Assembly (NCBI RefSeq): GCF_003387075.1
Contig: NZ_QUMQ01000001.1
Span: 7,812,001-7,876,000 of the forward strand
Length of the DNA: 64,000 nt
Source of the DNA: Asanoa ferruginea
GTDB lineage: Bacteria > Actinomycetota > Actinomycetes > Mycobacteriales > Micromonosporaceae
Direction of reading: 5' to 3'
In this document: piece after piece, positions 1 to 64,000 of the stretch
Layout: each line of letters opens with the position of its first letter
Position numbering within the stretch: position 1 is the stretch's first letter
Made by a program: the position numbers and the translations under genes
Notes under the pieces: generated by a model
The model's database searches: none
What the model was told of the DNA's origin: nothing
What the model saw: the letters and a program-made list of their open reading frames with translations, nothing else

Positions 1-1
1 G

Positions 2-154
2 TTGCGGACCGGGACCGTGACTCTGAACGGGGCACCGATGAGCTTCGACGGACCGTTCGGCGGTTACAAGGCGAGCGGGATCGGGCGGGAGTACGGGATG
101 GTCGGGCTGACCGGATATGTCGAACACAAGACGGTGACCCGCCCGCGTCGATAG
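2..154 (+). CDS. Aldehyde dehydrogenase, C-terminal fragment (window edge)
   Basis: Only the last 50 residues are present; the gene begins before the window. The fragment ends in the hallmark ALDH C-terminus: a PFGGYKASGIGRE segment followed by a GLTGYVEHKTV tail that closes the substrate tunnel and contributes to oligomerisation. The family oxidises aldehydes to acids with NAD(P)+. The catalytic Cys and Glu lie outside the window, so the substrate cannot be judged. It stops 13 bp before the next gene on the same strand. Confidence 0.85.
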   Translation: MRTGTVTLNGAPMSFDGPFGGYKASGIGREYGMVGLTGYVEHKTVTRPRR

Positions 155-167
155 GGTTTGCGGTGCC

Positions 168-791
168 ATGACGAGATGGTTCGGGTCGCAGCAGTTGCCG
201 AGGGTCGAACGCGATCCGGCGCGGGTGGTCTTCTTCAGCGACGCCGTCTTCGCCATCGCGGTCACGCTGCTGGTGCTCGGCATCGAGCCGCCCGCCGACT
301 TCGGGCACCTCATGGAAGGGCTCGGGCGGCTCTGGCCGTCCTATCTCGCGTACGCCATCAGCTTTCTGCTCATCGGTCAGGTCTGGGTCAACCACCACGT
401 GATGTTCGAGCACATCCGGAGCATCGATCGGCGGATCCTGTTCCTCAACACGCTGCTGCTGATGGTCATCGCGTTCCTGCCGTTCTCGGCCGCGTTGCTG
501 GCCGGCGCGCTCGACGCCCGCGAAGGGCTCGGCGTCGCCGTGGTGTTCTACGGGACCACGCTGTGGGCGGCGGCGCTGCTGTTCAACGTGCTGTGGGCGC
601 ACGCCCGGCGCGGCGGTCTGGTCGACACCGGCACGCTCACCGATTCCGGCCGGGCCATCACCATCCGCTTCGCCATCGCGCTGGTCTGGATCGGTGTCGG
701 GATCGTGCTCGGCGTCTTCGTGCCGGTCGCCGGGGTGGCCGTGATCGCCGCCTTCATTCCGGCCTACTACCTGCCTATCCGGGGGGAGTGA
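168..791 (+). CDS. TMEM175/DUF1211 family membrane protein (putative K+ channel)
   Basis: This 207-residue integral membrane protein has the family signature early on (residues about 19-32: RVVFFSDAVFAIAV), the FSD motif on the first helix of bacterial TMEM175-type potassium channels. Further hydrophobic segments lie at about 59-72, 90-112, 124-143 and 165-203, giving the six-helix layout of one family repeat. Length matches bacterial single-repeat members, which assemble as tetramers. A TAGGGT hexamer at 152-157 sits 10 bp before the ATG. The 3' end overlaps the convergent SDR gene by 17 bp. Ion selectivity is inferred from the family only. Confidence 0.8.
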   Translation: MTRWFGSQQLPRVERDPARVVFFSDAVFAIAVTLLVLGIEPPADFGHLMEGLGRLWPSYLAYAISFLLIGQVWVNHHVMFEHIRSIDRRILFLNTLLLMVIAFLPFSAALLAGALDAREGLGVAVVFYGTTLWAAALLFNVLWAHARRGGLVDTGTLTDSGRAITIRFAIALVWIGVGIVLGVFVPVAGVAVIAAFIPAYYLPIRGE

Positions 792-1557
792 GGTCGCGCG
801 AGGCCCGCGCGATGATGGCGATCGCGGCCCGGCGGGGCAGCAGCCGCGACATCAGCGCCGATGACACCCGCATGCCCAGGCCCGGCACCACCCGCGGGCC
901 GTGGCCCAGACCGCGCAGCGCGGCGCGGGCCACCTGGTCGGGGGTCTGCGTGCCGGGCGCCGGGCGAGCCTTCGCGCCGGCCAGGTTGGGGGTGGAGACC
1001 GCGCCGGCGACGCAGGTGAGCACGTCGACGCCGGTGCCGCGCAACTCGGCCCAGAGGCCCTCGGCGAGGATCGCGCCGAACGCCTTGGTCGCCGCGTAGG
1101 TGCTGATCGGCGGCGAACCTTGGAGGCCCGCCAGCGACGACATGACCACGAAGCCGCCGCGGCCCCGGGCCACCATCGGCGGCAGGAAGCGGTGGGCCAG
1201 CTCGAGCGGCATCCGGCAGTTGAGGTCGACGGCCCGGCGGGTCAGCTCCGGGTCCATCTCGACGAAGCGGCCGATCGGCGAGTAGGCCGCGTTGGCGACC
1301 ACGAGGCCGATGTCGAGCCCGGCCGTGGCGTCGGCGACGGCGGCCAGACCCTCCATTGTCGACAGGTCGGCGGCGACCGTGACGGTTTCGGTGGGCAGGT
1401 CCTTCGCCAGGGAGGCGAGCGGGTCGGCCCGGCGGGCGGCGAGAACGACGTTGAGCCCGTGTGCGGCGAGTTGGTGCGCGAACGCCGCGCCCAGGCCCTC
1501 CGACGCGCCGGCGACGAGCGCCCACGGGCCGTAGCGGTGGGCGAAGTCGACCGTCAC
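775..1557 (-). CDS. Short-chain dehydrogenase/reductase (SDR)
   Basis: A 260-residue classical SDR. The N-terminal dinucleotide-binding loop GASEGLGAAF (about residues 17-26), the NAA motif, the catalytic Ser in SSLAG and the YAATK (YxxxK) active site are all present. It is expected to reduce or oxidise a carbonyl/hydroxyl substrate with NAD(P)H in the cytosol; the substrate is unknown. The GTG start at 1557 overlaps the stop of the upstream membrane gene by 4 bp (GTGA), so the two are translationally coupled. An in-frame reading continues upstream, but it is the antisense shadow of the upstream gene and was not used. Confidence 0.85.
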   Translation of the reverse strand: MTVDFAHRYGPWALVAGASEGLGAAFAHQLAAHGLNVVLAARRADPLASLAKDLPTETVTVAADLSTMEGLAAVADATAGLDIGLVVANAAYSPIGRFVEMDPELTRRAVDLNCRMPLELAHRFLPPMVARGRGGFVVMSSLAGLQGSPPISTYAATKAFGAILAEGLWAELRGTGVDVLTCVAGAVSTPNLAGAKARPAPGTQTPDQVARAALRGLGHGPRVVPGLGMRVSSALMSRLLPRRAAIAIIARASRDLTPPG

Positions 1558-2084
1558 GCGGTCACCGGCGCCGGTTCCGCGGCGGCCGCCGGCACCGTGA
1601 ACGGGTGCTCGCGCCGCATCCGCCACATCATCAGGAACGGGGTGATCAGCCACATCGCGTTGGCGGCCACGACCAGCGCGAAGTTGGGTGCCGGGGTGAC
1701 GCCGTAACGCTCGTCCATCAGGATGATCAGCACGTTGGCGAGCATGGTGCCCGACCAGACCAGCGCCGGCACCTTGATCCAGTCGCGGCCGCGGATGAAC
1801 GCGTACACGGCGAAGAAGTAGAACGGGCCGAAGAAGATCAGGTCGATCCAGATGGTCATCTGCCAGAACGGTGGGCGGGCCATCAGCAGCGGGTCGTAGT
1901 GGTTGCCCCACCAGTGCACCAGGTCGATCGCGCCGGACGGCGGCCAGACCGGATAGTCGAAGTTGGCCGGGTCGCGGACCACGATCTGCTCGAGGTCGAC
2001 GATGTAGGTGATCAGCAGCGCGTTGACGGTGAAGAACGCGATGAAGAACAGGTCGTAGCGACGGGCGCGCAGCGGCACGGTCAT
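1554..2084 (-). CDS. EXPERA-like four-helix membrane protein
   Basis: A 176-residue protein with about four membrane helices (roughly residues 10-30, 70-95, 105-120, 135-152). The pattern, with acidic and aromatic residues inside helices (DLVHWWGNHYDPLL, WIDLIFFGPFYFF), resembles EXPERA-domain proteins (EBP/TMEM97 relatives that bind sterol-like ligands). The assignment rests on layout and motif style, not on an invariant signature. It is cotranscribed with and translationally coupled to the SDR at 775-1557, which hints at a shared lipid-type substrate. Confidence 0.5.
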   Translation of the reverse strand: MTVPLRARRYDLFFIAFFTVNALLITYIVDLEQIVVRDPANFDYPVWPPSGAIDLVHWWGNHYDPLLMARPPFWQMTIWIDLIFFGPFYFFAVYAFIRGRDWIKVPALVWSGTMLANVLIILMDERYGVTPAPNFALVVAANAMWLITPFLMMWRMRREHPFTVPAAAAEPAPVTA

Positions 2085-2141
2085 GGCCCCGATCTTGGCC
2101 CTCGGCGCACCGGCCCAACAAGAGCCAATAGGCCATCAGGT

Positions 2142-2993
2142 TCACGGGCGGTCGTGCAGGAACCAGGCGTCGCTGCGGGTGACGGCGAGCGCCAACTCCC
2201 AGCTCTGCGGTTGGAGGCTGCCGCCAACCGCCAGGAGTTGGAGGGCCAATTGCCACGCCTGGTCGCCCAGGCTGGGTTGCCGCGCGACGGTGAACTGCAA
2301 CATCGTCCCCCAGGACGCGACCAGTTCCGCGCCCCATCGCTGCTCCCATTGCCGGATCGCCGCGGCGAGCGCCTCGCGGCCGGCGCCAGCACCTTTGCCC
2401 GTCGCGCCGAAGTAGTTGAGCCAGGCCGGTGCGAGCCACTGGGTCGCGGTCGGCAACAGCACGACCTGCGCCTCGTCGAGGTTCGTGAACCACTGCCGGG
2501 TGCCCACATAGGGCTCAACCCGCGGCCGCGCCCGCTCGAGGATCGCGGGGTTGGCCAGGAGCAGCTCCCAGATCCACCGCTCGACCGCGACCAGTGACGT
2601 CGGCCAGCGAAGGCTCCGCAGTGCCTGCTCGGTGGCGTCCCCGTCGAGGATCCCGGGCAGCCACAGCTTCAGCTCGTCGGGCCGGACCAGCGCGTCATGG
2701 CCCCACCAGCGGTAAACCGTCCACGGATCCACCGCCGAAGCCGCGTGTGCGAGCGCCTCGACCTGCTCGCTCTCGGCGTCGAGCCACTCTTCGTCGACCG
2801 TGGTCAGGACGGGCCACCGGCCGGTCCGAGCCACCGCGGCCCGGGCCGCTCGCCAGGCCGGCAGGAGCCGGCTGGGTTCGACATGGTCGACCACCCAGGT
2901 GTCGCCGAGGCCCTCCTCGATCGGCAGCCCGTCCAGTGCCGTCCCCCGGAAAACGGCGGCGATCTCGGCTGGGTCGTCCATCACCGCGGTCAC
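2142..2993 (-). CDS. DUF4253-like hypothetical protein
   Basis: A 283-residue soluble protein without signal peptide or membrane segment. It has a Trp-rich N-terminal half including RTGRWPVL (about 56-63) and a C-terminal segment RWGAELVASWG through the terminal WFLHDRP. The central RTGxWPVL feature recalls DUF4253 proteins, which are common and uncharacterised in actinomycetes, but I cannot confirm the family. It lies alone between divergent transcription units; the ATG at 2993 is 86 bp from the divergent XRE gene. Function unknown. Confidence 0.55.
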   Translation of the reverse strand: MTAVMDDPAEIAAVFRGTALDGLPIEEGLGDTWVVDHVEPSRLLPAWRAARAAVARTGRWPVLTTVDEEWLDAESEQVEALAHAASAVDPWTVYRWWGHDALVRPDELKLWLPGILDGDATEQALRSLRWPTSLVAVERWIWELLLANPAILERARPRVEPYVGTRQWFTNLDEAQVVLLPTATQWLAPAWLNYFGATGKGAGAGREALAAAIRQWEQRWGAELVASWGTMLQFTVARQPSLGDQAWQLALQLLAVGGSLQPQSWELALAVTRSDAWFLHDRP

Positions 2994-3079
2994 GCCGGGA
3001 ACCGTAACTCCTCGCGGCGTGCCCGGAGAGCCGGCCGAGCGCTGGCGCCGGAGCGGTGCCGTGGTGATACTCAGCGTTC

Positions 3080-4012
3080 ATGGAGAAGGCTCGATCCGAC
3101 CCGCTCGGCCGTGACCTCGCGCACGCCCTGCGCACCGGCCCGTTCTCCTCCGCCCTGCATCTGGCCATCGAGGACCGCGGCATCCGGCCGGAGGAGATCC
3201 AGGCCCGGCTGTCGGCCGCCGGGGTGAGCGTCAGCCTGGCGACGTTGAGCTACTGGCGGCGCGGGCGGAGCCGGCCTGAGCGGCCCGAGTCGATGCGGGC
3301 CGTGCGGCTGATGGAACAGATCCTCTCGCTGCCGGCCGAGTCGCTGATCGCCCAACTCGGGCCGCGCCGGCCGCGCGGTCGCTGGCTCAACCAGCCACCC
3401 GGGACGATCGACATCGACCGGTTGTTCGAGAACGGGGTCGCGAAGATCATCGGTGAGCTCGACCGCTGGATGTACCACGAGCTCGTCCGGATCAGCATGC
3501 ACGACCTCTACCAGGTCGGTCCCCAACGGCAGGAGCGGAGCCTGGTCTGCCGGCAGGTGTTGCGGGCCAACGTCGACCGGGTCTCGCGTACCGTCGGCAT
3601 CTTCCGCACCGACGACCTGACCGCCTCGGTCGGCGTCAACGCGTTGCGCAACTGCCGGGTCGGGCGGGTGCGGTCGGACCCGGCGTCGGGAATCACCGCC
3701 GCGGAGATCATCTTCGACCGGATGCTGTCGCAGGGCGACACCGCGGTCATCGAGTACGAGTTCGAGAGCGGCTCGACCGTCCCCACCGACGACTACTACC
3801 ACGGCTTCTCGGTGCCGGTCGGCGACTACGTGCTCCAGGTCCAGTTCGACCGCGACGCGGTGCCGGCCCGCTGCTACCGCTTCGAGCGGCGCGGGCTGCA
3901 CGCACCCGACCAGGGCGTCCGCGAGGTCTGGATCGGCTCGACCCACGGCGCGCACCTGGTCTCGGCCGACGTGCCACCCGGCATCGTGGGCATGCGGTGG
4001 GAGTGGGAGTAA
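3080..4012 (+). CDS. XRE-family HTH regulator with large C-terminal domain
   Basis: A 310-residue protein. The N-terminus (about 12-75) forms a lambda-repressor-like HTH (RGIRPEEIQARLSAAGVSVSLATLSYWRRG). About 220 residues follow with no family I can name, rich in beta-type patterns and ending in WEWE. This architecture recurs in actinomycete XRE-like regulators; the C-terminal part probably senses a ligand or mediates oligomerisation. A GATACT hexamer lies 8 bp upstream of the ATG, compatible with leaderless transcription. Target genes are not evident; the neighbours are a DUF4253-like gene and a secreted protease. Confidence 0.65.
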   Translation: MEKARSDPLGRDLAHALRTGPFSSALHLAIEDRGIRPEEIQARLSAAGVSVSLATLSYWRRGRSRPERPESMRAVRLMEQILSLPAESLIAQLGPRRPRGRWLNQPPGTIDIDRLFENGVAKIIGELDRWMYHELVRISMHDLYQVGPQRQERSLVCRQVLRANVDRVSRTVGIFRTDDLTASVGVNALRNCRVGRVRSDPASGITAAEIIFDRMLSQGDTAVIEYEFESGSTVPTDDYYHGFSVPVGDYVLQVQFDRDAVPARCYRFERRGLHAPDQGVREVWIGSTHGAHLVSADVPPGIVGMRWEWE

Positions 4013-4037
4013 CCGCTACCCCCACTCCCGCCACAGG

Positions 4038-5978
4038 TCAGGAGGCGTTGATGGTCACGTCGTCGATCACGAAGCTGGTCTGCAGCGACTGGTCCTCGAC
4101 ACCGTTGAACCGCAGCGTCACGGTCTGACCGCGGAACTGGCTGACGTCGACGGTCTTCTGCGCGTACGCCGCGTTGGCGTCCAGGTTGGTCGCGCTGGCC
4201 ACGGTCGTGCTGCCCATGGTCACCGTCAGCCGGTCCCAGACCTGGCCGTCGTTCTCGGCCGTGGTGATCCGCACCCAGTAGCGCAGCACGGCGCTCGTGC
4301 ACGCGGCCGGGATGGTCACCGACTGTGAGACGTAGTCGGTGTGCGTCTGGCCCTGGCCGCCGAGCCAGGCGCTACGGGTGCCGGTGTGCCCCGGGTAGCC
4401 GTAGCTCGACCAGGCCCCGATCACGCCCGAGTTGGCCGACCACGGCGTCGTTCCGGTCTCCAGGCTGGAGTTGCCGACCACCTGCACCGGGGTGCAACCG
4501 CCACCACCGGAGGTCACCGTCCAGGTGAAGCTCGCGGTGCCGGTCTTCGACGCGGCGTCGGTCGCCGTCACGGTCACGTTGCTGGTGCCGGCCGTGGTCG
4601 GGCTACCGGTGATCAGGCCGGTCGAGGAGCCGATCGACAGGCCGGCCGGAAGACCCGAGGCACTCCAGGTGTACGGCGTGGTGCCGCCCGACGCCTGGAG
4701 TTGCAGGCTGACGGACTGGCCGACGGCGGTGCTCCGGTTGCCGGGGTTGGTGACCGACGGGTTGTTGGGGTTGGTGCCACCGTTCATGAACCCGGTGTAG
4801 AGCAGCCGGTTCGGCGACCCGGTGCCCGGACTGGTCACCTTGCCAGTGCTGGCGTTGTTGACCAGCGCGTCGCGTACCTGCGCAGGGGTGGCATTGGGGT
4901 TGAGTCCAAGATAGACAGCCGCGGCGCCGGTGGTGTGCGGCGAGGCCATCGAGGTGCCGGTCATCGTGGCGCTGCCGGTGTTGCTCGAGTAGGACGCCGA
5001 CACGATGCTCGTGCCCGGCGCGAAGATGTCCAGGCAGGAGCCGTAGTTGCTGCTGCTGTTGCGGGCGTCGGCGCTGGTGGTGTTGCCGACGGTGACCGCG
5101 GCGGCGACGCCCTGCGGGCTGTAGTAGCAGGCGTCGTCGGAAGAGTTGCCGGCCGCCTGCACGAACTGCACGCCCGACGAGATCAGGCTCGACACCGCGC
5201 TGTCCATCGCCTGGCTGCTGCACCGGCTCGTGCACCCGATGCTGTAGTTGGCCACCGCCGGCTTCTGCGCGTTGGCCCGCACCCAGTCGATGCCGGCGAT
5301 CAGGTCGTCGTTGGTGCCGCTGCCCTGGCAGTTGAGCACCCGCACGGCCACCACGCTGGCCTTCTTGGCGACACCGTAGCTGGTGCCGACGGCGGTGCCG
5401 GACACGTGCGTGCCGTGGCCATGGCAGTCGGTCGGGTTGCTGTCGTTGTCGACCATGTCGATGCCCTGCTTGATCCGCCCGGTGAAATCGACGTGGCTGG
5501 CGTTGATCCCGGTGTCCAGCACATAGACGGTGACACCCTGACCAGGATTGGTCGGGTAGGTGTAGGCCTGGTTCAGTGGCAGGCTCGCCTGGTCGATCCG
5601 GTCGTCACCCCAGTTCGGCGGGTTGTTCTGGGTGTCGCTGACGCTGATCCGCTGCACCGCCTCGACGCTGGCGACCGCGGGGTCGGCCGCCAGCTTTCGT
5701 GCCTGCGCGTCAGACAGCGTGCCGGCGAAGCCACGCAGGACCGACGAGTAGAGGTGCCGGGCCTGGCCGCCGAAGCGGGTGGTCAGGTCGCGGGCCTTGG
5801 TGCCGACGGCGGCCTTGGCGACCGCGGTGTCCTTGAACACGACGATGTAGCGGCCGGGGACGGCGTTGGGACTGTCGGCGTAGCGGATGGGGTCGGCGCT
5901 GGCGGGGCTGGCGACGCTCAGTCCCATGCCTAAGGCGACGACGATGGCACTGCCGAGGGCGAAAACTCTATGCCGCAC
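4038..5978 (-). CDS. Secreted subtilisin-like serine protease (S8, proteinase K type) with Ig-like and C-terminal binding domains
   Basis: A 646-residue exported protease. The GTG start at 5978 follows a strong GGGAGGAG ribosome site and gives a Sec signal peptide (1-28, ending SPASA). Next comes an inhibitor I9 propeptide (about 41-113) and the S8 catalytic domain (about 125-395) with Asp155 (VLDTGIN), His188 (GHGTH), oxyanion Asn278 (AAGNS) and Ser343 (GTSMASP). A putative Ig-like domain (about 415-495) and a C-terminal jelly-roll-like domain (about 505-646) follow; they probably bind substrate or wall material. All catalytic residues are intact. It is driven by the promoter at 6086-6115. 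Confidence 0.92.
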
Positions 5979-6085
5979 GGTTCTCTCCTCCCAGAGATCC
6001 CTGCTTCGCGGCCGGGCCCTGTTGGCACCGACCGCGAAGGGGTGCGGCGAAGATAGAAGCCGGTCAACGCCAAGAGCGAGCCCCA

Positions 6086-6115
6086 TTAACAGCGTTCGAC
6101 GTTTCGTAACGTCAA
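6086..6115 (-). promoter_or_regulatory. Sigma-70-type promoter of the S8 protease with overlapping palindrome
   Basis: On the minus strand, a -35 TTGACG (6110-6115) and a -10 TGTTAA (6086-6091) are separated by 18 bp, leaving about 100 bp of leader before the GTG at 5978. A perfect 6-bp inverted repeat GACGTT-TCGT-AACGTC (6098-6113) overlaps the -35 element, an ideal position for a repressor. The plus-strand ATP-grasp gene starts only 45 bp away, so the site could affect both. Prediction from sequence only. Confidence 0.5.
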
Positions 6116-6157
6116 AACTGTTTATGAACCGCGCCGCGTCTCGGAGAGGATGGGCGG

Positions 6158-7015
6158 GTGATCCTGCTGGTTCCCGCCGACCCGCTGCGGCCGCGCCGCC
6201 CCGACGACCATTTCGCCGCGGAGGCCGCGGCCGCTGGCGCGGCCGGGTTCGAGGTGGCGGTGGTCGACCACGACGCCCTGGCCGGTAGCGGCGACGCCAG
6301 CCGAGCGGTCACGGCGGTGACCGCCGGCGGCGTTGCGGTCTACCGCGGCTGGATGCTGTCCGCCGACCGGTACGCCGTGTTCGCCGACCTGCTCGCCGAC
6401 CGGGGCGTGATCCTGCGGACCAGTCCTTCCGAATTCCGGCGCGCACACGAGCTGCCCGGTTGGTTTGGCGCACTCGCCGCCGTCACTCCACGGTCAGTGT
6501 GGACCGAGGGCCCGGACCGGGTGGACTTCGACCGTGTGCGGACCGAGCTCGGGGCGGGGCCGGCGGTGCTGCGCGACTACACCAAGTCGATGAAGCACTA
6601 TTGGGCCGAGGCCGCGTTCATTCCCGACCTCGGCGACGCGGCCTCCGCGTGGAAGGTCGCGAGCCGGTTCCTGGAGCTGCGCGGCGACGACTTCGCCGGT
6701 GGCTTCGTGCTGCGTCGCTTCGAGTCCTTCACCTCGGCCGAGGTGCGCACGTGGTGGGTCGACGGCGTGTGCGTGCTGGTCGGCTCGCACCCGGACACCC
6801 CGGACGACGCGGCGCCGCCCGACCTCGACCTGGCCACGGTCGCGCCGCTCGTCGCCGGGCTGGGGCTGCCGTTCGTGACGGTCGACCTCGCCCTCCGCGC
6901 CGACGGCGTGTGGCGGGTCATCGAGCTGGGTGACGGGCAGGTCAGCGACCGGCCGGCCACCATCGAACCCTGGGCAATGATCGACGCGGTCCTAGGCCGT
7001 GGCGCCGCGGCCTAG
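6158..7015 (+). CDS. ATP-grasp domain protein (DUF4343-like)
   Basis: A 285-residue cytosolic protein resembling the DUF4343 ATP-grasp group. A variable N-terminal half with YRGWML and [16 protein letters not shown] leads into the nucleotide-binding half: [13 protein letters not shown] (about 130-142), FVLRRFESF, and the metal-binding ELGDGQVSD (about 256-264). These correspond to ATP-grasp Lys and acidic ligands. Such proteins ligate a carboxylate to an amine or thiol; the partner substrate is unknown. The GTG start is preceded by GGAGAGGATGGG. The 3' end overlaps the convergent response regulator by 24 bp. Confidence 0.75.
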
Positions 7016-7642
7016 ATACATCAGCACCGCGAGGACCCGGCGGTGGTCTTCGTCGCTGTTGGCCAGGCCCAGCTTGCCGAGGATCGAGCCGACGTGGGTT
7101 TCGACCGTGCGGTCGGTGAGCCACAGCCGGCGGGCGATGCCCACGTTGGTGCGGCCCTCGGCCATCAGCGCCAGCACTTCGCGCTCGCGGCTGGTCAGCG
7201 CCGACAGCGGGTCGTCGGCCCGGCGCGGGCCGAGCAGCCGCGCGACCACCTCCGGGTCGAGCGCCGACCCACCGGTCGCCACCCGGCGCAGCGCGTCGAG
7301 GAAGTCGTCGACGTCGAACACCCGGTCCTTGAGCAGATAACCGAAGCCGCCGGACGCGACCAGCTCGACCGAGTGGCGGGCCTCGACGTGCTGCGACAGC
7401 AGCAGGATGCCCAGCGCCGGATGGGTGGCCCGGATCTGTCGGGCCGCCCGGGCGCCGTCGTCGGTCAGGTCGGGCGGCATCCGCACGTCGATGACCGCCA
7501 GGTCGGGATCGTGGGCGGTCACGGCGGCCACCAACGACGGCGCGTCGCCGACCTTGGCCACGATCTCGTGGCCGGCGTCGGCGAGCAGCCGGGCGAGCCC
7601 CTCGCGGAACAGCGCCGAGTCTTCACCGATCACGACGCGCAC
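6992..7642 (-). CDS. NarL/LuxR-family response regulator
   Basis: A 216-residue two-domain regulator. The receiver domain (1-about 120) has the acidic pocket (IGEDSALF), phospho-acceptor Asp in VIDVRMP and Lys in LLKDR. The C-terminal LuxR HTH (about 145-210) has SALTSREREVLALMAEGRTNVGIA. The GTG start at 7642 overlaps the end of its sensor kinase gene by 13 bp, so the pair is cotranslated. The kinase at 7630-9588 should phosphorylate the Asp. Target genes are not evident; the small membrane genes at 9.7-11.5 kb, divergent from the kinase, are candidates. Confidence 0.9.
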   Translation of the reverse strand: MRVVIGEDSALFREGLARLLADAGHEIVAKVGDAPSLVAAVTAHDPDLAVIDVRMPPDLTDDGARAARQIRATHPALGILLLSQHVEARHSVELVASGGFGYLLKDRVFDVDDFLDALRRVATGGSALDPEVVARLLGPRRADDPLSALTSREREVLALMAEGRTNVGIARRLWLTDRTVETHVGSILGKLGLANSDEDHRRVLAVLMYLGRGATA

Positions 7643-9588
7643 GGCAGCACCACCTCGACGACGGTGCCCCGGCCGCTCGGCGAGGTGAGGGAGAGCAGCC
7701 CGCCGGCCGCGGCCACCCGGTCGGCCAGGCCGGCCAGCCCGGCACCGGGCCGCACCACCGCGCCGCCGGCGCCGTCGTCGCTGACCCGCACCGTCAGCCG
7801 GTCGTCGAGCCGGGCCACCCGCAGGCCGATCGCGCCCGGCGACGCGTGTTTGACCGCGTTGGTCAGCGCCTCGCTGGCCACGAAGAACGCGGTCGTCGCC
7901 ACGTCGTCGGGCACCGGGTCGGCGCACACGTCGAGCGCCACCGGGATGGGCACCTTGCTGGCCAGCGACGACAGCGCCGGGCCGAGGCCGTCGTCCAGAC
8001 TGGAGGGTCGCAGGCCGTTGGCGATCTGGCGCAGCTCGGCCACCGCCAACCCCAGCGACGCCACCGACTCGTCGAGCAGGCCGTTGACGTCGACCGTGCC
8101 GTCGTCGAGGTGCCGTTGCGCGAGCCGCAGCGACATGCCCAGGGAGACCAGCCGCTGCTGGGCGCCGTCGTGCAGGTCGCGTTCGAGCCGCCGCCGTTCC
8201 GCGTAGCCGGCCTGCAGCAGCCGGGTCCGCGACGATTCCACATCGGACAGTGCCTGGCGCAGCTCGATCCGCACCGCGACGAGCTCGACCAACAGCGCGG
8301 CGGCGCCGGCCAGTTCGCGGAGCAGTTCGCGGCTGCCCACCGTGCCGCGCAGCAGCGCGCCGATCTCGTGGCCGCCGGCCCGCACCGGCACCCGCAGCGA
8401 GCCGCCGGCCGACAGCGGGACGCCGGCCGCCGAGACCAGCCCGGACTCGCCCGGCACCAGGTAGCCGACCCGCAGGCTGGGATCGCGCAACGCCGCGCGG
8501 AGCACGTCTTCGAGCTGTTCCGGCGAGGCCTCGCCCGCGTGGGTGCGGTCGCCGAGCACCTCGATCGCGGCCAGCGCCGCCCGGCGGGCCGGGTAGAGCC
8601 GGCGGTCCACCCGGCGTTGCAGCCGCACCCGCAGCGGGGCCAGCACCGCGGCACACACGGCGGTCGCGGCCGCGGCGGCCACCGGCGACGTGCGGCCGGC
8701 GCCGAGGCCGACCAGGAACGCGGCCACGGTGTAGAAGGCGAGCAGGACGGCGGTGACCAGACCGTAGGTCGCGGCCGCGCTCATCGCCTTGTCGACGTCG
8801 TAAAGGTCGTGCCGCAGCAGCGCGATCGCGGTCGCGGCGGGCAGCGCGACGTAGGTGGCGGCGAGCCCGATCAACACCAGGTCGGGCCGGTCGGTGAACA
8901 GGTAGGAGGCCCAGCACAGCAGCAGCGTCGCGGGCAGGAACAGCGCGCCCAGCGCGAACCACTTGACCTGGGCCTGGCGGACCGGGTCGGTCGCCCGCCG
9001 GTAGCGCACGATCATCGCGACCACCGACGCGACCAGCAGACCGAGGAACGCGGGCAGCAGGGCCAGAACCGGGAACATGGCCCAACCCGGCAGGGTGTAC
9101 GGGTGGGGCACGTCGGTGAACGGCGCCGGGTAGGCCGCCGGGTCGCCCGCCGCACCCGCCGTGAACGCGAGCGGCACCGCGATCAGCCCGATCGCGACCC
9201 AGCGCCAGCGCGGCCCGAGCAGCCGCCCGTCGGGGAAGAACAGCATCAGCAGCGCGGCCGGGACGTAGAGCGCCATCCAGGTGCCGGGCGAGAACCCGAC
9301 GTACCAGTCCCAGACCGGCAGCGATCCGGGGCGGGCCTCGACCACCTTCGTGTAGAGGTCGCCGAACGCCACCCAGACGGGTGACGCACCGACGAGCACG
9401 AGCAGCGGCGCGACCACGTTGTGCGGCCGGCGGCGGGCGACGAGCACGCCGAGGGTGACCGAGAACAGGCCGAGCACCGCGCCGGTGCCGAAGTAGCCGG
9501 CCATGTCGGGCGCCTGCCCGACCAGCGCGGCACCCAGCACGCAAAGGACGGCGACGACCACGGCGAGGAGGTACGCCAGCAGGGCCAT
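7630..9588 (-). CDS. Membrane sensor histidine kinase (HisKA_3/NarX type)
   Basis: A 652-residue kinase. The first half holds roughly nine hydrophobic helices in two blocks (about 3-50, 105-145, 170-195, 210-250, 275-325), a large membrane sensor. A GAF-like region (about 340-440) is followed by HisKA_3 with phospho-acceptor His473 (RDLHDGAQQRL) and an HATPase_c domain with N-box Asn577 (SEALTNAVKHA) and G1 (SDDGAGG, about 603-609). The ATG at 9588 was chosen because TM1 begins immediately; upstream codons are unsupported. Partner of the response regulator at 6992-7642. The signal is unknown. Confidence 0.9.
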   Translation of the reverse strand: MALLAYLLAVVVAVLCVLGAALVGQAPDMAGYFGTGAVLGLFSVTLGVLVARRRPHNVVAPLLVLVGASPVWVAFGDLYTKVVEARPGSLPVWDWYVGFSPGTWMALYVPAALLMLFFPDGRLLGPRWRWVAIGLIAVPLAFTAGAAGDPAAYPAPFTDVPHPYTLPGWAMFPVLALLPAFLGLLVASVVAMIVRYRRATDPVRQAQVKWFALGALFLPATLLLCWASYLFTDRPDLVLIGLAATYVALPAATAIALLRHDLYDVDKAMSAAATYGLVTAVLLAFYTVAAFLVGLGAGRTSPVAAAAATAVCAAVLAPLRVRLQRRVDRRLYPARRAALAAIEVLGDRTHAGEASPEQLEDVLRAALRDPSLRVGYLVPGESGLVSAAGVPLSAGGSLRVPVRAGGHEIGALLRGTVGSRELLRELAGAAALLVELVAVRIELRQALSDVESSRTRLLQAGYAERRRLERDLHDGAQQRLVSLGMSLRLAQRHLDDGTVDVNGLLDESVASLGLAVAELRQIANGLRPSSLDDGLGPALSSLASKVPIPVALDVCADPVPDDVATTAFFVASEALTNAVKHASPGAIGLRVARLDDRLTVRVSDDGAGGAVVRPGAGLAGLADRVAAAGGLLSLTSPSGRGTVVEVVLPCAS

Positions 9589-9723
9589 GCGTTCACGGTA
9601 GGGCGCGCGGCGTCCGGTGCGTACCCGTGCCAGTACGGAGTTCGGGTCCCGTGGCAGTGCCGATCCGCCGACCCGGCCCGGCGGCCGACGCTGATGGCAC
9701 ACCACCGGACCTTTGGAGGAGCC

Positions 9724-10086
9724 ATGAAGCGAACCGCGATGACCACCACCGGCCTCGTGCTGGCCGGCCTGCTCGGCCTCGGCGACGTGATCAGCATCGT
9801 CGGCGGCGTCGACGGACCCCCGCTGGCCGTGCTGATCGCAGGATCGCTGCTCGGCGTCATCACGCTGGTCGGCGTCGTGCTCGGTTGGCGGGGCAGCCGC
9901 GCCGGCATCGTCACCGTGGTCGTCACCCGGCTGTTGTCGGCCCTGACCGCCGTGCCCGCGTTCTTCGTCGACGACGTTCCCGACGGTGCCGTCGGTTTCG
10001 CCGCCGTCGGTGTGGCGGTCACGCTGATCACGGTCGCGCTGCTGGCGCCGGCCCTGCGGCCGACCGTTCGCGCGGGGGTGGCGTAG
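9724..10086 (+). CDS. Small four-helix membrane protein, function unknown
   Basis: A 120-residue hydrophobic protein with four predicted membrane helices (about 8-25, 33-50, 58-80, 88-108). The ATG at 9724 has a perfect GGAGGA ribosome site. No recognised family signature. It ends 2 bp before the next gene, so the two form an operon transcribed away from the two-component system. It may be a target or partner of that kinase; this is inference from position. Confidence 0.7.
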   Translation: MKRTAMTTTGLVLAGLLGLGDVISIVGGVDGPPLAVLIAGSLLGVITLVGVVLGWRGSRAGIVTVVVTRLLSALTAVPAFFVDDVPDGAVGFAAVGVAVTLITVALLAPALRPTVRAGVA

Positions 10087-10088
10087 CC

Positions 10089-11480
10089 GTGGCCACCACC
10101 CTCGCTCCGACCCCGACCGCCGCTGTCCAGACCCGCGACCTGCGCCGCTTCTGGCGCTGGACGCTCGCGATCCTCGCTCCCCTGCCGATCATCGCGCTGG
10201 CACTCGAGATGCTCGTCGTGCCCTGGCCGGTGGGCGCCAACCTGGTCCGGGCGATCGCCGGCGCCGCCGACGCGCCCGGCCGGGCCCAGACCAGCCTCTG
10301 GCTGTCGCTGTTCTTCGCCATCACCGTGGTGCCGGCGACCGCGGCCGTGCTGTGGACCGCCCGCCGGGCGGCGCCGAAACTGACGCTCGCCGCCGGCATC
10401 CTGCTGCTGCTCGCGTTCTCGGCCAGCCTGGCCAGCAACGACCGGGTCGCGGTCGTCGCCGCACAGGCCGGGCTGGACCCGACCAAGGTCTCGGTGATCG
10501 ACGACCTGGTGCAGGCCAACCCCGCGATCGGCGTTCAGTTCCTGATCTTCCTGCTCGGTCAGACGGTCGGCTTCGTCCTGCTCGGCTTCGCGCTCTGGCG
10601 AGCCCGGGTGACACCCGGCTGGGTCGCGCTCCTGCTCGGGCTGTCCGGGCCGGCGCACCTGCTGATGCCCGGCGGCAACACCGGCGCCGCGGCTTCCTGG
10701 GCTCTCACGGCGATCGGGTATGCCGGTGCGTCGGCCGCCCTGCTCCGCACCCGGGACGACGACTTCGACCTGCCGCCCGGCGACACCTCGGCGGCATCGG
10801 GTGGGCGCGACGCGCGTACGACCTGGCGGTGGCTGCTCGCCCTTGCCGCCGTGCCACTGGCGCTGTTCGTGACCGTGTTCCGCTTCCAACTCCCCTACCG
10901 GGACAGCGACGCGCCGCGCGAGATCTTCGACAAGCTCGTCGCGGCCACCACGTTCGAGCAGGCCGCGCTCGCGATCGGCGGCGTCGTCGCGCTGACCGGC
11001 TGCGCCGGCGTCCTCGCGGTGGCCTGGCATACCCGGCGGCGGACGCCACTGCTCACCACGATCGGCCTGTTCCTCGCCGTGCCGGGCTACCTGGCACTGT
11101 TCGCCGGCGGTCCCTACAGTGACGCGCTGGCCTACATCACCGGGACGCACCCGGAGGTGGACCGCGAGGTGGCGTTCCAGCTCCACTCCGGACTCGCGAC
11201 GAGCCCGCAGAGCGACGCGCTCGGCCTGGTCTTCGTGGCCGGCCACCTGCTCGGCACGATCCTGATCGGAGTCGCGCTGTGGCGGGCCCGGATCGCGCCG
11301 ACCTGGCTGGCGATCGGGCTGATCGTGTCCCAGCCGATCCACCTGACCTCGGTGCTGACCGGTGTGCGCTGGCTCGACCTGATCGGCTGGGGCCTCACCA
11401 CGGTCGGCATCGCCTGGGCGGCGTGGCGGCTGATCCACACGCCCAACGACGAATTCGACCTGCCGCCAGTGCGGCGTTGA
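10089..11480 (+). CDS. Internally duplicated multipass membrane protein
   Basis: A 463-residue integral membrane protein built from two homologous halves, each with about five to six helices and a cytosolic end. Matching segments include QTVGFVLLGFALWRARVTP versus HLLGTILIGVALWRARIAP, WALTAIGYAGASAALL versus WGLTTVGIAWAAWRL, and the shared terminator TRDDDFDLPP versus TPNDEFDLPP (about residues 220-228 and 452-460). This indicates tandem gene duplication and fusion. No known transporter signature. The GTG start lies 2 bp after the upstream stop, so the genes are coupled. Function unknown. Confidence 0.75.
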   Translation: MATTLAPTPTAAVQTRDLRRFWRWTLAILAPLPIIALALEMLVVPWPVGANLVRAIAGAADAPGRAQTSLWLSLFFAITVVPATAAVLWTARRAAPKLTLAAGILLLLAFSASLASNDRVAVVAAQAGLDPTKVSVIDDLVQANPAIGVQFLIFLLGQTVGFVLLGFALWRARVTPGWVALLLGLSGPAHLLMPGGNTGAAASWALTAIGYAGASAALLRTRDDDFDLPPGDTSAASGGRDARTTWRWLLALAAVPLALFVTVFRFQLPYRDSDAPREIFDKLVAATTFEQAALAIGGVVALTGCAGVLAVAWHTRRRTPLLTTIGLFLAVPGYLALFAGGPYSDALAYITGTHPEVDREVAFQLHSGLATSPQSDALGLVFVAGHLLGTILIGVALWRARIAPTWLAIGLIVSQPIHLTSVLTGVRWLDLIGWGLTTVGIAWAAWRLIHTPNDEFDLPPVRR

Positions 11481-11551
11481 CCCGTCCGTCCCCCGCCGGG
11501 CTGACGAACGGCTGCTGACGATCGGCGGCCCGGCGGTTAGGGTTCGTGGTC

Positions 11552-14032
11552 ATGAGCGCGTCGCCCTACACGTTCGAAGGCGCGCGTGCGGCATTGCTGG
11601 GCACGTCGTCGGCCGCCCTCAAGGCGGTCGACGCGCTGCTCGGCATCAGCCTGGTCGCCGCGGGGCCGATCGGGGTGGCGACCGGTCACCCGTGGGTGTT
11701 GGCCGCATGGGGCTGGATCGACCAGAAGAACGAGCTGGTCGCGCGGCTCGACGACCTGGTCAACGGCGGCCGGACGGGGCTCGCCAAAGCGACCGGCGTA
11801 CGCCGGCAGCGGCTCCTGTCGGCCACCCACACCGCACTGGTGGCGGCGTCCTTCTTCGCGGTGCTCCGCGAGGAGCTCGGCCCGGTGTTCGAGGAGCTGG
11901 CGCTCACCGAGCAGGAGCAGCGCCGGCTGGTCGTCGGCACCGATGGTGCGACGCTCTACGCGGAGGCGGTCAGCCACCTGGTGACCGACGAGGTCGGGTT
12001 GCCGTGGGCGGGGCGCGGCCTGGATCGCAACATCGAGGAGCAGGTCCGGCCCTACCTCGCGCGGCTGGCGCAACGCACGTTCGCGTTCTTCGAGGGGCTC
12101 GCGGCCTGGACCGACCGGTTCGGCTTCGTCGACCGCCGCCGGTCGTGGCAGGGCGTCACAGCGCGGGCGGTCGACCGCTACCGGGCCGAATACCTCAAGC
12201 TGGCGGCCGAGATACCCGAGCTGGCGCTGCTCACGCTCGTCGAGGAGCACCAGGCGACGCACGACTCGCTGGCCCGGCTGGAGAAGCTCGTCGCCTCGCT
12301 GGCGCGGGCGGACGCGACCGTCGCGAGCTCGGCGATCGACGGGTTGAACACGGCGGTGCTGGATACACCGATGACCGACCTGAGCGAGATCGGCGACCTG
12401 ACCGCGGTCCGATCGCCCACCGTCGGGCGGGGCTACCTCGAACCCGCGTTCCGGTGGGCGGTCGTCGACCGCGGCTCGCAACCGGCCGACGAGGCCTGGT
12501 GGCGGGGACGCCCGCTGGAGACCGACCTGTCCGGCTTCCTCGCCGCGCACCTGGCCTCACCCTTGAGCGCCGAGCAGCCGCTGGTGGTGCTCGGCCACCC
12601 GGGCAGCGGCAAGAGCCTGTTCACCAAGGTGACCGCGGCGCGGCTGTCAGCCAGCGAGGCGTTCACCACCATCCGGGTGTCGCTGCGCGACGTCCGCGAC
12701 CCGTCGGCCAGCGTCTACGAGCAGATCGCGGGTGTGCTCGCCGACACCGCGCACGGCAAGGTCACCTGGCAGGCGCTGGCCGAGGCGAGCCAGGACCGCA
12801 CACGGGTGCTGCTCATCGACGGCCTCGACGAGCTGATGCAGGCGACCGGTGCGACCGAGTCGCGCTACCTGGCCGATGTCATGGAGTTCCAGCGGGCCGA
12901 GGCCGCGATGGGCGGCCCGGTCGCCGCGGTGGTCACCTCGCGCACGGTCGTCGCCGACGTCGCCACGATTCCGGCCGGGTGCCTCGTGGTGAAGCTGGAA
13001 GACTTCGACACCGCGCGGGTGACCACCTGGGTGGAGCGGTGGAACGAGGCCAACCGGGCGGCCGTCGGCCGCGGTGAGATCTTCCCGATCAATGCCCTGA
13101 CCCTGCTGCGGTACGGAGACCTCGCGCGCCAACCGCTGCTGCTCACGCTGCTCGCGATCATCGCCTCCGAGCGCGACATCCCGCCCGACGGCACCTCGGC
13201 CTCGCTCTACAAGCTGCTGCTCGACGACTTCGTCCGGCGCGAGCTGGCCCGGCCGGATGCCGAGGCCGGCCAGCTCTCGCCGCACGACCGGCGTACCACG
13301 GAGATCTGGAAGTTGGGCCTGGTCGCCTTCGGCATGCTCAACCGGTCGCAGACCAACCTGCACGAGAAGGACCTGGCCGACGACCTGCGCGCGCTGCCCG
13401 GCCGGTCCGCTCCGGCGGTGTCCAACGGCGCGCAGGCGGCCACCCGGCTCGTGGGCCGGTTCTTCTTCATCCACACCGCGGAAGCCGACGCGCGGGCCGG
13501 CGGCCGCAGCTACGAGTTCCTGCACACGACCTTCCGCGACTACCTGGTCGCCCACCACACAGTCGAGCAGCTCGGCGCGGTGCGGGCCGCCGACGACGAC
13601 CTGCTCTTCGCGCTGCTGTCGCACCGGCTGATCGCGGCCGCGGGTGCGCTGACGTTCTCCTTCGCCCGCGACCTGGCCTCCGACGCGGGCGCGGTCGCCG
13701 CGGTGTCGGAGAGCCTGGTGCGCGGCGCGCTGTCGAGATGGGACAAGGGGCGGTTCGCCGACTACGACCCGTCGAAGCGGCCCAACGTGCAGCGCGTCGC
13801 CGTCTACACCGCCAACCTGGTGATCATCCGGCTGGCGGTGGCGGGCGAGACTCCCGTACCCGTGGCGCGGTTCTGTCCTTCCGGGAGTGACGTCACCGAA
13901 TGGTGGCCGATGCTGGTCGGCCTGTGGCGGGCCGCCCTGCCGTCTTCCGACCTGTCGGCGTTGCTCGACGTGCTGGGCATCCACGAAGACCTCGAGCGCG
14001 CCCGCCGGCTGCGGCCACCAGCCCGTTCTTGA
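11552..14032 (+). CDS. NACHT-type STAND NTPase (bNACHT-like, possible antiphage protein)
   Basis: An 826-residue protein. A helical N-terminal domain (1-about 300) resembles the helical domains that precede bacterial NACHT modules. The NTPase has Walker A GHPGSGKS (348-355), Walker B RVLLIDGLDEL (418-428) with the NACHT-style small residue before the acidic pair, and a downstream PLLLTLLAII segment. The helical C-terminus (about 560-826) includes YEFLHTTFRDYLVAH, the NACHT-associated winged-helix end. No repeat sensor such as LRR or TPR is obvious. The ATG has a TAGGGT hexamer 9 bp upstream, suggesting leaderless expression. Related bNACHT proteins defend against phage; the defence role here is inferred. 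Confidence 0.8.
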   Translation: MSASPYTFEGARAALLGTSSAALKAVDALLGISLVAAGPIGVATGHPWVLAAWGWIDQKNELVARLDDLVNGGRTGLAKATGVRRQRLLSATHTALVAASFFAVLREELGPVFEELALTEQEQRRLVVGTDGATLYAEAVSHLVTDEVGLPWAGRGLDRNIEEQVRPYLARLAQRTFAFFEGLAAWTDRFGFVDRRRSWQGVTARAVDRYRAEYLKLAAEIPELALLTLVEEHQATHDSLARLEKLVASLARADATVASSAIDGLNTAVLDTPMTDLSEIGDLTAVRSPTVGRGYLEPAFRWAVVDRGSQPADEAWWRGRPLETDLSGFLAAHLASPLSAEQPLVVLGHPGSGKSLFTKVTAARLSASEAFTTIRVSLRDVRDPSASVYEQIAGVLADTAHGKVTWQALAEASQDRTRVLLIDGLDELMQATGATESRYLADVMEFQRAEAAMGGPVAAVVTSRTVVADVATIPAGCLVVKLEDFDTARVTTWVERWNEANRAAVGRGEIFPINALTLLRYGDLARQPLLLTLLAIIASERDIPPDGTSASLYKLLLDDFVRRELARPDAEAGQLSPHDRRTTEIWKLGLVAFGMLNRSQTNLHEKDLADDLRALPGRSAPAVSNGAQAATRLVGRFFFIHTAEADARAGGRSYEFLHTTFRDYLVAHHTVEQLGAVRAADDDLLFALLSHRLIAAAGALTFSFARDLASDAGAVAAVSESLVRGALSRWDKGRFADYDPSKRPNVQRVAVYTANLVIIRLAVAGETPVPVARFCPSGSDVTEWWPMLVGLWRAALPSSDLSALLDVLGIHEDLERARRLRPPARS

Positions 14033-14103
14033 CACCCAGCGCGCGCGAGACATAGCCTTCCGTCGAACTGACAGGAAACTTAACCGTTTCGCTGGAGGCT
14101 GCC

Positions 14104-16491
14104 GTGTATCGTCGCGCCCGTGAGGCTCTGTCCCTTGCCGCAGTCGCCGTCGTCGCCGGGGCCGGCCTCGTCGGCTCCCCTGCCAGCGCGGCTGCGGTGA
14201 GCCTACAGAGCGTGGTGCCCGTGCCCGCGTCCGTGCAGACCGCCGCCGGTGTCACCTACACGCTGCCGGCCGGCGCCACGATCCAGACCGCGGCCGCGGC
14301 CACCGGCATCGGCAGCTACCTGGCCGGGATTCTGCGGCCGTCGACCGGCTATGCGCTGCCGGTGACCACCGCGAGCGGCACGCCCACCAGTGGCATCGCG
14401 TTGCTGCTCACCGGTGCCGACTCAAGCGTCGGCACTGAGGGCTACCAACTCGACGTGACCGCGACGCTGGTCACCATCCGGGCGCAGACCACCGCCGGGC
14501 TGTTCTACGGCGTGCAGACGTTGCGGCAACTGCTGCCGGCCGCGGTCGAAGCTCGCACCGTCCAGCCTGGACCGTGGGTGGTCAGCGGGGGCAGGATCAT
14601 CGACCGGCCACGGTATGCCTATCGCGGCGCGATGCTCGACGTGTCCCGGCATTTCTTCGGCGTCGACATCGTGAAGCGGTATATCGACGAGATCAGCCAA
14701 TACAAGATCAATACGTTGCACCTGCACCTCTCCGACGACCAGGGCTGGCGGATCGTCATCGACGCCTGGCCGCGGCTGGCCACCGTCGGCGGCAGCACCC
14801 AGGTCGGCGGTGGCGCCGGTGGCTACTACACCAAGGCGCAATACAGCGACCTGGTCGCCTACGCCGCGGCCCGCCAGGTCACCATCGTGCCGGAGATCGA
14901 CATGCCGGGGCACGCCAACGCGGCGCTCGCGTCCTACGCCGAGCTCAACTGCGACGGCGTCGCTCCCCCGCTCTACACCGGCACCGACGTGGGGTTCAGC
15001 TCGTTCTGCGTGGGCAAGGAGGTCACCTACACGTTCGTGCGGCAGGTGCTCACCGAACTCGCCGCGCTGACGCCCGGGCCCTACCTGCACATCGGCGGCG
15101 ACGAGGCGCACAGCACCTCGGACGCCGACTACCGGACGTTCATGAACCGGGTGCAGCCGTTCGTCGCCGCCGCCGGCAAGACCGTGATGGGCTGGCACCA
15201 GCTCGGGCAGGCCGACCACACAGCGGGCCGGGTCGCGCAGTTCTGGGGCACGACCACTTCCGACGCCGACCTGAGCGCCGCCGTGAGCAAGGGCGACAAG
15301 GTGCTGCTGTCGCCGGCCAACAAGACCTACCTCGACATGAAATACAACAACCAGACGCCGCTCGGGCTGAGCTGGGCGGGGCTGATCGAGGTGCAGACGG
15401 CCTACAACTGGGACCCGGCGACGCTGCTTCCCGGCGTACCCTCGAGTGCGATCCTGGGTGTTGAAGCTCCATTGTGGGCCGAGACGCTGACCCGGCTCGC
15501 CGACATCGAGTTCATGGCCTTCCCCCGGCTGCCGGCGATCGCCGAGCTGGCCTGGTCGCCGCAGGCCTCGCGCAACTGGGACACGTTCAAGGTGCGGTTG
15601 GGTTCGCTCGGTCCACGATGGACCGTTCAAGGGATCAACTTCTACCGGTCGGCCCAGGTGCCGTGGGCCACCGCTCCCTCGTCCGACCGGGTCGAGGCCG
15701 AGTCGTTCACGTCGCAGTCCGGGGTGCAGATCGTCGCGGATGCCGCTGCGCACGGGGGCAACCGGGTTGGTTACATCGACAATGGAGACTGGATCGGGTT
15801 CTCCGGTGTAAGCGTGGCGGGCCGGACCGGCTTCACCGCTCGGGTCTCCTCTGGTGGGACGGGCGGCACGATCCAGGTGCGGTCGGGCTCTTCCACCGGG
15901 CCTTTGTTGGGGTCGGTCGCGGTGCCCAACACGGGCGGCTACGCCAACTACATCGACGTGAGCGGCAGCCTTACCTCCGCGGGGTCGGGGGCGCTGTTCC
16001 TGGTGTTCACCGGCGCTGGGAGCGGGTTGTTCGATATCGACTCCTTCGCCTTGACCGGGACTGCCGCTGTCAACCTCGCCCTCAACAAGCCGGCCACCGC
16101 TGACAGCCAATGCGCCGCCAACGAAGGACCGGAGAAAGCCGTCAACGGTACGACCAGCGGCGGTAACGCCGATAAATGGTGCTCCGTTGGTGCCACCAAG
16201 TGGTGGCGGGTGGATCTCGGGGCCAACGCTTCGGTGGGCCGGGTTGTCGTTCGGCACGCGGGGGCGGGCGGCGAGAGCGCGTCATTGAACACACGCGACT
16301 TCGACCTGTTGGCCAGCACCGACGGGGTCACCTGGTCGACGGTCGCGCAGGTGCGCGGCAACACGGCCAACGTCACGACCAGCACGTTCGGGCCGGTCGG
16401 GGCGCGCTATCTGCGACTGAACGTGTTGGCGCCGACGAGCACCGCTGATCAGGCGGCGCGGATCTACGAGTTCGAGGCGTACGCGACCTGA
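14104..16491 (+). CDS. Secreted beta-N-acetylhexosaminidase (GH20) with CBM6-like and F5/8-type C domains
   Basis: A 795-residue exported glycosidase that should release terminal GlcNAc/GalNAc from chitin oligomers or glycans. Signal peptide 1-29 (SPASA); GH20 N-terminal domain (about 32-165); catalytic TIM barrel (about 170-520) with HLHLSDDQGWR, the EIDMPGH strand and the catalytic Asp333-Glu334 pair in HIGGDEAH. A CBM6-like module (about 535-660, RVEAESF ... GYIDNGDWIGF) and a discoidin-type module (about 665-795, LNKPATADSQ ... WWRVDLG) follow, both likely carbohydrate binding. GTG start with GGAGG 7 bp upstream. Confidence 0.93.
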   Translation: MYRRAREALSLAAVAVVAGAGLVGSPASAAAVSLQSVVPVPASVQTAAGVTYTLPAGATIQTAAAATGIGSYLAGILRPSTGYALPVTTASGTPTSGIALLLTGADSSVGTEGYQLDVTATLVTIRAQTTAGLFYGVQTLRQLLPAAVEARTVQPGPWVVSGGRIIDRPRYAYRGAMLDVSRHFFGVDIVKRYIDEISQYKINTLHLHLSDDQGWRIVIDAWPRLATVGGSTQVGGGAGGYYTKAQYSDLVAYAAARQVTIVPEIDMPGHANAALASYAELNCDGVAPPLYTGTDVGFSSFCVGKEVTYTFVRQVLTELAALTPGPYLHIGGDEAHSTSDADYRTFMNRVQPFVAAAGKTVMGWHQLGQADHTAGRVAQFWGTTTSDADLSAAVSKGDKVLLSPANKTYLDMKYNNQTPLGLSWAGLIEVQTAYNWDPATLLPGVPSSAILGVEAPLWAETLTRLADIEFMAFPRLPAIAELAWSPQASRNWDTFKVRLGSLGPRWTVQGINFYRSAQVPWATAPSSDRVEAESFTSQSGVQIVADAAAHGGNRVGYIDNGDWIGFSGVSVAGRTGFTARVSSGGTGGTIQVRSGSSTGPLLGSVAVPNTGGYANYIDVSGSLTSAGSGALFLVFTGAGSGLFDIDSFALTGTAAVNLALNKPATADSQCAANEGPEKAVNGTTSGGNADKWCSVGATKWWRVDLGANASVGRVVVRHAGAGGESASLNTRDFDLLASTDGVTWSTVAQVRGNTANVTTSTFGPVGARYLRLNVLAPTSTADQAARIYEFEAYAT

Positions 16492-16530
16492 TCCGGCTTT
16501 CTGTCGGAGGGTGGCGATAGCTTCTCCTCC

Positions 16531-17009
16531 ATGCAGGACGACTCGACCCGTTCCTCCTATGACACCGTGGCGGCGGGCTATTCCGCGCTGTTCGTCGACG
16601 ACCTGCCCGGCGAGCCGGTGGTCAAGCGGAGCCTGCTGGTTCGCCTCGCTGGTGGCCCACGGGCCGATAGCCGATGTCGGATGCGGGCCGGGGCACGTGA
16701 CGGCGTTCCTGCGTGGCGCGGGTCTGGACGCGTTCGGGGTCGACCTCTCGCCCGGCATGGTCGCGCAGGCCCGGGGCTTTCGCTGCCTCCCGCAGCTTGG
16801 CCGACCTCAACGCCTGGTTCTCGACGATCCACATCCCCGATCCGGCGCTGCCCGGCGTGCTGGCCGAGTTCCACCGCCGTCGCCCGGAAACCGTCGCCGC
16901 GCTGCTGACCGACGCCGGGTTCCATGTCCTGCTGACCACCGTCCACGAGCCGTCGGCCGCTGAGCCGGGGCGGCAGGCGGCCTATCTGATCGCCACGAAG
17001 GAGCCCTGA
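16531..17009 (+). pseudogene. Decayed SAM-dependent class I methyltransferase
   Basis: Pieces of one methyltransferase appear in all three plus-strand frames. The first frame, from the ATG at 16531, gives RSSYDTVAAGYSALFVDDL. The second (about 16650-16780) gives motif I VGCGPGHVTAFLRG and FGVDLSPGMVAQARG. The third (about 16790-17009) gives WFSTIHIPDPALPGVLAEFHR then RRRPETVAALLTDAGF. At least two frameshifts are needed, and the joint after LAEFHR lacks the roughly 30 residues expected between these motifs, so a deletion is also likely. A TAGCTT hexamer 7 bp before the ATG looks like a remnant promoter. The product should be inactive. Confidence 0.75.
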
Positions 17010-17011
17010 GC

Positions 17012-17581
17012 ATGCGCAACCTGGTCGCGTTGGTGTTCAACTACTCGCTCGACGGCCTGATCGCCGACGAGGGCACCGACTTCTGGAAGTTCTGCTTCGA
17101 ACTGCTCGACGAGCAGGGTGGTCCCGACGACGACGAGGAGACGATCGACCTTCTCCAGAACGCGTCCGCGCACGTCATGGGCCGCACGGCCTACGAGGGC
17201 ATGGCCGCCAACCTCCCGGGCCGCGACGACCCGTGGGCCAGGATCCTCAACGCCGGGCACAAGGTCGTCTTCTCCGAGACTCTGCCGACCCCCGCGTGGG
17301 CCAACACCACGGTTGTCTCCGGCGACACGACGGCGGAGATCGGCAAGCTGAGGCAGGGCGGCGACGGCCACATCGTGGTCTGGGGCGGCGTCCGCCTGTG
17401 GCGTTCGCTGATGCGGCTCGACCTGATCGACGAGTGGCGCCTGAGCATGTATCCCTACGTCACCGGCGTGGGCACCCGACTGTTCGACGCAGACCCCAAG
17501 TCCTACCGGCTCGACCTGGTCTCGAGCATGGGCAAGAGCAACGGGATCCTCGAGCTGCACTACCGGCGGCACCGGCCTTAG
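17012..17581 (+). CDS. RibD/dihydrofolate-reductase-like NADPH reductase
   Basis: A 189-residue single-domain protein of the RibD C-terminal/DHFR-like family, common in actinomycetes and seldom characterised. It has the N-terminal NYSLDGLIAD substrate loop, HVMGRTAYEGMA, KVVFSETL, the nucleotide-binding HIVVWGGVRLWRSL and a C-terminal YPYVTGVGTRLF. It probably reduces a pterin-, flavin-like or carbonyl substrate with NADPH. It starts 2 bp after the decayed methyltransferase with a clear GGAG ribosome site. Its stop overlaps that of the convergent LCP gene by 4 bp. Confidence 0.8.
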   Translation: MRNLVALVFNYSLDGLIADEGTDFWKFCFELLDEQGGPDDDEETIDLLQNASAHVMGRTAYEGMAANLPGRDDPWARILNAGHKVVFSETLPTPAWANTTVVSGDTTAEIGKLRQGGDGHIVVWGGVRLWRSLMRLDLIDEWRLSMYPYVTGVGTRLFDADPKSYRLDLVSSMGKSNGILELHYRRHRP

Positions 17582-18549
17582 GACTTGGCGGTCAGATACT
17601 GCTGCATGGTGTCGTCGGCGACCGCCTGGAAGAGGGCTTTGGCCTTGGTGCTGTCGGAGAGCACGACGCTCTGGCCGTCGCGGGTGCCGGTGCCTGAGGT
17701 CGGGGTGCCCATGAAGGTCAGGTCGGCGCTGCGCAGGTCGCGCAGCTGGAGCGCCGTGTCGACCACGTCGAAGTCCTTGTCGACGGTGAGCGAGCGGGTG
17801 GCCGCCTGGAGGAAGCCATTGAGCTTCACCGGGTTGGCCAGCGTGCCGGCGCTCGCGGCCTTGTCCAGCAGGGCTTGCAGGAACTCCCGCTGGTGGCGCT
17901 CGCGGCTGAAGTCACCGTCGGCGAACTGGTAGCGCTGCCGCACATAGTCGAGCGCCTCGGCACCGGTCAGGTGCTGGGTGCCCTTCTTGAACGTGCGGTA
18001 GGGCGGGTGGATCGACTTGATGGTCTTCTCGATCTTCAGATCGACACCACCGAGGGCGTCCACCACCTGCGCGAACCCGGCGAAGTCGATCAGCGCCACG
18101 TGGTCGATGTGCACGCCGGTGAAGGTCTCCACGGTCTGCACCGTGAGCGGCGTGCCGCCCCAGGCGTAGGCCGCGTTGATCTTCGCCATGGTGTTGCCGT
18201 GCTGGCCGTCGGGCGAGGTCGGCACAAAGACCCAGGTATCCCGCGGAATCGAGATGACCTCGGCCTTCTTGTGATCGGCGTCGACGTGCAACACCATGAT
18301 CGTGTCTGTACGCGAGTCGGTGGTCTTGTCCGGGTCGCGCGAGTCGCTGCCGAGCAGCAACACGTTCATCGCGCCCTGCACGACCGGCGTCGGGCGGCTG
18401 GATTCGGGCACCCCGGCGAAAGCGTCGGTCCGGGACAGGTGGCCGTTGAGCGACCGCCCGTAGGCCCAGGCCGCGACACCCCCGCCAGCGCCCAGCACCA
18501 GCAGCGTCGCCAACACGCCGATCAAAATCCGTCGTGATCTCCGCCGCAC
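17578..18549 (-). CDS. LytR-CpsA-Psr (LCP) family glycopolymer transferase
   Basis: A 323-residue membrane-anchored LCP protein. A short Arg-rich cytoplasmic start (VRRRSRR) precedes one TM helix (about 8-32); the extracellular catalytic domain follows with LLGSDSRDP, SRTDTIMVLHV, VISIPRDTWV and RQRYQFADGDFSRERHQ. The acidic and Arg residues bind polyprenyl pyrophosphate and Mg2+. The family attaches teichoic acid, arabinogalactan or other anionic polymers to peptidoglycan. The GTG at 18549 was chosen because it sits directly before the TM; an in-frame reading reaches 18795 but has no LCP character. Confidence 0.88.
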   Translation of the reverse strand: MRRRSRRILIGVLATLLVLGAGGGVAAWAYGRSLNGHLSRTDAFAGVPESSRPTPVVQGAMNVLLLGSDSRDPDKTTDSRTDTIMVLHVDADHKKAEVISIPRDTWVFVPTSPDGQHGNTMAKINAAYAWGGTPLTVQTVETFTGVHIDHVALIDFAGFAQVVDALGGVDLKIEKTIKSIHPPYRTFKKGTQHLTGAEALDYVRQRYQFADGDFSRERHQREFLQALLDKAASAGTLANPVKLNGFLQAATRSLTVDKDFDVVDTALQLRDLRSADLTFMGTPTSGTGTRDGQSVVLSDSTKAKALFQAVADDTMQQYLTAKS

Positions 18550-19113
18550 CAGCTCAGCCCATCCGTCAGCCGGCGACCACCGCGGACACCGTGCGACATC
18601 GACGCTAGGTGTCGATCCTGTGCGGCACCTTGGCGCTAGCGGACGGTCACCTGGGACGCCACGGCCCCAAGCACGCCCGAGAAGGGGTTGTTTGTCCGGA
18701 ATATTCGCATCATCAGGTGGAAAACCCTGACGCAGCCAGGCATCGGCCTGCCGAATAGATGCTGAATTGTGTCGAACCTTGGCGCCGGCTGACATCGAAC
18801 CCGGGCCTGCGGAAAGCGGGAAACGGCTACTGCAGCGACGACGTCGCGGTGTAAGTCACGCGGTAGGACCCGACGCCGTCATCGTCGACGAACCTGAGGG
18901 CGCAACCGCCCCGTGCGTTGTCGGGCGGCGTGCCCGCCCGACATGCCGCCTTCGCGGTCTGACAGCAGTCCTTTCCCTGGATCTCCCGCACGGCCGCCGC
19001 CCGACGGCGGAAGCCGCGCGTTGACGTGAACGTTCCGCCGGGTGGCGGGGATTGAGGGTCGCTACCTCGCCGCGGGCGGGCGAACGGCCGGAATGGGCTC
19101 TACAGTGCCGGGC
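18550..19113. other. Intergenic region, 564 bp, mostly without recognisable genes
   Basis: This gap separates the LCP gene from the VOC-type gene. The LCP promoter should lie in 18550-18800, but no convincing -35/-10 pair stands out. A short minus-strand reading frame at 18827-18991 has a coding-like composition and is listed separately. A TACAGT hexamer at 19101-19106 precedes the VOC-type gene. I see no repeats, RNA gene or hairpin of note. Confidence 0.4.
18827..18991 (-). CDS. Possible 54-residue Cys-containing peptide or gene remnant
   Basis: A GTG-initiated frame of 54 codons on the minus strand. The sequence has a coding look: four cysteines (DCCQTAKAAC ... GGC) and a final RFVDDDGVGSYRVTYTATSS that reads like a beta-strand pair of a secreted domain. 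No ribosome site is visible at the GTG, the frame continues upstream without a better start, and there is no signal peptide. It may be the 3' remnant of a lost exported protein rather than a live gene. Confidence 0.25.
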   Translation of the reverse strand: MREIQGKDCCQTAKAACRAGTPPDNARGGCALRFVDDDGVGSYRVTYTATSSLQ

Positions 19114-20289
19114 ATGACAGAGATCGGTGCGGATTGGCGGGTCGTCGATGGCGTTGCGACGGCATGGTTCGACGCGCCTTCGCTGATCGAGGGGGCCGCG
19201 CTGGCCGGGCGCATCGTCGAGCTGTCGGCCGACACCGTGGTCGACCTGCGCGCGACAGGCATCCGGGTGCGCCTCGACTCAGCCGAGCACGCCGAGGCGG
19301 TGTCGGCGGCCGCGCGGGATCTAGGGCTGGCCGCGAACCCTGATGTGCTGCAGCGGTTAAGCGTCGTATTCGAGTCCGCGAACCCGGCTGTGGTCAGGCA
19401 ATTCTGGCAGCGCGTGCTCGACTACGCGCCCGGGAACGACGGCGGTCTGGCCGATCCGCTGCGGCGCGATCCCGCGATCCGGATCCGGCACTCGACCGAG
19501 TCACGGCCGTTGCGGAACCGCATCCACCTCGACGTGGTGCGGCCGGCCGCGGCCGTCGAGCAGGCGAGTCTGGGTGAGGGATCGGGGCCATACGGGGTCC
19601 GGCACGCCGACCCCGACGGCAACGAGGTCGACCTGGTGCCAGGCGCTGCGCTCGACGAGAGGAACGGGACAGCCGACTGGCAGGTGGTGTTCAGCGCGAT
19701 GGCGTGCTACCGCGTGAGCTCGCCGGCGCAGCAGCGTGACCTGGTCGCCGAGGCGGCGACGCTGGCCGACGACGCCGGCTTCCCGTTGTTGATCGACCTG
19801 CGCCCCGGGCTCGTGATCGTCGACAGTGGCAAGGACCAGTGGGAGGACGACGCCCATGGCCTGGACGTCGACTTCACCGACCTCGCCGGGAAGCTCCAGA
19901 CCGCTGCCCGCCAACTCGGGGCGACGGCGGATCCCGGGCTACCGCGCTTCGCTCAGCTCTTCCTCGACGCCGCTGACGTCGCCGCGGTGCGGGCGTTCTG
20001 GGTCGCCGCACTCGGATACCTCCCCGACCGGCGAGACGGGGTCAGCGACATCCACGATCCGCGGCGGCTCAACCCGGTGCTGGTGTTCCAAGAGCTCGAC
20101 ACTGAGGAGACAGAGCGGCGCCGGCAGCGCAACCGCATCCACTTCGAGCTCGCGGTGCCGTCGGACCTCGCGCGGACGCGCCTCGCCGCGACCATCGCGG
20201 CCGGGGGCCGACTCCTTGACGAGTCGCAGGATCGCTGGCGGGTCGCCGACCCCGAAGGCAACGAGATGGTGATCGTCAGTAGGCCATGA
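19114..20289 (+). CDS. Two-domain glyoxalase/VOC-superfamily protein
   Basis: A 391-residue protein. An N-terminal segment resembles a pterin-dehydratase-like fold (about 1-85). It is followed by VOC-type halves: a first at about 90-195 (RLSVVFESANPAVVRQFWQRVLDYAPG ... NRIHLDV ... ADPDGNEVDLV) and a second at about 290-391 (FLDAADVAAVRAFWVAALGY ... NRIHFELAV ... VADPEGNEMVIV). The paired NRIHxE/D and DPxGNE motifs are the family's metal/ligand positions. Such proteins act as dioxygenases, isomerases or drug-binding resistance proteins; the role here is open. TACAGT lies 7 bp before the ATG, as for leaderless genes. Confidence 0.8.
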   Translation: MTEIGADWRVVDGVATAWFDAPSLIEGAALAGRIVELSADTVVDLRATGIRVRLDSAEHAEAVSAAARDLGLAANPDVLQRLSVVFESANPAVVRQFWQRVLDYAPGNDGGLADPLRRDPAIRIRHSTESRPLRNRIHLDVVRPAAAVEQASLGEGSGPYGVRHADPDGNEVDLVPGAALDERNGTADWQVVFSAMACYRVSSPAQQRDLVAEAATLADDAGFPLLIDLRPGLVIVDSGKDQWEDDAHGLDVDFTDLAGKLQTAARQLGATADPGLPRFAQLFLDAADVAAVRAFWVAALGYLPDRRDGVSDIHDPRRLNPVLVFQELDTEETERRRQRNRIHFELAVPSDLARTRLAATIAAGGRLLDESQDRWRVADPEGNEMVIVSRP

Positions 20290-20406
20290 TGCGGCGGGGC
20301 AGACCGGGCCGCGGAACGCCGCCGGGAAGGCGCGGTTGCCGAGCAGCAACTGGCCTTCCTCGCCCTTCGGTGCGGGACGTGATGGTCAGCCGCGTGCGAG
20401 CGGGCG

Positions 20407-21648
20407 TCAGGTGACCGCGTGGCGGCGCGCCTGGCAGAGCACGACCGAGCCGTACCCGTGAGTGGCGTCCTGGCCGGTCGCGCACACCTCGATCGACGCG
20501 TCGAAATCGCGCCGCAGGGCCGCTTCGAAGTCTGACTCGTCGACGTTCGCGCTGGGGAAGCGGCGGCCACCCACCGTGTAACCGCTACAGCGGTGCAGCG
20601 CCGCGGTGATGAACAGGCCGCCCGGACCGACCAGGCCGGTGATGTTGCGCATCAGCCGCCGCCAGGTGACGAGGTTGTCCGTCGCGGAGTCCGCGCAATA
20701 GGGGCTGATCACCGTCGAATACAACCGATCGATCGGCCGGGCGTGCATGGCGTCGACCTGGAGCAACTGCGTGATCTTCCTGCGGGCGAGGTCTTCCCGG
20801 TGGGCCACCTCGTCGTCGGTCGGCCGCGCGACCCCCTCGCACTGCAACGTGTAGTAGACGAACGGCCGCCAATCGTGCGCGCCCGGCGCGCGGGAAATCC
20901 AGCGCTGGATCTCGGCCAGGTTGGCCGGCAGATAGTCGCCCAGGTGGATCTCGGAAGCGATCTCCGCCGCCGCGAACACGTGGTGCATCGTCGGCCCGAC
21001 TCCGAAGAACAGGACCGGCTCGTCGCGCGGGGCGGAGCGCAGCGACGAGACGAGGAACGCGATCGTCGCGATCTCGTCCGGTTCAATGGCGGCGTAATAG
21101 TCGGCGAGATACCGCTGCGGCACCCAGTCGGTCTCGAACGACGCGTACCGGTGGCGGAGGAAGGCGCCCGTCAGACGCCCGAGGCCGTATTCATAGCCGG
21201 CGGCGGCCAGGTTCGCCCCGGCCAGGAACACCAGCGCGTCGGTCGAGGTGATCGCGTCGGTCGCCGCCGCGGCGCCGAACGCGGCCAGGTAGTAGGGGGT
21301 CTCCTTGGCGACCTCCGTGCCGGCGTACGCGACGGCCGCCGCCAACCGGGCCGTCGAACCACGCCGCGCTCGCCGCCGGGTCACGTCGAAAGCCGCCTTC
21401 GACAGGACGTTCGTGCTCGTGCCTGTCGCGGCGAGCAACGCACCGTTGGCGCGCAGGTTGGTGCGCAGCCCGACCGCCCAGATCGCGTAGCTCGCGACCA
21501 GGAACACCATCACCCATTCCTGCGCCACACCGTCGAGCAGCCCGACGGCCACCAGCGACGCACCCGCCGCGGCCGCGACCGCGTCGAGGGCGTAAGCCGA
21601 CGCCGCGGTGGCCGCGAGACTGACGGTCCAGGTTCCCAGCAGCGACAT
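20407..21648 (-). CDS. NNMT/PNMT-type methyltransferase fused to an N-terminal membrane domain
   Basis: A 413-residue protein. Residues 1-160 contain four hydrophobic segments (about 5-35, 45-65, 100-130, 135-155) with an Arg-rich loop. The C-terminal part (about 165-410) is a class I methyltransferase of the NNMT/PNMT/TEMT type: motif I VLFFGVGPTMHHVF (212-225), then EIHLGDYLPANLAEIQRW (234-250), the family's SAM-binding acidic strand. Small N- or S-nucleophiles are usual substrates. The membrane fusion is unusual. It is divergent from a STAND ATPase gene, and the shared element at 21681-21731 lies upstream. AAGCGATATGG-side promoter details are uncertain; GGAGG precedes the ATG. Confidence 0.75.
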   Translation of the reverse strand: MSLLGTWTVSLAATAASAYALDAVAAAAGASLVAVGLLDGVAQEWVMVFLVASYAIWAVGLRTNLRANGALLAATGTSTNVLSKAAFDVTRRRARRGSTARLAAAVAYAGTEVAKETPYYLAAFGAAAATDAITSTDALVFLAGANLAAAGYEYGLGRLTGAFLRHRYASFETDWVPQRYLADYYAAIEPDEIATIAFLVSSLRSAPRDEPVLFFGVGPTMHHVFAAAEIASEIHLGDYLPANLAEIQRWISRAPGAHDWRPFVYYTLQCEGVARPTDDEVAHREDLARRKITQLLQVDAMHARPIDRLYSTVISPYCADSATDNLVTWRRLMRNITGLVGPGGLFITAALHRCSGYTVGGRRFPSANVDESDFEAALRRDFDASIEVCATGQDATHGYGSVVLCQARRHAVT

Positions 21649-21680
21649 CGGTCATCCTCCAAGCGATATGGGGCAGGATC

Positions 21681-21731
21681 GGCCGGGCGCCCGCTCACCC
21701 ACCACGTCAGATAGTTGTTAATCCCTGTCCA
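21681..21731. promoter_or_regulatory. Shared 51-bp promoter/operator element, copy 1
   Basis: Lies between the divergent methyltransferase and ATPase genes. It aligns without gaps to 26195-26245, 38 of 51 bases identical. Fully conserved blocks are GGCCGG, CCGCTCACC, CCA, GTCAG and CTGTCCA at the same spacing. Conservation at fixed spacing in two otherwise unrelated intergenic regions suggests a common regulator site or promoter. The similarity continues weakly toward the minus-strand genes, so it may chiefly serve them. Confidence 0.55.
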
Positions 21732-21760
21732 AAGGCCGCTCGGCAGCGCAGAGTGGACCC

Positions 21761-23779
21761 GTGGCGACGAGCCTTGGCGAGCTGCTCGACAGCGCGCGGC
21801 GTGAGCGATTCGTCGGGCGGCGCGACGAGGTCGCCTCCTTCGACGACGCCCTCGCCGGGCGCACCGCGCGCCGGGTGCTGTTCGTGCACGGGCAGGGCGG
21901 CATCGGCAAGACCACGTTGCTCGCCGAGTTCCGGGCCCGGGCGCGCGCCGCCGGCCACGTCGTGGTGCAGGTCGACGGGCGCGAGGTCGATCCGTCACCG
22001 GAAGGGCTGACCACCGCCGTCAACCTCAATGCGACGGTGCTCCTCATCGACGGCTACGAGGAGCTGCGGCCGATCGACGACTGGCTCCGCGAGGAGTTCG
22101 TGCCCAACCTGCGCGCCGAGACCGTCGTCGTGTTGGCGGGGCGCGATCGGCCCAGCGCGCCGTGGCGGGCCGATGCCGGCTGGCGCCACCTTGTCGCCGT
22201 CCACCATCTTGATCATTTTGGCGAAGCCGAGAGTGCGGCGCTGCTCGCGCATGCCGGCGTCGAGCCCGCGGTTCGCACCCACCTTGTGCGGCTCGGGCAG
22301 GGGCATCCGCTGACCATCGCGTTGCTGGCCGATCTGGCCGCGACCGGCAAGGTGCCCGACGCGCTCGCCGACGCGCCTGACCTGATCTCCGTGTTGCTCG
22401 AGTCGTTTCTGCGCGACGTTCCCGGCGACGCGCACCTGACCGGGCTCGCGACCTGCGCGATCGCCTGGCTGACCACCGAAGACCTGCTCGCGCGGATGGT
22501 CGGCGCCGACGCTCCCGAGGTCTGGCGATGGCTGGCGGGCCGGCCGTTCGTCACCCGTGGGCCGCGCGGGCTGTTCGCCCACGACCTGGCCCGCGACGTG
22601 CTCGACGCCGAGTTCGAGCGGCGGATGCCCGAGCGCTACCACGCGCATCGCCGGGAGATCCACGCACACACGGTGACCGGGCTGCGCGCCACCACCGGCC
22701 CCGACCGGCAACGGCACGCCCAGGGGTTGCTCTTCCTCCAGCGCAACAGTCCGTTCGCGAGCGCGTTCACGGCCCTGCGCGCCTACGGCTCCGCGGCGGT
22801 CGTGCCGGCCCGGGCCGAAGACCACGACGAGGTCTGCCGGATCGTCGAGCGCTTCGAGGGCAACGCCGAGCTCGCGCGGGCCTGGCTCGACGAGCAACCC
22901 GAACACCTTTATGTCGTACGCACACCCGACGGCGTCGCCGGCTTCGCCCATCACGTGTTCTGCCCCAGCGGCTCCACATTGGAGGAGCGCGATCCCGTTG
23001 TCCGCGCGGTCCTGGACCATGTCGCGAAGCACGGGCCGACCCGCCCCGGCGAGCTGGTCAACATCGTCCGGCTGGTCGGCGGCGCCCGCGATTATCAGCG
23101 CGACCCCTACGCCGCGCTCGCCGCACCGGTGTCCAGCGTGATCGAGTGGCTGACCCGCCCGCTGGCGTGGTCGTTCGGCATCACCGTCGATCCCGAGTTC
23201 TGGGCACCCCGGTTCGACCACGTGGCCTTCGCCCCGCTGGTCGACGTCGAGGTCGACGGCCGGCGACACGTCGCGTTCGGCATCGACTGGCGCCGCCTTC
23301 CGGTCGACACCTGGCTCGACCTGATGCGCGAGCGCGGGCACTCCGGCGAAAACGGTCCGCCGCCGGCCGCGCTGCTCCGCCCACCGCCGCTCGACCGCAC
23401 CCGCTTCGCCGCGGCCGTCAAAGCGCTGCTGCCCGTGCTGCACCGCCCCGACCAACTCGGCGCGAGCCCGCTCATCGGTTCGGCGCTCGCGTCCACCGCC
23501 ACGGGCCCCACTCCAGAGCGGTTGCGCGCGTCGATCGAAGCGGCCGTCGCGGCCCTCGCCGACCAGCCCAAGGGCGACCAGCTCCGGGCCGTCCTGCACC
23601 GCACCTACCTGCGCCCGGCCCCGACCCAGGAAGCCGCCGCCCAGGTGCTCGACCTGCCGTTGAGCACCTACCGCCGCTACCTGGCCCGGGCCCTCGAGCA
23701 GCTCACCGATCTACTGTGGACCGTGGAGATCGGCGACGTACGTCTGCCCGCGCCACCGCACCGGCCTGACGCGCACTGA
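21761..23779 (+). CDS. STAND-type ATPase with C-terminal sigma-region-4-like HTH
   Basis: A 672-residue protein. The P-loop domain begins early: Walker A GQGGIGKTT (44-52) after an RRDEVASFD start, and a Walker B-like ATVLLIDGYEEL (about 90-101), as in AAA-type regulators. The middle has an acetyltransferase-like or helical region of unclear identity. The C-terminus (about 610-655) contains YLRPAPTQEAAAQVLDLPLSTYRRYLARALEQL, a sigma70-region-4-like HTH. It is probably an ATP-dependent transcription regulator. It is divergent from the membrane methyltransferase and downstream of the shared 51-bp element. The last 77 bp overlap the convergent epimerase gene. Confidence 0.65.
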   Translation: MATSLGELLDSARRERFVGRRDEVASFDDALAGRTARRVLFVHGQGGIGKTTLLAEFRARARAAGHVVVQVDGREVDPSPEGLTTAVNLNATVLLIDGYEELRPIDDWLREEFVPNLRAETVVVLAGRDRPSAPWRADAGWRHLVAVHHLDHFGEAESAALLAHAGVEPAVRTHLVRLGQGHPLTIALLADLAATGKVPDALADAPDLISVLLESFLRDVPGDAHLTGLATCAIAWLTTEDLLARMVGADAPEVWRWLAGRPFVTRGPRGLFAHDLARDVLDAEFERRMPERYHAHRREIHAHTVTGLRATTGPDRQRHAQGLLFLQRNSPFASAFTALRAYGSAAVVPARAEDHDEVCRIVERFEGNAELARAWLDEQPEHLYVVRTPDGVAGFAHHVFCPSGSTLEERDPVVRAVLDHVAKHGPTRPGELVNIVRLVGGARDYQRDPYAALAAPVSSVIEWLTRPLAWSFGITVDPEFWAPRFDHVAFAPLVDVEVDGRRHVAFGIDWRRLPVDTWLDLMRERGHSGENGPPPAALLRPPPLDRTRFAAAVKALLPVLHRPDQLGASPLIGSALASTATGPTPERLRASIEAAVAALADQPKGDQLRAVLHRTYLRPAPTQEAAAQVLDLPLSTYRRYLARALEQLTDLLWTVEIGDVRLPAPPHRPDAH

Positions 23780-24761
23780 CCTGACCGGTCGCATACAGCC
23801 AGCGCACCGTGTCGGCGTAGGTCTCGGTGAGCGGCCGCGGCTCGACCGACAGCTCCGTGCGGGCCCGCGAGTCGTCGAACCGGCTGTCGTAGGAGCAGAT
23901 CAGCACGCCTTCGTACTCGATCGGCAGGTGGAACGGGACGAACCGCTGCACGCCGGAGACGGCCCGGGCCATCGGCAGGATCATGCTCGCTGGCAGCACG
24001 CGGTTGGGCAGCCGGCGCCCGGTCACCGCACGCAGGGCGGCGAACATCGCATGGCCGTCGACGTGGTGACCCGGCACGACGTAGCGGCGTGGACCGCGGC
24101 CGGGCGCGAGCACGGCCGCGTGCACGGCAGCGACCTCGCGCACGTCGACCACATGCGAGCCGCCGCCCGGCCACACCGGGTAGTAGCCGCGCAGGATGTT
24201 GCGCAGCCGGCGGGCCTGGTCGCCGCTGTGCGGGTCGTGCGGGCCGAGCACGCCACCCGGATGCACGATCACCACCGGAGCGCCCTCGGTTTGCAGGTCG
24301 CGGGCCACGGCTTCAGAAGCGACCTTCGATCGGGCGTACGCGCCGGGCGTCACCGACAACGCGGAGTCCGGCGTGCAGGCGGCGCCCGGCCGCATCAGCG
24401 CGACGAAGCTGGAGACGTGTACGACCGGATCGCATCCGAGCGCGACGGCGGCGCGCAGCACGGTGGCGGCGCCGGCCTCGTTGGTCCGCTCGATCGCCCG
24501 ATGGGCGCGGGCGTCGAGGTCATAGACGGCGGCGGCGTGCACGACCGCGGTGCAGCCGACCAGCGCCCGCCGCACCGCGTCCGGGTCGGTGACGTCGCCG
24601 ACCACATGGTCGACGGCTCCGGTGACGCCGAGCGGCCGCAGCGCCGGGGCGATCCGCGCCGGCGACCGTACGAGGAGCCGCACCTCGTGCCCGGCGGCGA
24701 GCAGGGCGGCGACGGTGTGTGACCCGACGAACCCGGTGCCGCCGGTGACGAGTACCCGCAT
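23703..24761 (-). CDS. NAD-dependent epimerase/dehydratase (extended SDR)
   Basis: A 352-residue extended SDR close to dihydroflavonol-reductase/3-beta-HSD-like enzymes. NAD(P) loop TGGTGFVGS (6-14), acidic DVTDPDAVRRAL, VVHAAAVYD, catalytic Ser in HVSSFVAL and YARSK (YxxxK, about 141-145). It lies 5 bp downstream of the FAD oxidoreductase gene, so both are one operon and may act on the same small molecule. ATG with GGGGAG upstream. The C-terminal 25 residues, basic and not family-like, lie in the overlap with the convergent ATPase gene. Confidence 0.82.
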   Translation of the reverse strand: MRVLVTGGTGFVGSHTVAALLAAGHEVRLLVRSPARIAPALRPLGVTGAVDHVVGDVTDPDAVRRALVGCTAVVHAAAVYDLDARAHRAIERTNEAGAATVLRAAVALGCDPVVHVSSFVALMRPGAACTPDSALSVTPGAYARSKVASEAVARDLQTEGAPVVIVHPGGVLGPHDPHSGDQARRLRNILRGYYPVWPGGGSHVVDVREVAAVHAAVLAPGRGPRRYVVPGHHVDGHAMFAALRAVTGRRLPNRVLPASMILPMARAVSGVQRFVPFHLPIEYEGVLICSYDSRFDDSRARTELSVEPRPLTETYADTVRWLYATGQVSARQAGAVARADVRRRSPRSTVDR

Positions 24762-24766
24762 GCTGG

Positions 24767-26155
24767 TCAGCTCCCCTCGATCGCCGCGAGCAGTTCCCGC
24801 CGGCCGGGACCGGGCAGCGGGTAAGCGGGGGCGGACGCGCCGAGCCGCATGATCTTCTCCGGCAGTCCCGGTTGGCTGACGAGGTCGTCGGGCGTGGCCA
24901 GCATCGTGGTCAGCGCCTGGTATTCACGGGCGACGTCGGGGTCGACCAGGCTGGCCGCGAAGGTCGCGAGGCTGAACGCCCACCGCGGGTCGTCGGGCCG
25001 GTAGTGCACCCCGGCGGCGTCGGCGTCGAGTTCGGCCAGCCGGTGCCGGTCATACCAAAGGGTGCCTCGATACAACGGCTCGACGGCGGCGCTGGTCCAG
25101 TCGTGGAACCGGCGTACCACTTTGTCGTGGTCCTCGGGGTCGGTGTCGTGCAGCACGTCGCGCAACCCGATCGCGTGGAGCAGCCCGATCGTGGCGCCCC
25201 GCCCGAGCGACGGGTTCGTGCAGGCCCACGCGTCACCGACCGCGACGACCCCGGTGGCGACCGGCTCACCGTCGACGACGAAACCCCGGTGGCGGTCCTC
25301 GATGCCGGCGATCACGTCGACCCCCTCAGCGGGCTCCCCGTCGCACCAGGGCGCCGCCAGCGGATAGCCGGCCAGCGCGGCATCCCAGCGGGCCGGATCG
25401 CGCAGCCCGCGCAGCGCCTTGTCGCGGCCGCTGGTGATCAGCGCGACGCTCCACGTGCCGTTGTCGCCGGGCAGGGTCAGGATCGACGCCGACTCGTAGC
25501 GCTGAAGGACGTTCCCCTGCCCCTCGGGCAACCGGCCCTGGAAGTGCCGGCCGTAGTAGACGAACCCGCAGTCGGCCCGCTCCTCGACCGGCCGCCGCGC
25601 GCCGGCGGCGATCAGCCAGGACCCGAGCGCCGAACGGCGCCCGCCGCAGTCGACCACCAGATCGGCGCGCAGGGTGTGACCACCTTCGGCGAGCACACCG
25701 GTGACTCGGGACCCCTCAGTGAGCAGGCCACTGACCGTGAAGCCGCGGCGGATGGTCACCCGCGACGTGCCGGCGGCGACGGCCGCGAGCACCGCTTCCA
25801 GAACCGGCCGGCGGGCGGTGACGGTCTCGAACCGCTCGTCTCCGTCACGCCACTCCCCCCGCCGCTCCGCGGGGAGCAGCCCGAGCAGGTTGATCCGCAG
25901 CCCACCGGCGGCCTCGAGCGCGCCGATGACCTCGGGTAACTCGGCTTCCATCTCGACCCGCCAGCGCGCCGCCATCAGGTGGGGCAGGCGGAACTGGTTG
26001 ACGCCGGGCCGGTGCCACGCCTGCCAGGCGTCCGCGGGCGCCGGCGGTTCGGCCGGGTCGCGTTCCAGCACGGTGACCTCATGGCCGTCGCGGGCCAGCA
26101 GCATCGCGGTCGTCAGGCCGCACAGGCCGGCGCCGAGTACGAGAATCCTTGACAA
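24767..26155 (-). CDS. FAD-dependent oxidoreductase (halogenase/monooxygenase-like)
   Basis: A 462-residue flavoprotein. The TTG start at 26155 is supported by a GGAGGTG ribosome site 5-6 bp upstream; longer readings are antisense to the MFS gene. FAD loop GAGLCGL (about 8-14) with ERDP at the ribose-binding strand, LVVDCGGRRSALG (about 170-182) and the second FAD motif GDAWACTNPSLGRG (about 317-330), as in PHBH-fold monooxygenases and squalene/geranylgeranyl-type reductases. No halogenase WxWxIP motif is seen. It is likely a hydroxylase or dehydrogenase; the substrate is unknown. Operon with the epimerase, divergent from an MFS exporter. Confidence 0.8.
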   Translation of the reverse strand: MSRILVLGAGLCGLTTAMLLARDGHEVTVLERDPAEPPAPADAWQAWHRPGVNQFRLPHLMAARWRVEMEAELPEVIGALEAAGGLRINLLGLLPAERRGEWRDGDERFETVTARRPVLEAVLAAVAAGTSRVTIRRGFTVSGLLTEGSRVTGVLAEGGHTLRADLVVDCGGRRSALGSWLIAAGARRPVEERADCGFVYYGRHFQGRLPEGQGNVLQRYESASILTLPGDNGTWSVALITSGRDKALRGLRDPARWDAALAGYPLAAPWCDGEPAEGVDVIAGIEDRHRGFVVDGEPVATGVVAVGDAWACTNPSLGRGATIGLLHAIGLRDVLHDTDPEDHDKVVRRFHDWTSAAVEPLYRGTLWYDRHRLAELDADAAGVHYRPDDPRWAFSLATFAASLVDPDVAREYQALTTMLATPDDLVSQPGLPEKIMRLGASAPAYPLPGPGRRELLAAIEGS

Positions 26156-26194
26156 CGGACACCTCCGGGTGCGCGAATCGATGCGGCGAGAATG

Positions 26195-26245
26195 GGCCGG
26201 ACGGCCGCTCACCTGCCAGGTCAGTTCCTGGCCAATAGCTGTCCA
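26195..26245. promoter_or_regulatory. Shared 51-bp promoter/operator element, copy 2
   Basis: Lies between the divergent FAD oxidoreductase and MFS genes; gap-free match (38/51) to 21681-21731, including GGCCGG, CCGCTCACC, GTCAG and CTGTCCA. The plus-strand end is only 7 bp before the GGAGG of the MFS gene, so the element would overlap the MFS leader and could block its expression. It probably places this oxidoreductase/epimerase/exporter set under the same control as the 20.4-23.8 kb pair. Confidence 0.55.
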
Positions 26246-26261
26246 GCAAGTCGGAGGCCAG

Positions 26262-27617
26262 GTGTTCCAGGTGCTGCGCCTGCGCGACTTCCGGCTGCTC
26301 TGGACAGCCCGGGTGGTCAGCTCCCTCGGCTCGTGGCTGCTGCTGATCGCGGTGCCGGCACACGTCTTCGCGCTGACCGGCTCGCTGATGGCCGCCGGCC
26401 TGACGCTGGCCGCCGAGTTCCTGCCGGTGCTGCTGTTCGGGCAGGTGGCGGGCGTCTTCGTCGACCGGTGGGACCGCCGAACGGTGCTGGTCGCGGCCGA
26501 CCTGTTCCGGGCGGTGGCGGTCGCGTTGCTGCTGCTGGCGCGTACCCCTGACCAGATCTGGATCGTGTATCTCGCCCTCGCCCTGGAGAGCACCGGATCG
26601 CTGTTCTTCCGGCCGGCCGCGCAGGCGCACACGCCGATCGTCGTGGGAACCGGCCGGGACCTGACGGCGGCCAACTCGCTGAACACGCTGAGCGACGGCG
26701 TGATGCGGCTGATCGGCGGCCCGCTCGGCGCCGCGCTGCTGGTGCTCTTCGGGTTCCCGGCCCTGGTGTTGATCGACGTGGCGAGCTACCTGCTGTCCGG
26801 GGTAACGATCCTGCTGATGACGCGGGTGGCGGCGACGGCCGAGCGGTCGGCGGCGTCGCTCCGGCAGGTCGCCGACGATCTCCGGGAGGGCTTCCGGGCA
26901 CTGCGCCGCGAGCCGATCGCCCGGGCGCTGCTGCCGATCACGGTGCTCTTCGTGGCGTCGAACGCGGCGCTGAGCGCGCTGCTGGTGCCGTTCGGCATCA
27001 CCCACTGGGGCGGGCAACAGGCGGTCGGTTTCGTGGTGTCGGCTCTGGGGGTGGGCTTCCTGCTCGGCGCGCCGGCCCTGCGGCTGCTCGCCGACCGCAC
27101 GCAACCGAAGCTGCTGCTGACCGGGGCGCTGGCGGCCACCTGCGTGGGCTTCTTCCTCCTCTTCGGCGCCGAAACACTTGCCGGCGCCCTGCCCGCGGCG
27201 GTGCTCATCGGCGTCGCCGGGCCGATCATCCTGGTGCTGCCGGCGACCACCCTGCAACGGGTGATCCCCAACGCGGTGCTAGGCCGGGTAAGTGCGGTCT
27301 TCTTCAGCGGCGAGGCCGTGGCGATGCTGGCCGGCGCGGTCGCCGGCCCTCTGGTCGCCGGGCACGGCAGCGTTCTAACCATCACGATCGCCTCGTGTAC
27401 GACGGTCGGCGCGGCCGCACTCCTCTGCCTCCTGGTCGTGCCGCCGGTGGCCCTGCCGACCGCCGTGCCGGCCGTCGAGCCCACCGCCGGAGCCACCGCC
27501 GAGCCAACCGCCGGCACCGCCGAACCCACAGTCGAGCCCACCGCCGGGTCCGCCGCCGGCACCGCCGTCGAGCCGGCCGTCGAGCCCGCGGCCGAGCCCG
27601 CCACCGACCGCGCCTAA
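26262..27617 (+). CDS. MFS exporter (MFS_3/enterobactin-exporter-like)
   Basis: A 451-residue major facilitator with about 12 helices. It has the family's typical N-terminus (FQVLRLRDFRLLWTARVVSSLGSW), motif A-like DRWDRRTVL between TM2 and TM3, and a weaker second DRTQPKLLL. Members export siderophores, macrolides or other small molecules by proton antiport. The GTG at 26262 has GGAGG 4 bp upstream. The C-terminus beyond about 410 is a low-complexity tail of EPTAG-type repeats, absent from typical members. Divergent from the FAD oxidoreductase, suggesting export of that pathway's product. Its stop overlaps the next convergent gene by 4 bp. Confidence 0.85.
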   Translation: MFQVLRLRDFRLLWTARVVSSLGSWLLLIAVPAHVFALTGSLMAAGLTLAAEFLPVLLFGQVAGVFVDRWDRRTVLVAADLFRAVAVALLLLARTPDQIWIVYLALALESTGSLFFRPAAQAHTPIVVGTGRDLTAANSLNTLSDGVMRLIGGPLGAALLVLFGFPALVLIDVASYLLSGVTILLMTRVAATAERSAASLRQVADDLREGFRALRREPIARALLPITVLFVASNAALSALLVPFGITHWGGQQAVGFVVSALGVGFLLGAPALRLLADRTQPKLLLTGALAATCVGFFLLFGAETLAGALPAAVLIGVAGPIILVLPATTLQRVIPNAVLGRVSAVFFSGEAVAMLAGAVAGPLVAGHGSVLTITIASCTTVGAAALLCLLVVPPVALPTAVPAVEPTAGATAEPTAGTAEPTVEPTAGSAAGTAVEPAVEPAAEPATDRA

Positions 27618-29149
27618 GCCGATATGCCGGTGTAGGTCAGCCATCGCTCGCGCGGCGACAGCCGCAATCGGACCCCGCCCGGCCCGACCAGCCGCATGTC
27701 CGAAAGCTGCTCCAGAGTGCGCTCCTGGACCCGCTCGGCCACCTCATTGAGCACCGCCTGCGCGTCGGCGACGTCGCGCGGCGGCTGTGCCAGCAGCACC
27801 ACCAGCTTGGCCCGCCCGCGGACCACGTCACCCCGGCCCACCCGCGCCTGGGCGTAGGCGACCTCCGTGTGCTCGGCGTAGAGCCCGAGGTTCTCCCGCA
27901 CCATCGTGAGCAGCAGCGGCGACCCGACCGTGCGGTTGGGCAGGTCCCAGCGCAACCACAACGGATAGGGAACGCGGCCCGTCACCGACGCACCCGTCCG
28001 CCGGCTCGACTGCGGATAGGAGCATTGCATCGGCTGGCTCAGCGCCACCTTGAAGCCGGCGAACGCGCCGTGGTCGCCGTGGTCGGCCCCGTCGGCGTCG
28101 TAGCTGCGGCAGCGTTCGGCGATCAGCTTGACCCCGTCGTCCCACGGGCCCGACCAGGCCGGCGTGCCCAGGTCGGCGCCCTCGCCGAGGGGTAGCACCA
28201 GGTTGATGAAACCGACCTTGCGCACGCTGGACACGGCCGCGGCCAGGACGCCGACGCCGTTGGCGCGGATGCGGGCGATCACGTCGGCGGCCATGCCCAG
28301 CCGGGCCGGGCCCATCACCGTGGCGAGCATGGCGTGTTTGGGCAGGTGCATCGGCGTGTCCGGGAACATCCGGGCGCGCACCTGGCGATAGCGCTCTCGG
28401 TCGAAGCCGCGGATCGAGAACCACTCGCCGGGCGCCCGGTTGAAGCGGCGGTCGTTGAGCTTCAGGCCGAGGCCGTACTCCTCGGCGAGCGCGACCAGGC
28501 CCTGCTCGAAGTCGAACCGCGCGGTCGGCTCGTGCGGGCTGACCGCCACCGACAGCCGTATGCACGGGCCGACCGCGTCGCGCAAGCGCTCGTGGGACCC
28601 GTCGCCGCGGGCCGAGACCTGCTGGTCGATGAACGGCGCTACCGGGGTGTGCAGGTGCACGATCGGGCCGTGCCCGCGCTCGACGGCGAGCTGGCAGATC
28701 TGGGAGAGCACCACGCCGTTGATCAGACAGTCGCGATAGGACGGTGCCCAGTGGGTGCTGTTGAGGGTGAGCAGCGCGTCGATCCGGCGGTTGGGCTCGT
28801 TGAGGAAGCCGGGGTTGGGGACCGAGAATCCGTCGTACGCGAAAGTGTCGGGTCGGTCTGTCGGCCGCGGCCCACCCACCTCGAAGGGCTCGGTGAACAC
28901 CGTCGCCGGCGTCGGCCACGCGCACACCGCCATCGCGAGACCGGCGACGGAGAACAGCCAGAAGTCGCTCGGCCACTGCGCGAGGTCGTGCAGCGGCGGC
29001 TCGAACGCGGGGATCGGTTTGGTCAGCCCGTCGGGCGAGAAGCCGGCCGGCCCGTGGATCAGCCGTAGCCGCACCGAGGACGTGTCGGCACCGGCCGCCT
29101 CGGCCGCGATCCGCGCCAGCTCCGACGACCTGGTCGTGGGCATCGCCAT
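27614..29149 (-). CDS. Unrecognised soluble protein with ACT-like segments
   Basis: A 511-residue protein, no signal peptide. I do not recognise the family. Two stretches have an ACT-domain feel: ARLGMAADVIARIRANGVGVLAAAVSSVRKVGFIN (about 285-320, written here only as its ends ARLGMAADV and KVGFIN matter) and, near the C-terminus, SPLLLTMVRENLGLYAEHTEV with AQARVGRGDVVRGRAKLVV. The first half is rich in His/Trp/Pro motifs (GPIVHLHTPVAPF, YRDCLING). ATG at 29149 with GAGGTG upstream, 1 bp after the stop of the membrane-protein gene at 29151, so the two form a tight operon and probably one system. Function unknown. Confidence 0.6.
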   Translation of the reverse strand: MAMPTTRSSELARIAAEAAGADTSSVRLRLIHGPAGFSPDGLTKPIPAFEPPLHDLAQWPSDFWLFSVAGLAMAVCAWPTPATVFTEPFEVGGPRPTDRPDTFAYDGFSVPNPGFLNEPNRRIDALLTLNSTHWAPSYRDCLINGVVLSQICQLAVERGHGPIVHLHTPVAPFIDQQVSARGDGSHERLRDAVGPCIRLSVAVSPHEPTARFDFEQGLVALAEEYGLGLKLNDRRFNRAPGEWFSIRGFDRERYRQVRARMFPDTPMHLPKHAMLATVMGPARLGMAADVIARIRANGVGVLAAAVSSVRKVGFINLVLPLGEGADLGTPAWSGPWDDGVKLIAERCRSYDADGADHGDHGAFAGFKVALSQPMQCSYPQSSRRTGASVTGRVPYPLWLRWDLPNRTVGSPLLLTMVRENLGLYAEHTEVAYAQARVGRGDVVRGRAKLVVLLAQPPRDVADAQAVLNEVAERVQERTLEQLSDMRLVGPGGVRLRLSPRERWLTYTGISA

Positions 29150-29150
29150 G

Positions 29151-31256
29151 TCACACCTCACCACGTGCGTCGAAGACGGCGTCCGGGGCGCGTGGCCGGC
29201 GCGGCCGTCCCGGTCGGCGTTCGGTCACCGAGAGCCAGTGCGGCAGGCGGGCACAACGGGGGACGGGGCTGCGGCGGCGGGCCCGGCGCGCGACGAACTC
29301 GATCAGGCAGCACAACAGGATGAAGCCCAGCACCGCGAGGCCGGCCTGGAACGCGCGGGTGATGGCGTGGTCGGTGTGCACGGCGCCGGCGGCGATGGCC
29401 AGCCCCGTCGTCACGACGACGGACGCGATCGCGAGGGAGCGCTGGAACTGGCGTAGCTGGCCGAGCACCGAGTGGGTGCTGGGCAGGTCGAGCCGGGCGA
29501 TCAGCAGGCCGGGGACGAGCAGCAGCACCGCCACGACGGCGTCGGCCTGTTGCGGTATCGAGTCGGGGGTGACCCGGCTGGAGTAGAGCCATTGGAGGCC
29601 GCCGGTCAGCAGCGTGCCGATGCCGAGCACGACCAGGGCGAGACCGACCACCACGCGGGTGATGTTCTCTATCAGCGCCGGCGCCTCGTCGGCAAGCGAG
29701 AGGTAGGCGACGGCCCGGACCGGCTCGGTCGAGTGTGGACTCAGGTCGAGGTTGGGGCGCCGCCAGTGCGCGTGGGCGCCGTGTTCGCGTGGGTCGTTGT
29801 CGGTGGTGATGTCGTGGCCGAGCTGGTGGTGACGGATGCCGGCGGCCAGCGGCCGCAGCGCTTCGCCGGCGAGCGGGCTGCGGGCGAGGTGGCGCATGCC
29901 GTCGGCCGAGTAGTGCGCCGCGAAGGCCGCCAGGACCGGCACGGAGCAGTCACCCCGGCCCAGCGCGGCGACCACCTCGTCGCTGGTCATGCTGGCCGGC
30001 CCGTTGGCCGGCACGGTGGCGCGGCGTTCGGAGATGTAGCGCCGGTAGTTGCTCAGGTCGGTCAGCCGCCGCCGGCCGATCTCGGCCAGCCGGGACGCGA
30101 TGCCCTGGAGTTCGAGCTCGAGCAGCTTGCGGTGTGGCGCCTGCTCGGCGCTGGCCTCGGCGAGCATCTCCACGTCTTGGGTCAGCGTCTGCACGAAGTC
30201 GTCGTCGACGTCGCTCGACATCACGAACCGGCGGACGCTCACCTCTTCGTTGACCTCGACCGTGAGGTGGTAGGCGCCGACCGAACGCGGGATGGCGGTC
30301 TCGTATTCGACGACGAACTCGCGGTTGACCGGCAGCACGCTCTGCACGAGCCGCTGCACCGGCGCACGCGGCCGGCGGGCCGGCAGCAGCGGCGCGTCCC
30401 AGCTCAGGAACCGCCGCGGATGGGCCGCGTCGAGCAGCACGACGAGCATGAACTGGCTGCACGCCAGCCCGAGGAGGTGGGCGAACGGCAGCCGGATGCC
30501 AGTGCGGCCGTCGACCGGCCACAGCTCATCGATGCCGGCGAGCGCGAGGTCGCGGATCGCGCGGGCATCGACCTCACGCCCGGGTCCGGTTTCGGCGGGC
30601 GGCACCAGCGCGTAGTCGAACGGTGTGCGGATCCCGGTCTCGGGTAGCGAACCGGCGGTGACGAGTTCGGCGATCGCCGCCTCGACGAGCCAGCGCGACC
30701 GCTGGTGGCTGTGCCGCAGCTTGTGGACGACCGTGTCGCGGACGGTGACGTCGCGGTGCGCGTCGATCAGCATCGAGAGCAGCCGGACGAACGCCGCCGC
30801 GGTCACCCGGTTGGAGTCGCGGTGGGTGAACCGCGGCACGACCACGCCCGTCGAGTCTTTGACCACGACCGGCGCGAGGTCGCTGCGGCTGTAGCGGGAC
30901 ACCGGAATCCACAGTGCCGTGCCGCGCCGGCTGTCGGCCGGCGCCATGATCCGCCGGCGTTGGGTGCCCGCGATCGCCTGGAGGTCGACGTCGACGCTGA
31001 CCGAGCGGGTCATGTGGCCGCGGTCGATCAGCGTGAGGTGCTCGGCCACCCGCGGCACGTGCTCGAGCCTCAGCGAGAGGTCCATCAGCGCGAGCCCGAG
31101 CGCCGCCTCCCGCTGGGTGTAGGTCGGCGGCGCCGACGGCACCGGCAGCGTCTCGATCAGGGCGCGCAGGTCGCGGAAGGGCTCGGTCCGGCCGGCCGGC
31201 TCCGGCGTGCCGTTGAGCCTCCCCGCGACCCGCATCCCTGGCCTCGCCTTCGCCAC
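29151..31256 (-). CDS. Unrecognised 701-residue protein with four C-terminal membrane helices
   Basis: A large N-terminal soluble region (1-about 560) with no motif I can name, followed by four hydrophobic helices (about 548-570, 588-606, 625-648, 660-683) and an Arg/Pro-rich tail. It includes RDTVVHKLRHSHQRSRWLVEA and a helical region around residues 375-430. The GTG at 31256 has GGGAG 4 bp upstream; a TTG at 31268 is an alternative. First gene of a two-gene operon with 27614-29149. It may be a membrane-tethered sensor or effector whose partner is the following soluble protein; this is inference. Confidence 0.6.
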   Translation of the reverse strand: MAKARPGMRVAGRLNGTPEPAGRTEPFRDLRALIETLPVPSAPPTYTQREAALGLALMDLSLRLEHVPRVAEHLTLIDRGHMTRSVSVDVDLQAIAGTQRRRIMAPADSRRGTALWIPVSRYSRSDLAPVVVKDSTGVVVPRFTHRDSNRVTAAAFVRLLSMLIDAHRDVTVRDTVVHKLRHSHQRSRWLVEAAIAELVTAGSLPETGIRTPFDYALVPPAETGPGREVDARAIRDLALAGIDELWPVDGRTGIRLPFAHLLGLACSQFMLVVLLDAAHPRRFLSWDAPLLPARRPRAPVQRLVQSVLPVNREFVVEYETAIPRSVGAYHLTVEVNEEVSVRRFVMSSDVDDDFVQTLTQDVEMLAEASAEQAPHRKLLELELQGIASRLAEIGRRRLTDLSNYRRYISERRATVPANGPASMTSDEVVAALGRGDCSVPVLAAFAAHYSADGMRHLARSPLAGEALRPLAAGIRHHQLGHDITTDNDPREHGAHAHWRRPNLDLSPHSTEPVRAVAYLSLADEAPALIENITRVVVGLALVVLGIGTLLTGGLQWLYSSRVTPDSIPQQADAVVAVLLLVPGLLIARLDLPSTHSVLGQLRQFQRSLAIASVVVTTGLAIAAGAVHTDHAITRAFQAGLAVLGFILLCCLIEFVARRARRRSPVPRCARLPHWLSVTERRPGRPRRPRAPDAVFDARGEV

Positions 31257-31299
31257 GTCTCCCGTCAACGTATGCGACCCCGGAAGAGACAGCTACCAA

Positions 31300-32064
31300 T
31301 TAGTTGTAGTAGAGCTCGTCGGCCTCGCCGAAGTGCGCCGGCCGACTGATCTTCAAGGGCTTTCCGTGGCCGCTCAGTGTCGTGGTCATCCGCAGCTTCG
31401 GCTTGTCGCGCGGTGACAGCTCCACCACGATGGAGGTCACCCAGCCCTGGTCGTCGGTCGTGACGGTGAAGGGCGACATCGGCAGGCCGAGCGCCCAGAG
31501 GCTCGGCGCTCCGATCGGCAGGAACGGCTCGTCGAGGGCGGCGTCGGGGTCGAACTTGCCCGTGTAGGTGTGCGCGCCGGTGCGCTGCACCCGGTCGATC
31601 GACTCGGTGAACGCCTTGAGGCCGGTCGGGTCGTTCCAGTCGAAGCGCAGGAGGGAGTTGTCGGGCGCGATCCGCTTCAGGTCGAGGTGGACCCACTCGG
31701 ACTTGGCGGACGACCGTTGGTAGGCATCCGTGCCGATCACGATCCGGCTGGGCGTGCCGGCGTCCTTGCCGGTGACGGTCATCCGCGCCTGGTGGCGCCG
31801 CCCCTTCAGGTCGAGTGCGCCGTCTCCCTTGACCTTCTGCCCCTCGGGAAGGTCGGCCCGCACCGCGTAGGTGTGCGTCACGCCCGTCGACCGTTTCAAC
31901 GCCTCGAGCAGGTCGCCCCGCGCTGTGTCCGCCGTGGGCGACGGCGCCGCGCTGCTCGCCACAGCACGCGGGCGGGTGGCCTCGCTCGTGCCGGTGCACG
32001 CGGCCGTGACGGCCAGCACACCGGCAAGGCCGAGCGCGAGCAAGGTTGGGCGCGAGGTCGACAT
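31300..32064 (-). CDS. LppX/LprAFG-like lipoprotein
   Basis: A 254-residue lipoprotein. The N-terminal signal ends in a lipobox VTAAC, with Cys23 as lipidation site, followed by a Ser/Thr/Ala-rich linker. The body has the LppX/LprG-type pattern: an early helix (DLLEALKRSTGVTHTYAVRAD), alternating strands (GALDLKGRRHQARMTV, RIVIGTDAYQRSSAKSEWVHLDL) and a C-terminal RMTTTLSGHGKPLKI. The fold forms a hydrophobic cavity that carries lipids or lipoglycans to the envelope. ATG at 32064 gives the best signal peptide; a GTG at 32088 is possible. Confidence 0.78.
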   Translation of the reverse strand: MSTSRPTLLALGLAGVLAVTAACTGTSEATRPRAVASSAAPSPTADTARGDLLEALKRSTGVTHTYAVRADLPEGQKVKGDGALDLKGRRHQARMTVTGKDAGTPSRIVIGTDAYQRSSAKSEWVHLDLKRIAPDNSLLRFDWNDPTGLKAFTESIDRVQRTGAHTYTGKFDPDAALDEPFLPIGAPSLWALGLPMSPFTVTTDDQGWVTSIVVELSPRDKPKLRMTTTLSGHGKPLKISRPAHFGEADELYYN

Positions 32065-32108
32065 GATGGGTAGTGAAACACCCACCACCGCACCGGCGCT
32101 GCCCCGGG

Positions 32109-32666
32109 CTAGCCGACCTGGTAGCGCAGATAGACGACGCCGTTGGTGAAGCGGTGCTCGTCGAGCAGGCGCAGATCGAAGCGGCGTCCAGCCGGCAACG
32201 CTCGGGTGCCGCCGCCCACCACGACCGGGTTGAGGAACAGCGCGAGCTCGTCGACGAGGCCGGCCGCGAGGGCGTGCGCGGCCAGCCCGGGACCGCCGAC
32301 GGAGATGTCCGCGGTCGCGGTGGCCTTCATCCGGCGTACGACATCGGGGTTGAACTCACGCTCGGTCCGGGTCCGGGCACTGGGAACCGCGTCTAATGTC
32401 GACGAGTAGACGACCTTGTCGGCCGCCTGCCAGATCCGTGCGTAGTCACGCAGCACGGCAGTCTGCTCGTCGCCGGTGGACGCGGTCTCCCAGTAGACCA
32501 TCGTCTCGTACATCCGGCGCCCGTAAAGGTAGGTGCCGACCACCCGTTCGCGATCGTTGACGAACGCGTGCACCTCTTCGTCGGGCGCCGCCCAGTCGAA
32601 CCCACCTTTCTCGTCGGCGGTGAAGCCGTCGAGTGAGGCGATCGCCGAGTAGATCAGGTTGGCCAT
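32109..32666 (-). CDS. RibD/dihydrofolate-reductase-like NADPH reductase
   Basis: A 185-residue RibD C-terminal-type reductase: SAIASLDGFTAD (8-19), YLYGRRMYETMVYW, KVVYSSTL, the nucleotide-binding DISVGGPGLAAHAL (about 124-137) and LFLNPVVVGGGTRAL. A second copy of this family in the window is at 17012-17581, but the two are divergent in sequence and not a recent duplication. It is followed after 21 bp on its 5' side by the SnoaL-like gene, in the same direction. Physiological substrate unknown. Confidence 0.82.
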   Translation of the reverse strand: MANLIYSAIASLDGFTADEKGGFDWAAPDEEVHAFVNDRERVVGTYLYGRRMYETMVYWETASTGDEQTAVLRDYARIWQAADKVVYSSTLDAVPSARTRTEREFNPDVVRRMKATATADISVGGPGLAAHALAAGLVDELALFLNPVVVGGGTRALPAGRRFDLRLLDEHRFTNGVVYLRYQVG

Positions 32667-32686
32667 CGGCCAATCCTGCCACCGGC

Positions 32687-33055
32687 CTACGCGGTCGGCA
32701 CCCGGTCGAGGAAGCCGAGCACCTGGCTCAGCCGCCCGTCGCCGTCGGTGGTCGCCACGTCGAAGCCGACGATCGGTGCCTCGACGCCGTCCGGGCCGAG
32801 CTCCCAGGTGAACCGGGCCTGGTTGTGGTGCCCGTCGACCGGGCCGGCCAACCGGAACGTCATGCCCGGAAACTGGCCCTGCACCGCGGCGATGGTCGCG
32901 TCGATCGCGTCGCGCCCCTCGGCGACGGCCAGCGGGTCGACGTAGCGGGCGTCGGGCGCCCACAGCTCGTCGATGCCCTGGCGCCGCTTCGCGGGGTCGG
33001 TCTCGTTCCAGATCGCGATGTAGCGCTCGGCCAGGTCGTCGAATGTCGTTGCCAT
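32687..33055 (-). CDS. SnoaL-like/NTF2-fold protein
   Basis: A 122-residue single NTF2-like domain: N-terminal helix FDDLAERYIAIWNETDPAKRR, LWAPDARYVDPLAVAEGRDAI and the strand pair ARFTWELGPDG/VGFDVATTDGDGRL. Such proteins are small cyclases, isomerases or hydrolases; no catalytic residue can be assigned. The GAGGAG ribosome site has 6-bp spacing to the second of two adjacent ATGs, chosen here. It is divergent from an MmyB-like regulator across a perfect palindrome at 33120-33136, so it is the likely regulated target. Confidence 0.78.
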   Translation of the reverse strand: MATTFDDLAERYIAIWNETDPAKRRQGIDELWAPDARYVDPLAVAEGRDAIDATIAAVQGQFPGMTFRLAGPVDGHHNQARFTWELGPDGVEAPIVGFDVATTDGDGRLSQVLGFLDRVPTA

Positions 33056-33119
33056 CATTTTCTCCTCGTCTCGTCGTGCTGACGGGACAGATGTTTCCGG
33101 CGGCCCGGGCATGCTGTCG

Positions 33120-33136
33120 ATTACCTCGCAGGTAAT
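33120..33136. promoter_or_regulatory. Palindromic operator ATTACCTCGCAGGTAAT
   Basis: Perfect inverted repeat with 7-bp arms (ATTACCT/AGGTAAT) and a 3-bp centre, midway between the divergent SnoaL-like and MmyB-like genes. AT-rich half-sites stand out in this GC-rich DNA. MmyB-type regulators usually control an adjacent divergent oxidoreductase or isomerase gene, so this is the probable binding site. Confidence 0.65.
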
Positions 33137-33172
33137 GGCCGGTGCGCGGGCCCGGTCATTAGGGTCGGTGTG

Positions 33173-33958
33173 GTGACGACAACGACCACGGTCGGTGAGC
33201 TGCTCCGCGACTGGCGCCGCAGCCGCCGGATGAGCCAGCTCGACCTGTCGATCGAGGTGGGTGTCTCGACCCGGCACCTGAGCTTCGTGGAGACGGGCCG
33301 CTCGCGCCCGAGCCCGGAGCTGATCCTGCGGCTGGCCGAGCAGCTCGACGTGCCGCTGGCCGACCGCAACACGATGCTGCTCGCCGGTGGCCACGCGCCC
33401 GCCTATCCGCGCCACGAGCTCGGAGACCCGGAACTGGCACCGGTACGCGCCGCGCTGCGCCAGATTCTCGACGGGCACAGCCCGTACCCGGCAGCGGTTG
33501 TCGATCGGCACTGGCAGCTCGTCGATGCGAACCCCGCGCTGGCCGTGTTCACCGCCGGCGCCGCTCCCGAGCTGTTGGGCGCGCCGGTCAACGTGTTGCG
33601 GCTCAGCCTGCATCCCGACGGCATGGCACCGCGCATCCACAACCTGCCGGAGTGGCGGGCGCACCTGCTCAACCGCTTGCGCCAGCAGGCGCTGACAACC
33701 AACGACCCGATGTTGTACGAGCTACTCGACGAGCTGCGCACCTATCCCGGCGGCGCTGGGCCGGCGGCACCCATCAACGACGCGGTGTCGAGTGTGGTCG
33801 TCCCGCTGCGCTACCGCCACGAGGGCCAGGTGCTGTCGTTCTTCAGCACGACCACCCTGTTCGGCACCCCGCTCGACGTGACGGTGGCCGGGCTGGCGAT
33901 CGAGGCGTTCTTCCCAGCCGACCCGGCAACGGCCGAAACCTTGCGCGCGCTGGCCTAG
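33173..33958 (+). CDS. XRE-family regulator, MmyB-like ligand-binding domain
   Basis: A 261-residue regulator. N-terminal HTH (about 8-65: LLRDWRRSRRMSQLDLSIEVGVSTRHLSFVE). The C-terminal MmyB-like domain (about 90-255) holds a PAS-like pocket that binds fatty-acid-like ligands in known relatives: VVDRHWQLVDANPAL, NVLRLSLHPDG and a final FFSTTTLFGTPLDVTVAGLAIEAFFPAD. TAGGGT at 33160-33165 sits 7 bp before this GTG, so it may be leaderless; a GTG one codon earlier is possible. Its TAG stop lies in the target duplication of the following insertion sequence and survived the insertion. Confidence 0.87.
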   Translation: MTTTTTVGELLRDWRRSRRMSQLDLSIEVGVSTRHLSFVETGRSRPSPELILRLAEQLDVPLADRNTMLLAGGHAPAYPRHELGDPELAPVRAALRQILDGHSPYPAAVVDRHWQLVDANPALAVFTAGAAPELLGAPVNVLRLSLHPDGMAPRIHNLPEWRAHLLNRLRQQALTTNDPMLYELLDELRTYPGGAGPAAPINDAVSSVVVPLRYRHEGQVLSFFSTTTLFGTPLDVTVAGLAIEAFFPADPATAETLRALA

Positions 33959-33959
33959 A
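33954..33959. repeat. Target-site duplication CCTAGA, left copy
   Basis: Direct 6-bp repeat flanking the IS481-family element; matches the NCTAGN target described for IS481. It contains the TAG stop codon of the MmyB-like regulator. Confidence 0.85.
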
Positions 33960-35065
33960 TGTGCTGTCCAGGGAGGTTGGTCAAGGTTGTGTGACGAGAC
34001 GATCTAGGTCTTGAAAGGGTGAGGCCTCCGGTCGTGAAGTGGAGCTGTCGAAGAACCGCTTCACCTGACCTGGAGGCCTCGTGGCACACGCTAACGCAGC
34101 CCTGACCCCGAAAGCACGCCTCAAACTCGCCCGCCTGGTCGTCGATGAGCGCTGGACGGTCTCCGCGGCCTCCCGCCGATTCGATGTCTCCTACCGCACC
34201 GCGAAACGGTGGGTCGACCGGTATCTCGCGATGGGAGCCGCGGGTATGCAGGACCGGTCCAGCCGCCCACTCCACACCCCGACCCGCACCCGCCGCGACC
34301 TGGTCCGCAAGATCGTGTACTTGCGGTGGCGGCACCGACTCGGCCCTGTCGCGATCGCCGCCCGTCTCGGGATGGCCGCCTCCACCGTGCACGCGGTCCT
34401 GGTCCGTGCCCGGATCAACCGGCTCTCCCACATCGATCGACGCACCGGTGAACCGATCCGCCGCTACGAACACGACACCGCGGGCGCCCTGATCCACGTC
34501 GACGTCAAGAAACTCGGCAACATCCCCGACGGCGGCGGCTGGCGATACGTCGGCCGCGTCCAAGGCAAGCGACACCGCGCCGCGACCACCGGCAAGCCCC
34601 GCAGCGCCTACCGCAACCCGAAGATGGGCACCGCCCACGTCCACACCGTCATCGACGACCACTCCCGCGTCGCCTACGCCGAAATCCACAACGACGAGAC
34701 CGCCATAACCGCAGCTGCAGTCTTGACCCGCGCAGTGGCTTGGTTCGCCGCCCGCGGCGTCCGAGTGCAAAGGGTGCTGTCCGACAACGGCTCGGCCTAC
34801 CGCTCCCGCCTCTGGCGCGAGACCTGCACCCAGCTCGGCATCACCGTCAAGAAGACCCGCCCCTACCGGCCCCAGACCAACGGCAAGATCGAACGGTTCC
34901 ACCGCACCCTTAACGCCTGGGCGATCGATCGGTTCTACCCCACCGAACACCACCGCCGCGCGGCCCTACCCCGATGGCTGCACTTCTACAATCACCACCG
35001 ACCCCACACCGCGATCGGCGGCCAGCCACCCATCACCCGCCTTACCAACCTGGCTGGACAGCACA
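33960..35065 (+). mobile_element. IS481-family insertion sequence, complete
   Basis: An 1106-bp element with imperfect terminal inverted repeats: both ends read TGTGCTGTCCAG, then GG versus CC, then AGGTTGGT. It carries one intact transposase and is bounded by the duplication CCTAGA. Insertion is exactly at the overlapping stop codons of two convergent genes, and both stops are preserved by the duplication. Intact ends, intact transposase and perfect duplication indicate a recent, possibly active copy. Confidence 0.9.
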
Positions 35066-35070
35066 CCTAG
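34081..35070 (+). CDS. IS481-family DDE transposase
   Basis: A 329-residue transposase. N-terminal HTH pair (about 10-115: SAASRRFDVSYRTAKRWVDRY and IAARLGMAASTVHAVL), then the rve/DDE core with Asp141 (LIHVDVKKLG), Asp235 (VLSDNGSAY) and Glu271 (NGKIERFHRTL), a D-35-E spacing. GTG start with GGAGG 4 bp upstream. The last codon uses only one base of the element; the next two bases and the TAG stop come from the target duplication CCTAGA, so termination depends on insertion into a CTAG site. All catalytic residues are intact. Confidence 0.92.
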   Translation: MAHANAALTPKARLKLARLVVDERWTVSAASRRFDVSYRTAKRWVDRYLAMGAAGMQDRSSRPLHTPTRTRRDLVRKIVYLRWRHRLGPVAIAARLGMAASTVHAVLVRARINRLSHIDRRTGEPIRRYEHDTAGALIHVDVKKLGNIPDGGGWRYVGRVQGKRHRAATTGKPRSAYRNPKMGTAHVHTVIDDHSRVAYAEIHNDETAITAAAVLTRAVAWFAARGVRVQRVLSDNGSAYRSRLWRETCTQLGITVKKTRPYRPQTNGKIERFHRTLNAWAIDRFYPTEHHRRAALPRWLHFYNHHRPHTAIGGQPPITRLTNLAGQHT

Positions 35071-35071
35071 A
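35066..35071. repeat. Target-site duplication CCTAGA, right copy
   Basis: Second copy of the 6-bp duplication. It supplies the transposase stop (plus strand TAG) and the stop of the minus-strand metallo-hydrolase (CTA read as TAG on the opposite strand). Confidence 0.85.
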
Positions 35072-35822
35072 TCTCGGCGGAGTCGCCCGGCCGGAGGTCG
35101 ACGAGAACCTCGCTCAGGCCCGCCTTCTCGAAGGCGAGCACGACGTCTTCGGGGCCTTCGGTGAGGTGGGCCCAGCCGTCCTGGTGCACCGCGACCACGG
35201 CCCGGGCGCCCAGCAGCGCAGCCGCGCGGGCGGCCGACTCGGCGGTCAGGGTCAGGAAGGCGTCGCCGCGGACCGGGATGTGTGCCGCGCCCACGAAGAG
35301 GATCGCGACCTCGATCGCCGGGAACCGCTCGGCGATGATGGCCACCACGTCGAGCGAGGCGTTGTCGCCGCTGGCGTAGACCGTGGGCCAGCCCTCGGCC
35401 TCGAGGACGAAGCCGAGCACCGGGCCGTTGGCCAGGCCGATCTCCGGCGAGCCGTGCAACGCCGGGACGCCGGTGACCCGGATGGTGCCGACCATGGCCT
35501 GCTCGAACGGCCGGAGCGCGATCGACTGCGGGCCCAGCTTGGCGGCGGCGGCCGCGGTGGTGAGCACCCGGCGGGCGCGGCGCGCGTAGTCGCGGCCGGC
35601 GCGGTCGAGGTTGTCGATGTGGTGCTCGTGTGACACGAGCACGGCGTCGACCGGGCCGATGTCGTCCTGGCTGACGGCCGGGCCGGTCAGCTTCCGCGCG
35701 GTCACCGGGCCGTTCTGGTAGGTCCCCGGTGCGTCGAACGTCGGGTCCAGCACGAGTCGCGCCCCCGCGTAGTCGAGGACGGCCGTGGGTCCGCCGATGG
35801 TCCGCACCGAGAGCTTGTTCAT
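35067..35822 (-). CDS. Metallo-beta-lactamase-fold hydrolase (UlaG-like)
   Basis: A 251-residue MBL-fold protein without signal peptide. The early strand GGPTAVLDYAGARLVLDPTFD, the metal-site region VSHEHHIDNLD (about 68-78), VPALHG (about 121-126) and YASGDNASLD (about 148-157) match UlaG-like hydrolases. The canonical HxHxDH is altered to HEHHIDN, a variant seen in part of this group, so metal content is uncertain. The ATG at 35822 is preceded by the palindrome that also precedes the divergent TetR gene. Substrate unknown. Its stop codon sits in the IS target duplication. Confidence 0.8.
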   Translation of the reverse strand: MNKLSVRTIGGPTAVLDYAGARLVLDPTFDAPGTYQNGPVTARKLTGPAVSQDDIGPVDAVLVSHEHHIDNLDRAGRDYARRARRVLTTAAAAAKLGPQSIALRPFEQAMVGTIRVTGVPALHGSPEIGLANGPVLGFVLEAEGWPTVYASGDNASLDVVAIIAERFPAIEVAILFVGAAHIPVRGDAFLTLTAESAARAAALLGARAVVAVHQDGWAHLTEGPEDVVLAFEKAGLSEVLVDLRPGDSAEI

Positions 35823-35836
35823 GACCCGAACCATAG

Positions 35837-35852
35837 CGGACCGCTCGGTCCG
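35837..35852. promoter_or_regulatory. TetR-type palindromic operator CGGACCGCTCGGTCCG
   Basis: Perfect 7-bp arms (CGGACCG/CGGTCCG) around a 2-bp centre, between the divergent hydrolase and TetR genes and only 15 bp from the hydrolase ATG. A TATAGT hexamer for the TetR gene follows at 35855-35860. Placement fits autoregulation by the TetR and repression of the hydrolase. Confidence 0.7.
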
Positions 35853-35876
35853 TTATAGTCCCGGCGGAGGTGTGAG

Positions 35877-36482
35877 TTGGCGCGCAAGGCAGCCGCCGGC
35901 ACCCGCGACCGGATCCTCGACACGGCGGCGAGGCTGTTCTACGACCACGGTGTGCGGGCGGTCGGGATGCAGCAGATCATCGATGCCGCCGGGTGCGGCA
36001 AGAACGTGCTCTACCGGGAGTTCCCGAGCAAGAACGACCTGGTCGCGGGCTATCTGCGGCGGTCGCGGGAGACCTGGCAGCAGGAGATCGCGGCCGCGAC
36101 GCGGGGGGTGACCGGCGACGCCGCGACCCGGCTCGTCGCCCTGGTGCGAGCCACGGCCGACACCGTCGGCAAGCCCAACTACCGTGGTTGCCCTTTTCGC
36201 AACTATCTGGCCGAGTTCGCCGACCACACCGACCCGGCGGGCAAGATCGCCACGGCCCACCTCCGCGACACCCGCGCCGAGATCGACGTCCTGGTGGCCG
36301 AGTTGGCCCCCGCCCGGCCCTACGTGCTGGCCGACCGGATCTGGCTGATCATCGAGGGCCTGCACAGCGCGGCCGCCCACCCCGGCGGCACCCGCGCGGC
36401 CGAAACCGCGGTGTCGCTCGTGACGGATCTCATCGACGTGGGCGATCGAGTGGAGCCTGCCGCCGAGCGACCAAAGGTTTGA
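35877..36482 (+). CDS. TetR-family transcriptional regulator
   Basis: A 201-residue TetR. HTH in residues about 8-55 (RDRILDTAARLFYDHGVRAVGMQQIIDAAGCGKNVLYREFPSKNDLV). The effector domain contains KPNYRGCPFRNYLAEFADH (about 100-118), the TetR_C segment seen in regulators answering to electrophiles or quinones; its Cys may sense. The TTG start at 35877 has GGAGG 6 bp upstream; the other frames do not give a TetR N-terminus. It likely represses the divergent hydrolase and itself through the palindrome at 35837-35852. Confidence 0.88.
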   Translation: MARKAAAGTRDRILDTAARLFYDHGVRAVGMQQIIDAAGCGKNVLYREFPSKNDLVAGYLRRSRETWQQEIAAATRGVTGDAATRLVALVRATADTVGKPNYRGCPFRNYLAEFADHTDPAGKIATAHLRDTRAEIDVLVAELAPARPYVLADRIWLIIEGLHSAAAHPGGTRAAETAVSLVTDLIDVGDRVEPAAERPKV

Positions 36483-36504
36483 TAGCGGCAGATACTTTGA
36501 GGTC

Positions 36505-37128
36505 ATGACGGTCGTCAATGACCAAGCTCCCCCCGATGCTGCCGCTCCACAGGATCCACAGGTGGATGGTCTCGACTACGCCCGCCGTGTCTATGACATG
36601 GTCATCGATTGGTACAAGACCGCGGAGAAGAAGGCACAGCTACTGCTGACAGCCAACGGGGCATTCGCCACGATCTTGTTCGGCATCGTCTCCAGCAACC
36701 CGACCGGCTTGCACCAGTTCGGTGTGAACGCTGGCGCCGAAACCTGGTTCTTCGTGACTGTTGCCGTCATAGCATTCTGCGGCGCGGTCGGTTATGCCTC
36801 AGCGGGGCTTCTTTCCCGGCATCGACACAACATCCGGTTGGACTTCGCTCGGCTGGACGTCCATCCGCAGGAGCCGAAGACGTACAAGCGCGAGGCGGTC
36901 TGGTATTTCGGGCACATTGCCTCACTCCAGTTCGGACCCACGGTCGATCTGCTCCGCACCGCAAATCCACGGATGGAGTTCGACTCGCTCACCTATAACG
37001 TCGTCGGCTTGTCCCGCGTGGTGCTGCGAAAGCACCGGCTGGTCAACGTCGGCTGGATGCTTACCGCCGTGACCGTCATCGCCATGACTGCGGCCGCCGC
37101 AAGCGTCGTTATCCGCACCCAGCTGTGA
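36505..37128 (+). CDS. PycTM-like membrane protein (Pycsar effector type), orphan
   Basis: A 207-residue protein. A helical start with YARRVYDMVIDWYKTAEKKAQLLLTANG (about 25-52) runs into two membrane helices (about 43-63 and 80-103), a cytosolic middle (about 104-178) and a last helix (about 180-203). The W-x-A-x-KA-x-LL-x-NG opening and 2+1 helix layout match PycTM, the membrane-disrupting effector of pyrimidine-cyclase antiphage systems. No cyclase gene adjoins it. TACTTT lies 6 bp before the ATG and GAGG 4 bp before it. Base composition is less GC-rich than its neighbours, in line with horizontal acquisition. The defence role is inferred. Confidence 0.6.
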   Translation: MTVVNDQAPPDAAAPQDPQVDGLDYARRVYDMVIDWYKTAEKKAQLLLTANGAFATILFGIVSSNPTGLHQFGVNAGAETWFFVTVAVIAFCGAVGYASAGLLSRHRHNIRLDFARLDVHPQEPKTYKREAVWYFGHIASLQFGPTVDLLRTANPRMEFDSLTYNVVGLSRVVLRKHRLVNVGWMLTAVTVIAMTAAAASVVIRTQL

Positions 37129-37137
37129 CCGTGCCGC

Positions 37138-37171
37138 GCTGACCCGGGCCGCGGTTGCGACCCGGGTCAGC
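37138..37171. terminator. Hairpin terminator between convergent genes
   Basis: Perfect 11-bp arms GCTGACCCGGG/CCCGGGTCAGC with a 12-base loop, between the PycTM-like gene and the amidase. No T-tract on either side, as usual for actinomycete intrinsic-like terminators; probably bidirectional. Confidence 0.65.
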
Positions 37172-37175
37172 GTCG

Positions 37176-38779
37176 TCACTGGGTCAGCAGCGCCACCTCG
37201 TCGGCGGTGAGGCGGACCGGTGCGGCCCCGGCGGCGCGGGCGCCGGCACTCGCCGCCGGCGGGTCGGCCGGCCGGCGGTGGTGCCAGTCGGTCACCGCCT
37301 GGTAGGCCGCCGCGATCGAGAGCAGCCGGTCCTCGCCATAGGGCAGGCCGCCGAGAATCGTGCCGATCGGGACGCCGGCCGCGCTGAAGCCGATCGGGAA
37401 CGCGATCTCCGGCAGGCCGAGGATGTCGAAGCCGACCGGGCCGGTCTGCACCACGACGTCGCACTTGTCGAAGGTCTGCTCCAGCACGCGGTCGAGCAAC
37501 AGCAGTTTGGCCCGCTGCCCGGTCAGGAACTCGTTGCCGCCGAACAGCGCGCCCTGCAGCCACGCGGTCAGCGAGACGCCGAAGCCGCGCAAGTCACCGC
37601 GCAGGTAGGGCATGAACGGCTCGCTGCGTTCCGGCAGCCGCACGTTGTTGAACGTGTTGCCGGGAGCAGGTCCCACTCGTCGGGCAGCGGCACGTCGACC
37701 AGCGTCACACCCGGGATCGCCGCCAACTTCGCCAGGTAGGCCTGTCGGGCCAGCGCCGTCGCCGACGTGCCGGTCGCGAACCCCGGCGTGACGCCGATCC
37801 GGGTGTTCCAGCGCAGCTTGAGCTTGCCGCGATGGTAGACCGGCGTGGCCGCGTCGATCAGGTTCGGAACATCGGGCAATCCCTGGGTACGCGGATCGTC
37901 CGGGTCCTCCCCCGCCATCGCGGTCAGCATGATCGCCGCGTCCTTGGCGTCGCGGGCCAGCGTGCCGGGGTGGTCGCGGGTGTAGCTGAGCGGGATGATC
38001 CCGTGCAACGACACCCGGCCCATCGTCGGCTTGATGCCGGTCAGGTTCTGCGCGTTCGACGGCGCGGTGATCGAGCCGCCGGTCTGCGTGCCGGTGCCCG
38101 CCGTCGCCATCCGGCCAGCGACCGCGGTCGCCGTGCCCGTCGACGAACCGCCGGGGTCGGTGTTGGGGTTGGTCGGCGTCCACGCGTTGACCGTGGTGAC
38201 GACACCGTCCGGAGTGGTCGCCCGGGTGGTGGCGAGCGGACCCATCTGGGTCTTGCCCAGCACGATCGCGCCGGCCGCCTTGAGCTTTGCCACGGCGGTC
38301 GCGTCGAACGGCGGCACGAAGTCCTGGAAGAGGTAGGAGTTGGCGGTCGTGCGTACCCCCTCGGTGTAGTAGTTGTCCTTGATGGCCAGCGGGATGCCAT
38401 GCAGCGGACCGCGCCCGGGACGGCGACGCGCGGCTTGTCGCGCCTGGTCGATCAAGACCACATTGAACGCCTGGTACGTGCCGTCGAACGCGGCGATCCG
38501 GGCCAGGTAGGCCTCGAGCAGGTCTTCCGGCCGCAGCCGGCGCTCGCGGATCAGCCAGGCGGCCTCGGCGACGGTGAGCTCGGTCGGGTCGGCGAGCGCC
38601 TCCGGCCGGGGCTTGACGTAGGCGTTGGACGTGTCGAGGGCGGGCTGATGCTTTCCGGTCGCGGCGGCGACGGCCGGCAGCGCCACGGCGCCGGCGGTGG
38701 TGACGGCCGCGAGGGCCGCGGCGCGGACGAGGAAGGCCCGGCGGTCGACGGCCAGGTCGGCCGGCTGTTCGATGGTCAT
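37176..38779 (-). pseudogene. Tat-exported amidase (amidase signature family), one-base frameshift
   Basis: About 535 codons if one base is restored near 37665. The N-terminus has a Tat signal (DRRAFLVRAAALAAV). The amidase core has Lys in AIKDNYY, the Gly/Ser-rich GGSSTGTATAVAG loop and TGGSITAPSN, giving the Lys-Ser-Ser triad. After PDEWDLL the frame is lost at a CTCCCGG run; the next frame continues perfectly with GNTFNNVRLPE to the C-terminus LLTQ, so one base is missing. The total of 1604 bp (3n+2) agrees. This is either a recent mutation or a sequencing error. The ATG overlaps the stop of the upstream small gene (ATGA). Confidence 0.8.
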
Positions 38780-39078
38780 GACTGCCGCCAATGCGTGCTG
38801 ATCGAGGGGTAGAGCAGCGGTGCCGGCTGCTGCGACAACGCCCGGGCGACGACCGGGTCGGTTCCTTCGGGGGCCGGGAGCTGGTAGGCGGCGATCGTCC
38901 CGATGGTGCCGCGGACGAAAGACCGCAGCGAGGCGAGCACGGAGTCCCGGCCGGGGGTGCCGGTCTCCGGGTCGGCGGCGGTGCCGGCGGGTAGCTGGTC
39001 CAGGTCGATCCCGAGGGAGGCGAGCCGGGCCCGGATGAAGACATCCAGCTCGGCGTCGGTCGGCGGGGTGGGCGCCAT
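38776..39078 (-). CDS. Small protein coupled to the amidase, function unknown
   Basis: A 100-residue soluble, acidic protein (PTDAELDVFIRARLASLGIDLDQLP ... GTIGTIAAYQLPAPEGTDPVVARALSQQPAPLLYPS). No signal peptide. ATG at 39078 with AGGAG 6 bp upstream. Its stop overlaps the amidase ATG by 4 bp, so the two are translated together; it may be a twin small subunit or chaperone-like partner. Family not recognised. Confidence 0.7.
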   Translation of the reverse strand: MAPTPPTDAELDVFIRARLASLGIDLDQLPAGTAADPETGTPGRDSVLASLRSFVRGTIGTIAAYQLPAPEGTDPVVARALSQQPAPLLYPSISTHWRQS

Positions 39079-39174
39079 GGGCACTCCTTGCAGCGACGGA
39101 CAGATGCCTGCCAATCTGCGATCCGTCCATCTCGGAGCGATTACACCAAGATCACGACGGGGTGAAGCGCCCGG

Positions 39175-40155
39175 CTAACCCTGGGTGAGGACGCAGAACT
39201 CGTGACCCTCCGGATCGGACAGGCACGTCCACGGCACGTCACCCTGGCCGAGGTCGAGATCGGTGGCCCCGAGGGCGCGCAGCCGGGCGACTTCCGCGTC
39301 CTTGTCGTCACCGGGATAGGGCAACAGATCGAGGTGTACGCGGTCGGGCACGGTCTTCGCGCCGGGCGTGCGGAGGAACTCGAGATAGGGCCCGGCGCCG
39401 CGCAACACGGCGTGGTCGTCACTCACCTGCTGGAGGGGCCAGTCGATCGCCTCACCCCAGAACCGCGCCATGGCCCGGGGTTCCACGCAGTCGACGACGA
39501 TCGCGGCGATCGGCCCGGTGTCCCGGTAGACCTCGCGCGGCTCCAGCACGCAGAACTCGTTGCCCTCGGGGTCGGCGAGCACGGTCCAGGGCACGTCGCG
39601 CTGGCCTACGTCGACCGGCGTCGCGCCGAGGGTCCGGAGGCGCGCGATCAACTCGGCCTGATGGGCCGCGGAGGTGGTGGCGAGGTCGAGGTGGAGCCGG
39701 TTCTTCGTGGCGGTCTTGCCCTCAGGGACGGGGACGACGTCGATGCCGACGACGACCGGATCGGGCCAGACGACGTCGCCGGCGAGTCCGCCAAGGACGA
39801 CGTCCTTGCCGCCGTCGACCGGCTCGGGCCAGACGAACTCGCCGGCGGGTCCGCCAGGGACGACGTCGCTGCCGACGACGACCGGGGCGGGCCAGACGAA
39901 CTCGCCGGCGGGTCCGCCAGGGACGACGTCGCTGCCGACGACGACCGGGGCGGGCCAGACGAACTCGCCGGCGGGTCCGCCAGGGACGACGTCGCTGCCG
40001 ACGACGACCGGCTCGTGCGAGACGGAGTCGCCGGCGGGTCCGACATAGGTGGTCTCGCCGCTGTGTGCGCGCCAGCCGAGCGCCGCCGCCCAGAACCGGC
40101 CGACGGCCAGATGGTCGAGAGCTTTGATGTTCACCTGCACGGGTCGCAACGCCAC
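39175..40155 (-). CDS. Two-domain VOC/glyoxalase-like protein with 21-residue tandem repeats
   Basis: A 326-residue protein of two VOC domains (about 1-200 and 210-326). Both have the usual ends: RLHLDLATTS ... PWTVLADPEGNEFCVL and RVHLDLLPYP ... PWTCLSDPEGHEFCVL. The first domain is interrupted at about residues 45-140 by tandem 21-residue units containing VVVGSDVVPGGPAGEF, an in-frame expansion of the native strand VVVGIDVVPVPEGK. The insert may loop out or inactivate that half. GTG at 40155 was chosen, with a TAGGAT hexamer 7 bp upstream; a more distal ATG at about 40191 is possible. Function in the VOC superfamily undefined. Confidence 0.82.
   Translation of the reverse strand: MALRPVQVNIKALDHLAVGRFWAAALGWRAHSGETTYVGPAGDSVSHEPVVVGSDVVPGGPAGEFVWPAPVVVGSDVVPGGPAGEFVWPAPVVVGSDVVPGGPAGEFVWPEPVDGGKDVVLGGLAGDVVWPDPVVVGIDVVPVPEGKTATKNRLHLDLATTSAAHQAELIARLRTLGATPVDVGQRDVPWTVLADPEGNEFCVLEPREVYRDTGPIAAIVVDCVEPRAMARFWGEAIDWPLQQVSDDHAVLRGAGPYLEFLRTPGAKTVPDRVHLDLLPYPGDDKDAEVARLRALGATDLDLGQGDVPWTCLSDPEGHEFCVLTQG
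39765..40016. repeat. 63-bp tandem repeat inside a VOC gene (four units)
   Basis: Units begin at 39765, 39828, 39891 and 39954, exactly 63 bp apart, each opening with GCCAGACGA. The last three are almost identical; the first has diverged, and a further partial unit lies before it. Period divisible by three keeps the frame open. This is a minisatellite-like expansion in the coding sequence. Confidence 0.9.
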
Positions 40156-40203
40156 GTCGGCGATCCTATGATGCGGTCCAAAGATCGACATGGGAGTCCG
40201 CTG

Positions 40204-40680
40204 ATGGGCCGATTCGGCAATGTCTTCCTGGCCGCCGTGGCGGTTGGCGCGGGTTTGTGGGTCGGCGGGTGTGGGCGGCTGGGCGATGCCATGTCGTCTG
40301 CCCCCGACTGCCATCCCGACCTGGCGACGGTCGCGGCGCTGCGGCAGGAACCGGTGCTGACCCGCGTCCCGCCGGGTGCCCGTGGTTTGCTGGTGAAGGA
40401 GACGGTGAGCTGTGGTTGGGCGGGTTCCGCACCGCCTGCGCTCGGCATGCTCGACAGCGAGGTAACCGGTGGCGACAGCGACGACGTCGCCCGCTTCTAC
40501 ACGGACCTGGCCGGTTCGAGCGGCTGGCAGACATTCGGTGGCGGGGACCAGCTCTATTCAGGCGCGAAGCCGGACGGGACCGACTGCACGTGGCAGCTTC
40601 AGGTGGTCAGCACCGCCGAGCGGACCTACCACGTGCGGATCACCTACACGCCCCGAGACCTTCGACCGACCTGCCTGTGA
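40204..40680 (+). CDS. Small secreted lipoprotein, function unknown
   Basis: A 158-residue protein with a lipoprotein signal ending WVGGC (Cys23 as lipid site). The mature part has three further cysteines (DCHPD, VSCGW, DCTWQ and the terminal TCL region), suggesting disulfides, and a beta-rich layout (TWQLQVVSTAERTYHVRITY). No recognised family. ATG with GGGAG upstream. Divergent from the repeat-bearing VOC gene, 48 bp away. Confidence 0.65.
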   Translation: MGRFGNVFLAAVAVGAGLWVGGCGRLGDAMSSAPDCHPDLATVAALRQEPVLTRVPPGARGLLVKETVSCGWAGSAPPALGMLDSEVTGGDSDDVARFYTDLAGSSGWQTFGGGDQLYSGAKPDGTDCTWQLQVVSTAERTYHVRITYTPRDLRPTCL

Positions 40681-40693
40681 GCAGCGAGGCGAG

Positions 40694-41299
40694 TTAGAAG
40701 AGACGGGGCTGCTCCTCGGGGCTCCGAATGGCGTCGAGGGTGGGGATCGCGCCGGGCCAGATCGCGGCGGCGAGCGACCCGAGGAGGTAGCCGACGGCGG
40801 TGGCATCCCAGAGCGCCCGGTGTGGCTGGCTTCCGGGCGCGGCGAGGTCGACGGCCCCGGCCAATCCGAAGTGGTTGATCAGGTCGGTGAGGGAACGTCT
40901 GCCGTCGCGGACGGCCTGTCGTGCGAGCGGCAGGGTGTCGATCAGCCCGGCCGGTCGCAGGTGCGGCAGGTGCCGGCGTAGGAGGCGCCAGTCGACGTTG
41001 ACGTTGTGGCCGAGCAGCCACCGGCCGTTGATCCGCCCGGCCAGCGTCGCGCCGACGTCGATGATCGACGGTGCCCCGGCGAGCCGATCGTCGGTGAGGC
41101 CGGGCGAGATCCAGGGCCGTCGGGGTATGGGCCGGCCGGGGTTGACCAGGGTGCTGAACCCCTGGTCTGGCTCCGGCCGGCCGTTGACGAGCGGCACGGC
41201 GGCCAGTTCGAGGATCGCTTCGCGGGCACGGTCCTGCGCGCCGCTGCCTTCGAGGTCGAAGGCGACGATCGGCGCGGTGTGCCATGGTGCCGCCGCCAC
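40694..41299 (-). CDS. DnaQ-like 3'-5' exonuclease (DEDDh)
   Basis: About 201 residues forming one RNase T/DnaQ exonuclease domain: Exo I AFDLEGSG with the Asp/Glu pair, Exo II GHNVNVDWRLLRRHL, and Exo III PHRALWDATAVGYLL with the catalytic His and Asp. All five DEDDh residues are in place. It acts on ssDNA or RNA 3' ends in repair or turnover. Several upstream starts are possible (TTG at 41314, GTG at 41305); the GTG at 41299 has GGAAGGTGG just before it. Confidence 0.85.
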   Translation of the reverse strand: MAAAPWHTAPIVAFDLEGSGAQDRAREAILELAAVPLVNGRPEPDQGFSTLVNPGRPIPRRPWISPGLTDDRLAGAPSIIDVGATLAGRINGRWLLGHNVNVDWRLLRRHLPHLRPAGLIDTLPLARQAVRDGRRSLTDLINHFGLAGAVDLAAPGSQPHRALWDATAVGYLLGSLAAAIWPGAIPTLDAIRSPEEQPRLF

Positions 41300-41347
41300 G
41301 CCCACCTTCCGCAAGCGAATCTCGCTGTCGTAACCCGCCCTCGGTCG

Positions 41348-43513
41348 TCAGTCGGTGGTCGAGCGGCTCGCGTAGGCCAGGTCCGGCTCGGCCGGGGCCG
41401 GCGGAGCCGTGTCGGCGTGGCCTGGCCACCAGGCTCGGCGGCCGATCAGGGCCGTCAGGCTGGGTACCAGGAACATGGCCATCACGAACGCGGCGATCAG
41501 GATGCCGATCGAGACCGAGAAGCCCATCTCGACCAGGAACGCGATGCCCGCGAGCATCATTGACGCGAAGGTGCCGGCCAGGATCAGGCCGGCCGCACCG
41601 ACCGACGGGCCCGCGTGTTCGACGGCCAGGTCGGCCGCCGTGCGGGGGTCGTTGCCGAGGCGGGCCTCTTCGCGTAGTCGCGCGATCATCAGGATGTTGT
41701 AGTCCGTGCCGATGGCGACCACGAACAGGTAAAGGATGATCGGCAGGGTGAACGACAGGCCCGGACCGTTGCCGATGCCCTGGAAGGCGATCACCGTGGC
41801 GCCCAGGGTCGAGAAGAAGCCCAGCACGACGGCGACGATCAGGTAGATCGGGGCGACCAGGCTGCGTAGCAGCAGGGCGAGGATCAGGGCGATCAGCACG
41901 CCCGCGACCGGGAAGATGACGCGCAGGTCGCGGTCGTTGGCCGACTTCACGTCGGCGAAGATCGAGCTCATGCCACCGACGTAGGCCTGGGTTCCCGGCG
42001 GTGCGGCCGCGTGCGCGACGTCGCGCAACTCGCCGCCGGCCAGGGCCAGCGAATCGTTGGAGTAGGGGCTGCCGGCCAGCAACACCTGGACCATCGCCAC
42101 GGTGCCGTCCTGGCTCAGCGTGGCCGGAACGCCCTCCGGGCCGGGCATGATGCTGCCCACGCCCGGCACGCCGCGCAGGCGCTCAGCGAACGCGGTCAGC
42201 GACGCCGGGTCGACCTTGGCGCCGGCGTCGGCCTTGACCAGCACCTGGGTCGGTGCGAGCGCGCCCGCCGGGAAGCCGGCCTGGAGGTCTTCGAAGCCCT
42301 CGGACGACTCGGTGCCGCTGGGCAACTGGGCGTTCTGGTCGTAGTCGGTCTTCATGAACAGGGCGCCGGCGGCCAGCGCCACCATCAAGCCGCCGGAGAC
42401 CAGCGCGACCACCGCCGGGCGGCGGCCGGTGAAGCGGCCGAGCCGCTGGAAAGCGGTGCCCTTGGGGACCCGCCGCCAGCTCTTCGACGGCCAGAAGACC
42501 GCGGTGCCGAGCAGCGAGACGATGGCCGGCACCAGGGTGACGGCGGCCAGGCCCATGATGACGACGGCGATGGCCAGCGCCGGGCCCAGGCTGCGGAACG
42601 CGCCGAACACGGCCAGCAGCAGGGCGAGGAACGCGATGACGATGGCGCCGGCCGCCGACGCGATCACCTCGCCGACGCGGTGGACCGAGGTGACCAGGGC
42701 GGGCTTCGTCTGGTCGCCGGCGCGCAGCCGTTCGCGGAACCGGAAGAGCAGGAAGACGACGTAGTCGGTGCCGACGCCGTAGAGCACGATGGTCAGGATG
42801 ATCTCGATGGACGGGTCGGCGCTCAGGCCGAACAGCTTGGCCATCGTCGCGATCAGGCCCGTGGAGATGACCGTGACGATGCCGACCGTCACGATCGGCA
42901 GCAGCGCGGCGAGCGGGCTGCGGTAGATGATCAGCAGCAGCGCGAGGATCAGGATCACCGACGCCAGGGCGACGATCACGAAGGCGTTGTTGAACGCGTC
43001 GTCGTTGTCGGCATAGAGCGCGACGTCGCCGGTGACCTTGGCGTCGAGGCCGGTGTTGGCCAGTACCGGGGCGCTCGCCGAACGGATGTCCTTGATCGCC
43101 GTGACCAGCGCCGGATCCTGCGGGTTGTCGCCGAGACCGACGGTGACCAGTTGCACCAGCTTGTTGGGCGACACGGCCTGCGGGCCGGTGACGGCGGTGG
43201 TGACCTTGGCGATGCCGGCACCGGAGACCGTCGTCGCGAGCTTGCCGACGGTGGCCTGGTCGGCGTCGGTGAGCTGGCCGCCGTCGGCGCGCTTGACCAC
43301 GATGGTCGCGGTGGCGCCGTCGGTCTGGCCGAACGCATCCTGCGCGATCTCGGTCGCCTTGACCGATTCGTAGCTGTTGGGCAGGAAGTCCGCCTGGTCC
43401 TGCGTGGTCACCAACGACGGCGCGAAAGCACCGGCCGCGACGGCCGCCACCAGCCACGCACCGATGACCCACCAGCGCTTGTAGACGACGAATCTGGCCA
43501 ACCGCTCGAACAT
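41348..43513 (-). CDS. MMPL-family RND transporter
   Basis: A 721-residue exporter with two six-helix bundles, each preceded by a large extracytoplasmic loop. N-terminus FERLARFVVYKRWWVIGAWLV, the GTDYVVFLLFRFRE motif on TM4 (about 260-273) and its copy GTDYNILMIARLREE (about 620-634), where Asp-Tyr forms the proton relay. Typical of MmpL/YdgH-like exporters of lipids, pigments or antibiotics. ATG at 43513 with GGGGGAG. Divergent from a TetR at 43628, the usual repressor of such exporters; it may be induced by its own substrate. Confidence 0.92.
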   Translation of the reverse strand: MFERLARFVVYKRWWVIGAWLVAAVAAGAFAPSLVTTQDQADFLPNSYESVKATEIAQDAFGQTDGATATIVVKRADGGQLTDADQATVGKLATTVSGAGIAKVTTAVTGPQAVSPNKLVQLVTVGLGDNPQDPALVTAIKDIRSASAPVLANTGLDAKVTGDVALYADNDDAFNNAFVIVALASVILILALLLIIYRSPLAALLPIVTVGIVTVISTGLIATMAKLFGLSADPSIEIILTIVLYGVGTDYVVFLLFRFRERLRAGDQTKPALVTSVHRVGEVIASAAGAIVIAFLALLLAVFGAFRSLGPALAIAVVIMGLAAVTLVPAIVSLLGTAVFWPSKSWRRVPKGTAFQRLGRFTGRRPAVVALVSGGLMVALAAGALFMKTDYDQNAQLPSGTESSEGFEDLQAGFPAGALAPTQVLVKADAGAKVDPASLTAFAERLRGVPGVGSIMPGPEGVPATLSQDGTVAMVQVLLAGSPYSNDSLALAGGELRDVAHAAAPPGTQAYVGGMSSIFADVKSANDRDLRVIFPVAGVLIALILALLLRSLVAPIYLIVAVVLGFFSTLGATVIAFQGIGNGPGLSFTLPIILYLFVVAIGTDYNILMIARLREEARLGNDPRTAADLAVEHAGPSVGAAGLILAGTFASMMLAGIAFLVEMGFSVSIGILIAAFVMAMFLVPSLTALIGRRAWWPGHADTAPPAPAEPDLAYASRSTTD

Positions 43514-43627
43514 CGCTCCCCCAACCTGCCGCACGGTAGAGAGAAATCCTACGTGGAGGGGGGTGCTTCGCGCCGCCCGTTATTCTCGCGGAGCCGTGCG
43601 CACCGCCGGCCGAGCCGGGAGGTGGCC

Positions 43628-44191
43628 ATGGACGTCGGCGCGACGCGCGACCGGATCCGCGAGCAGGCTTTGGCCCTGTTCACCGATCGTGGCTATGCCA
43701 CTGCGAGCCTGCGCGAGATCGCCGACCGGGTGGGCATCACGAAGGCGTCGCTCTACTATCACTATCCGTCCAAACAGGACCTTCTGGTCGCCGTCGTCCG
43801 GCCGCTGGTCGACCGGTGGCGCGAGATCGTGGCCGAGGCCGAGCAGGGCCGGCACACGCCTGACGACGTGCGGCGCGTGCTGCTGCAATGCGTCGACACC
43901 ATGCTGGCCCACCGGGCGGTCGCCAACCTGTTCCTGCGCGACGCGGCCGGCATGCTTCCCGCGCTCGCGCCGCTGCTCGACGACCTGGTGGAGGTCAACA
44001 ACCGGCTGCGGGACTGGCTCGCCGGCCCGGCACCGTCGCAGGTGGCCCGGATCCGCGCCGTGGCCGTGCTGGAACTGCTCCGCGCGGCGCTGACCGCCGG
44101 CGCGACCCTCGGCGACGTGCCCGACGAGCTGGTCCGGCGGACCCTGCTCGAGTCGGCCGAGCTTGTGCTCACGACCAGAACGGCAGCCTAG
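43628..44191 (+). CDS. TetR-family regulator, likely repressor of the MMPL exporter
   Basis: A 187-residue TetR with a clear HTH (RDRIREQALALFTDRGYATASLREIADRVGITKASLYYHYPSKQDLL, about 7-53) and a helical ligand domain. ATG at 43628 with GGGAGGTGG 3-9 bp upstream. A TATTCT hexamer lies at 43581-43586. It faces the MMPL gene across 114 bp; I see no perfect long palindrome there. Its end overlaps the convergent MocR gene by 23 bp. Confidence 0.88.
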   Translation: MDVGATRDRIREQALALFTDRGYATASLREIADRVGITKASLYYHYPSKQDLLVAVVRPLVDRWREIVAEAEQGRHTPDDVRRVLLQCVDTMLAHRAVANLFLRDAAGMLPALAPLLDDLVEVNNRLRDWLAGPAPSQVARIRAVAVLELLRAALTAGATLGDVPDELVRRTLLESAELVLTTRTAA

Positions 44192-45566
44192 CCAGGCGGC
44201 GGACGGCCTCGCCGATCAGCGACGGCGGCGCGGCCGCGTAGGTGAGGCGCAGGTGTGGTGCCGGCGGTTCGGCCGCGAACCACGGGCGGCCGGGAAAGAC
44301 GATGACGCCCGCGGCCGCCCCGGCAGTGGCCAACGCGACGTCATCGGTGCCGTCCGGCAGCCGGACCCACAAGTGCAGGCCACCGCGCGGCAGCGAGTCC
44401 GGCACGAGGTCGGGCAGCTCGCGACCGAGCGCGGCCAGCAGCGCGTCGCGCCGGGTGCGCAGCGCGGCGCGCAGCGACCGGCGGTGCCGGGCCCAGGCCG
44501 GCGCGCTGACGAACTCGAGCGTGGCCTGCTGGAGCGGGCCGGCGACGAAGAAGTCGTCGAACAACCTTGCCGCCCGCAGCCGGGCGCCGGCCGGGCCGCG
44601 GGCACCGATCGCCGCGACCCGCAGGCCGGGCGCGGTCGACTTGGTCAGCGACCGCAGGTAGACCACGTGCCCGTCGGGGTCGTCGGCGGCCAGCGGCGGC
44701 GGCGCCTCGCCGTCGATGACGAGGTCGCGGGCATAGTCGTCTTCGATCAGGAAGGCGCCGGCCGCGCGCACGGCCGCCATCACCTCGGTGCGCCGGTGGC
44801 CGGCCAGGGTCGCGCCGTGCGGGTTGGCGAAGAGCGGCTGGCAATAGAACAACCGCGCACCGGTACGCGCGAACGCCTCGGCAAGCTGGTCGGGCCGCAC
44901 CCCGTCGGCGTCGGCCGGCACCGGCACGACCCGCAGCCCCGCGGCCCGGGCGGCGGCCAGCGCGCCCAGGTAGGTCGGCGACTCGACGAGCACGGTGTCG
45001 CCCGGCGCCGTCAGCGCGCGCAGCGCGGTCGACAACGCGGCCTGCCCGCCCGGACAGATCACCAGGTCATCGGCGCGCAGCCCGCCGCCAACCTCGCGGG
45101 CGAACCAGGCGCGCAGGTCGGCGCTCCCCTCGGCCGGCCCGCGCTGCCACGACGCCGGCTGCCGGGCGGCCCGGGCCAGGGCCGCGCCGAGCGCCGCCGC
45201 CGGCTGAAGGTCGGCGTCGAGATAGCCGCCGGACAACGGGATCGCGCCGGCGGGCGGTAGCGCCAGCAGCGACCGCATCTCGTCCTCACCCGGCCGGCGC
45301 GGGCCGAGCGCCACGGTCTGCCAGGACAGGTCGGGTGCCGACGGGGTGACGACCGGCCCGGCGGCGACGAACGTGCCCTGGCCGGACCGGGTCTCGACCA
45401 CTCCTTGGGCGACCAGCGAGCGGATCGCCGACGCGACGGTCACCGGTGAGGCGTGGTGTCGCGCGGTCAGCTCGCGCACCGAGGGCAGCCGGGCGCCCGG
45501 GTCCGAGCGGGCGGCGAGCGCGCGGAGATCTTGGATAACGCGACCGGCTGCGTTACCGTCATTCAT
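44169..45566 (-). CDS. MocR/PdxR-type regulator (GntR HTH fused to aminotransferase domain)
   Basis: A 465-residue protein. GntR winged helix at about 8-75 (RLPSVRELTARHHASPVTVASAIRSLVAQGVVETRSGQGTFVA) and a fold-type I PLP domain (about 100-460) with VICPGGQAALSTAL, LFYCQPLFANPHGATL and the Schiff-base Lys in SLTKSTAPGLRVA. The PLP part usually senses an amino compound or PLP itself. Divergent from an EamA exporter, the classic MocR arrangement. The ATG at 45566 shares its bases with the exporter ATG (CATG). It likely binds the nested palindromes at 45551-45606. Confidence 0.9.
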   Translation of the reverse strand: MNDGNAAGRVIQDLRALAARSDPGARLPSVRELTARHHASPVTVASAIRSLVAQGVVETRSGQGTFVAAGPVVTPSAPDLSWQTVALGPRRPGEDEMRSLLALPPAGAIPLSGGYLDADLQPAAALGAALARAARQPASWQRGPAEGSADLRAWFAREVGGGLRADDLVICPGGQAALSTALRALTAPGDTVLVESPTYLGALAAARAAGLRVVPVPADADGVRPDQLAEAFARTGARLFYCQPLFANPHGATLAGHRRTEVMAAVRAAGAFLIEDDYARDLVIDGEAPPPLAADDPDGHVVYLRSLTKSTAPGLRVAAIGARGPAGARLRAARLFDDFFVAGPLQQATLEFVSAPAWARHRRSLRAALRTRRDALLAALGRELPDLVPDSLPRGGLHLWVRLPDGTDDVALATAGAAAGVIVFPGRPWFAAEPPAPHLRLTYAAAPPSLIGEAVRRLARLPFWS

Positions 45567-45606
45567 GAGAAGCAAGAGTAGCGCTACTGTCAGCGCGACG
45601 GTAACG
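45551..45606. promoter_or_regulatory. Nested palindromes at the MocR/EamA divergent start
   Basis: A perfect 10-bp inverted repeat, CGTTACCGTC (45551-45560) and GACGGTAACG (45597-45606), encloses a perfect 12-bp palindrome AGTAGCGCTACT (45577-45588). The array covers the overlapping start codons of both genes, so the N-terminal codons of the exporter double as operator. MocR dimers usually bind paired sites, which fits. Confidence 0.65.
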
Positions 45607-46590
45607 GGTCTCGCCCTCGGCGCGCTGGGCGTGCTCGCATTCAGCCTGTCGCTGCCGATGACCCGGATCGCCGTGCGGGACCTCGACCCCTGGTTCGTCG
45701 CGTTCGGCCGGGCCGTCGGCGCCGCGCTGCTGGCCTGGGCCTACCTGCGGTTCACCGGCGCGCCGCGGCCCACCCGCGACCAGTGGCGGCGGCTGTCACT
45801 CGTAGCGCTCGGCGTCGTGGTCGGCTTCCCGATGTTCACCTCGCTGGCCCTGATCACCCAGACCTCCGCGCACGGCGCGGTCGTCGTCACCGTGCTGCCC
45901 GCGATGACGGCCGTGTTCGCGGTGCTGCGGGCCGGCGAGCGCCCGCCGCCGCTGTTCTGGGCGGCCAGCGCCGCCGGCCTGATCGCGGTGCTGGCCTTCC
46001 TCATCGCCACCGGCGCGGTCCATGGTGGACTGTCCCGGGCCGATCTGTTCCTGATCGCCGCCGTCGTGCTGTGCGGCCTGGGATACGCCGAGGGCGGCGC
46101 GCTGTCCCGCGAGCTGGGCGGCGCCCGCACGATCTGCTGGGCACTGCTCCTCGCGCTGCCGGTCACCGTCCCTGTCACGCTCGCCGCCGCCGCGCTCCAT
46201 CCGCCGCGGGCCGGCACGGGCACCTGGGCGGCGTTCGGCTACCTGACCGTGGTCTCCATGCTGCTGGGCTTCTTCGCCTGGTATGCCGGCCTGGCCCGGG
46301 GCGGCATCGCGCGGGTCGGCCAGATCCAGCTCGCCCAGCCGGTGATCACGCTGGCCTGGTCAGCCCTGCTGCTCGACGAGACCGTGACACCCGCCGCGAT
46401 CGTGGTGGCCCTGCTGGTGGTCGGCTGCGTCGTGCTGACCCAGCGGACCCGCTCCGGCGCGCCACCGGCGCGAACGTCGACACCCCCGGTCATTCGGCCC
46501 GCAACAGACCCCGCTCGAAGGCCACCGCCACCGCCGCTGCCCGGTCGCGAACACCCAGTTTCGCGTACGCGTGCAGCAGATGGGTCTTGA
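45565..46590 (+). CDS. EamA/DMT-superfamily transporter
   Basis: A 341-residue protein with ten hydrophobic helices in two EamA repeats (about 15-150 and 160-295), including TGLALGALGVLAFSLSLPMTRIAVRDLDPWFVAFGRA and, in the second half, ARVGQIQLAQPVITLAWSALLLDETV. The family exports amino acids and metabolites. The ATG at 45565 overlaps the MocR ATG; no later start gives a full TM1. A C-terminal Pro/Arg-rich tail of about 45 residues lies over the convergent response-regulator gene (101 bp overlap) and is unlike the family. Confidence 0.85.
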   Translation: MRSKSSATVSATVTGLALGALGVLAFSLSLPMTRIAVRDLDPWFVAFGRAVGAALLAWAYLRFTGAPRPTRDQWRRLSLVALGVVVGFPMFTSLALITQTSAHGAVVVTVLPAMTAVFAVLRAGERPPPLFWAASAAGLIAVLAFLIATGAVHGGLSRADLFLIAAVVLCGLGYAEGGALSRELGGARTICWALLLALPVTVPVTLAAAALHPPRAGTGTWAAFGYLTVVSMLLGFFAWYAGLARGGIARVGQIQLAQPVITLAWSALLLDETVTPAAIVVALLVVGCVVLTQRTRSGAPPARTSTPPVIRPATDPARRPPPPPLPGREHPVSRTRAADGS

Positions 46591-47116
46591 CCGTCGCCTC
46601 GCTGACGAACAGCCGCCGGGCCGCCTCCCGGTTGGAGCACCCGCGCGCGATCAGCGACAGCACTTCGAGCTCGCGCTGGGTGAGCGGCTCCTGCCCGGGC
46701 GTGCGCAACCGGTCGATCAGCCGGCCGGCCACCGACGGCGACAGCACCGACTCGCCCCGGTGGGCCGCAGCCACCGCCCGGCACAGCTCGTCGCGCGGTG
46801 TGTCCTTGAGCAGGTAGCCGGTCGCGCCGGCCTTGATCGCCGGCAGCACGTCGGTGTCGGTGTCGTAGGTCGTCAGCACCAGCACCCGGGCCGCCGACCC
46901 GCGGGCCTTCAGTTCGCGGATCGTGCTCACCCCGTCCATCACCGGCATCCGCAGGTCGAGCAGCACCACGTCGGGGCGCACGGCGTCGGCCAGGGCCAGC
47001 GCCTCGCGGCCGTCGCCGGCCTCGCCCAGCACGGCGAACCGGCCGTCGGCGTCGAGCATCCCGCGCAACCCGTCGCGCACCACCGGATGGTCGTCGACGA
47101 TGATCACGCCGATCAC
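46490..47116 (-). CDS. NarL/LuxR-family response regulator
   Basis: A 208-residue regulator. Receiver domain with acidic pair VDDHPVVRDGL (about 8-18), phospho-acceptor Asp in VVLLDLRMP (about 54), Thr in VLTTYD and Lys in LLKDTPRDE. LuxR HTH at about 142-205 (EPLTQRELEVLSLIARGCSNREAARRLFVSEATVKTHL). The GTG start at 47116 overlaps the kinase stop by 4 bp. Last gene of the minus-strand run that includes two ABC systems, which are its probable targets, as in LiaRS/DesKR-like loci. Confidence 0.92.
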   Translation of the reverse strand: MIGVIIVDDHPVVRDGLRGMLDADGRFAVLGEAGDGREALALADAVRPDVVLLDLRMPVMDGVSTIRELKARGSAARVLVLTTYDTDTDVLPAIKAGATGYLLKDTPRDELCRAVAAAHRGESVLSPSVAGRLIDRLRTPGQEPLTQRELEVLSLIARGCSNREAARRLFVSEATVKTHLLHAYAKLGVRDRAAAVAVAFERGLLRAE

Positions 47117-48300
47117 GCGGCGACCAGCACCGGCAGGCAGACCGCGATCGCCGTGCCCTCGCCGGGAGCGGACTCGACCTCGATCGTGCCGCCCACCCGG
47201 GCGACCCGGTCGCGCATCGCCGCCAGCCCGTAGCGACCCGCGTCGACCGCGGCGGGGTCGAACCCGGCGCCGTCGTCGCGAATGTCCAGCGTCACCAGAT
47301 CCTCCAGATAGGACAGTGTCAGGGCGACCCGGTTGGCCCGCGCGTGCCGGCCCACGTTGGTCAGTGCCTCCTGCGCGGCCCGCAGCAGCGTCGTATCGGC
47401 GTCGGGGTGCAGCCGGTCGGCCGCGCCGGTGACGATCAGCGAAGCGGGCACCCCGGTCAGCCGCGACCAGCCGTCGACGAGGTCGCCCAGCGCCTCGGGC
47501 AGCGCGGCACCGTCGAGCGAGCCCGGGCGCAGGGCCCGGACCGACCGGCGCGCCTCCGCGAGGCTGTCGCGGGCCAGCCGCTTCGCCGCGTCGACGTGCC
47601 GGCGCCACTCGGCCGGGCGGCCGACGGTGGCCTCGGCCGCCTCGAGTTGGGTGACGATGCCGGTCAGCCCCTGCGCGAGCACGTCGTGGATCTCACCGGC
47701 CAGCCGCTGCCGCTCGTCGAGCACGCCGGCCGCGCGGGCCTGGCTCAGCAGCCGGGTCTGCAACGCGGCGTTCTCGGCCAGCGCGTCGGCCAGTTGCCGG
47801 TTGGCCCGCGCCACCGTGGCCTGCTGCTCGCGGTGCTGGGTCGCGAGCATCGTCAGGGCCACGGCGACGACGACGTTGAAGGCCAGCAGGATGGCGAACC
47901 CGGCGCCGTCGACGTCGATGAAGCCGCCGGCCTGTGCCGCCGCGGTGAGCACCGCGACCGCGGCCGCTCCGGCGATCCGCCAGCGGCCGGGCAGGGCGTA
48001 CACGATGAAGAGGTAACCGGTCCAGGCGAAGAAGCCGAACAGCGGGCTGCACCAGACCAGCACGCCGGCCAGCAGTACCAGGCCGACGAAGAAGCCGGCC
48101 ATCCGCGGCGGGTGGCCGACCCACCCCGGGTGCAGCGTGACGCACCACAGCATCCAGCCGGCGGTCGCGGCCACCACTGCCAGCATGACCGGAACCGGCA
48201 CCCGGCTGTCACCGGACGCCAGCACCAGCGCGGTGGCGCCGGCGAGTGCGGCGTAGGGCGCCACCATCAGCAACCGGTCGAGCCGGCGAGCGTCGGACAT
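47113..48300 (-). CDS. Sensor histidine kinase (HisKA_3 type)
   Basis: A 395-residue kinase with five to six N-terminal membrane helices (about 12-155), a coiled-coil (about 155-195), HisKA_3 with His205 (LAGEIHDVLAQGL), N-box AQEALTNVGRHA (about 302-313) and G box RDDGAGFDP (about 330-338). DesK-like sensors of this size detect membrane state or cell-wall antibiotics. It starts 6 bp after the ABC permease gene. Kinase for the response regulator at 46490-47116. Confidence 0.92.
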   Translation of the reverse strand: MSDARRLDRLLMVAPYAALAGATALVLASGDSRVPVPVMLAVVAATAGWMLWCVTLHPGWVGHPPRMAGFFVGLVLLAGVLVWCSPLFGFFAWTGYLFIVYALPGRWRIAGAAAVAVLTAAAQAGGFIDVDGAGFAILLAFNVVVAVALTMLATQHREQQATVARANRQLADALAENAALQTRLLSQARAAGVLDERQRLAGEIHDVLAQGLTGIVTQLEAAEATVGRPAEWRRHVDAAKRLARDSLAEARRSVRALRPGSLDGAALPEALGDLVDGWSRLTGVPASLIVTGAADRLHPDADTTLLRAAQEALTNVGRHARANRVALTLSYLEDLVTLDIRDDGAGFDPAAVDAGRYGLAAMRDRVARVGGTIEVESAPGEGTAIAVCLPVLVAA

Positions 48301-48306
48301 CCCGGG

Positions 48307-49041
48307 TCACCTCCAGCGGAAAAGCCTGGCGGACGCCAGCCCGAAGACCGCCAGGTAGGCCACCAGCACGGTAACCGACAGCGGGTTGGGCCAGGTGCCG
48401 GCGCTGGCCTGGTGCAACGCGCGCTCGCCGGCGCCCAGCGGCGTGAAGTCGCCGATCCGGGCGACCGTGTGCGGCAGCAGTTCGCGCGGCGTCCACAGCC
48501 CGGCGAAGAACATCAGCGGGAAGAACAGCAGGTTGCCGATCGAGTTGCCGGCCCTGCCGGTCGGTGCCACCGCGGCGACCAGCAGGCCGACGGCGAACAC
48601 CCCGGCCGCGCAGAGCAGGAACGCGACGACGAACGCGGCCGGGTCGGCCGGCAGCGGCACCCCGTAGCCGATCCGCCCGACGGCGATCGCGATCAGGGCG
48701 GCCGTCACGGCGGTCACCAGCGTGGCCAGGACCTGGGCCGAGAGCAGGATCAGCGGGGGTACGGGGGTGGTGGCGAACCGGCGCAGGATGCCCCGCTCGC
48801 GGTAGGTCGCCAGCACCATCGGCATCACCTGGAGAGCCACCATGGCCAGCGACAGGGCGACGGCGATGCCGACGTAGGCGTCGATCACCCGCTTGCCGCC
48901 GAGGCCCGCCGACGGTTCCCGCAACGCCGGGACGCTGCCCAGGACCACCACCAGGATGGTCGGCGCGAGCAGCGAGAAGAACGCCGGCACCGGCTCGCGC
49001 AGGTTGAGGCGCAGTTCGGTGCGGGTCAGTCGAAGCAGCAT
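48307..49041 (-). CDS. ABC-2 type transport permease
   Basis: A 244-residue membrane subunit with six helices. It carries the ABC-2 amphipathic entry (TRTELRLNLREPVPAFFSLLAPTILVVVLG), the intracellular segment ATYRERGILRRFATTPVPP and the C-terminal LFFPLMFFAGLWTPRELLP, as in drug exporters of the DrrB type. It lies 4 bp after its ATPase and 6 bp before the kinase gene. It likely exports an antibiotic or lipid. Confidence 0.9.
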   Translation of the reverse strand: MLLRLTRTELRLNLREPVPAFFSLLAPTILVVVLGSVPALREPSAGLGGKRVIDAYVGIAVALSLAMVALQVMPMVLATYRERGILRRFATTPVPPLILLSAQVLATLVTAVTAALIAIAVGRIGYGVPLPADPAAFVVAFLLCAAGVFAVGLLVAAVAPTGRAGNSIGNLLFFPLMFFAGLWTPRELLPHTVARIGDFTPLGAGERALHQASAGTWPNPLSVTVLVAYLAVFGLASARLFRWR

Positions 49042-49045
49042 GGTC

Positions 49046-49753
49046 TCACTCCTCGCGGGGGCGGGTGGTCAGGCTGATGAAGGCGTCGTCGAGGCTGCCG
49101 TGGCCGGCGGTGAGCGCGGCGGGCGTGCCGAGCGCGACGACCTCGCCGTGGTCGAGGACGGCGATCCGGTCGCAGAGCCGCTCGGCCTCCTCCATCAGGT
49201 GGGTCACCAGGACGACGGTCACGCCGCGGTCGCGGATGGCGCGCACCAGCGACCAGGCGTCCCGGCGGGCATGCGGGTCGAGCCCGGTGCTCAGCTCGTC
49301 GAGGATGGCGACGCGCGGATTGCCGACGAGCGCGAGCGCGATCGACAGGCGCTGCTTCTGGCCGCCGGACAGGTTGGCGTAGCGGACCCGGAGGCGGTCG
49401 GCCAGGCCGAGTTCGGCGGCCAACGCCCGCCAGTCGGCGGGGGCGCGGTAGCAACCGGCGTAGAGCGCGAGCGCCTCGCCGACCGTCAGCTTGTCCTGGA
49501 GGCCGCTCTCCTGAAGTTGGACCCCGACCAACGAGCGCAGCTCCGGATCGCGCGGGTCGCGGCCGAGCACGCTGATGTCGCCGCCGTCGGGAACGCGCAG
49601 TGCGGAGACGCACTCGACGGTGGTGGTCTTCCCGGCTCCGTTGGGCCCGAGCAGCCCGAAGATCTCGCCGGCGTCGACGGCGAACGAGACGTCACGGACG
49701 GCGTCGGTCGCGCCGTAGCGCTTGCGTAGGTGCTTGACCTCGATGACTGGCAT
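49046..49753 (-). CDS. ABC transporter ATP-binding protein
   Basis: A 235-residue ATPase of the DrrA type: Walker A GPNGAGKTTT (about 36-45), Q-loop VQLQESGLQ, signature LSGGQKQR (about 128-135), Walker B VAILDEL and the H-loop VTHLMEE. In Walker B the usual DEPT is DELS, a known variant. Pairs with the permease at 48307-49041. It starts 79 bp after the previous gene of the run; no independent promoter is obvious there. Confidence 0.93.
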   Translation of the reverse strand: MPVIEVKHLRKRYGATDAVRDVSFAVDAGEIFGLLGPNGAGKTTTVECVSALRVPDGGDISVLGRDPRDPELRSLVGVQLQESGLQDKLTVGEALALYAGCYRAPADWRALAAELGLADRLRVRYANLSGGQKQRLSIALALVGNPRVAILDELSTGLDPHARRDAWSLVRAIRDRGVTVVLVTHLMEEAERLCDRIAVLDHGEVVALGTPAALTAGHGSLDDAFISLTTRPREE

Positions 49754-49832
49754 GCTTCGACGGTGTCATCGGCGCCGGGCCGCCGAATCGACCAGTGGGC
49801 GATCGCGGTCATCCACCAACCGGTGGATGCGG

Positions 49833-50675
49833 TCACAGGTCGCGGCGCCGGAAGCTGAGGCCGGCCAGGGCCAGCACCAGGGCGATCCAGACGGCCGTCC
49901 AGGCCAGGTAGGCGGCGGTGAGCCCGGACACGCTCATGAACGGATGCCCCTGGAACGCCGGGCCGAGTTGGGTCAGCGCGCCCGGGTCCTGGAAGGCGTT
50001 CATCGCGCCGCGCCACAGGCCGTCGGTCGGCAGCAGCATGCGGGAGACCGCGCCGATCCGCGCGACGCTGTCGTTGCCGAGCGCCTGCCCGACCGAACCG
50101 ACCACGCCGGCGATCCAGGTGGCGCCGAACAGGCCGACCGCCACGATGCCCGACGCCATCGGCGAGATCGCGGTGGACAGCAGCAGGCCCAGCGTGAGCA
50201 GGGCGGTAGTCTGCACGGCGAGCAGGGCGAGCCCGGTCGCCGCCGCCGGCGGCCAGTAGCCCATCGTCGACCAGACAATCAGGAACTGGGCGAGGCCGGC
50301 GGTGACCACGAAGCCGGTGCCGAACGCGACCAGGCCGAGCCACTTGCCGAGCAGCACCGTCGAGCGGCGCACCGGCCGGGCCAGCATCGCCAGCGCCGTG
50401 CCGGACTCGATCTCGCCGGCCAGGGTGGGCCCGGCCAGGAACGCGGTGCCCAGGGCGGCGATCAGGCTCAGCCCGAACATCACCAGGTTGAGCACCGTGG
50501 ACGCGGCCAGCCGGGCCTCGCCGCTGGTGAGCCCGCCGAACTCGACGTCGAGCCGGTAGAAGCCCCAGCCGCTGAGCCCGAGCAGCAGGACCGTCATCAC
50601 GGCCAGCGAGCGCAGCACCCGGCGGCGGGCGGCCTCGCGCAGCGTCAGCGCGGCGATGGTGAAGGCGATCCTCAT
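49833..50675 (-). CDS. ABC-2 type permease (NosY-like)
   Basis: A 280-residue permease with six helices: an N-terminal amphipathic AALTLREAARRRVLRSLAVMTV, FLAGPTLAGEIESGTALAMLARPVRRSTVLLGKW in the first cytosolic loop and a final helix LAWTAVWIALVLALAGLSF. The pattern is that of NosY/ABC-2 permeases. ATGA overlap with its ATPase (50672-50675) gives tight coupling. Substrate unknown. Confidence 0.87.
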   Translation of the reverse strand: MRIAFTIAALTLREAARRRVLRSLAVMTVLLLGLSGWGFYRLDVEFGGLTSGEARLAASTVLNLVMFGLSLIAALGTAFLAGPTLAGEIESGTALAMLARPVRRSTVLLGKWLGLVAFGTGFVVTAGLAQFLIVWSTMGYWPPAAATGLALLAVQTTALLTLGLLLSTAISPMASGIVAVGLFGATWIAGVVGSVGQALGNDSVARIGAVSRMLLPTDGLWRGAMNAFQDPGALTQLGPAFQGHPFMSVSGLTAAYLAWTAVWIALVLALAGLSFRRRDL

Positions 50676-51625
50676 CGGTGCTCCTCGGTGCCGGTGCGCA
50701 GGATGTCGAGCAGCCGCTCCTCGAGGCTGATCCGCGCCGGCTCGACGGAGTGCACCCGCACCCCGAGGCCGACCAGGTCGGCGACCAGCTCGGGAACGAG
50801 GTCGAGGTCGTCGACCGCGATCGTGTAGGCCTCACCCTCGTTGGTCACCGCACCGGCGGCCGCGAGCCGGGCCGAGGCCGCGGCGTCGACGGCGGAGAGC
50901 CGCAGCCGCAGCTCGCGCTGGCCGAGCAACTCGGCGAGGGTGCCGGAGGCGGCGACCCGGCCCTTGTCGAGGATGACGACCCGGTCGCAGACCCGCTCGA
51001 CCTCGCCGATCAGGTGTGAGTTGAGCAGGACGGCGACGCCGCGCTCCTTGAGCGACAGCAGCAGGTCGCGCACGTCGGCCCGGCCGAGCGGGTCGAGGGC
51101 GCTGGTCGGCTCGTCGAGGATGACCAGGTCGGGGCGGGCCACCAGCGCGACGGCCAGGCCGAGGCGCTGCTGCATGCCCTTGGAGAAGCCGCCCACCCGG
51201 TCACCGGCCCGATCGGCGAGGCCGACGAGGCCCAGGCACTCGTGCCGTTCGGCGGTCGGGACGGCGATCCCGGCGAGGCGCACGTGCAGCGCCAGCACCT
51301 CGGCCGCCGTGAGCCAGGGCTGGTAGCGGAACAGCTCGGGCAGGTAGCCGACCCGAGCCCGGGCCTTCGGGTCGCGCCCCGGCCGGCCGAGCAGCAGCAC
51401 CTCCCCCGAGTCGGGGCGGACCAGGCCGAGCAGGATCTTGATCACGGTGGTCTTGCCGGCGCCGTTGGGCCCGAGCAGGCCGACCACCTCGCCCCGGCCG
51501 ACCGTGCAGGAGACGTCGTCGACCGCGACCCGGCTCCGATAGCGCTTGCGCAGGCCCGAGCACCACACCGCCGGCCCCGGTGCCAGCTCGGTGACCAGCC
51601 GTTGTGCTGCTTCGAGCGAACTCAT
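50672..51625 (-). CDS. ABC transporter ATP-binding protein (CcmA/NosF-like)
   Basis: A 317-residue ATPase: Walker A GPNGAGKTT (about 54-62), Q-loop PELFRYQPW, signature FSKGMQQRLG (about 148-157) with K for the usual G, Walker B LVILDEPTSALDP and H-loop LNSHLIGE. A C-terminal about 85-residue extension follows, as in drug-resistance ATPases. ATGA overlaps with the anti-sigma gene before it and the permease after it make sigma/anti-sigma and ABC one translational unit. Confidence 0.92.
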   Translation of the reverse strand: MSSLEAAQRLVTELAPGPAVWCSGLRKRYRSRVAVDDVSCTVGRGEVVGLLGPNGAGKTTVIKILLGLVRPDSGEVLLLGRPGRDPKARARVGYLPELFRYQPWLTAAEVLALHVRLAGIAVPTAERHECLGLVGLADRAGDRVGGFSKGMQQRLGLAVALVARPDLVILDEPTSALDPLGRADVRDLLLSLKERGVAVLLNSHLIGEVERVCDRVVILDKGRVAASGTLAELLGQRELRLRLSAVDAAASARLAAAGAVTNEGEAYTIAVDDLDLVPELVADLVGLGVRVHSVEPARISLEERLLDILRTGTEEHR

Positions 51626-52863
51626 CGCGACCCCAATCCGCGGGCGACGGCGAGCACCTCGTCGGCGCTCAATGACCCGGCCACCGCGGTGACGATGCCG
51701 TTGTCGAGCCAGACGACGGCCGACATCGTGCTGTCGCGCGAACTCAGCAGCGTGGCGGGGACGCCGCCGACGTCGGTCGCCGAGCTCTTCATGTGCTCGA
51801 GCGACGTGAACAGCGGCAGCGTGGTGCCGTCGCCGGAGAAGCCGCGCAACTGCGCCGCGACGTTGGACGGCAGCACGGGCAGCAGATAGTCGCGGGCCGT
51901 CTCGAACGGCACACCCGAGGAGGTGTAGGCCGTCGGCGCGACCGCGCGGGCGACGATCATCGCCGGGACCGGCCGGCCCTGCGACCACATCGCGACCAGG
52001 CCGGGACCGGCGACCAGCCGGAACTTGCTGCCGTCGAGGCCGGGCGGCGGTGGCGGCAGCGTCACCCCGGCCGCCGCCGCGGTCTGCGCGGTCTTCGCGG
52101 CGGAGAAGGTGAACAGCGCACTGGCCCGGGCACCGACCTGATAGGTGGGTGGCCCGTTGACCCCCTTGGGTAGCTCGCGCACCACCGGGACGGCGAGACC
52201 GGTGGCCTGCGACGCGGCGGCGGCGTCGGCGACCGCGTGGATGTCGATCGGTTCGACCGGCACGAGCTCGCCGAAGGCGTCGAGCTCGGGCATCGTGATG
52301 AGGTCGGCCTCCGGCGCGGTGACCGGGGCGATCTGCTCGGTGCGGAAGATCTGGAGCCAGTCACCCGCCGCGGCGGCGCTGGCCCCGGTCAACAGAACAG
52401 CGACGCCGGCCACGGCGACCACCGGCCGGCTCAGCAAGCCCCGCCACCGGCCGGCGCGTCCGCGTCCGCCGGCCGCGACCAGCCGCCGCAAGCCGGCATC
52501 CGCCTCGCTCGCGGAGGCGGGCGAGGGCTCGCCCGACGCGACCAGCCGCTGCAAGCCGGCGTCGGCCTCGCTCGCGGAGGCGGGCGAGGATTCGCCCCCC
52601 GCGACCAGCCGCCGCAAGCCGGCGTCGGCCTCGCTGGAGGTAAGCGTTGGTTCGCCGGCCGCGAGCAGGCGTAGCCACCCGGCGTCGACATCGGTGGGGA
52701 CGACGAAGTCGAGTGCGCCGCTGGCGAACGACGCGTCGGCTTCGACCGCCGCGAGCCCGGTCAGGCAGACCCGGCAGCCGGCGACGTGGGCGCGGTCGGT
52801 GTCGGCGACGCCGGCCGGCTCGTCGAGCAGCCGGCGCAGCGTGCCGTCAGTCGGATGGCGCAT
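51622..52863 (-). CDS. Zinc-finger anti-sigma factor with tandem repeats
   Basis: A 413-residue protein. A ZAS-like H-x3-C-x2-C site (His26, Cys30, Cys33) typical of anti-sigma factors is followed by about 80 residues with 20- to 21-residue repeats (EADAGLRRLVAGGE type, about 57-135). One TM helix (about 147-168) follows and then an extracytoplasmic domain of about 245 residues. It likely binds and silences the ECF sigma factor encoded just upstream, releasing it when the outer domain senses stress. The start overlaps the sigma gene by 17 bp. Confidence 0.8.
   Translation of the reverse strand: MRHPTDGTLRRLLDEPAGVADTDRAHVAGCRVCLTGLAAVEADASFASGALDFVVPTDVDAGWLRLLAAGEPTLTSSEADAGLRRLVAGGESSPASASEADAGLQRLVASGEPSPASASEADAGLRRLVAAGGRGRAGRWRGLLSRPVVAVAGVAVLLTGASAAAAGDWLQIFRTEQIAPVTAPEADLITMPELDAFGELVPVEPIDIHAVADAAAASQATGLAVPVVRELPKGVNGPPTYQVGARASALFTFSAAKTAQTAAAAGVTLPPPPPGLDGSKFRLVAGPGLVAMWSQGRPVPAMIVARAVAPTAYTSSGVPFETARDYLLPVLPSNVAAQLRGFSGDGTTLPLFTSLEHMKSSATDVGGVPATLLSSRDSTMSAVVWLDNGIVTAVAGSLSADEVLAVARGLGSR
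52475..52680. repeat. 63-bp tandem repeat in the anti-sigma gene
   Basis: Units start at 52475, 52538 and 52601 (63 bp apart, each opening GCGACCAGCCG), with a degenerate fourth at 52661 (60 bp). They encode 21-residue Ala/Glu-rich units between the zinc finger and the membrane helix. Confidence 0.88.
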
Positions 52864-53365
52864 GACGGTTCAACTCCTCGCGAAGGGCGGACTCGGCGCG
52901 GCGCACGGTGGTGCCCACGCTGCCGGGTGACAGATCGAGCGCGGCGGCGACCTCGGCGTAGGTCAGGCCGCTGTGCCGCAGGACCAGGGCCATCGCCTGG
53001 CGGCGGGGCAGCCGGGCCAGCGCGGCCCGCACCCGGCGGCGCTCGTCGAGGATGACGACCGCGTCGGCGATGTCGGGTGTGACGGCGCCGCCGTCGCGGG
53101 CGGCCTCTTCACGGGACATCCGGCGGCGGCCCGAGCGCAGATGGTTGAGCGCGGTGTGTGCCGCCGCGACCGACAGCCAGCCGATGGCCTCGCCGGCCGG
53201 CACGGCGGAGCGGCCGAAGGTCAGGAACACCTCCTGCGCCACGTCTTCGGCCTCGTCGCGGGAGCCGAGCACGCGCGCGGCGACGCCGACGACCCGCGGG
53301 TAGGCACTGCGGAAGACCTCTTCGAGGTCGGGGCGGACCGCTGCCACCACGCCACCATGCCGCAC
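52847..53365 (-). CDS. ECF-type RNA polymerase sigma factor
   Basis: A 172-residue sigma-70 family protein with region 2 (DLEEVFRSAYPRVVGVAARVLGSRDEAEDVAQEVFLTFG, about 12-50) and region 4 (ALARLPRRQAMALVLRHSGLTYAEVAAALDLSPGSVGTTVRRAESAL, about 113-160). No region 1.1 or 3. GTG at 53365 has a TACAGA hexamer 10 bp upstream, fitting a leaderless transcript; GTGs at 53350 and 53347 are alternatives. It heads the run containing its anti-sigma factor and ABC exporters, which it probably activates. Confidence 0.9.
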   Translation of the reverse strand: MRHGGVVAAVRPDLEEVFRSAYPRVVGVAARVLGSRDEAEDVAQEVFLTFGRSAVPAGEAIGWLSVAAAHTALNHLRSGRRRMSREEAARDGGAVTPDIADAVVILDERRRVRAALARLPRRQAMALVLRHSGLTYAEVAAALDLSPGSVGTTVRRAESALREELNRHAPSD

Positions 53366-53479
53366 ACCGTCCACATCTGTAGAGCACCACCGGCGGCCTG
53401 CATGTGACACACCGGCAGAACCGGCTGAACGTCGGCTGGCCGACTGTGTGTCGGCACGCGGAAGCACACGCTGTCGCAC

Positions 53480-54409
53480 ATGCCGACGCTCAGGATCGCC
53501 GTAGCCGCTGGTCTGGGCCTGCTCATCACCGCCGTCGTGCCGGCGGCAGCGGCCGCCGCACCGCCGCCGTCGCCCAACAAGGCCTACTGGGCCGACGACA
53601 ACCACCTGCGCTACGAGGGCGGGATCGGGAAGACCAACAATCTCACGATCACCAACTACGGCCGGTTGCCCGGCGTCACCAAGTGGCTCTTCGACGATGT
53701 GAGCCAGATCGTGCCGGGCGTCGGCTGCGTGAACGTGACCGGCGACAACACCAAGGCCATCTGCACCGAGCAGGACAACACGATCTCCTGGTTCGCCGTC
53801 TACCTCGGCATGGGCAACGACACGCTGGTCTTCGACGCCTTCTTCGACACCTACACCCGGATCTACGGCGGCACCGGCGGCGACACCATCACCGTCGGCG
53901 ACAGTGCCGACCCCTACGTCGAGGTCTACGGCGAAGACGGCGACGACATGATCACGCGTACGGCCGGCGACAGCTACCTGCGGATCAGTGGCGGCCCCGG
54001 CGCCGACGAGCTGTGCGGCACCGACGCCTACGTCACCTACGACGACCATCCGGCCGCCGTCTTCGTCTCGCTCGGCGGGCCGGCCGGCGACGACGGCATG
54101 CCCGGCGAGGGCGACACGGTGTGCGGCACGGTCGCGGGCGTGAGCGGCACCGGCTTCGCCGACGGCCTGGTGGCCGGCAGCGGCCCGGCCGACCTGAGCG
54201 GCAAGGCGGGTGCCGACGTGCTGGTCGGTGGCGCGTCGAGCGACACCCTGTTCGGCGGGGAGGGCAACGACCTGATCTTCGGGTACGCCGGTGACGACTG
54301 GCTGGTCGGCGAGGGCGGCGCGGACACCCTCAACGGCGGCACCGGCGCCGACGACCGCTGCGACTACGACGCCCTGGACACGATCAGCGCCTGCGAGGAC
54401 GCCTACTGA
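53480..54409 (+). CDS. Secreted RTX-like calcium-binding repeat protein
   Basis: A 309-residue exported protein. Signal peptide 1-27 (AAAAA end). The rest holds RTX-type nonapeptide-like units along the chain: GGTGGDTI, GEDGDDMI, GGPGADEL, GKAGADVL, GGASSDTL, GGEGNDLI, GYAGDDWL, GEGGADTL. Such GGxGxDxUx repeats fold as a calcium-loaded beta roll outside the cell. Four or more cysteines suggest disulfides. No enzymatic domain is seen. Divergent from the ECF sigma gene, so it may be part of that stress response. Confidence 0.78.
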   Translation: MPTLRIAVAAGLGLLITAVVPAAAAAAPPPSPNKAYWADDNHLRYEGGIGKTNNLTITNYGRLPGVTKWLFDDVSQIVPGVGCVNVTGDNTKAICTEQDNTISWFAVYLGMGNDTLVFDAFFDTYTRIYGGTGGDTITVGDSADPYVEVYGEDGDDMITRTAGDSYLRISGGPGADELCGTDAYVTYDDHPAAVFVSLGGPAGDDGMPGEGDTVCGTVAGVSGTGFADGLVAGSGPADLSGKAGADVLVGGASSDTLFGGEGNDLIFGYAGDDWLVGEGGADTLNGGTGADDRCDYDALDTISACEDAY

Positions 54410-54535
54410 CCTGCGCTTCCTCGGCCGAACAGCCGAGCCGCGATCCTCAAATCGGTCGAAAGACGCCGAAACCCGGAATACCGGGCACACCGTCGCTAAC
54501 CTCGGTTTAAAGGGGCTAGTGAGGGGACCGGGCGT
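54410..54535. promoter_or_regulatory. Leader region of the polyketide cluster, plus strand
   Basis: A 126-bp gap before the P450 gene. It holds a small inverted repeat CCCGGAATACCGGG (54472-54485) and, just before the ATG, GAGGGGACC as ribosome site. AT-rich CGGTTTAAAGG and CTAGTG at about 54505-54522 could be promoter elements. I see no clear SARP heptamer repeats. This would be the start of the plus-strand P450/cyclase unit. Confidence 0.35.
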
Positions 54536-55765
54536 ATGACCGAGAATGTGTTACCAGCGTCGGAGCTCTACACCGACGAGTTCGCCGCCGATCCCTATCC
54601 GGCCTTCGCCAAGCTGCGCGAAGACAGTCCAGTGTGTCCGGTCACGTCGCCGCGGTTCGACTCCTTCCTGATCACCCGCTTCGACGACGCCAAGGCGGCG
54701 CTCAACGACCCGCGCCTCTCCAAGGACCTCTACGGACCGGAACAGCACTTCCTGCGCATCTTCGGGCCCAACTCCGAGGCCATCAACAAGAACATGCTCA
54801 ACTCCGACCCGCCCGAGCACAGCCGGCTGCGCCGGATCACCTCGCGGGCGTTCGCGCCCCGGCGGATCGAGGCGCTGCGGCCGCGGGTGGCCGAGATCGT
54901 CAGCGAGCTGCTCGACAAGGTGGTGCCGCAGGGCCAGGCCGACCTGATGCACGACTTCGCGATCCCGCTGCCGATGATGGTGATCTCCGAGCTGCTCGGC
55001 ATCCCGACCGCCGACCACGACCAGGTGCTCGCCTGGACCCAGGTGATCCGCGAGTCCGGGTCGTCGGGCCGCCCGCCCGCGGAGGAACGCGCGGCCGTGC
55101 AGGAGGCCCAGCTCCAGCTGCACCACTATCTCGCCGACGTGATCCAGGCCAAGCGCGCCCAGCCGCCGGCCGACGACATGATCAGCTCGCTGATCGAGGC
55201 CTGCGACCAGGACGGGCAGCTCTCCGAGCGGGAACTGGTCAGCACCACGTTCCTGCTGCTGTTCGCCGGGCACCAGACCACCGCCGACTTCATCGGCAAC
55301 GCGATGGTGGCCCTGCTGACCAACCCGGAACAGCTCGACCTGCTGCTGCGTACACCGGAGCTGTTGCCTTCGGCGGTTGAAGAACTGCTCCGCTTCGACG
55401 GCCCGTTGCCGGTGGCCAGCCCGCGGATCGCCACGGAGGACCTCGAGTTCCGCGGCGTGCGCATCCCCGCGGGTTCGATCGTCGGCGTGGCGATCAACGC
55501 GGCCAACCACGACCCCGAGGCGTTCGCCGACGCCGACCGGCTCGACCTGAGCCGCGAACGCGGGCCGCACATGGGCTTCGGGCACGGCGTGCACTACTGC
55601 CTCGGCGTGACGCTGGCCCGGATCGAGGCGCAGATCGGCATCGGGGCGCTGCTCCGCCGGCTGCCCGGATTGCGGCTCGCGCTGCCGGTCGAGGAACTGC
55701 GCCGGCTGCCGGCCGCGTCGCCGTTCCGTGGCCTCATCGAGCTTCCCGTCCGCTTCAACGCCTGA
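54536..55765 (+). CDS. Cytochrome P450 (cluster oxygenase)
   Basis: A 409-residue soluble bacterial P450: I-helix AGHQTTADF (about 244-252) with the acid/Thr pair region, K-helix EELLR (E283-xx-R286) and the heme loop FGHGVHYCLG with ligand Cys355. Length and layout fit CYP105/107-type class I enzymes that need ferredoxin and reductase, which are not encoded here. First gene of the cluster on the plus strand, 36 bp before the cyclase gene. It probably hydroxylates or couples the aromatic polyketide. Confidence 0.9.
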   Translation: MTENVLPASELYTDEFAADPYPAFAKLREDSPVCPVTSPRFDSFLITRFDDAKAALNDPRLSKDLYGPEQHFLRIFGPNSEAINKNMLNSDPPEHSRLRRITSRAFAPRRIEALRPRVAEIVSELLDKVVPQGQADLMHDFAIPLPMMVISELLGIPTADHDQVLAWTQVIRESGSSGRPPAEERAAVQEAQLQLHHYLADVIQAKRAQPPADDMISSLIEACDQDGQLSERELVSTTFLLLFAGHQTTADFIGNAMVALLTNPEQLDLLLRTPELLPSAVEELLRFDGPLPVASPRIATEDLEFRGVRIPAGSIVGVAINAANHDPEAFADADRLDLSRERGPHMGFGHGVHYCLGVTLARIEAQIGIGALLRRLPGLRLALPVEELRRLPAASPFRGLIELPVRFNA

Positions 55766-55801
55766 CCGACAGCAATAGATCCAAACCTTGAAGGAGCAGC
55801 A

Positions 55802-56467
55802 GTGGTATTCCGCAACGTGATCGTCTGCCGCATCGTCCCGGGCAGCGAGCAGAAGGTCGCCGACGTCTTCGGGCACTTCGACAAGGTGACCCGGCCGCAG
55901 GACGTCGGCGTGACCGGTCGCATCCTGCTGTCGCTCGACGACCTCTACATCCACGTCGTCGAGCGTGCGCAGGACCCGGAGATCAGCGGCCAGAAGCGTG
56001 GCCTGCCGGCGTTCCAGGAGATCGCGGACGCGATCGGGCAGTTCGTCACGCCCTACCCGCGCAACTGGGAGAACCCGTCGCACTCGGTCGCCAAGCCGTT
56101 CTACAGCTGGGTCGCGCCGAACGCCCAGTCGTCGGCGGCGAACCCGATGGTCATCGTGCAGCGGATCAAGCCCGGCTCCGAGCCGGCGGTGGCCCAGGTC
56201 TTCGCCGAGTCCGACAACGGGCCGCTGCCGGGCCAGATGGGCGTCACCGGGCGCTGGCTCTACTCGATCGACGACGTCTACGTGCACCTGATGGAGCGCA
56301 CCGACCAGGCGGTCGCCGAGGGGCTCGGGCAGAACCACCACGCGCCGGCCTTCACCAAAATCATCGAAGACCTGAGCCCGTACGTGGCGCCCTACAACCC
56401 CGAGAAGTGGCGCGGACCGCAGGACTCGATGGCCAAGCCGTTCTACAGCTGGAAAGCCAGCGACTGA
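55802..56467 (+). CDS. Double-domain TcmI-family polyketide cyclase
   Basis: A 221-residue protein of two TcmI-like domains, about 2-108 and 113-218. Both end in the same motif: NPSHSVAKPFYSW and GPQDSMAKPFYSW. Each has the IVCRIVPGSEQKVADVF/IVQRIKPGSEPAVAQVF start and the ILLSLDDLYIHVVER/WLYSIDDVYVHLMER strand. TcmI folds as a ferredoxin-like dimer that closes late rings in tetracenomycin; the fused pair may fold as an internal dimer. GTG start with AGGAG 6-8 bp upstream. Followed by a strong hairpin. Confidence 0.88.
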   Translation: MVFRNVIVCRIVPGSEQKVADVFGHFDKVTRPQDVGVTGRILLSLDDLYIHVVERAQDPEISGQKRGLPAFQEIADAIGQFVTPYPRNWENPSHSVAKPFYSWVAPNAQSSAANPMVIVQRIKPGSEPAVAQVFAESDNGPLPGQMGVTGRWLYSIDDVYVHLMERTDQAVAEGLGQNHHAPAFTKIIEDLSPYVAPYNPEKWRGPQDSMAKPFYSWKASD

Positions 56468-56484
56468 CCCGGCTCCGGATAGGA

Positions 56485-56515
56485 AAGGGCACCCCGCAAC
56501 CAGCGGGGTGCCCTT
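56485..56515. terminator. Bidirectional hairpin terminator of the cluster units
   Basis: Perfect 13-bp arms AAGGGCACCCCGC/GCGGGGTGCCCTT around a 5-base loop AACCA, placed between the convergent double cyclase and single cyclase genes. Very strong stem, no T-tract; it should end both transcripts. Confidence 0.8.
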
Positions 56516-56528
56516 CCTGCTGACCGGC

Positions 56529-56849
56529 TCAGCCGCGCCAGTTGTAGAACTCGCGAGCGACCGCGTCGGCCGGCGACTTCCAGGTCTTCGGGTCGTAGGG
56601 CTGGATGTAGGCCCGCAGGTCCTCGCTGATCTGCTGGAACCCGGGCAGCGCCGGGCCCTTGCGCAGCGCCTCCGACGGGTCGTCGCGGAACTCGATGACG
56701 TGCAGGTAGAGGTCGCCGAGCGAGTAGAGCGACCGGGTCTTGACCCCGAGGTCGTGCGGCAGGTCGGTGGCGTCGGACTCGGCGAAGATCCGGGCGACGG
56801 ACTTCTCCTCGCCGGGCTTGATGCGGGCGACGATGACGGACCGGTTCAT
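56529..56849 (-). CDS. TcmI-family polyketide cyclase, single domain
   Basis: A 106-residue TcmI-type cyclase: SVIVARIKPGEEKSVARIFAESD at the start, LYSLGDLYLHVIEF in the middle and the terminal SPADAVAREFYNW, the same ends as in both halves of the double-domain protein at 55802-56467, especially its second half. It likely folds as a ferredoxin-like dimer and guides ring closure of an aromatic polyketide. Last gene of the minus-strand operon, 11 bp after the flavin monooxygenase; terminated by the hairpin at 56485-56515. Confidence 0.87.
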   Translation of the reverse strand: MNRSVIVARIKPGEEKSVARIFAESDATDLPHDLGVKTRSLYSLGDLYLHVIEFRDDPSEALRKGPALPGFQQISEDLRAYIQPYDPKTWKSPADAVAREFYNWRG

Positions 56850-56860
56850 GTCACTTCCCC

Positions 56861-59218
56861 TTACGCGAAGATGCCAGCGAGGTGCTCGTCGATCGCGGTG
56901 GCGACGACGGGCGAACTGCGGAACCCGACGTGCCCGTCGGGCCGGATCAGGTAGGCGCCGGTGCCGCGCAGGCCGTACGCGTCGCGGAAAGCGCCGGACG
57001 CGTCCCGCAGGACCGGGGTCTCGAGCGTGCCGGGCACCGTCGCGTCCGGGCTCGCCACCACGTAGATGTTGAGCGAGCCGCGGGCCTTCTCGGCCAGCTT
57101 GTCGAAGCCGGCATACTCGTCGTCGCCGGTCGAGCCGTCGGCGTAGACGAGCAGGGTGTGCGCGGTGCCCCGGGTGAGCTCGAAGACCCGCACCTGGTGC
57201 CCGACCCCGAAGCGGCGGAGGTCGCGCACGTCCGGGGCCCGGTCGCCGGGCTGTGGCCCGCCGTCGAAGAGGTCACCGGAGGAGCCGACCAGTGGGCTGC
57301 CGGCGTACGACAGCGTCATCTGCATTTCGAGCATGAACTGCTCGCGCTCGTCGTCCATGTCCATCTCGTCGGTGAACGCGATCTTCACCGCGCGATCGAC
57401 GATCGCCTTGCCGGCCGGCCGGCGCTCGGCCTCGTAGCTGTCGAGCAGCCCCGGAGCCGCGGCGCCGCGGACCGCCAGCGCGAGCTTCCAGCCCAGGTTC
57501 CAGGCGTCCTGGATGCCGGTGTTCATGCCCTGCCCGCCGGCCGGCGGGTGCAGGTGCGCGGCGTCGCCGGCCACGAACACCCGGCCGACCTGGTAGCGGT
57601 CGACGATGCCGTGCTTGATCCGGAAGATCGACGACCAGCGCAGGTTGCTCGCGGTCGTGCCGGCCGGCGCGAGCTGGTCCAGCACGACCTGGATGTCGGC
57701 CAGCGACGGCGGGTCGTATTCCGCCGAGAAGCCGGGCGGGATGGCGCCCGCGCCGATCTCGGCCTGCAACCGCGGCGGCGCGAGGGTGGCCACCCGGTAG
57801 CGGCCCGGACCGCGCAGCGGCACGCAGACCAGCATGCCGCGCATCTCCTCGTCTTCGACCTGGATGAAGCGCAGCAGGTGGCCCTCCGGCATCGACCAGT
57901 CCAGGTCGACGTCGCCGAGCATGAACAGCTGCGGGAACATCCCCATGCCGCCCTCGAAGGTCAGCCCGAGGCTCTGCCGCACGGTGCTGTGCGCACCGTC
58001 GCAGCCGACCAGGTATTGCGCGCGGACTGTCTCGACGCTGCCGTCCGGGCGCAGCACCTGAGCGGTCACGCCGTCGGCGTCCTGGTCGAACGCCTGGAGC
58101 TCGTGGCCGCGCTCGACGCTCACGCCGTGGCCGGCGAGGCAGTTCTCCAGGATCCGCTCGGTCTCGTATTGCGGCAGGCCGACGTGGGCGAACGGCAGCT
58201 CCGGCAGGTCCCAGTCGACCTGGTGGGTCTGCTGGCCGTTGACGAAGACGGTCTGGCCGTGCAGCCAGACGCCCAGGTCCATCGCCTCGCGCGCGACGCC
58301 GATGTTCTCCCAGATCTCCATCGTGCGGCACTGCACGCCGATCGCCTTGTCGGCGGCCACGTTGCCGTCGGGGCGCTTCTCGATCAGCCGGCAGGAGACA
58401 CCGCGCCGGGCCAGCTCGATCGCCGCGGTCAGACCGGCCGGGCCGGCTCCCACGACGAGCACGTCGGTCGAACCGTCCACCGTGGATCCCTTGCGGGCGA
58501 CGACCGGTCGCGGCGCCGGCTGCGGTTGCGGTTGGGGCTGCGGCTGGGGTTGCGCTTGCGGTCGCGGCCGGGCGGCGGCCACCGGGGACGACGACACCGG
58601 CAGTTCGTCTTCGGGACGCACCGCGATGTGGTAGGTGGTCCGCTTGAAGTTGTCGCAGATGTATTGGATGAGCGGCGCCGTCTGGTCCAGGTGCCCCTGG
58701 TCGTCGGTCCAGGCGTTGAACGACGTCTCGTCCTCCCACTCCGCGAAGATGTGGTAGGTCCCGGTGCCGGGCTCGCGCAGCAGTTCCTCCCGGACGTGCC
58801 CGGGTGTCCCCCGCATCCGCTCGGCGACCTTGAGGTAGGCGCGTTCGTAGGCCTCCTCCTCGCCGGGAGCGACCGTGACGGTGACGTCGACCCGGATCCG
58901 GGGCCCCGCACCGATCACCGTCTCCAGCACCTCGTAGGTCGCCTTCTCGCCGGACTCGCGCAGGTCGCGCAGCGCGGCGGTGAGCCGCTCGCGCGCGGCG
59001 CTGGGGCCGAACGCCGCGAGCGCGGCCGAGTCGGCCCAGTCACTGACGATCAGGAAGGTACGCGAATCCTCGACGTCGCGGATCAGTTCCTGGCGCAGGC
59101 TGCCCGGCACCCGGCTGATGTGCGCCGCGGCCGACCGCCAGGCCCGCTCGAACTCCGCCGCGCAGCCCTCCCGGGCCCGCATTCGCAGGATGGTCCGCAC
59201 TGGACTGTCATCGGGCAT
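56861..59218 (-). CDS. Flavin monooxygenase with two N-terminal antibiotic-monooxygenase (ABM) domains
   Basis: A 785-residue fusion. ABM-like domain 1 (about 5-95, TILRMRAREGCAAEFERAW ... FLIVSDWADSAAL) and domain 2 (about 107-200, VDVTVTVAPGEEEAYERAY ... YHIFAEWEDETSF) are followed by a Pro-Gln linker (about 216-240). A PHBH-type FAD domain begins with GAGPAGL (257-263), has a DG motif CDGAHSTVR and the second FAD motif GDAAHLHPPAGGQGMNTG, then a thioredoxin-like C-terminus. ABM enzymes of the ActVA-Orf6 type oxidise anthrones to quinones without cofactor; the FAD part hydroxylates or does Baeyer-Villiger chemistry. The fusion may channel intermediates. The start overlaps the KS-beta gene by 11 bp. 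Confidence 0.9.
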   Translation of the reverse strand: MPDDSPVRTILRMRAREGCAAEFERAWRSAAAHISRVPGSLRQELIRDVEDSRTFLIVSDWADSAALAAFGPSAARERLTAALRDLRESGEKATYEVLETVIGAGPRIRVDVTVTVAPGEEEAYERAYLKVAERMRGTPGHVREELLREPGTGTYHIFAEWEDETSFNAWTDDQGHLDQTAPLIQYICDNFKRTTYHIAVRPEDELPVSSSPVAAARPRPQAQPQPQPQPQPQPAPRPVVARKGSTVDGSTDVLVVGAGPAGLTAAIELARRGVSCRLIEKRPDGNVAADKAIGVQCRTMEIWENIGVAREAMDLGVWLHGQTVFVNGQQTHQVDWDLPELPFAHVGLPQYETERILENCLAGHGVSVERGHELQAFDQDADGVTAQVLRPDGSVETVRAQYLVGCDGAHSTVRQSLGLTFEGGMGMFPQLFMLGDVDLDWSMPEGHLLRFIQVEDEEMRGMLVCVPLRGPGRYRVATLAPPRLQAEIGAGAIPPGFSAEYDPPSLADIQVVLDQLAPAGTTASNLRWSSIFRIKHGIVDRYQVGRVFVAGDAAHLHPPAGGQGMNTGIQDAWNLGWKLALAVRGAAAPGLLDSYEAERRPAGKAIVDRAVKIAFTDEMDMDDEREQFMLEMQMTLSYAGSPLVGSSGDLFDGGPQPGDRAPDVRDLRRFGVGHQVRVFELTRGTAHTLLVYADGSTGDDEYAGFDKLAEKARGSLNIYVVASPDATVPGTLETPVLRDASGAFRDAYGLRGTGAYLIRPDGHVGFRSSPVVATAIDEHLAGIFA

Positions 59219-60422
59219 GCTGCAGACCCTCCTCGGGATAGCGCTTGAGCACGATCGAGCTGTTGAACCCGCCGAAGCCGCGGGCGTTGACCAGCACCAC
59301 GTCGGCGGCCAGCCGGCGCGGTTCGCGGACCAGGTCGAGGTCGTGGCCGGGCCGGCTGAGGTTGCCGACGGCCGGCACGACGCCGTCCCGCAGTGCCAGC
59401 AGCGCGGTCGCCACGTTGAGCGCCGCGCCGCCGGAGCAGAGCCGGCCGACGAAGCCCTGCGGCGCGGTCACCGGCACCGGCCGGCCGAAGACCGCGCGGA
59501 TCGCCGCGGCCTCCAGCCCGTCGAGCACCGGCGTGCCGGCGCCGTCGGCGACCACGAAACCGACCTCGTCGGGCGTAACATCGGCGTCGGCGAGGGCCTT
59601 GCGCATCGCGCGTTCGAGCTGGGCGCTGTCCGGCGCGGGTTCCTCCGGGTGGTGCCCGTCGTGCGTGGCGGCGTAACCGGCGATCTCGCCGTACACCTGC
59701 TGCACTCCCCGTTCCGCGGCGGTCGCGGCGTCCTCCACCACCAGCACCGCACCGCCCTCGCCGGGCACGTAGCCGTTGGCGTCGGCGTCGAACGGCTTGT
59801 AGCCGGCCCGCGGGTCGCGGCTGGCGGTGAGCCGGCCGCTGGTCTGCTGGCAGACCAGCGCGTAGGGGGACAACGGCGCCTCGGTGCCGCCGGCGATGAC
59901 GGCCGGGGTGCCGCGCCGGATGATCCGGCGGGCCATGCCCAGGCTGTCGAGTCCGCCGGCGCCCTCAGAGACGAGCACGCTGTTGGGCCCCTTGGTGCCG
60001 TGCAGGATGGAGGTCTGCCCGACACTGGCGGCGTAGAACCAGGCGATCGACTGGTAGGCGCTGACCGCGGCGCGGCCCCGGCTCCACAGCGCCTGGATCT
60101 CCTTCTGGCCGAACTCGTTGCCGCCGGACCCGCTGGCCAGCACGACCGAGGTGGCGTAGGGGTCGTGCCCGGCCGGGTCGTATTTGGCGTCGTCGAGCGC
60201 CATCCGGGTGGCGGCCAGCGACATCCAGCTCCACTTGTCGGTCTGGATGATCAGGCGCGGGTCGACCAGGCCCTCGGCGTCGAAGCCGGACACCTGACCC
60301 TGCAACCGGTCGTCGTGGCAGCCCACGTGCAGGTCGCCGGCGAGCGTGGAGCGCCAGTGCTCCTCGGCGGTGAGCCCGCTCGGTGCGATCACCCCGATGC
60401 CGGTGATGACGGCCCTGGTCAT
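59208..60422 (-). CDS. Type II PKS ketosynthase beta (chain length factor)
   Basis: A 404-residue KAS-fold subunit. In place of the KS Cys loop it has SEGAGGLDS, so the nucleophile is absent, as in chain length factors. The position that is Gln in many CLFs reads Gly. It forms the heterodimer with KS-alpha and sets chain length. ATG at 60422 overlaps the KS-alpha stop (ATGA), the classic coupling of the pair; GGAGG lies 9 bp upstream. Start at the GTG at 60431 is less likely. Confidence 0.93.
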
Positions 60423-61678
60423 GCTGACCACCTCCGTAGGACAGCGGCGGACTGGAAGCCACCGAAGCCGCTGCCGACCGAGAGCGCCACGTCGACCCGT
60501 TGCTCACGCGCGTTCTTCGGCACGTAGTCCAGGTCGCATTCCGGGTCGCGGTTCTCCAGGTTGGCGGTCGGCGGGATCACGCCGTAGCGGATCGCCAGCA
60601 CGCACGCGGCGAGTTCGATCGCCCCGATCGCGCCGAGCGAGTGACCCACCATCGACTTGATGGAGCTGACCGGCACGTCGTACGCGTGCTGCCCGAGGCT
60701 CCGTTTGAACGCGGCCGTCTCGTGCCGGTCGTTCTGCTTCGTGCCCGAACCGTGCGCGTTGACGTAGCTCACCGCGGTCGGGTCGAGCCGGGCCTGGCCG
60801 AGCGCGTCGGTGATCGCCTCGGCCATCTCCAGCCCGTCGGGCCGCAGCCCGGTCATGTGGAACGCGTTGCTGCGGTTGGCGAACCCGGCGACCTCGCAGA
60901 AGATCTCGGCGCCGCGCCGGCGGGCGTGCTCGAACTCCTCGAGGATCAGGACCGCGGAGCCCTCACCCATCACGAAGCCGTCGCGGGTGGCGTCGAACGG
61001 CCGTGACGCGTGCTCCGGGTCGTCGTTGCGGGCCGAGGTGGCCCGGATCGCGTCGAAGCACGCCATGGAGATCGGCGAGATCGGCGCGTCGGCCGCACCG
61101 GCGATGACCACGTCGGCGTCGCCGTCCTCGATCAGCTGGTGGCCGTAGCCGATCGAGTCGAGGCCCGAGGTGCAGCCGGTGGAGATGACGGCGGCCGGCC
61201 CGTGCACCCGGTAGCGGCACGCCACCTCCGTCGCCGCGCTGCTCGGCACCAGCGCCTGGTAGAGGAACCGGCTGGCGTAGCGCTCGTCGACCTGCCAGTC
61301 CCGGCCGTGGTTGCTGACGTTGACGTATTCGTCTTCGAGGCGCGTGGTGGCGCCGACCGCGCTGCCGATGCTCACCGCGACCGCGTCCCGGTCGGTCGCG
61401 TCGAGGTCCAGGCCGCTCTCGGCCAGCGCCTCGTCGGCGGCGGCGAGCGCGAACTGGGTGAACCGGTCGTTGCGGTAGACCTCCTGCGAGGTCAGCCCGG
61501 CCTTGATCGGATCGAAGTCGCACTCGGCCGCGATCTGCGAGCGGAAGTCGGTCGGGTCGAAGAAGCTGATCCGCCGGGTCGCCGTCCGCCCGGCGGTCAG
61601 CAGCTCCCAGAACGCCCGCCGGTTGACGCCGCCCGGAGCGACCACGCCCACCCCGGTGACGACCGTCCGCCTGGTCAC
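60419..61678 (-). CDS. Type II PKS ketosynthase alpha
   Basis: A 419-residue KAS II-type enzyme that condenses malonyl-ACP extender units on the minimal PKS. Catalytic Cys169 ([10 protein letters not shown]), His309 (NAHGSGT), Lys341 and His346 ([12 protein letters not shown]) are all in place; the C-terminal [10 protein letters not shown] loop is intact. The GTG at 61678 overlaps the cyclase stop by 4 bp. Its direct partner is the KS-beta at 59208-60422. Motifs are those of aromatic polyketide synthases rather than FabF. Confidence 0.95.
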
Positions 61679-62571
61679 GGGCCCTCCCCGGGCAGTGCCT
61701 CGGTGTCCACATGGCCGAGTTCCGGCCGCGGCGCCAGCGGGCCGAGCGTGAAGACCAGGAACGCCGGCGCGTCACTGTCGTTCATCAGCCGGTGCTTGAC
61801 CCCGATCGGAATGTGTACGCCGTGGTTGGCGGCCAACGAGACCTCGCGCCCGTCCAGCCGCACCGTGATGGCGCCTTCGACACAGAAGAGGAACTCCTCC
61901 GAGTACGGGTGCCAGTGCTCGGTCACCAGTTCGGCCGGCGCGAGCCGCAGCGTGCCCATGAAGCCCGACGTCGAGCCGACGGTGGCCGGCGAGAGGATCG
62001 TGCGGATGTCGCCGCCGCGGCGCCGGTTGGCCGCCACGTCGTCGATCGACACGACCCGGATCTCGCGCTTCGGCGCGGCCGGACCACCGATGCCGGCGCC
62101 GGCGTGGCTGTTGGCGGCGAGCTTCTCGACCTTCTGCCGGATGACGTCCATCTGGATCGCGGTGTTGGCGTTGATCCGGTCGGTCATCGCGGCGGTGTCG
62201 ATCGGCGCGTCGGGGCGCATCCGGAAGTCCTGCACCCAACGCATCCGGGTGCCGTGGCCCTCGACCTCGTAGGTCCACTCGATGTTCATGAACTCGAACG
62301 GCCCCGGCTCGACCCGGCGGGCGACCACCCGCCGCCCGGCCCGGTTGAGGGTGCGCTCGGAGACCCAGGCCCACACCTTGCCGTTCTCGTCCGGGTGCAT
62401 CGCGAGGCGGAAGCGCACCGTGTCGCCGCTGCGTTCGAGGATCTCCGCGGATGCGTACTCCGTGAAGAGTTCCGGCCATTTCTCGACGTCGTTGGTCGCT
62501 TCCCAGACGATGTCGAGCCCGGCGTTGATCAGCACGGAATTGTCGACATGCCCGATCGTGGGGGCGCTCAT
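61675..62571 (-). CDS. Fusion cyclase: SRPBCC aromatase/cyclase plus cupin
   Basis: A 298-residue protein. The N-terminal polyketide cyclase SRPBCC domain (about 5-150: [29 protein letters not shown] ... [20 protein letters not shown]) resembles TcmN/WhiE-type first-ring aromatase/cyclases. The C-terminal cupin (about 195-285) has [12 protein letters not shown] and [10 protein letters not shown], giving the His/Glu metal site, as in WhiE-ORFII/CurC-type cupins. In most known clusters these two functions are separate genes. Start overlaps the ACP stop (ATGA). Confidence 0.87.
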
Positions 62572-62819
62572 GCCGCCGGCTCCTTGGCCAGCCGCTTGTT
62601 GATCTCAGCGGTGATGTCGCCGACGGTCTGCGCCAGCGGGCGGTCGTCCGGCAGCTCGAAGCCATACAGCCCCTGCAGTTCCGACTGGAGCTGGAGGAAC
62701 GCGAGCGAGTCCAGGCCCAGGTCGCCGAAGGTCTTGGCGGGATCCTCGGTACGCATGTCCTTGGGCAGTCCGACCTTGCTGACCAGCAGCGACATCAGGT
62801 CGTCGATGGTGAATGTCAT
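62568..62819 (-). CDS. Type II PKS acyl carrier protein
   Basis: An 83-residue ACP. The phosphopantetheine attachment Ser38 lies in GDLGLDSLAFLQLQ, the usual DSL motif; the rest is a four-helix bundle start (FTIDDLMSLLVSKVG). GGGAGGAAAG precedes the ATG. It carries the growing chain for the KS pair. It sits upstream of the cyclase and KS genes, whereas in most type II clusters the ACP follows the KS-beta. ATGA overlaps join it to the genes on both sides. Confidence 0.95.
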   Translation of the reverse strand: MTFTIDDLMSLLVSKVGLPKDMRTEDPAKTFGDLGLDSLAFLQLQSELQGLYGFELPDDRPLAQTVGDITAEINKRLAKEPAA

Positions 62820-64000
62820 CTTTCCTCCCGTGGTTGCGAATCGGTGAGCCGGTCGACGAGCGACGTGTCGTGCGTTCCGGCGACGAAGAGCGGGTGGTCC
62901 AGCGCGGTCGTCAGGAAGTCGCGGTTGGTGCTCACCCCCGGCCCCTCGACGGAGAGTTCGCTGAGCGCGCGCCGCATCCGGGCGATCGCCTGCGGCCGGT
63001 CCGGCGCCCAGACGGCGATCTTGGCGAGCAGCGGGTCGTAGGCCGCGGAGATCCGGCCGCCGGCAAACGCGGCCGTGTCGACCCGGACGAACGGGCCGCC
63101 GGGAAAGGTCAGCTCGGTCAGCATCCCCGGGGTCGGCATGAAGTCGCGCGCGGGATCCTCGGCGTTGATCCGGCACTCGATGGCCCAGCCGCGCGCCGAC
63201 AGCTCTTCCTGCGTCGCGGCGATCCGCTCCCCCGCCGCGATCCGCAGTTGCTCGCGGACGATGTCGATGCCGTGGGTCATCTCGGTGACCGGGTGCTCGA
63301 CCTGGATCCGGCAGTTGACCTCCATGAAGTAGAACCGCTGCTGCTCGTCGACCAGGAACTCGACGGTCCCGGCACCGACGTAGCCGGCCGCGAGCAGGCC
63401 GCGCACGGCCGCGCTGCCCATCTGCTCCACCAGCTCGGGCGGCAGGCCGGGCGCGGGCGACTCCTCGATGATCTTCTGGCGGCGGCGCTGCACCGAGCAG
63501 TCCCGCTGGCCCAGGTGCAGCCCGTTGCCGTGCCGGTCGCAGAGCACCTGCACCTCGACGTGCCGGGCGGCCGGCAGGTAGCGCTCCACGTAGACCCGGT
63601 CGTCGCCGAACAGCGACTGTGCGGTGGACCGGATCTCCCGGTATTGCCGGGGCAGGTCGTCGGGGTCGTTGACCACCTGCATGCCCCGGCCGCCGCCGCC
63701 GGCGACCGCCTTGACGATGACCGGGTAGCCGATGTCGGCGGCGACCTTGGCCACCGCCTCCGCGTCGGCGACCGGTTCGATCGTGCCGGGCAGCAGCGGC
63801 AGCCCGGCCTCGGCCATGGCCGCGCGGGCGGTGGACTTGTCGCCGAGTTGGTCGATCACCCCGGCGGGCGGGCCGACGAAGGTGAGGCCGGCCGCCTCGC
63901 ACGCCTCGGCGAAGTCGGCCTGCTCGGACAGGAAGCCGTAGCCGGGGTGCACGGCGTCGGCACCGGTCTGCCGGGCCGCTTCCATGATCGCCGGCAGGTA
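62816..64000 (-). CDS. Acetyl-CoA carboxylase biotin carboxylase subunit, 5' end beyond window
   Basis: The visible 394 residues are the C-terminal portion of a biotin carboxylase. The gene begins beyond 64000. It has the ATP-grasp core (GYPVIVKAVAGGGGRGMQVV), VQRRRQKIIEESPAP, the catalytic MEVNCRIQVEHPVTEM and the biotin carboxylase C-domain (ECRINAEDP ... PPG-like region). No biotin attachment (MKM) domain is present, so BCCP is separate or absent. In polyketide clusters such a subunit raises malonyl-CoA supply. Stop overlaps the ACP ATG (ATGA). Confidence 0.93.
   Translation of the reverse strand, partial: YLPAIMEAARQTGADAVHPGYGFLSEQADFAEACEAAGLTFVGPPAGVIDQLGDKSTARAAMAEAGLPLLPGTIEPVADAEAVAKVAADIGYPVIVKAVAGGGGRGMQVVNDPDDLPRQYREIRSTAQSLFGDDRVYVERYLPAARHVEVQVLCDRHGNGLHLGQRDCSVQRRRQKIIEESPAPGLPPELVEQMGSAAVRGLLAAGYVGAGTVEFLVDEQQRFYFMEVNCRIQVEHPVTEMTHGIDIVREQLRIAAGERIAATQEELSARGWAIECRINAEDPARDFMPTPGMLTELTFPGGPFVRVDTAAFAGGRISAAYDPLLAKIAVWAPDRPQAIARMRRALSELSVEGPGVSTNRDFLTTALDHPLFVAGTHDTSLVDRLTDSQPREER

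Follow-up and report, generated by a model that had tools for sequence, protein, structure and literature searches.

The window analysed here is a stretch of 64,000 nucleotides from Asanoa ferruginea, and coordinates beyond 64000 continue its numbering past the edge. A type II polyketide synthase (PKS) cluster begins in it with a cytochrome P450 gene (54536-55765, plus strand; PF00067, E = 1.7e-32), which marks the left boundary of the conserved Asanoa block; this gene is present in six of six genomes, at 82-83% identity in the five others, and has homologues also at Kutzneria, Amycolatopsis and Geodermatophilus loci. Next to it, on the same strand, lies a tandem TcmI-type cyclase with two PF04673 domains (55802-56467; E = 1.2e-70, two stretches). 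The minus strand carries an operon that starts outside the window with a ligase-like gene encoding a degenerate adenylation-domain protein (66362-67651) and continues with an AccD-AccA fusion (64680-66365), BCCP (64195-64683) and the biotin carboxylase AccC (62816-64183, minus, start GTG 64183), the gene that the window edge cuts at 64000. Downstream of these follow, all on the minus strand, an acyl carrier protein (ACP) with a DSL motif (62568-62819; PF00550, E = 1.6e-7), an SRPBCC aromatase/cyclase of the TcmN/WhiE-VI type fused to a cupin cyclase of the TcmJ type (61675-62571; PF03364/PF10604 and PF07883), KS-alpha (60419-61678), KS-beta, i.e., the chain length factor or CLF (59208-60422; start ATG 60422, with GTG 60431 possible), a fusion of two ABM domains to an FAD monooxygenase (56861-59218; two PF03992 domains and PF01494), and, as the final gene, a single TcmI-type cyclase (56529-56849; PF04673, E = 3.2e-42). 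KS-alpha retains Cys169, His309, Lys341 and His346, which we take to be its catalytic residues. Upstream of the operon, a divergent SARP regulator (67751-68563, plus) lies outside the window as well, and an aldo/keto reductase gene (69191-70210) adjoins the conserved block on its outer side.

The genes are tightly coupled. Namely, overlaps of 4 bp join AccC to ACP, ACP to cyclase-cupin and cyclase-cupin to KS-alpha, as well as KS-alpha to KS-beta if ATG 60422 is the start; KS-beta and the monooxygenase overlap by 11 bp, and a gap of 11 bp separates the latter from the TcmI-type cyclase. Domain matches are far beyond chance, with best Pfam E-values of 1.6e-7 for the short ACP and at most 1e-13 for the other genes, and AccC (L006:8816-10525) reaches 598.7 bits against NF006367, for which the cut-off is 597. 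The initial annotation, which had listed a minimal PKS with cyclases, P450, flavin monooxygenase and biotin carboxylase, had given this minus-strand order, coupled by overlaps of 4-11 bp except at the last pair, and had noted that the window edge truncates the cluster, is borne out in all of these respects. In particular, since the operon goes on into BCCP and the AccD-AccA fusion, AccC is part of a full acetyl-CoA carboxylase set.

The same annotation had called the gene order and the fusions unusual, and this part is not supported. In a tree of concatenated KS-alpha and KS-beta sequences, the Asanoa pair falls inside a clade of 48 KS pairs, here termed clade A (SH-aLRT 99; 97 with KS-alpha alone and 53 with KS-beta alone), and the order cyclase-cupin-KS-alpha-KS-beta is common to all 48. 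The cyclase-cupin fusion occurs in 11 of the 48 rows and the ABM-ABM-monooxygenase fusion in 28, the counts of 48 and 28 including one duplicate (L027 and L085 are identical in sequence); fusions of one kind or the other are spread over many genera, while homologues of the tandem TcmI-type cyclase occur in some clade A loci and not in all. Because the order is found across genera, frankiamicin-type Frankiaceae clusters included, it is not peculiar to this cluster and is unusual only against textbook examples. A check by KS-pair phylogeny and gene order, proposed at the outset as what could overturn this claim, largely went against it: the clade shares the order, both kinds of fusion recur in it, and, by KS-alpha, its sister is a group of spore-pigment type. 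As for the scope of the trees, 8 of 91 loci were left out for want of uninterrupted KS-alpha and KS-beta matches longer than 330 amino acids, and in the short loci (L046, L051, L059-L061 and L108; 5.3 to 16.9 kb) genes counted as absent may lie beyond the stretch. L077, first entered in the clade A order group on a 26% cyclase match, is placed outside the clade by the tree and was moved. A large clade of KS pairs lacking a characterised member was described in 2015, and one branch of it was solved there, in Frankia (PMC4383371); this may be the same clade as ours. The Asanoa cluster is therefore a variant of something known, within a broad and barely studied family, rather than new. Our searches returned no known product for the subclade of the window, and literature searches on Asanoa products or pigment and on fusions of ABM domains with FAD monooxygenases yielded nothing of use.

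What kind of product is to be expected? The initial suggestion of multi-ring, pentangular-like closure is supported. Cyclases of the TcmN, TcmJ and TcmI types, which together mark pentangular clusters (PMC4383371), are all present, and so is an adjacent PdmH/PdmI-like ABM pair, in Asanoa fused to each other and to the FAD monooxygenase. We read the three parts of this protein, from their sequences, as putative PdmH-like, PdmI-like and group A hydroxylase units. ABM1 and ABM2 are nearest to the position-1 and position-2 ABM proteins of pentangular-type loci, judged over few alignment columns, and share just 29-32% identity with the Frankia MOX proteins; for the FAD monooxygenase, solved enzymes are no more than distant relatives. 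A fold model of the fusion is of low confidence (mean pLDDT 62.6, pTM 0.37, 9 sequences); at most, its secondary structure fits a pair of ferredoxin-like repeats with a low-confidence linker at 199-245. What is more, KS-beta carries I133, A139 and S140, in agreement with the rule that I/V133, A139 and S/T140 denote chains of at least 24 carbons (PMC4383371). The family rule fails in one respect, because that paper deems a PdmG/BenL-type ketoreductase (KR) invariable in pentangular clusters and none was found in the Asanoa cluster: no match to the Frankia KR appeared between 44.0 and 74.0 kb. Within clade A, KR matches of at least 45% identity are confined to 5 of 48 rows, the five fkm-type Frankiaceae; weak matches at L045 and L067 (33-37%) were not counted.

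The closest described system is the frankiamicin cluster (fkm) of Frankia sp. EAN1pec (PMC4383371), which we place in the same KS clade through the fkm-type Frankiaceae loci of our tree. Its core order is likewise ACP-cyclase-cupin-KS-alpha-KS-beta, the cyclase being of the TcmN type, with the ABM pair next, and its KS-beta shares N109 with that of Asanoa. Unlike Asanoa, it has the KR, and keeps cyclase, cupin and ABM genes separate; Table 2 of that paper has no entry for a carboxylase, FAD monooxygenase, P450 or SARP. Besides the KR, the residues of the frankiamicin pathway are also missing, D110, R118 and V129 of the Frankia KS-beta being E, A and A in Asanoa (residues 192 and 195 were left unused, their column numbering being doubtful).

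One further residue is noteworthy. In the Asanoa KS-beta, Gly replaces Gln161 (act numbering), the glutamine that is linked to chain initiation through decarboxylation of malonyl-ACP. Gln161 is absent from 48 of 48 clade A rows, the five fkm-type rows among them, and from five of five whiE-type rows (L137-L141, from Streptomyces and Kitasatospora, so termed by our own reading of gene order), and is retained in 36 of 37 others. Since the whiE-type CLFs, with Glu, and the outside row L116, with His, have lost it too, the loss is not a mark of clade A alone.

Taken as a whole, we consider it rather probable that the product of the genus-conserved cluster of 13 genes, from P450 to SARP, is an unreduced aromatic polyketide with several rings and 24 carbons or more, and probably a pigment; we expect this because of the long-chain KS-beta residues, the three cyclase types, the two ABM domains and the missing KR, and its ring closure is most likely of the pentangular type. 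The cluster's own acetyl-CoA carboxylase (AccDA, BCCP, AccC) would supply malonyl-CoA, from which the ACP with KS-alpha/KS-beta would build the chain. The TcmN/WhiE-VI-type domain would then close the first rings and pass the intermediate to its covalently linked cupin cyclase, which would form the next one. Closure or oxidation of the remaining rings would fall to the TcmI-type cyclases and to the PdmH/PdmI-like ABM domains, with hydroxylation of the core left to the P450 and to the FAD monooxygenase part of the fusion. Both fusions would hold consecutive steps on one chain. Given that no pentangular-type KR was found, the site at which the described pentangular polyphenols are reduced should retain its oxygen, although another kind of enzyme may reduce it, as an aldo/keto reductase gene sits beside the block. 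The probable pigment role is suggested by conservation and kinship. The cluster is present in all six Asanoa genomes searched, with dN/dS of 0.22-0.25 for KS-beta and 0.19-0.28 for cyclase-cupin.

Such conservation would also suit a rival reading, which we regard as possible, that the cluster does in Asanoa what the whiE spore-pigment cluster does in Streptomyces and that its unreduced long-chain polyketide is deposited on spores. Clade A KS-alpha (15 rows) is sister to the whiE-type KS-alpha (5 rows) with an SH-aLRT of 98 in a paralogue-rooted tree, both groups lack Gln161, and the whiE-type loci, too, have no KR match. Among solved structures, the cyclase domain matches 3TVR/3TL1, which we take to be WhiE ORFVI, and 2KF2 best and then TcmN (188 bits for 3TVR/3TL1, 168 for TcmN). 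The reference whiE order is cupin-KSa-KSb-(ACP)-cyclase-TcmI, accompanied by a SchA/CurD-type gene; at the Asanoa locus neither was found, SchA_CurD matches falling below the cut-off. The whiE-type loci are ordered cupin-KSa-KSb-cyclase-TcmI, with an ACP match in one of five, lack a carboxylase match over the stretches that were compared, and show ABM and monooxygenase matches of just 26-30%, arranged otherwise. KS-beta, moreover, does not unite clade A with them, giving a three-way fork in the rooted tree. Pathways resembling whiE are reported in Frankia and Micromonospora (PMC4255298, PMC5765111), and the persiamycin cluster, a possible relative, has acetyl-CoA carboxylase genes and three cyclases beside a KS pair of WhiE-like type, much as in Asanoa (PMC7296137); against a spore deposit, frankiamicin, from the same clade, came from culture supernatant.

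A further rival reading is that the cluster uses a non-acetate starter, supplied via the ligase-like gene at the head of the operon. Within clade A, this gene is limited to the Asanoa loci (66-73% identity; one 23% match, at L087) and is under purifying selection (dN/dS 0.34-0.37), the Asanoa KS-beta lacks Gln161, and relatives primed with non-acetate units have either a type III KS or an adenylation domain that stands alone (PMC4383371). Yet relatives without the gene lack Gln161 as well, and the frankiamicin of a clade relative is built of acetate units (PMC4383371). The ligase-like protein has no match to the C-terminal adenylation subdomain, and it has lost the P-loop motif usual for adenylation domains, the stretch varying even in length among the six Asanoa. 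Both losses weaken the case for 66362-67651 as a full acyl-ligase or starter-unit gene, and we think this reading unlikely. Less likely still, indeed very improbable, is a pentangular xanthone or similar antibiotic. Xanthones had been mentioned in the initial annotation, and the xantholipin, arixanthomycin and lanthomicin clusters (xan, arx, ltm; PMC9127795) share three cyclases, an ABM pair, carboxylase genes and a SARP with Asanoa, P450 and FAD monooxygenase being found also in ltm and the whole set partly in xan and arx. Their order as we read it from the table there, cyclase-cyclase-KSa-KSb-ACP-cyclase-monooxygenase-KR-ABM-ABM-carboxylase, differs, however, and includes a KR; loci arranged in this way lie outside clade A, and all 15 that we grouped as having the cyclase after KSb retain Gln161, unlike Asanoa. 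A domain scan of 20 predicted proteins from 51.6 to 77.0 kb, which took in some but not all of the frames there, turned up neither an SDR ketoreductase nor a methyltransferase, glycosyltransferase, asparagine synthase or transporter. With domains, order and clade all giving no specific support, the xanthone assignment was dropped.

As for the predicted unreduced pentangular-type product, Asanoa offers named type strains in which to look for it. With Gln161 missing from KS-beta throughout clade A, natural enzymes can be used to test the model of chain initiation. It is our tentative, and somewhat doubtful, proposal that the whole branch (48 of 48 clade A and five of five whiE-type KS-beta) works without this residue and hence primes its chains by another route. 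If so, frankiamicin, an acetate-built member of the branch, would show Gln161 to be dispensable in nature, and the degenerate adenylation-domain protein of Asanoa may aid priming in a non-catalytic manner.

The operon runs along the minus strand and, with the window numbering continued above 64000 into the adjoining sequence, begins outside the window with a ligase-like gene encoding a degenerate adenylation-domain protein (66362-67651, or 12362-13651 of the stretch L006), an AccD-AccA fusion (64680-66365) and BCCP (64195-64683). These are followed by AccC, which runs past the window edge (62816-64183), ACP (62568-62819), a cyclase-cupin protein (61675-62571), the ketosynthase pair KS-alpha (60419-61678) and KS-beta (59208-60422), an ABM-ABM-FAD monooxygenase (56861-59218; ABM being PF03992) and a TcmI-type cyclase (56529-56849). 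Plus-strand genes flank this operon: those for the double TcmI-type cyclase and the P450 at one end of the cluster, that for a SARP regulator at the opposite end. Gene calls and a domain scan bear out the initial annotation as to which genes exist in this part of the genome (bases 7812001-7876000 of 9.07 Mb, in one contig) and where they lie.

The cyclase-cupin protein and the P450 are present in all six Asanoa genomes (84-86% and 82-83% identity, respectively, in the five others). What is more, all five others have an operon gene order identical to that of the window and carry the P450 and double cyclase on the same side, with extra genes preceding the last cyclase. In all five (L021-L025), genes for a DUF4062-STAND NTPase-TPR protein of ~860 aa, one or two per genome, stand between the TcmI-type gene and the double TcmI-type gene; in the window these two lie 61 bp apart, with no such gene between them. 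This protein has 29-39 matches, many of them partial, in each of the six genomes. We compared 16 neighbour genes of the window with the flanks in the five others, covering ~9-10 kb on the P450 side (left) and ~2 kb on the SARP side (right). Setting aside domain-level matches inside the cluster, three of the 16 turned up, none in more than one genome: the genes at 44169 and 45346 have homologues immediately left of the P450 in one Asanoa (G088), and the gene at 47113 has one right of the SARP gene in another (G101). Since the neighbours are mostly absent from these flanks, the block common to all six extends from the P450 to the SARP gene. Adjoining the cluster is an RTX-type calcium-binding repeat protein (53480-54409), for which the left flank of the P450 (~9-10 kb) in the other five gave no match. 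A protein at 51622-52863, without a Pfam match in the domain scan, consists in part of near-identical ~20-residue repeats around SEADAGLRRLVA. Some 4 kb past the cluster (4607-9036 of the stretch L007), a second FAD monooxygenase is encoded next to a large AAA-domain regulator of the SARP type. Additional type II PKS genes occur in two Asanoa genomes (L035 in G088, and G072:C14), and the KS-beta of L035 keeps Gln161.

Within the operon, the ligase-like gene stands at the head in all six Asanoa and, within clade A, the KS-pair clade described below, is found in Asanoa loci only, bar one 23% match in L087. Its product can be aligned to adenylation enzymes, salicylate-AMP ligase being the best match among solved structures (E 3.4e-21). 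Across the six Asanoa, however, the region expected to hold the P-loop varies in both length and sequence, and the domain scan matched no C-terminal subdomain. From four comparisons per gene, its dN/dS comes to 0.34-0.37 and that of two neighbours to 0.19-0.28, which indicates that the gene is kept, but under looser constraint.

The relatives of the cluster were collected by a KS-beta alignment scan of 84,980 species, in which 190 loci were confirmed and the best 80 of these taken; together with 11 from the window and its family they make 91, of which 83 had usable KS-alpha and KS-beta. The scan relied on two KS-beta peptide patterns from close relatives, and the sample is therefore biased, with distant type II PKSs under-represented. 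All trees were quick searches without bootstrap. In the concatenated KS tree of this sample, including the best 80 of 190 loci, the window falls inside a 48-row clade (clade A) together with frankiamicin-type (fkm) Frankiaceae loci, and the same 48 rows all share the order cyclase-cupin-KSa-KSb. With 7 Streptomyces and Kitasatospora loci added (90 rows), clade A stays intact (SH-aLRT 99); the single genes give 97 for KS-alpha and 53 for KS-beta. In other words, the gene order called unusual in the initial annotation is so against the textbook KSa-KSb-ACP, but not against its relatives. Both kinds of fusion likewise recur across clade A. Namely, in the sample with the best 80 of 190 loci, 11 of the 48 rows have cyclase and cupin in a single frame (5 Asanoa, Kineosporia, 3 Actinomadura, Actinacidiphila and one unnamed Micromonosporaceae), and in 28 of the 48 a FAD monooxygenase is in frame with at least two ABM domains, across a range of genera that includes Asanoa, Geodermatophilus and Kutzneria; the criterion being a single stop-free frame only, a few of these calls may be false. 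In several Geodermatophilaceae clusters (L048 and others), the ABM domains number four, and cyclase and cupin lie ~1 kb apart. The observation itself is sound and its oddity overstated: the cluster is a new variant within a broad family, of which, to our knowledge, only one branch has a described product, frankiamicin.

PMC4383371 gives the frankiamicin order as TcmI-ACP-TcmN-cupin-KSa-KSb-KR-ABM-ABM, and places the Frankia KS pairs in a large clade without a characterised member, which is likely our clade A. Frankiamicin is represented in our comparison by the five fkm-type Frankiaceae loci of clade A. This order is seen in four of them and, in L051, whose contig measures 5.3 kb, in the part that starts at the cyclase; all five have N109, D110, R118 and V129 in KS-beta. 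For the strains of two of them (L050 and L068), a genome paper lists frankiamicin among potential compounds (PMC5391423). In the ABM tree, which has few columns (98) and in which long branches meet, ABM domains 1 and 2 of the window fall nearest to first- and second-position ABM proteins of pentangular-type loci, respectively. On this placement, we read the fusion as PdmH-like, PdmI-like and hydroxylase parts; according to PMC4383371, rings C to E require PdmH, and PdmI is dispensable. The window KS-beta carries I133, A139 and S140, and the training enzymes for at least 24 carbons in the same paper all have I/V, A and S/T at these positions. As for reduction, the Frankia ketoreductase has no match in 44.0-74.0 kb of the window numbering; at 45% identity or above it is matched in 5 of 48 clade A rows, all fkm-type Frankiaceae, some loci being too short to judge, and two further rows give weak matches (33-37%). 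The domain scan places an aldo/keto reductase gene at 69191-70210, outside the conserved block. Given that the pentangular ketoreductase is called invariable (PMC4383371) and that none is matched here, the cluster is not fileable as a standard pentangular one. Most likely, it works like a pentangular cluster minus the reduction step.

Would its product be a pigment? We consider a pigment of some kind to have a better than even chance, and a spore pigment in particular about a one-third chance. The cluster is present in every one of the six Asanoa genomes examined, and the KS-alpha of clade A is sister to that of the whiE type (SH-aLRT 98), represented by five Streptomyces and Kitasatospora loci taken as such by gene order (L137-L141). 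Among solved structures, the cyclase domain matches 3TVR/3TL1 (WhiE ORFVI) best. Moreover, whiE-like pathways are reported in Frankia, Micromonospora and other genera (PMC4255298), and in all but one Micromonospora strain of PMC5765111. Yet the Asanoa gene order is unlike the whiE type, KS-beta does not return the sister relation, and frankiamicin was obtained from the supernatant (PMC4383371).

A further feature sets in at the KS-beta position aligned to Gln161 of the actinorhodin CLF. Not one of the 48 clade A rows has glutamine there (Gly in 35, Ala in 10, and Glu, His and Thr in one each), the whiE-type rows have Glu (5 of 5), and the remaining 37 have Gln in 36 and His in one, a pattern accounted for by two state changes on the tree. 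A figure legend in PMC6638757 calls this glutamine intrinsic to starter-unit decarboxylation. That said, frankiamicin is made from acetate units, so that the loss need not imply another starter. Word searches of the main article text returned no mention of the CLF glutamine in PMC4383371 or the CLF catalogue PMC10132072, and none by name in the review PMC12664062; its absence across the clade may nevertheless already have been noted by others. It is this clade-wide missing KS-beta glutamine, absent from the initial annotation, that we regard as the most interesting point.
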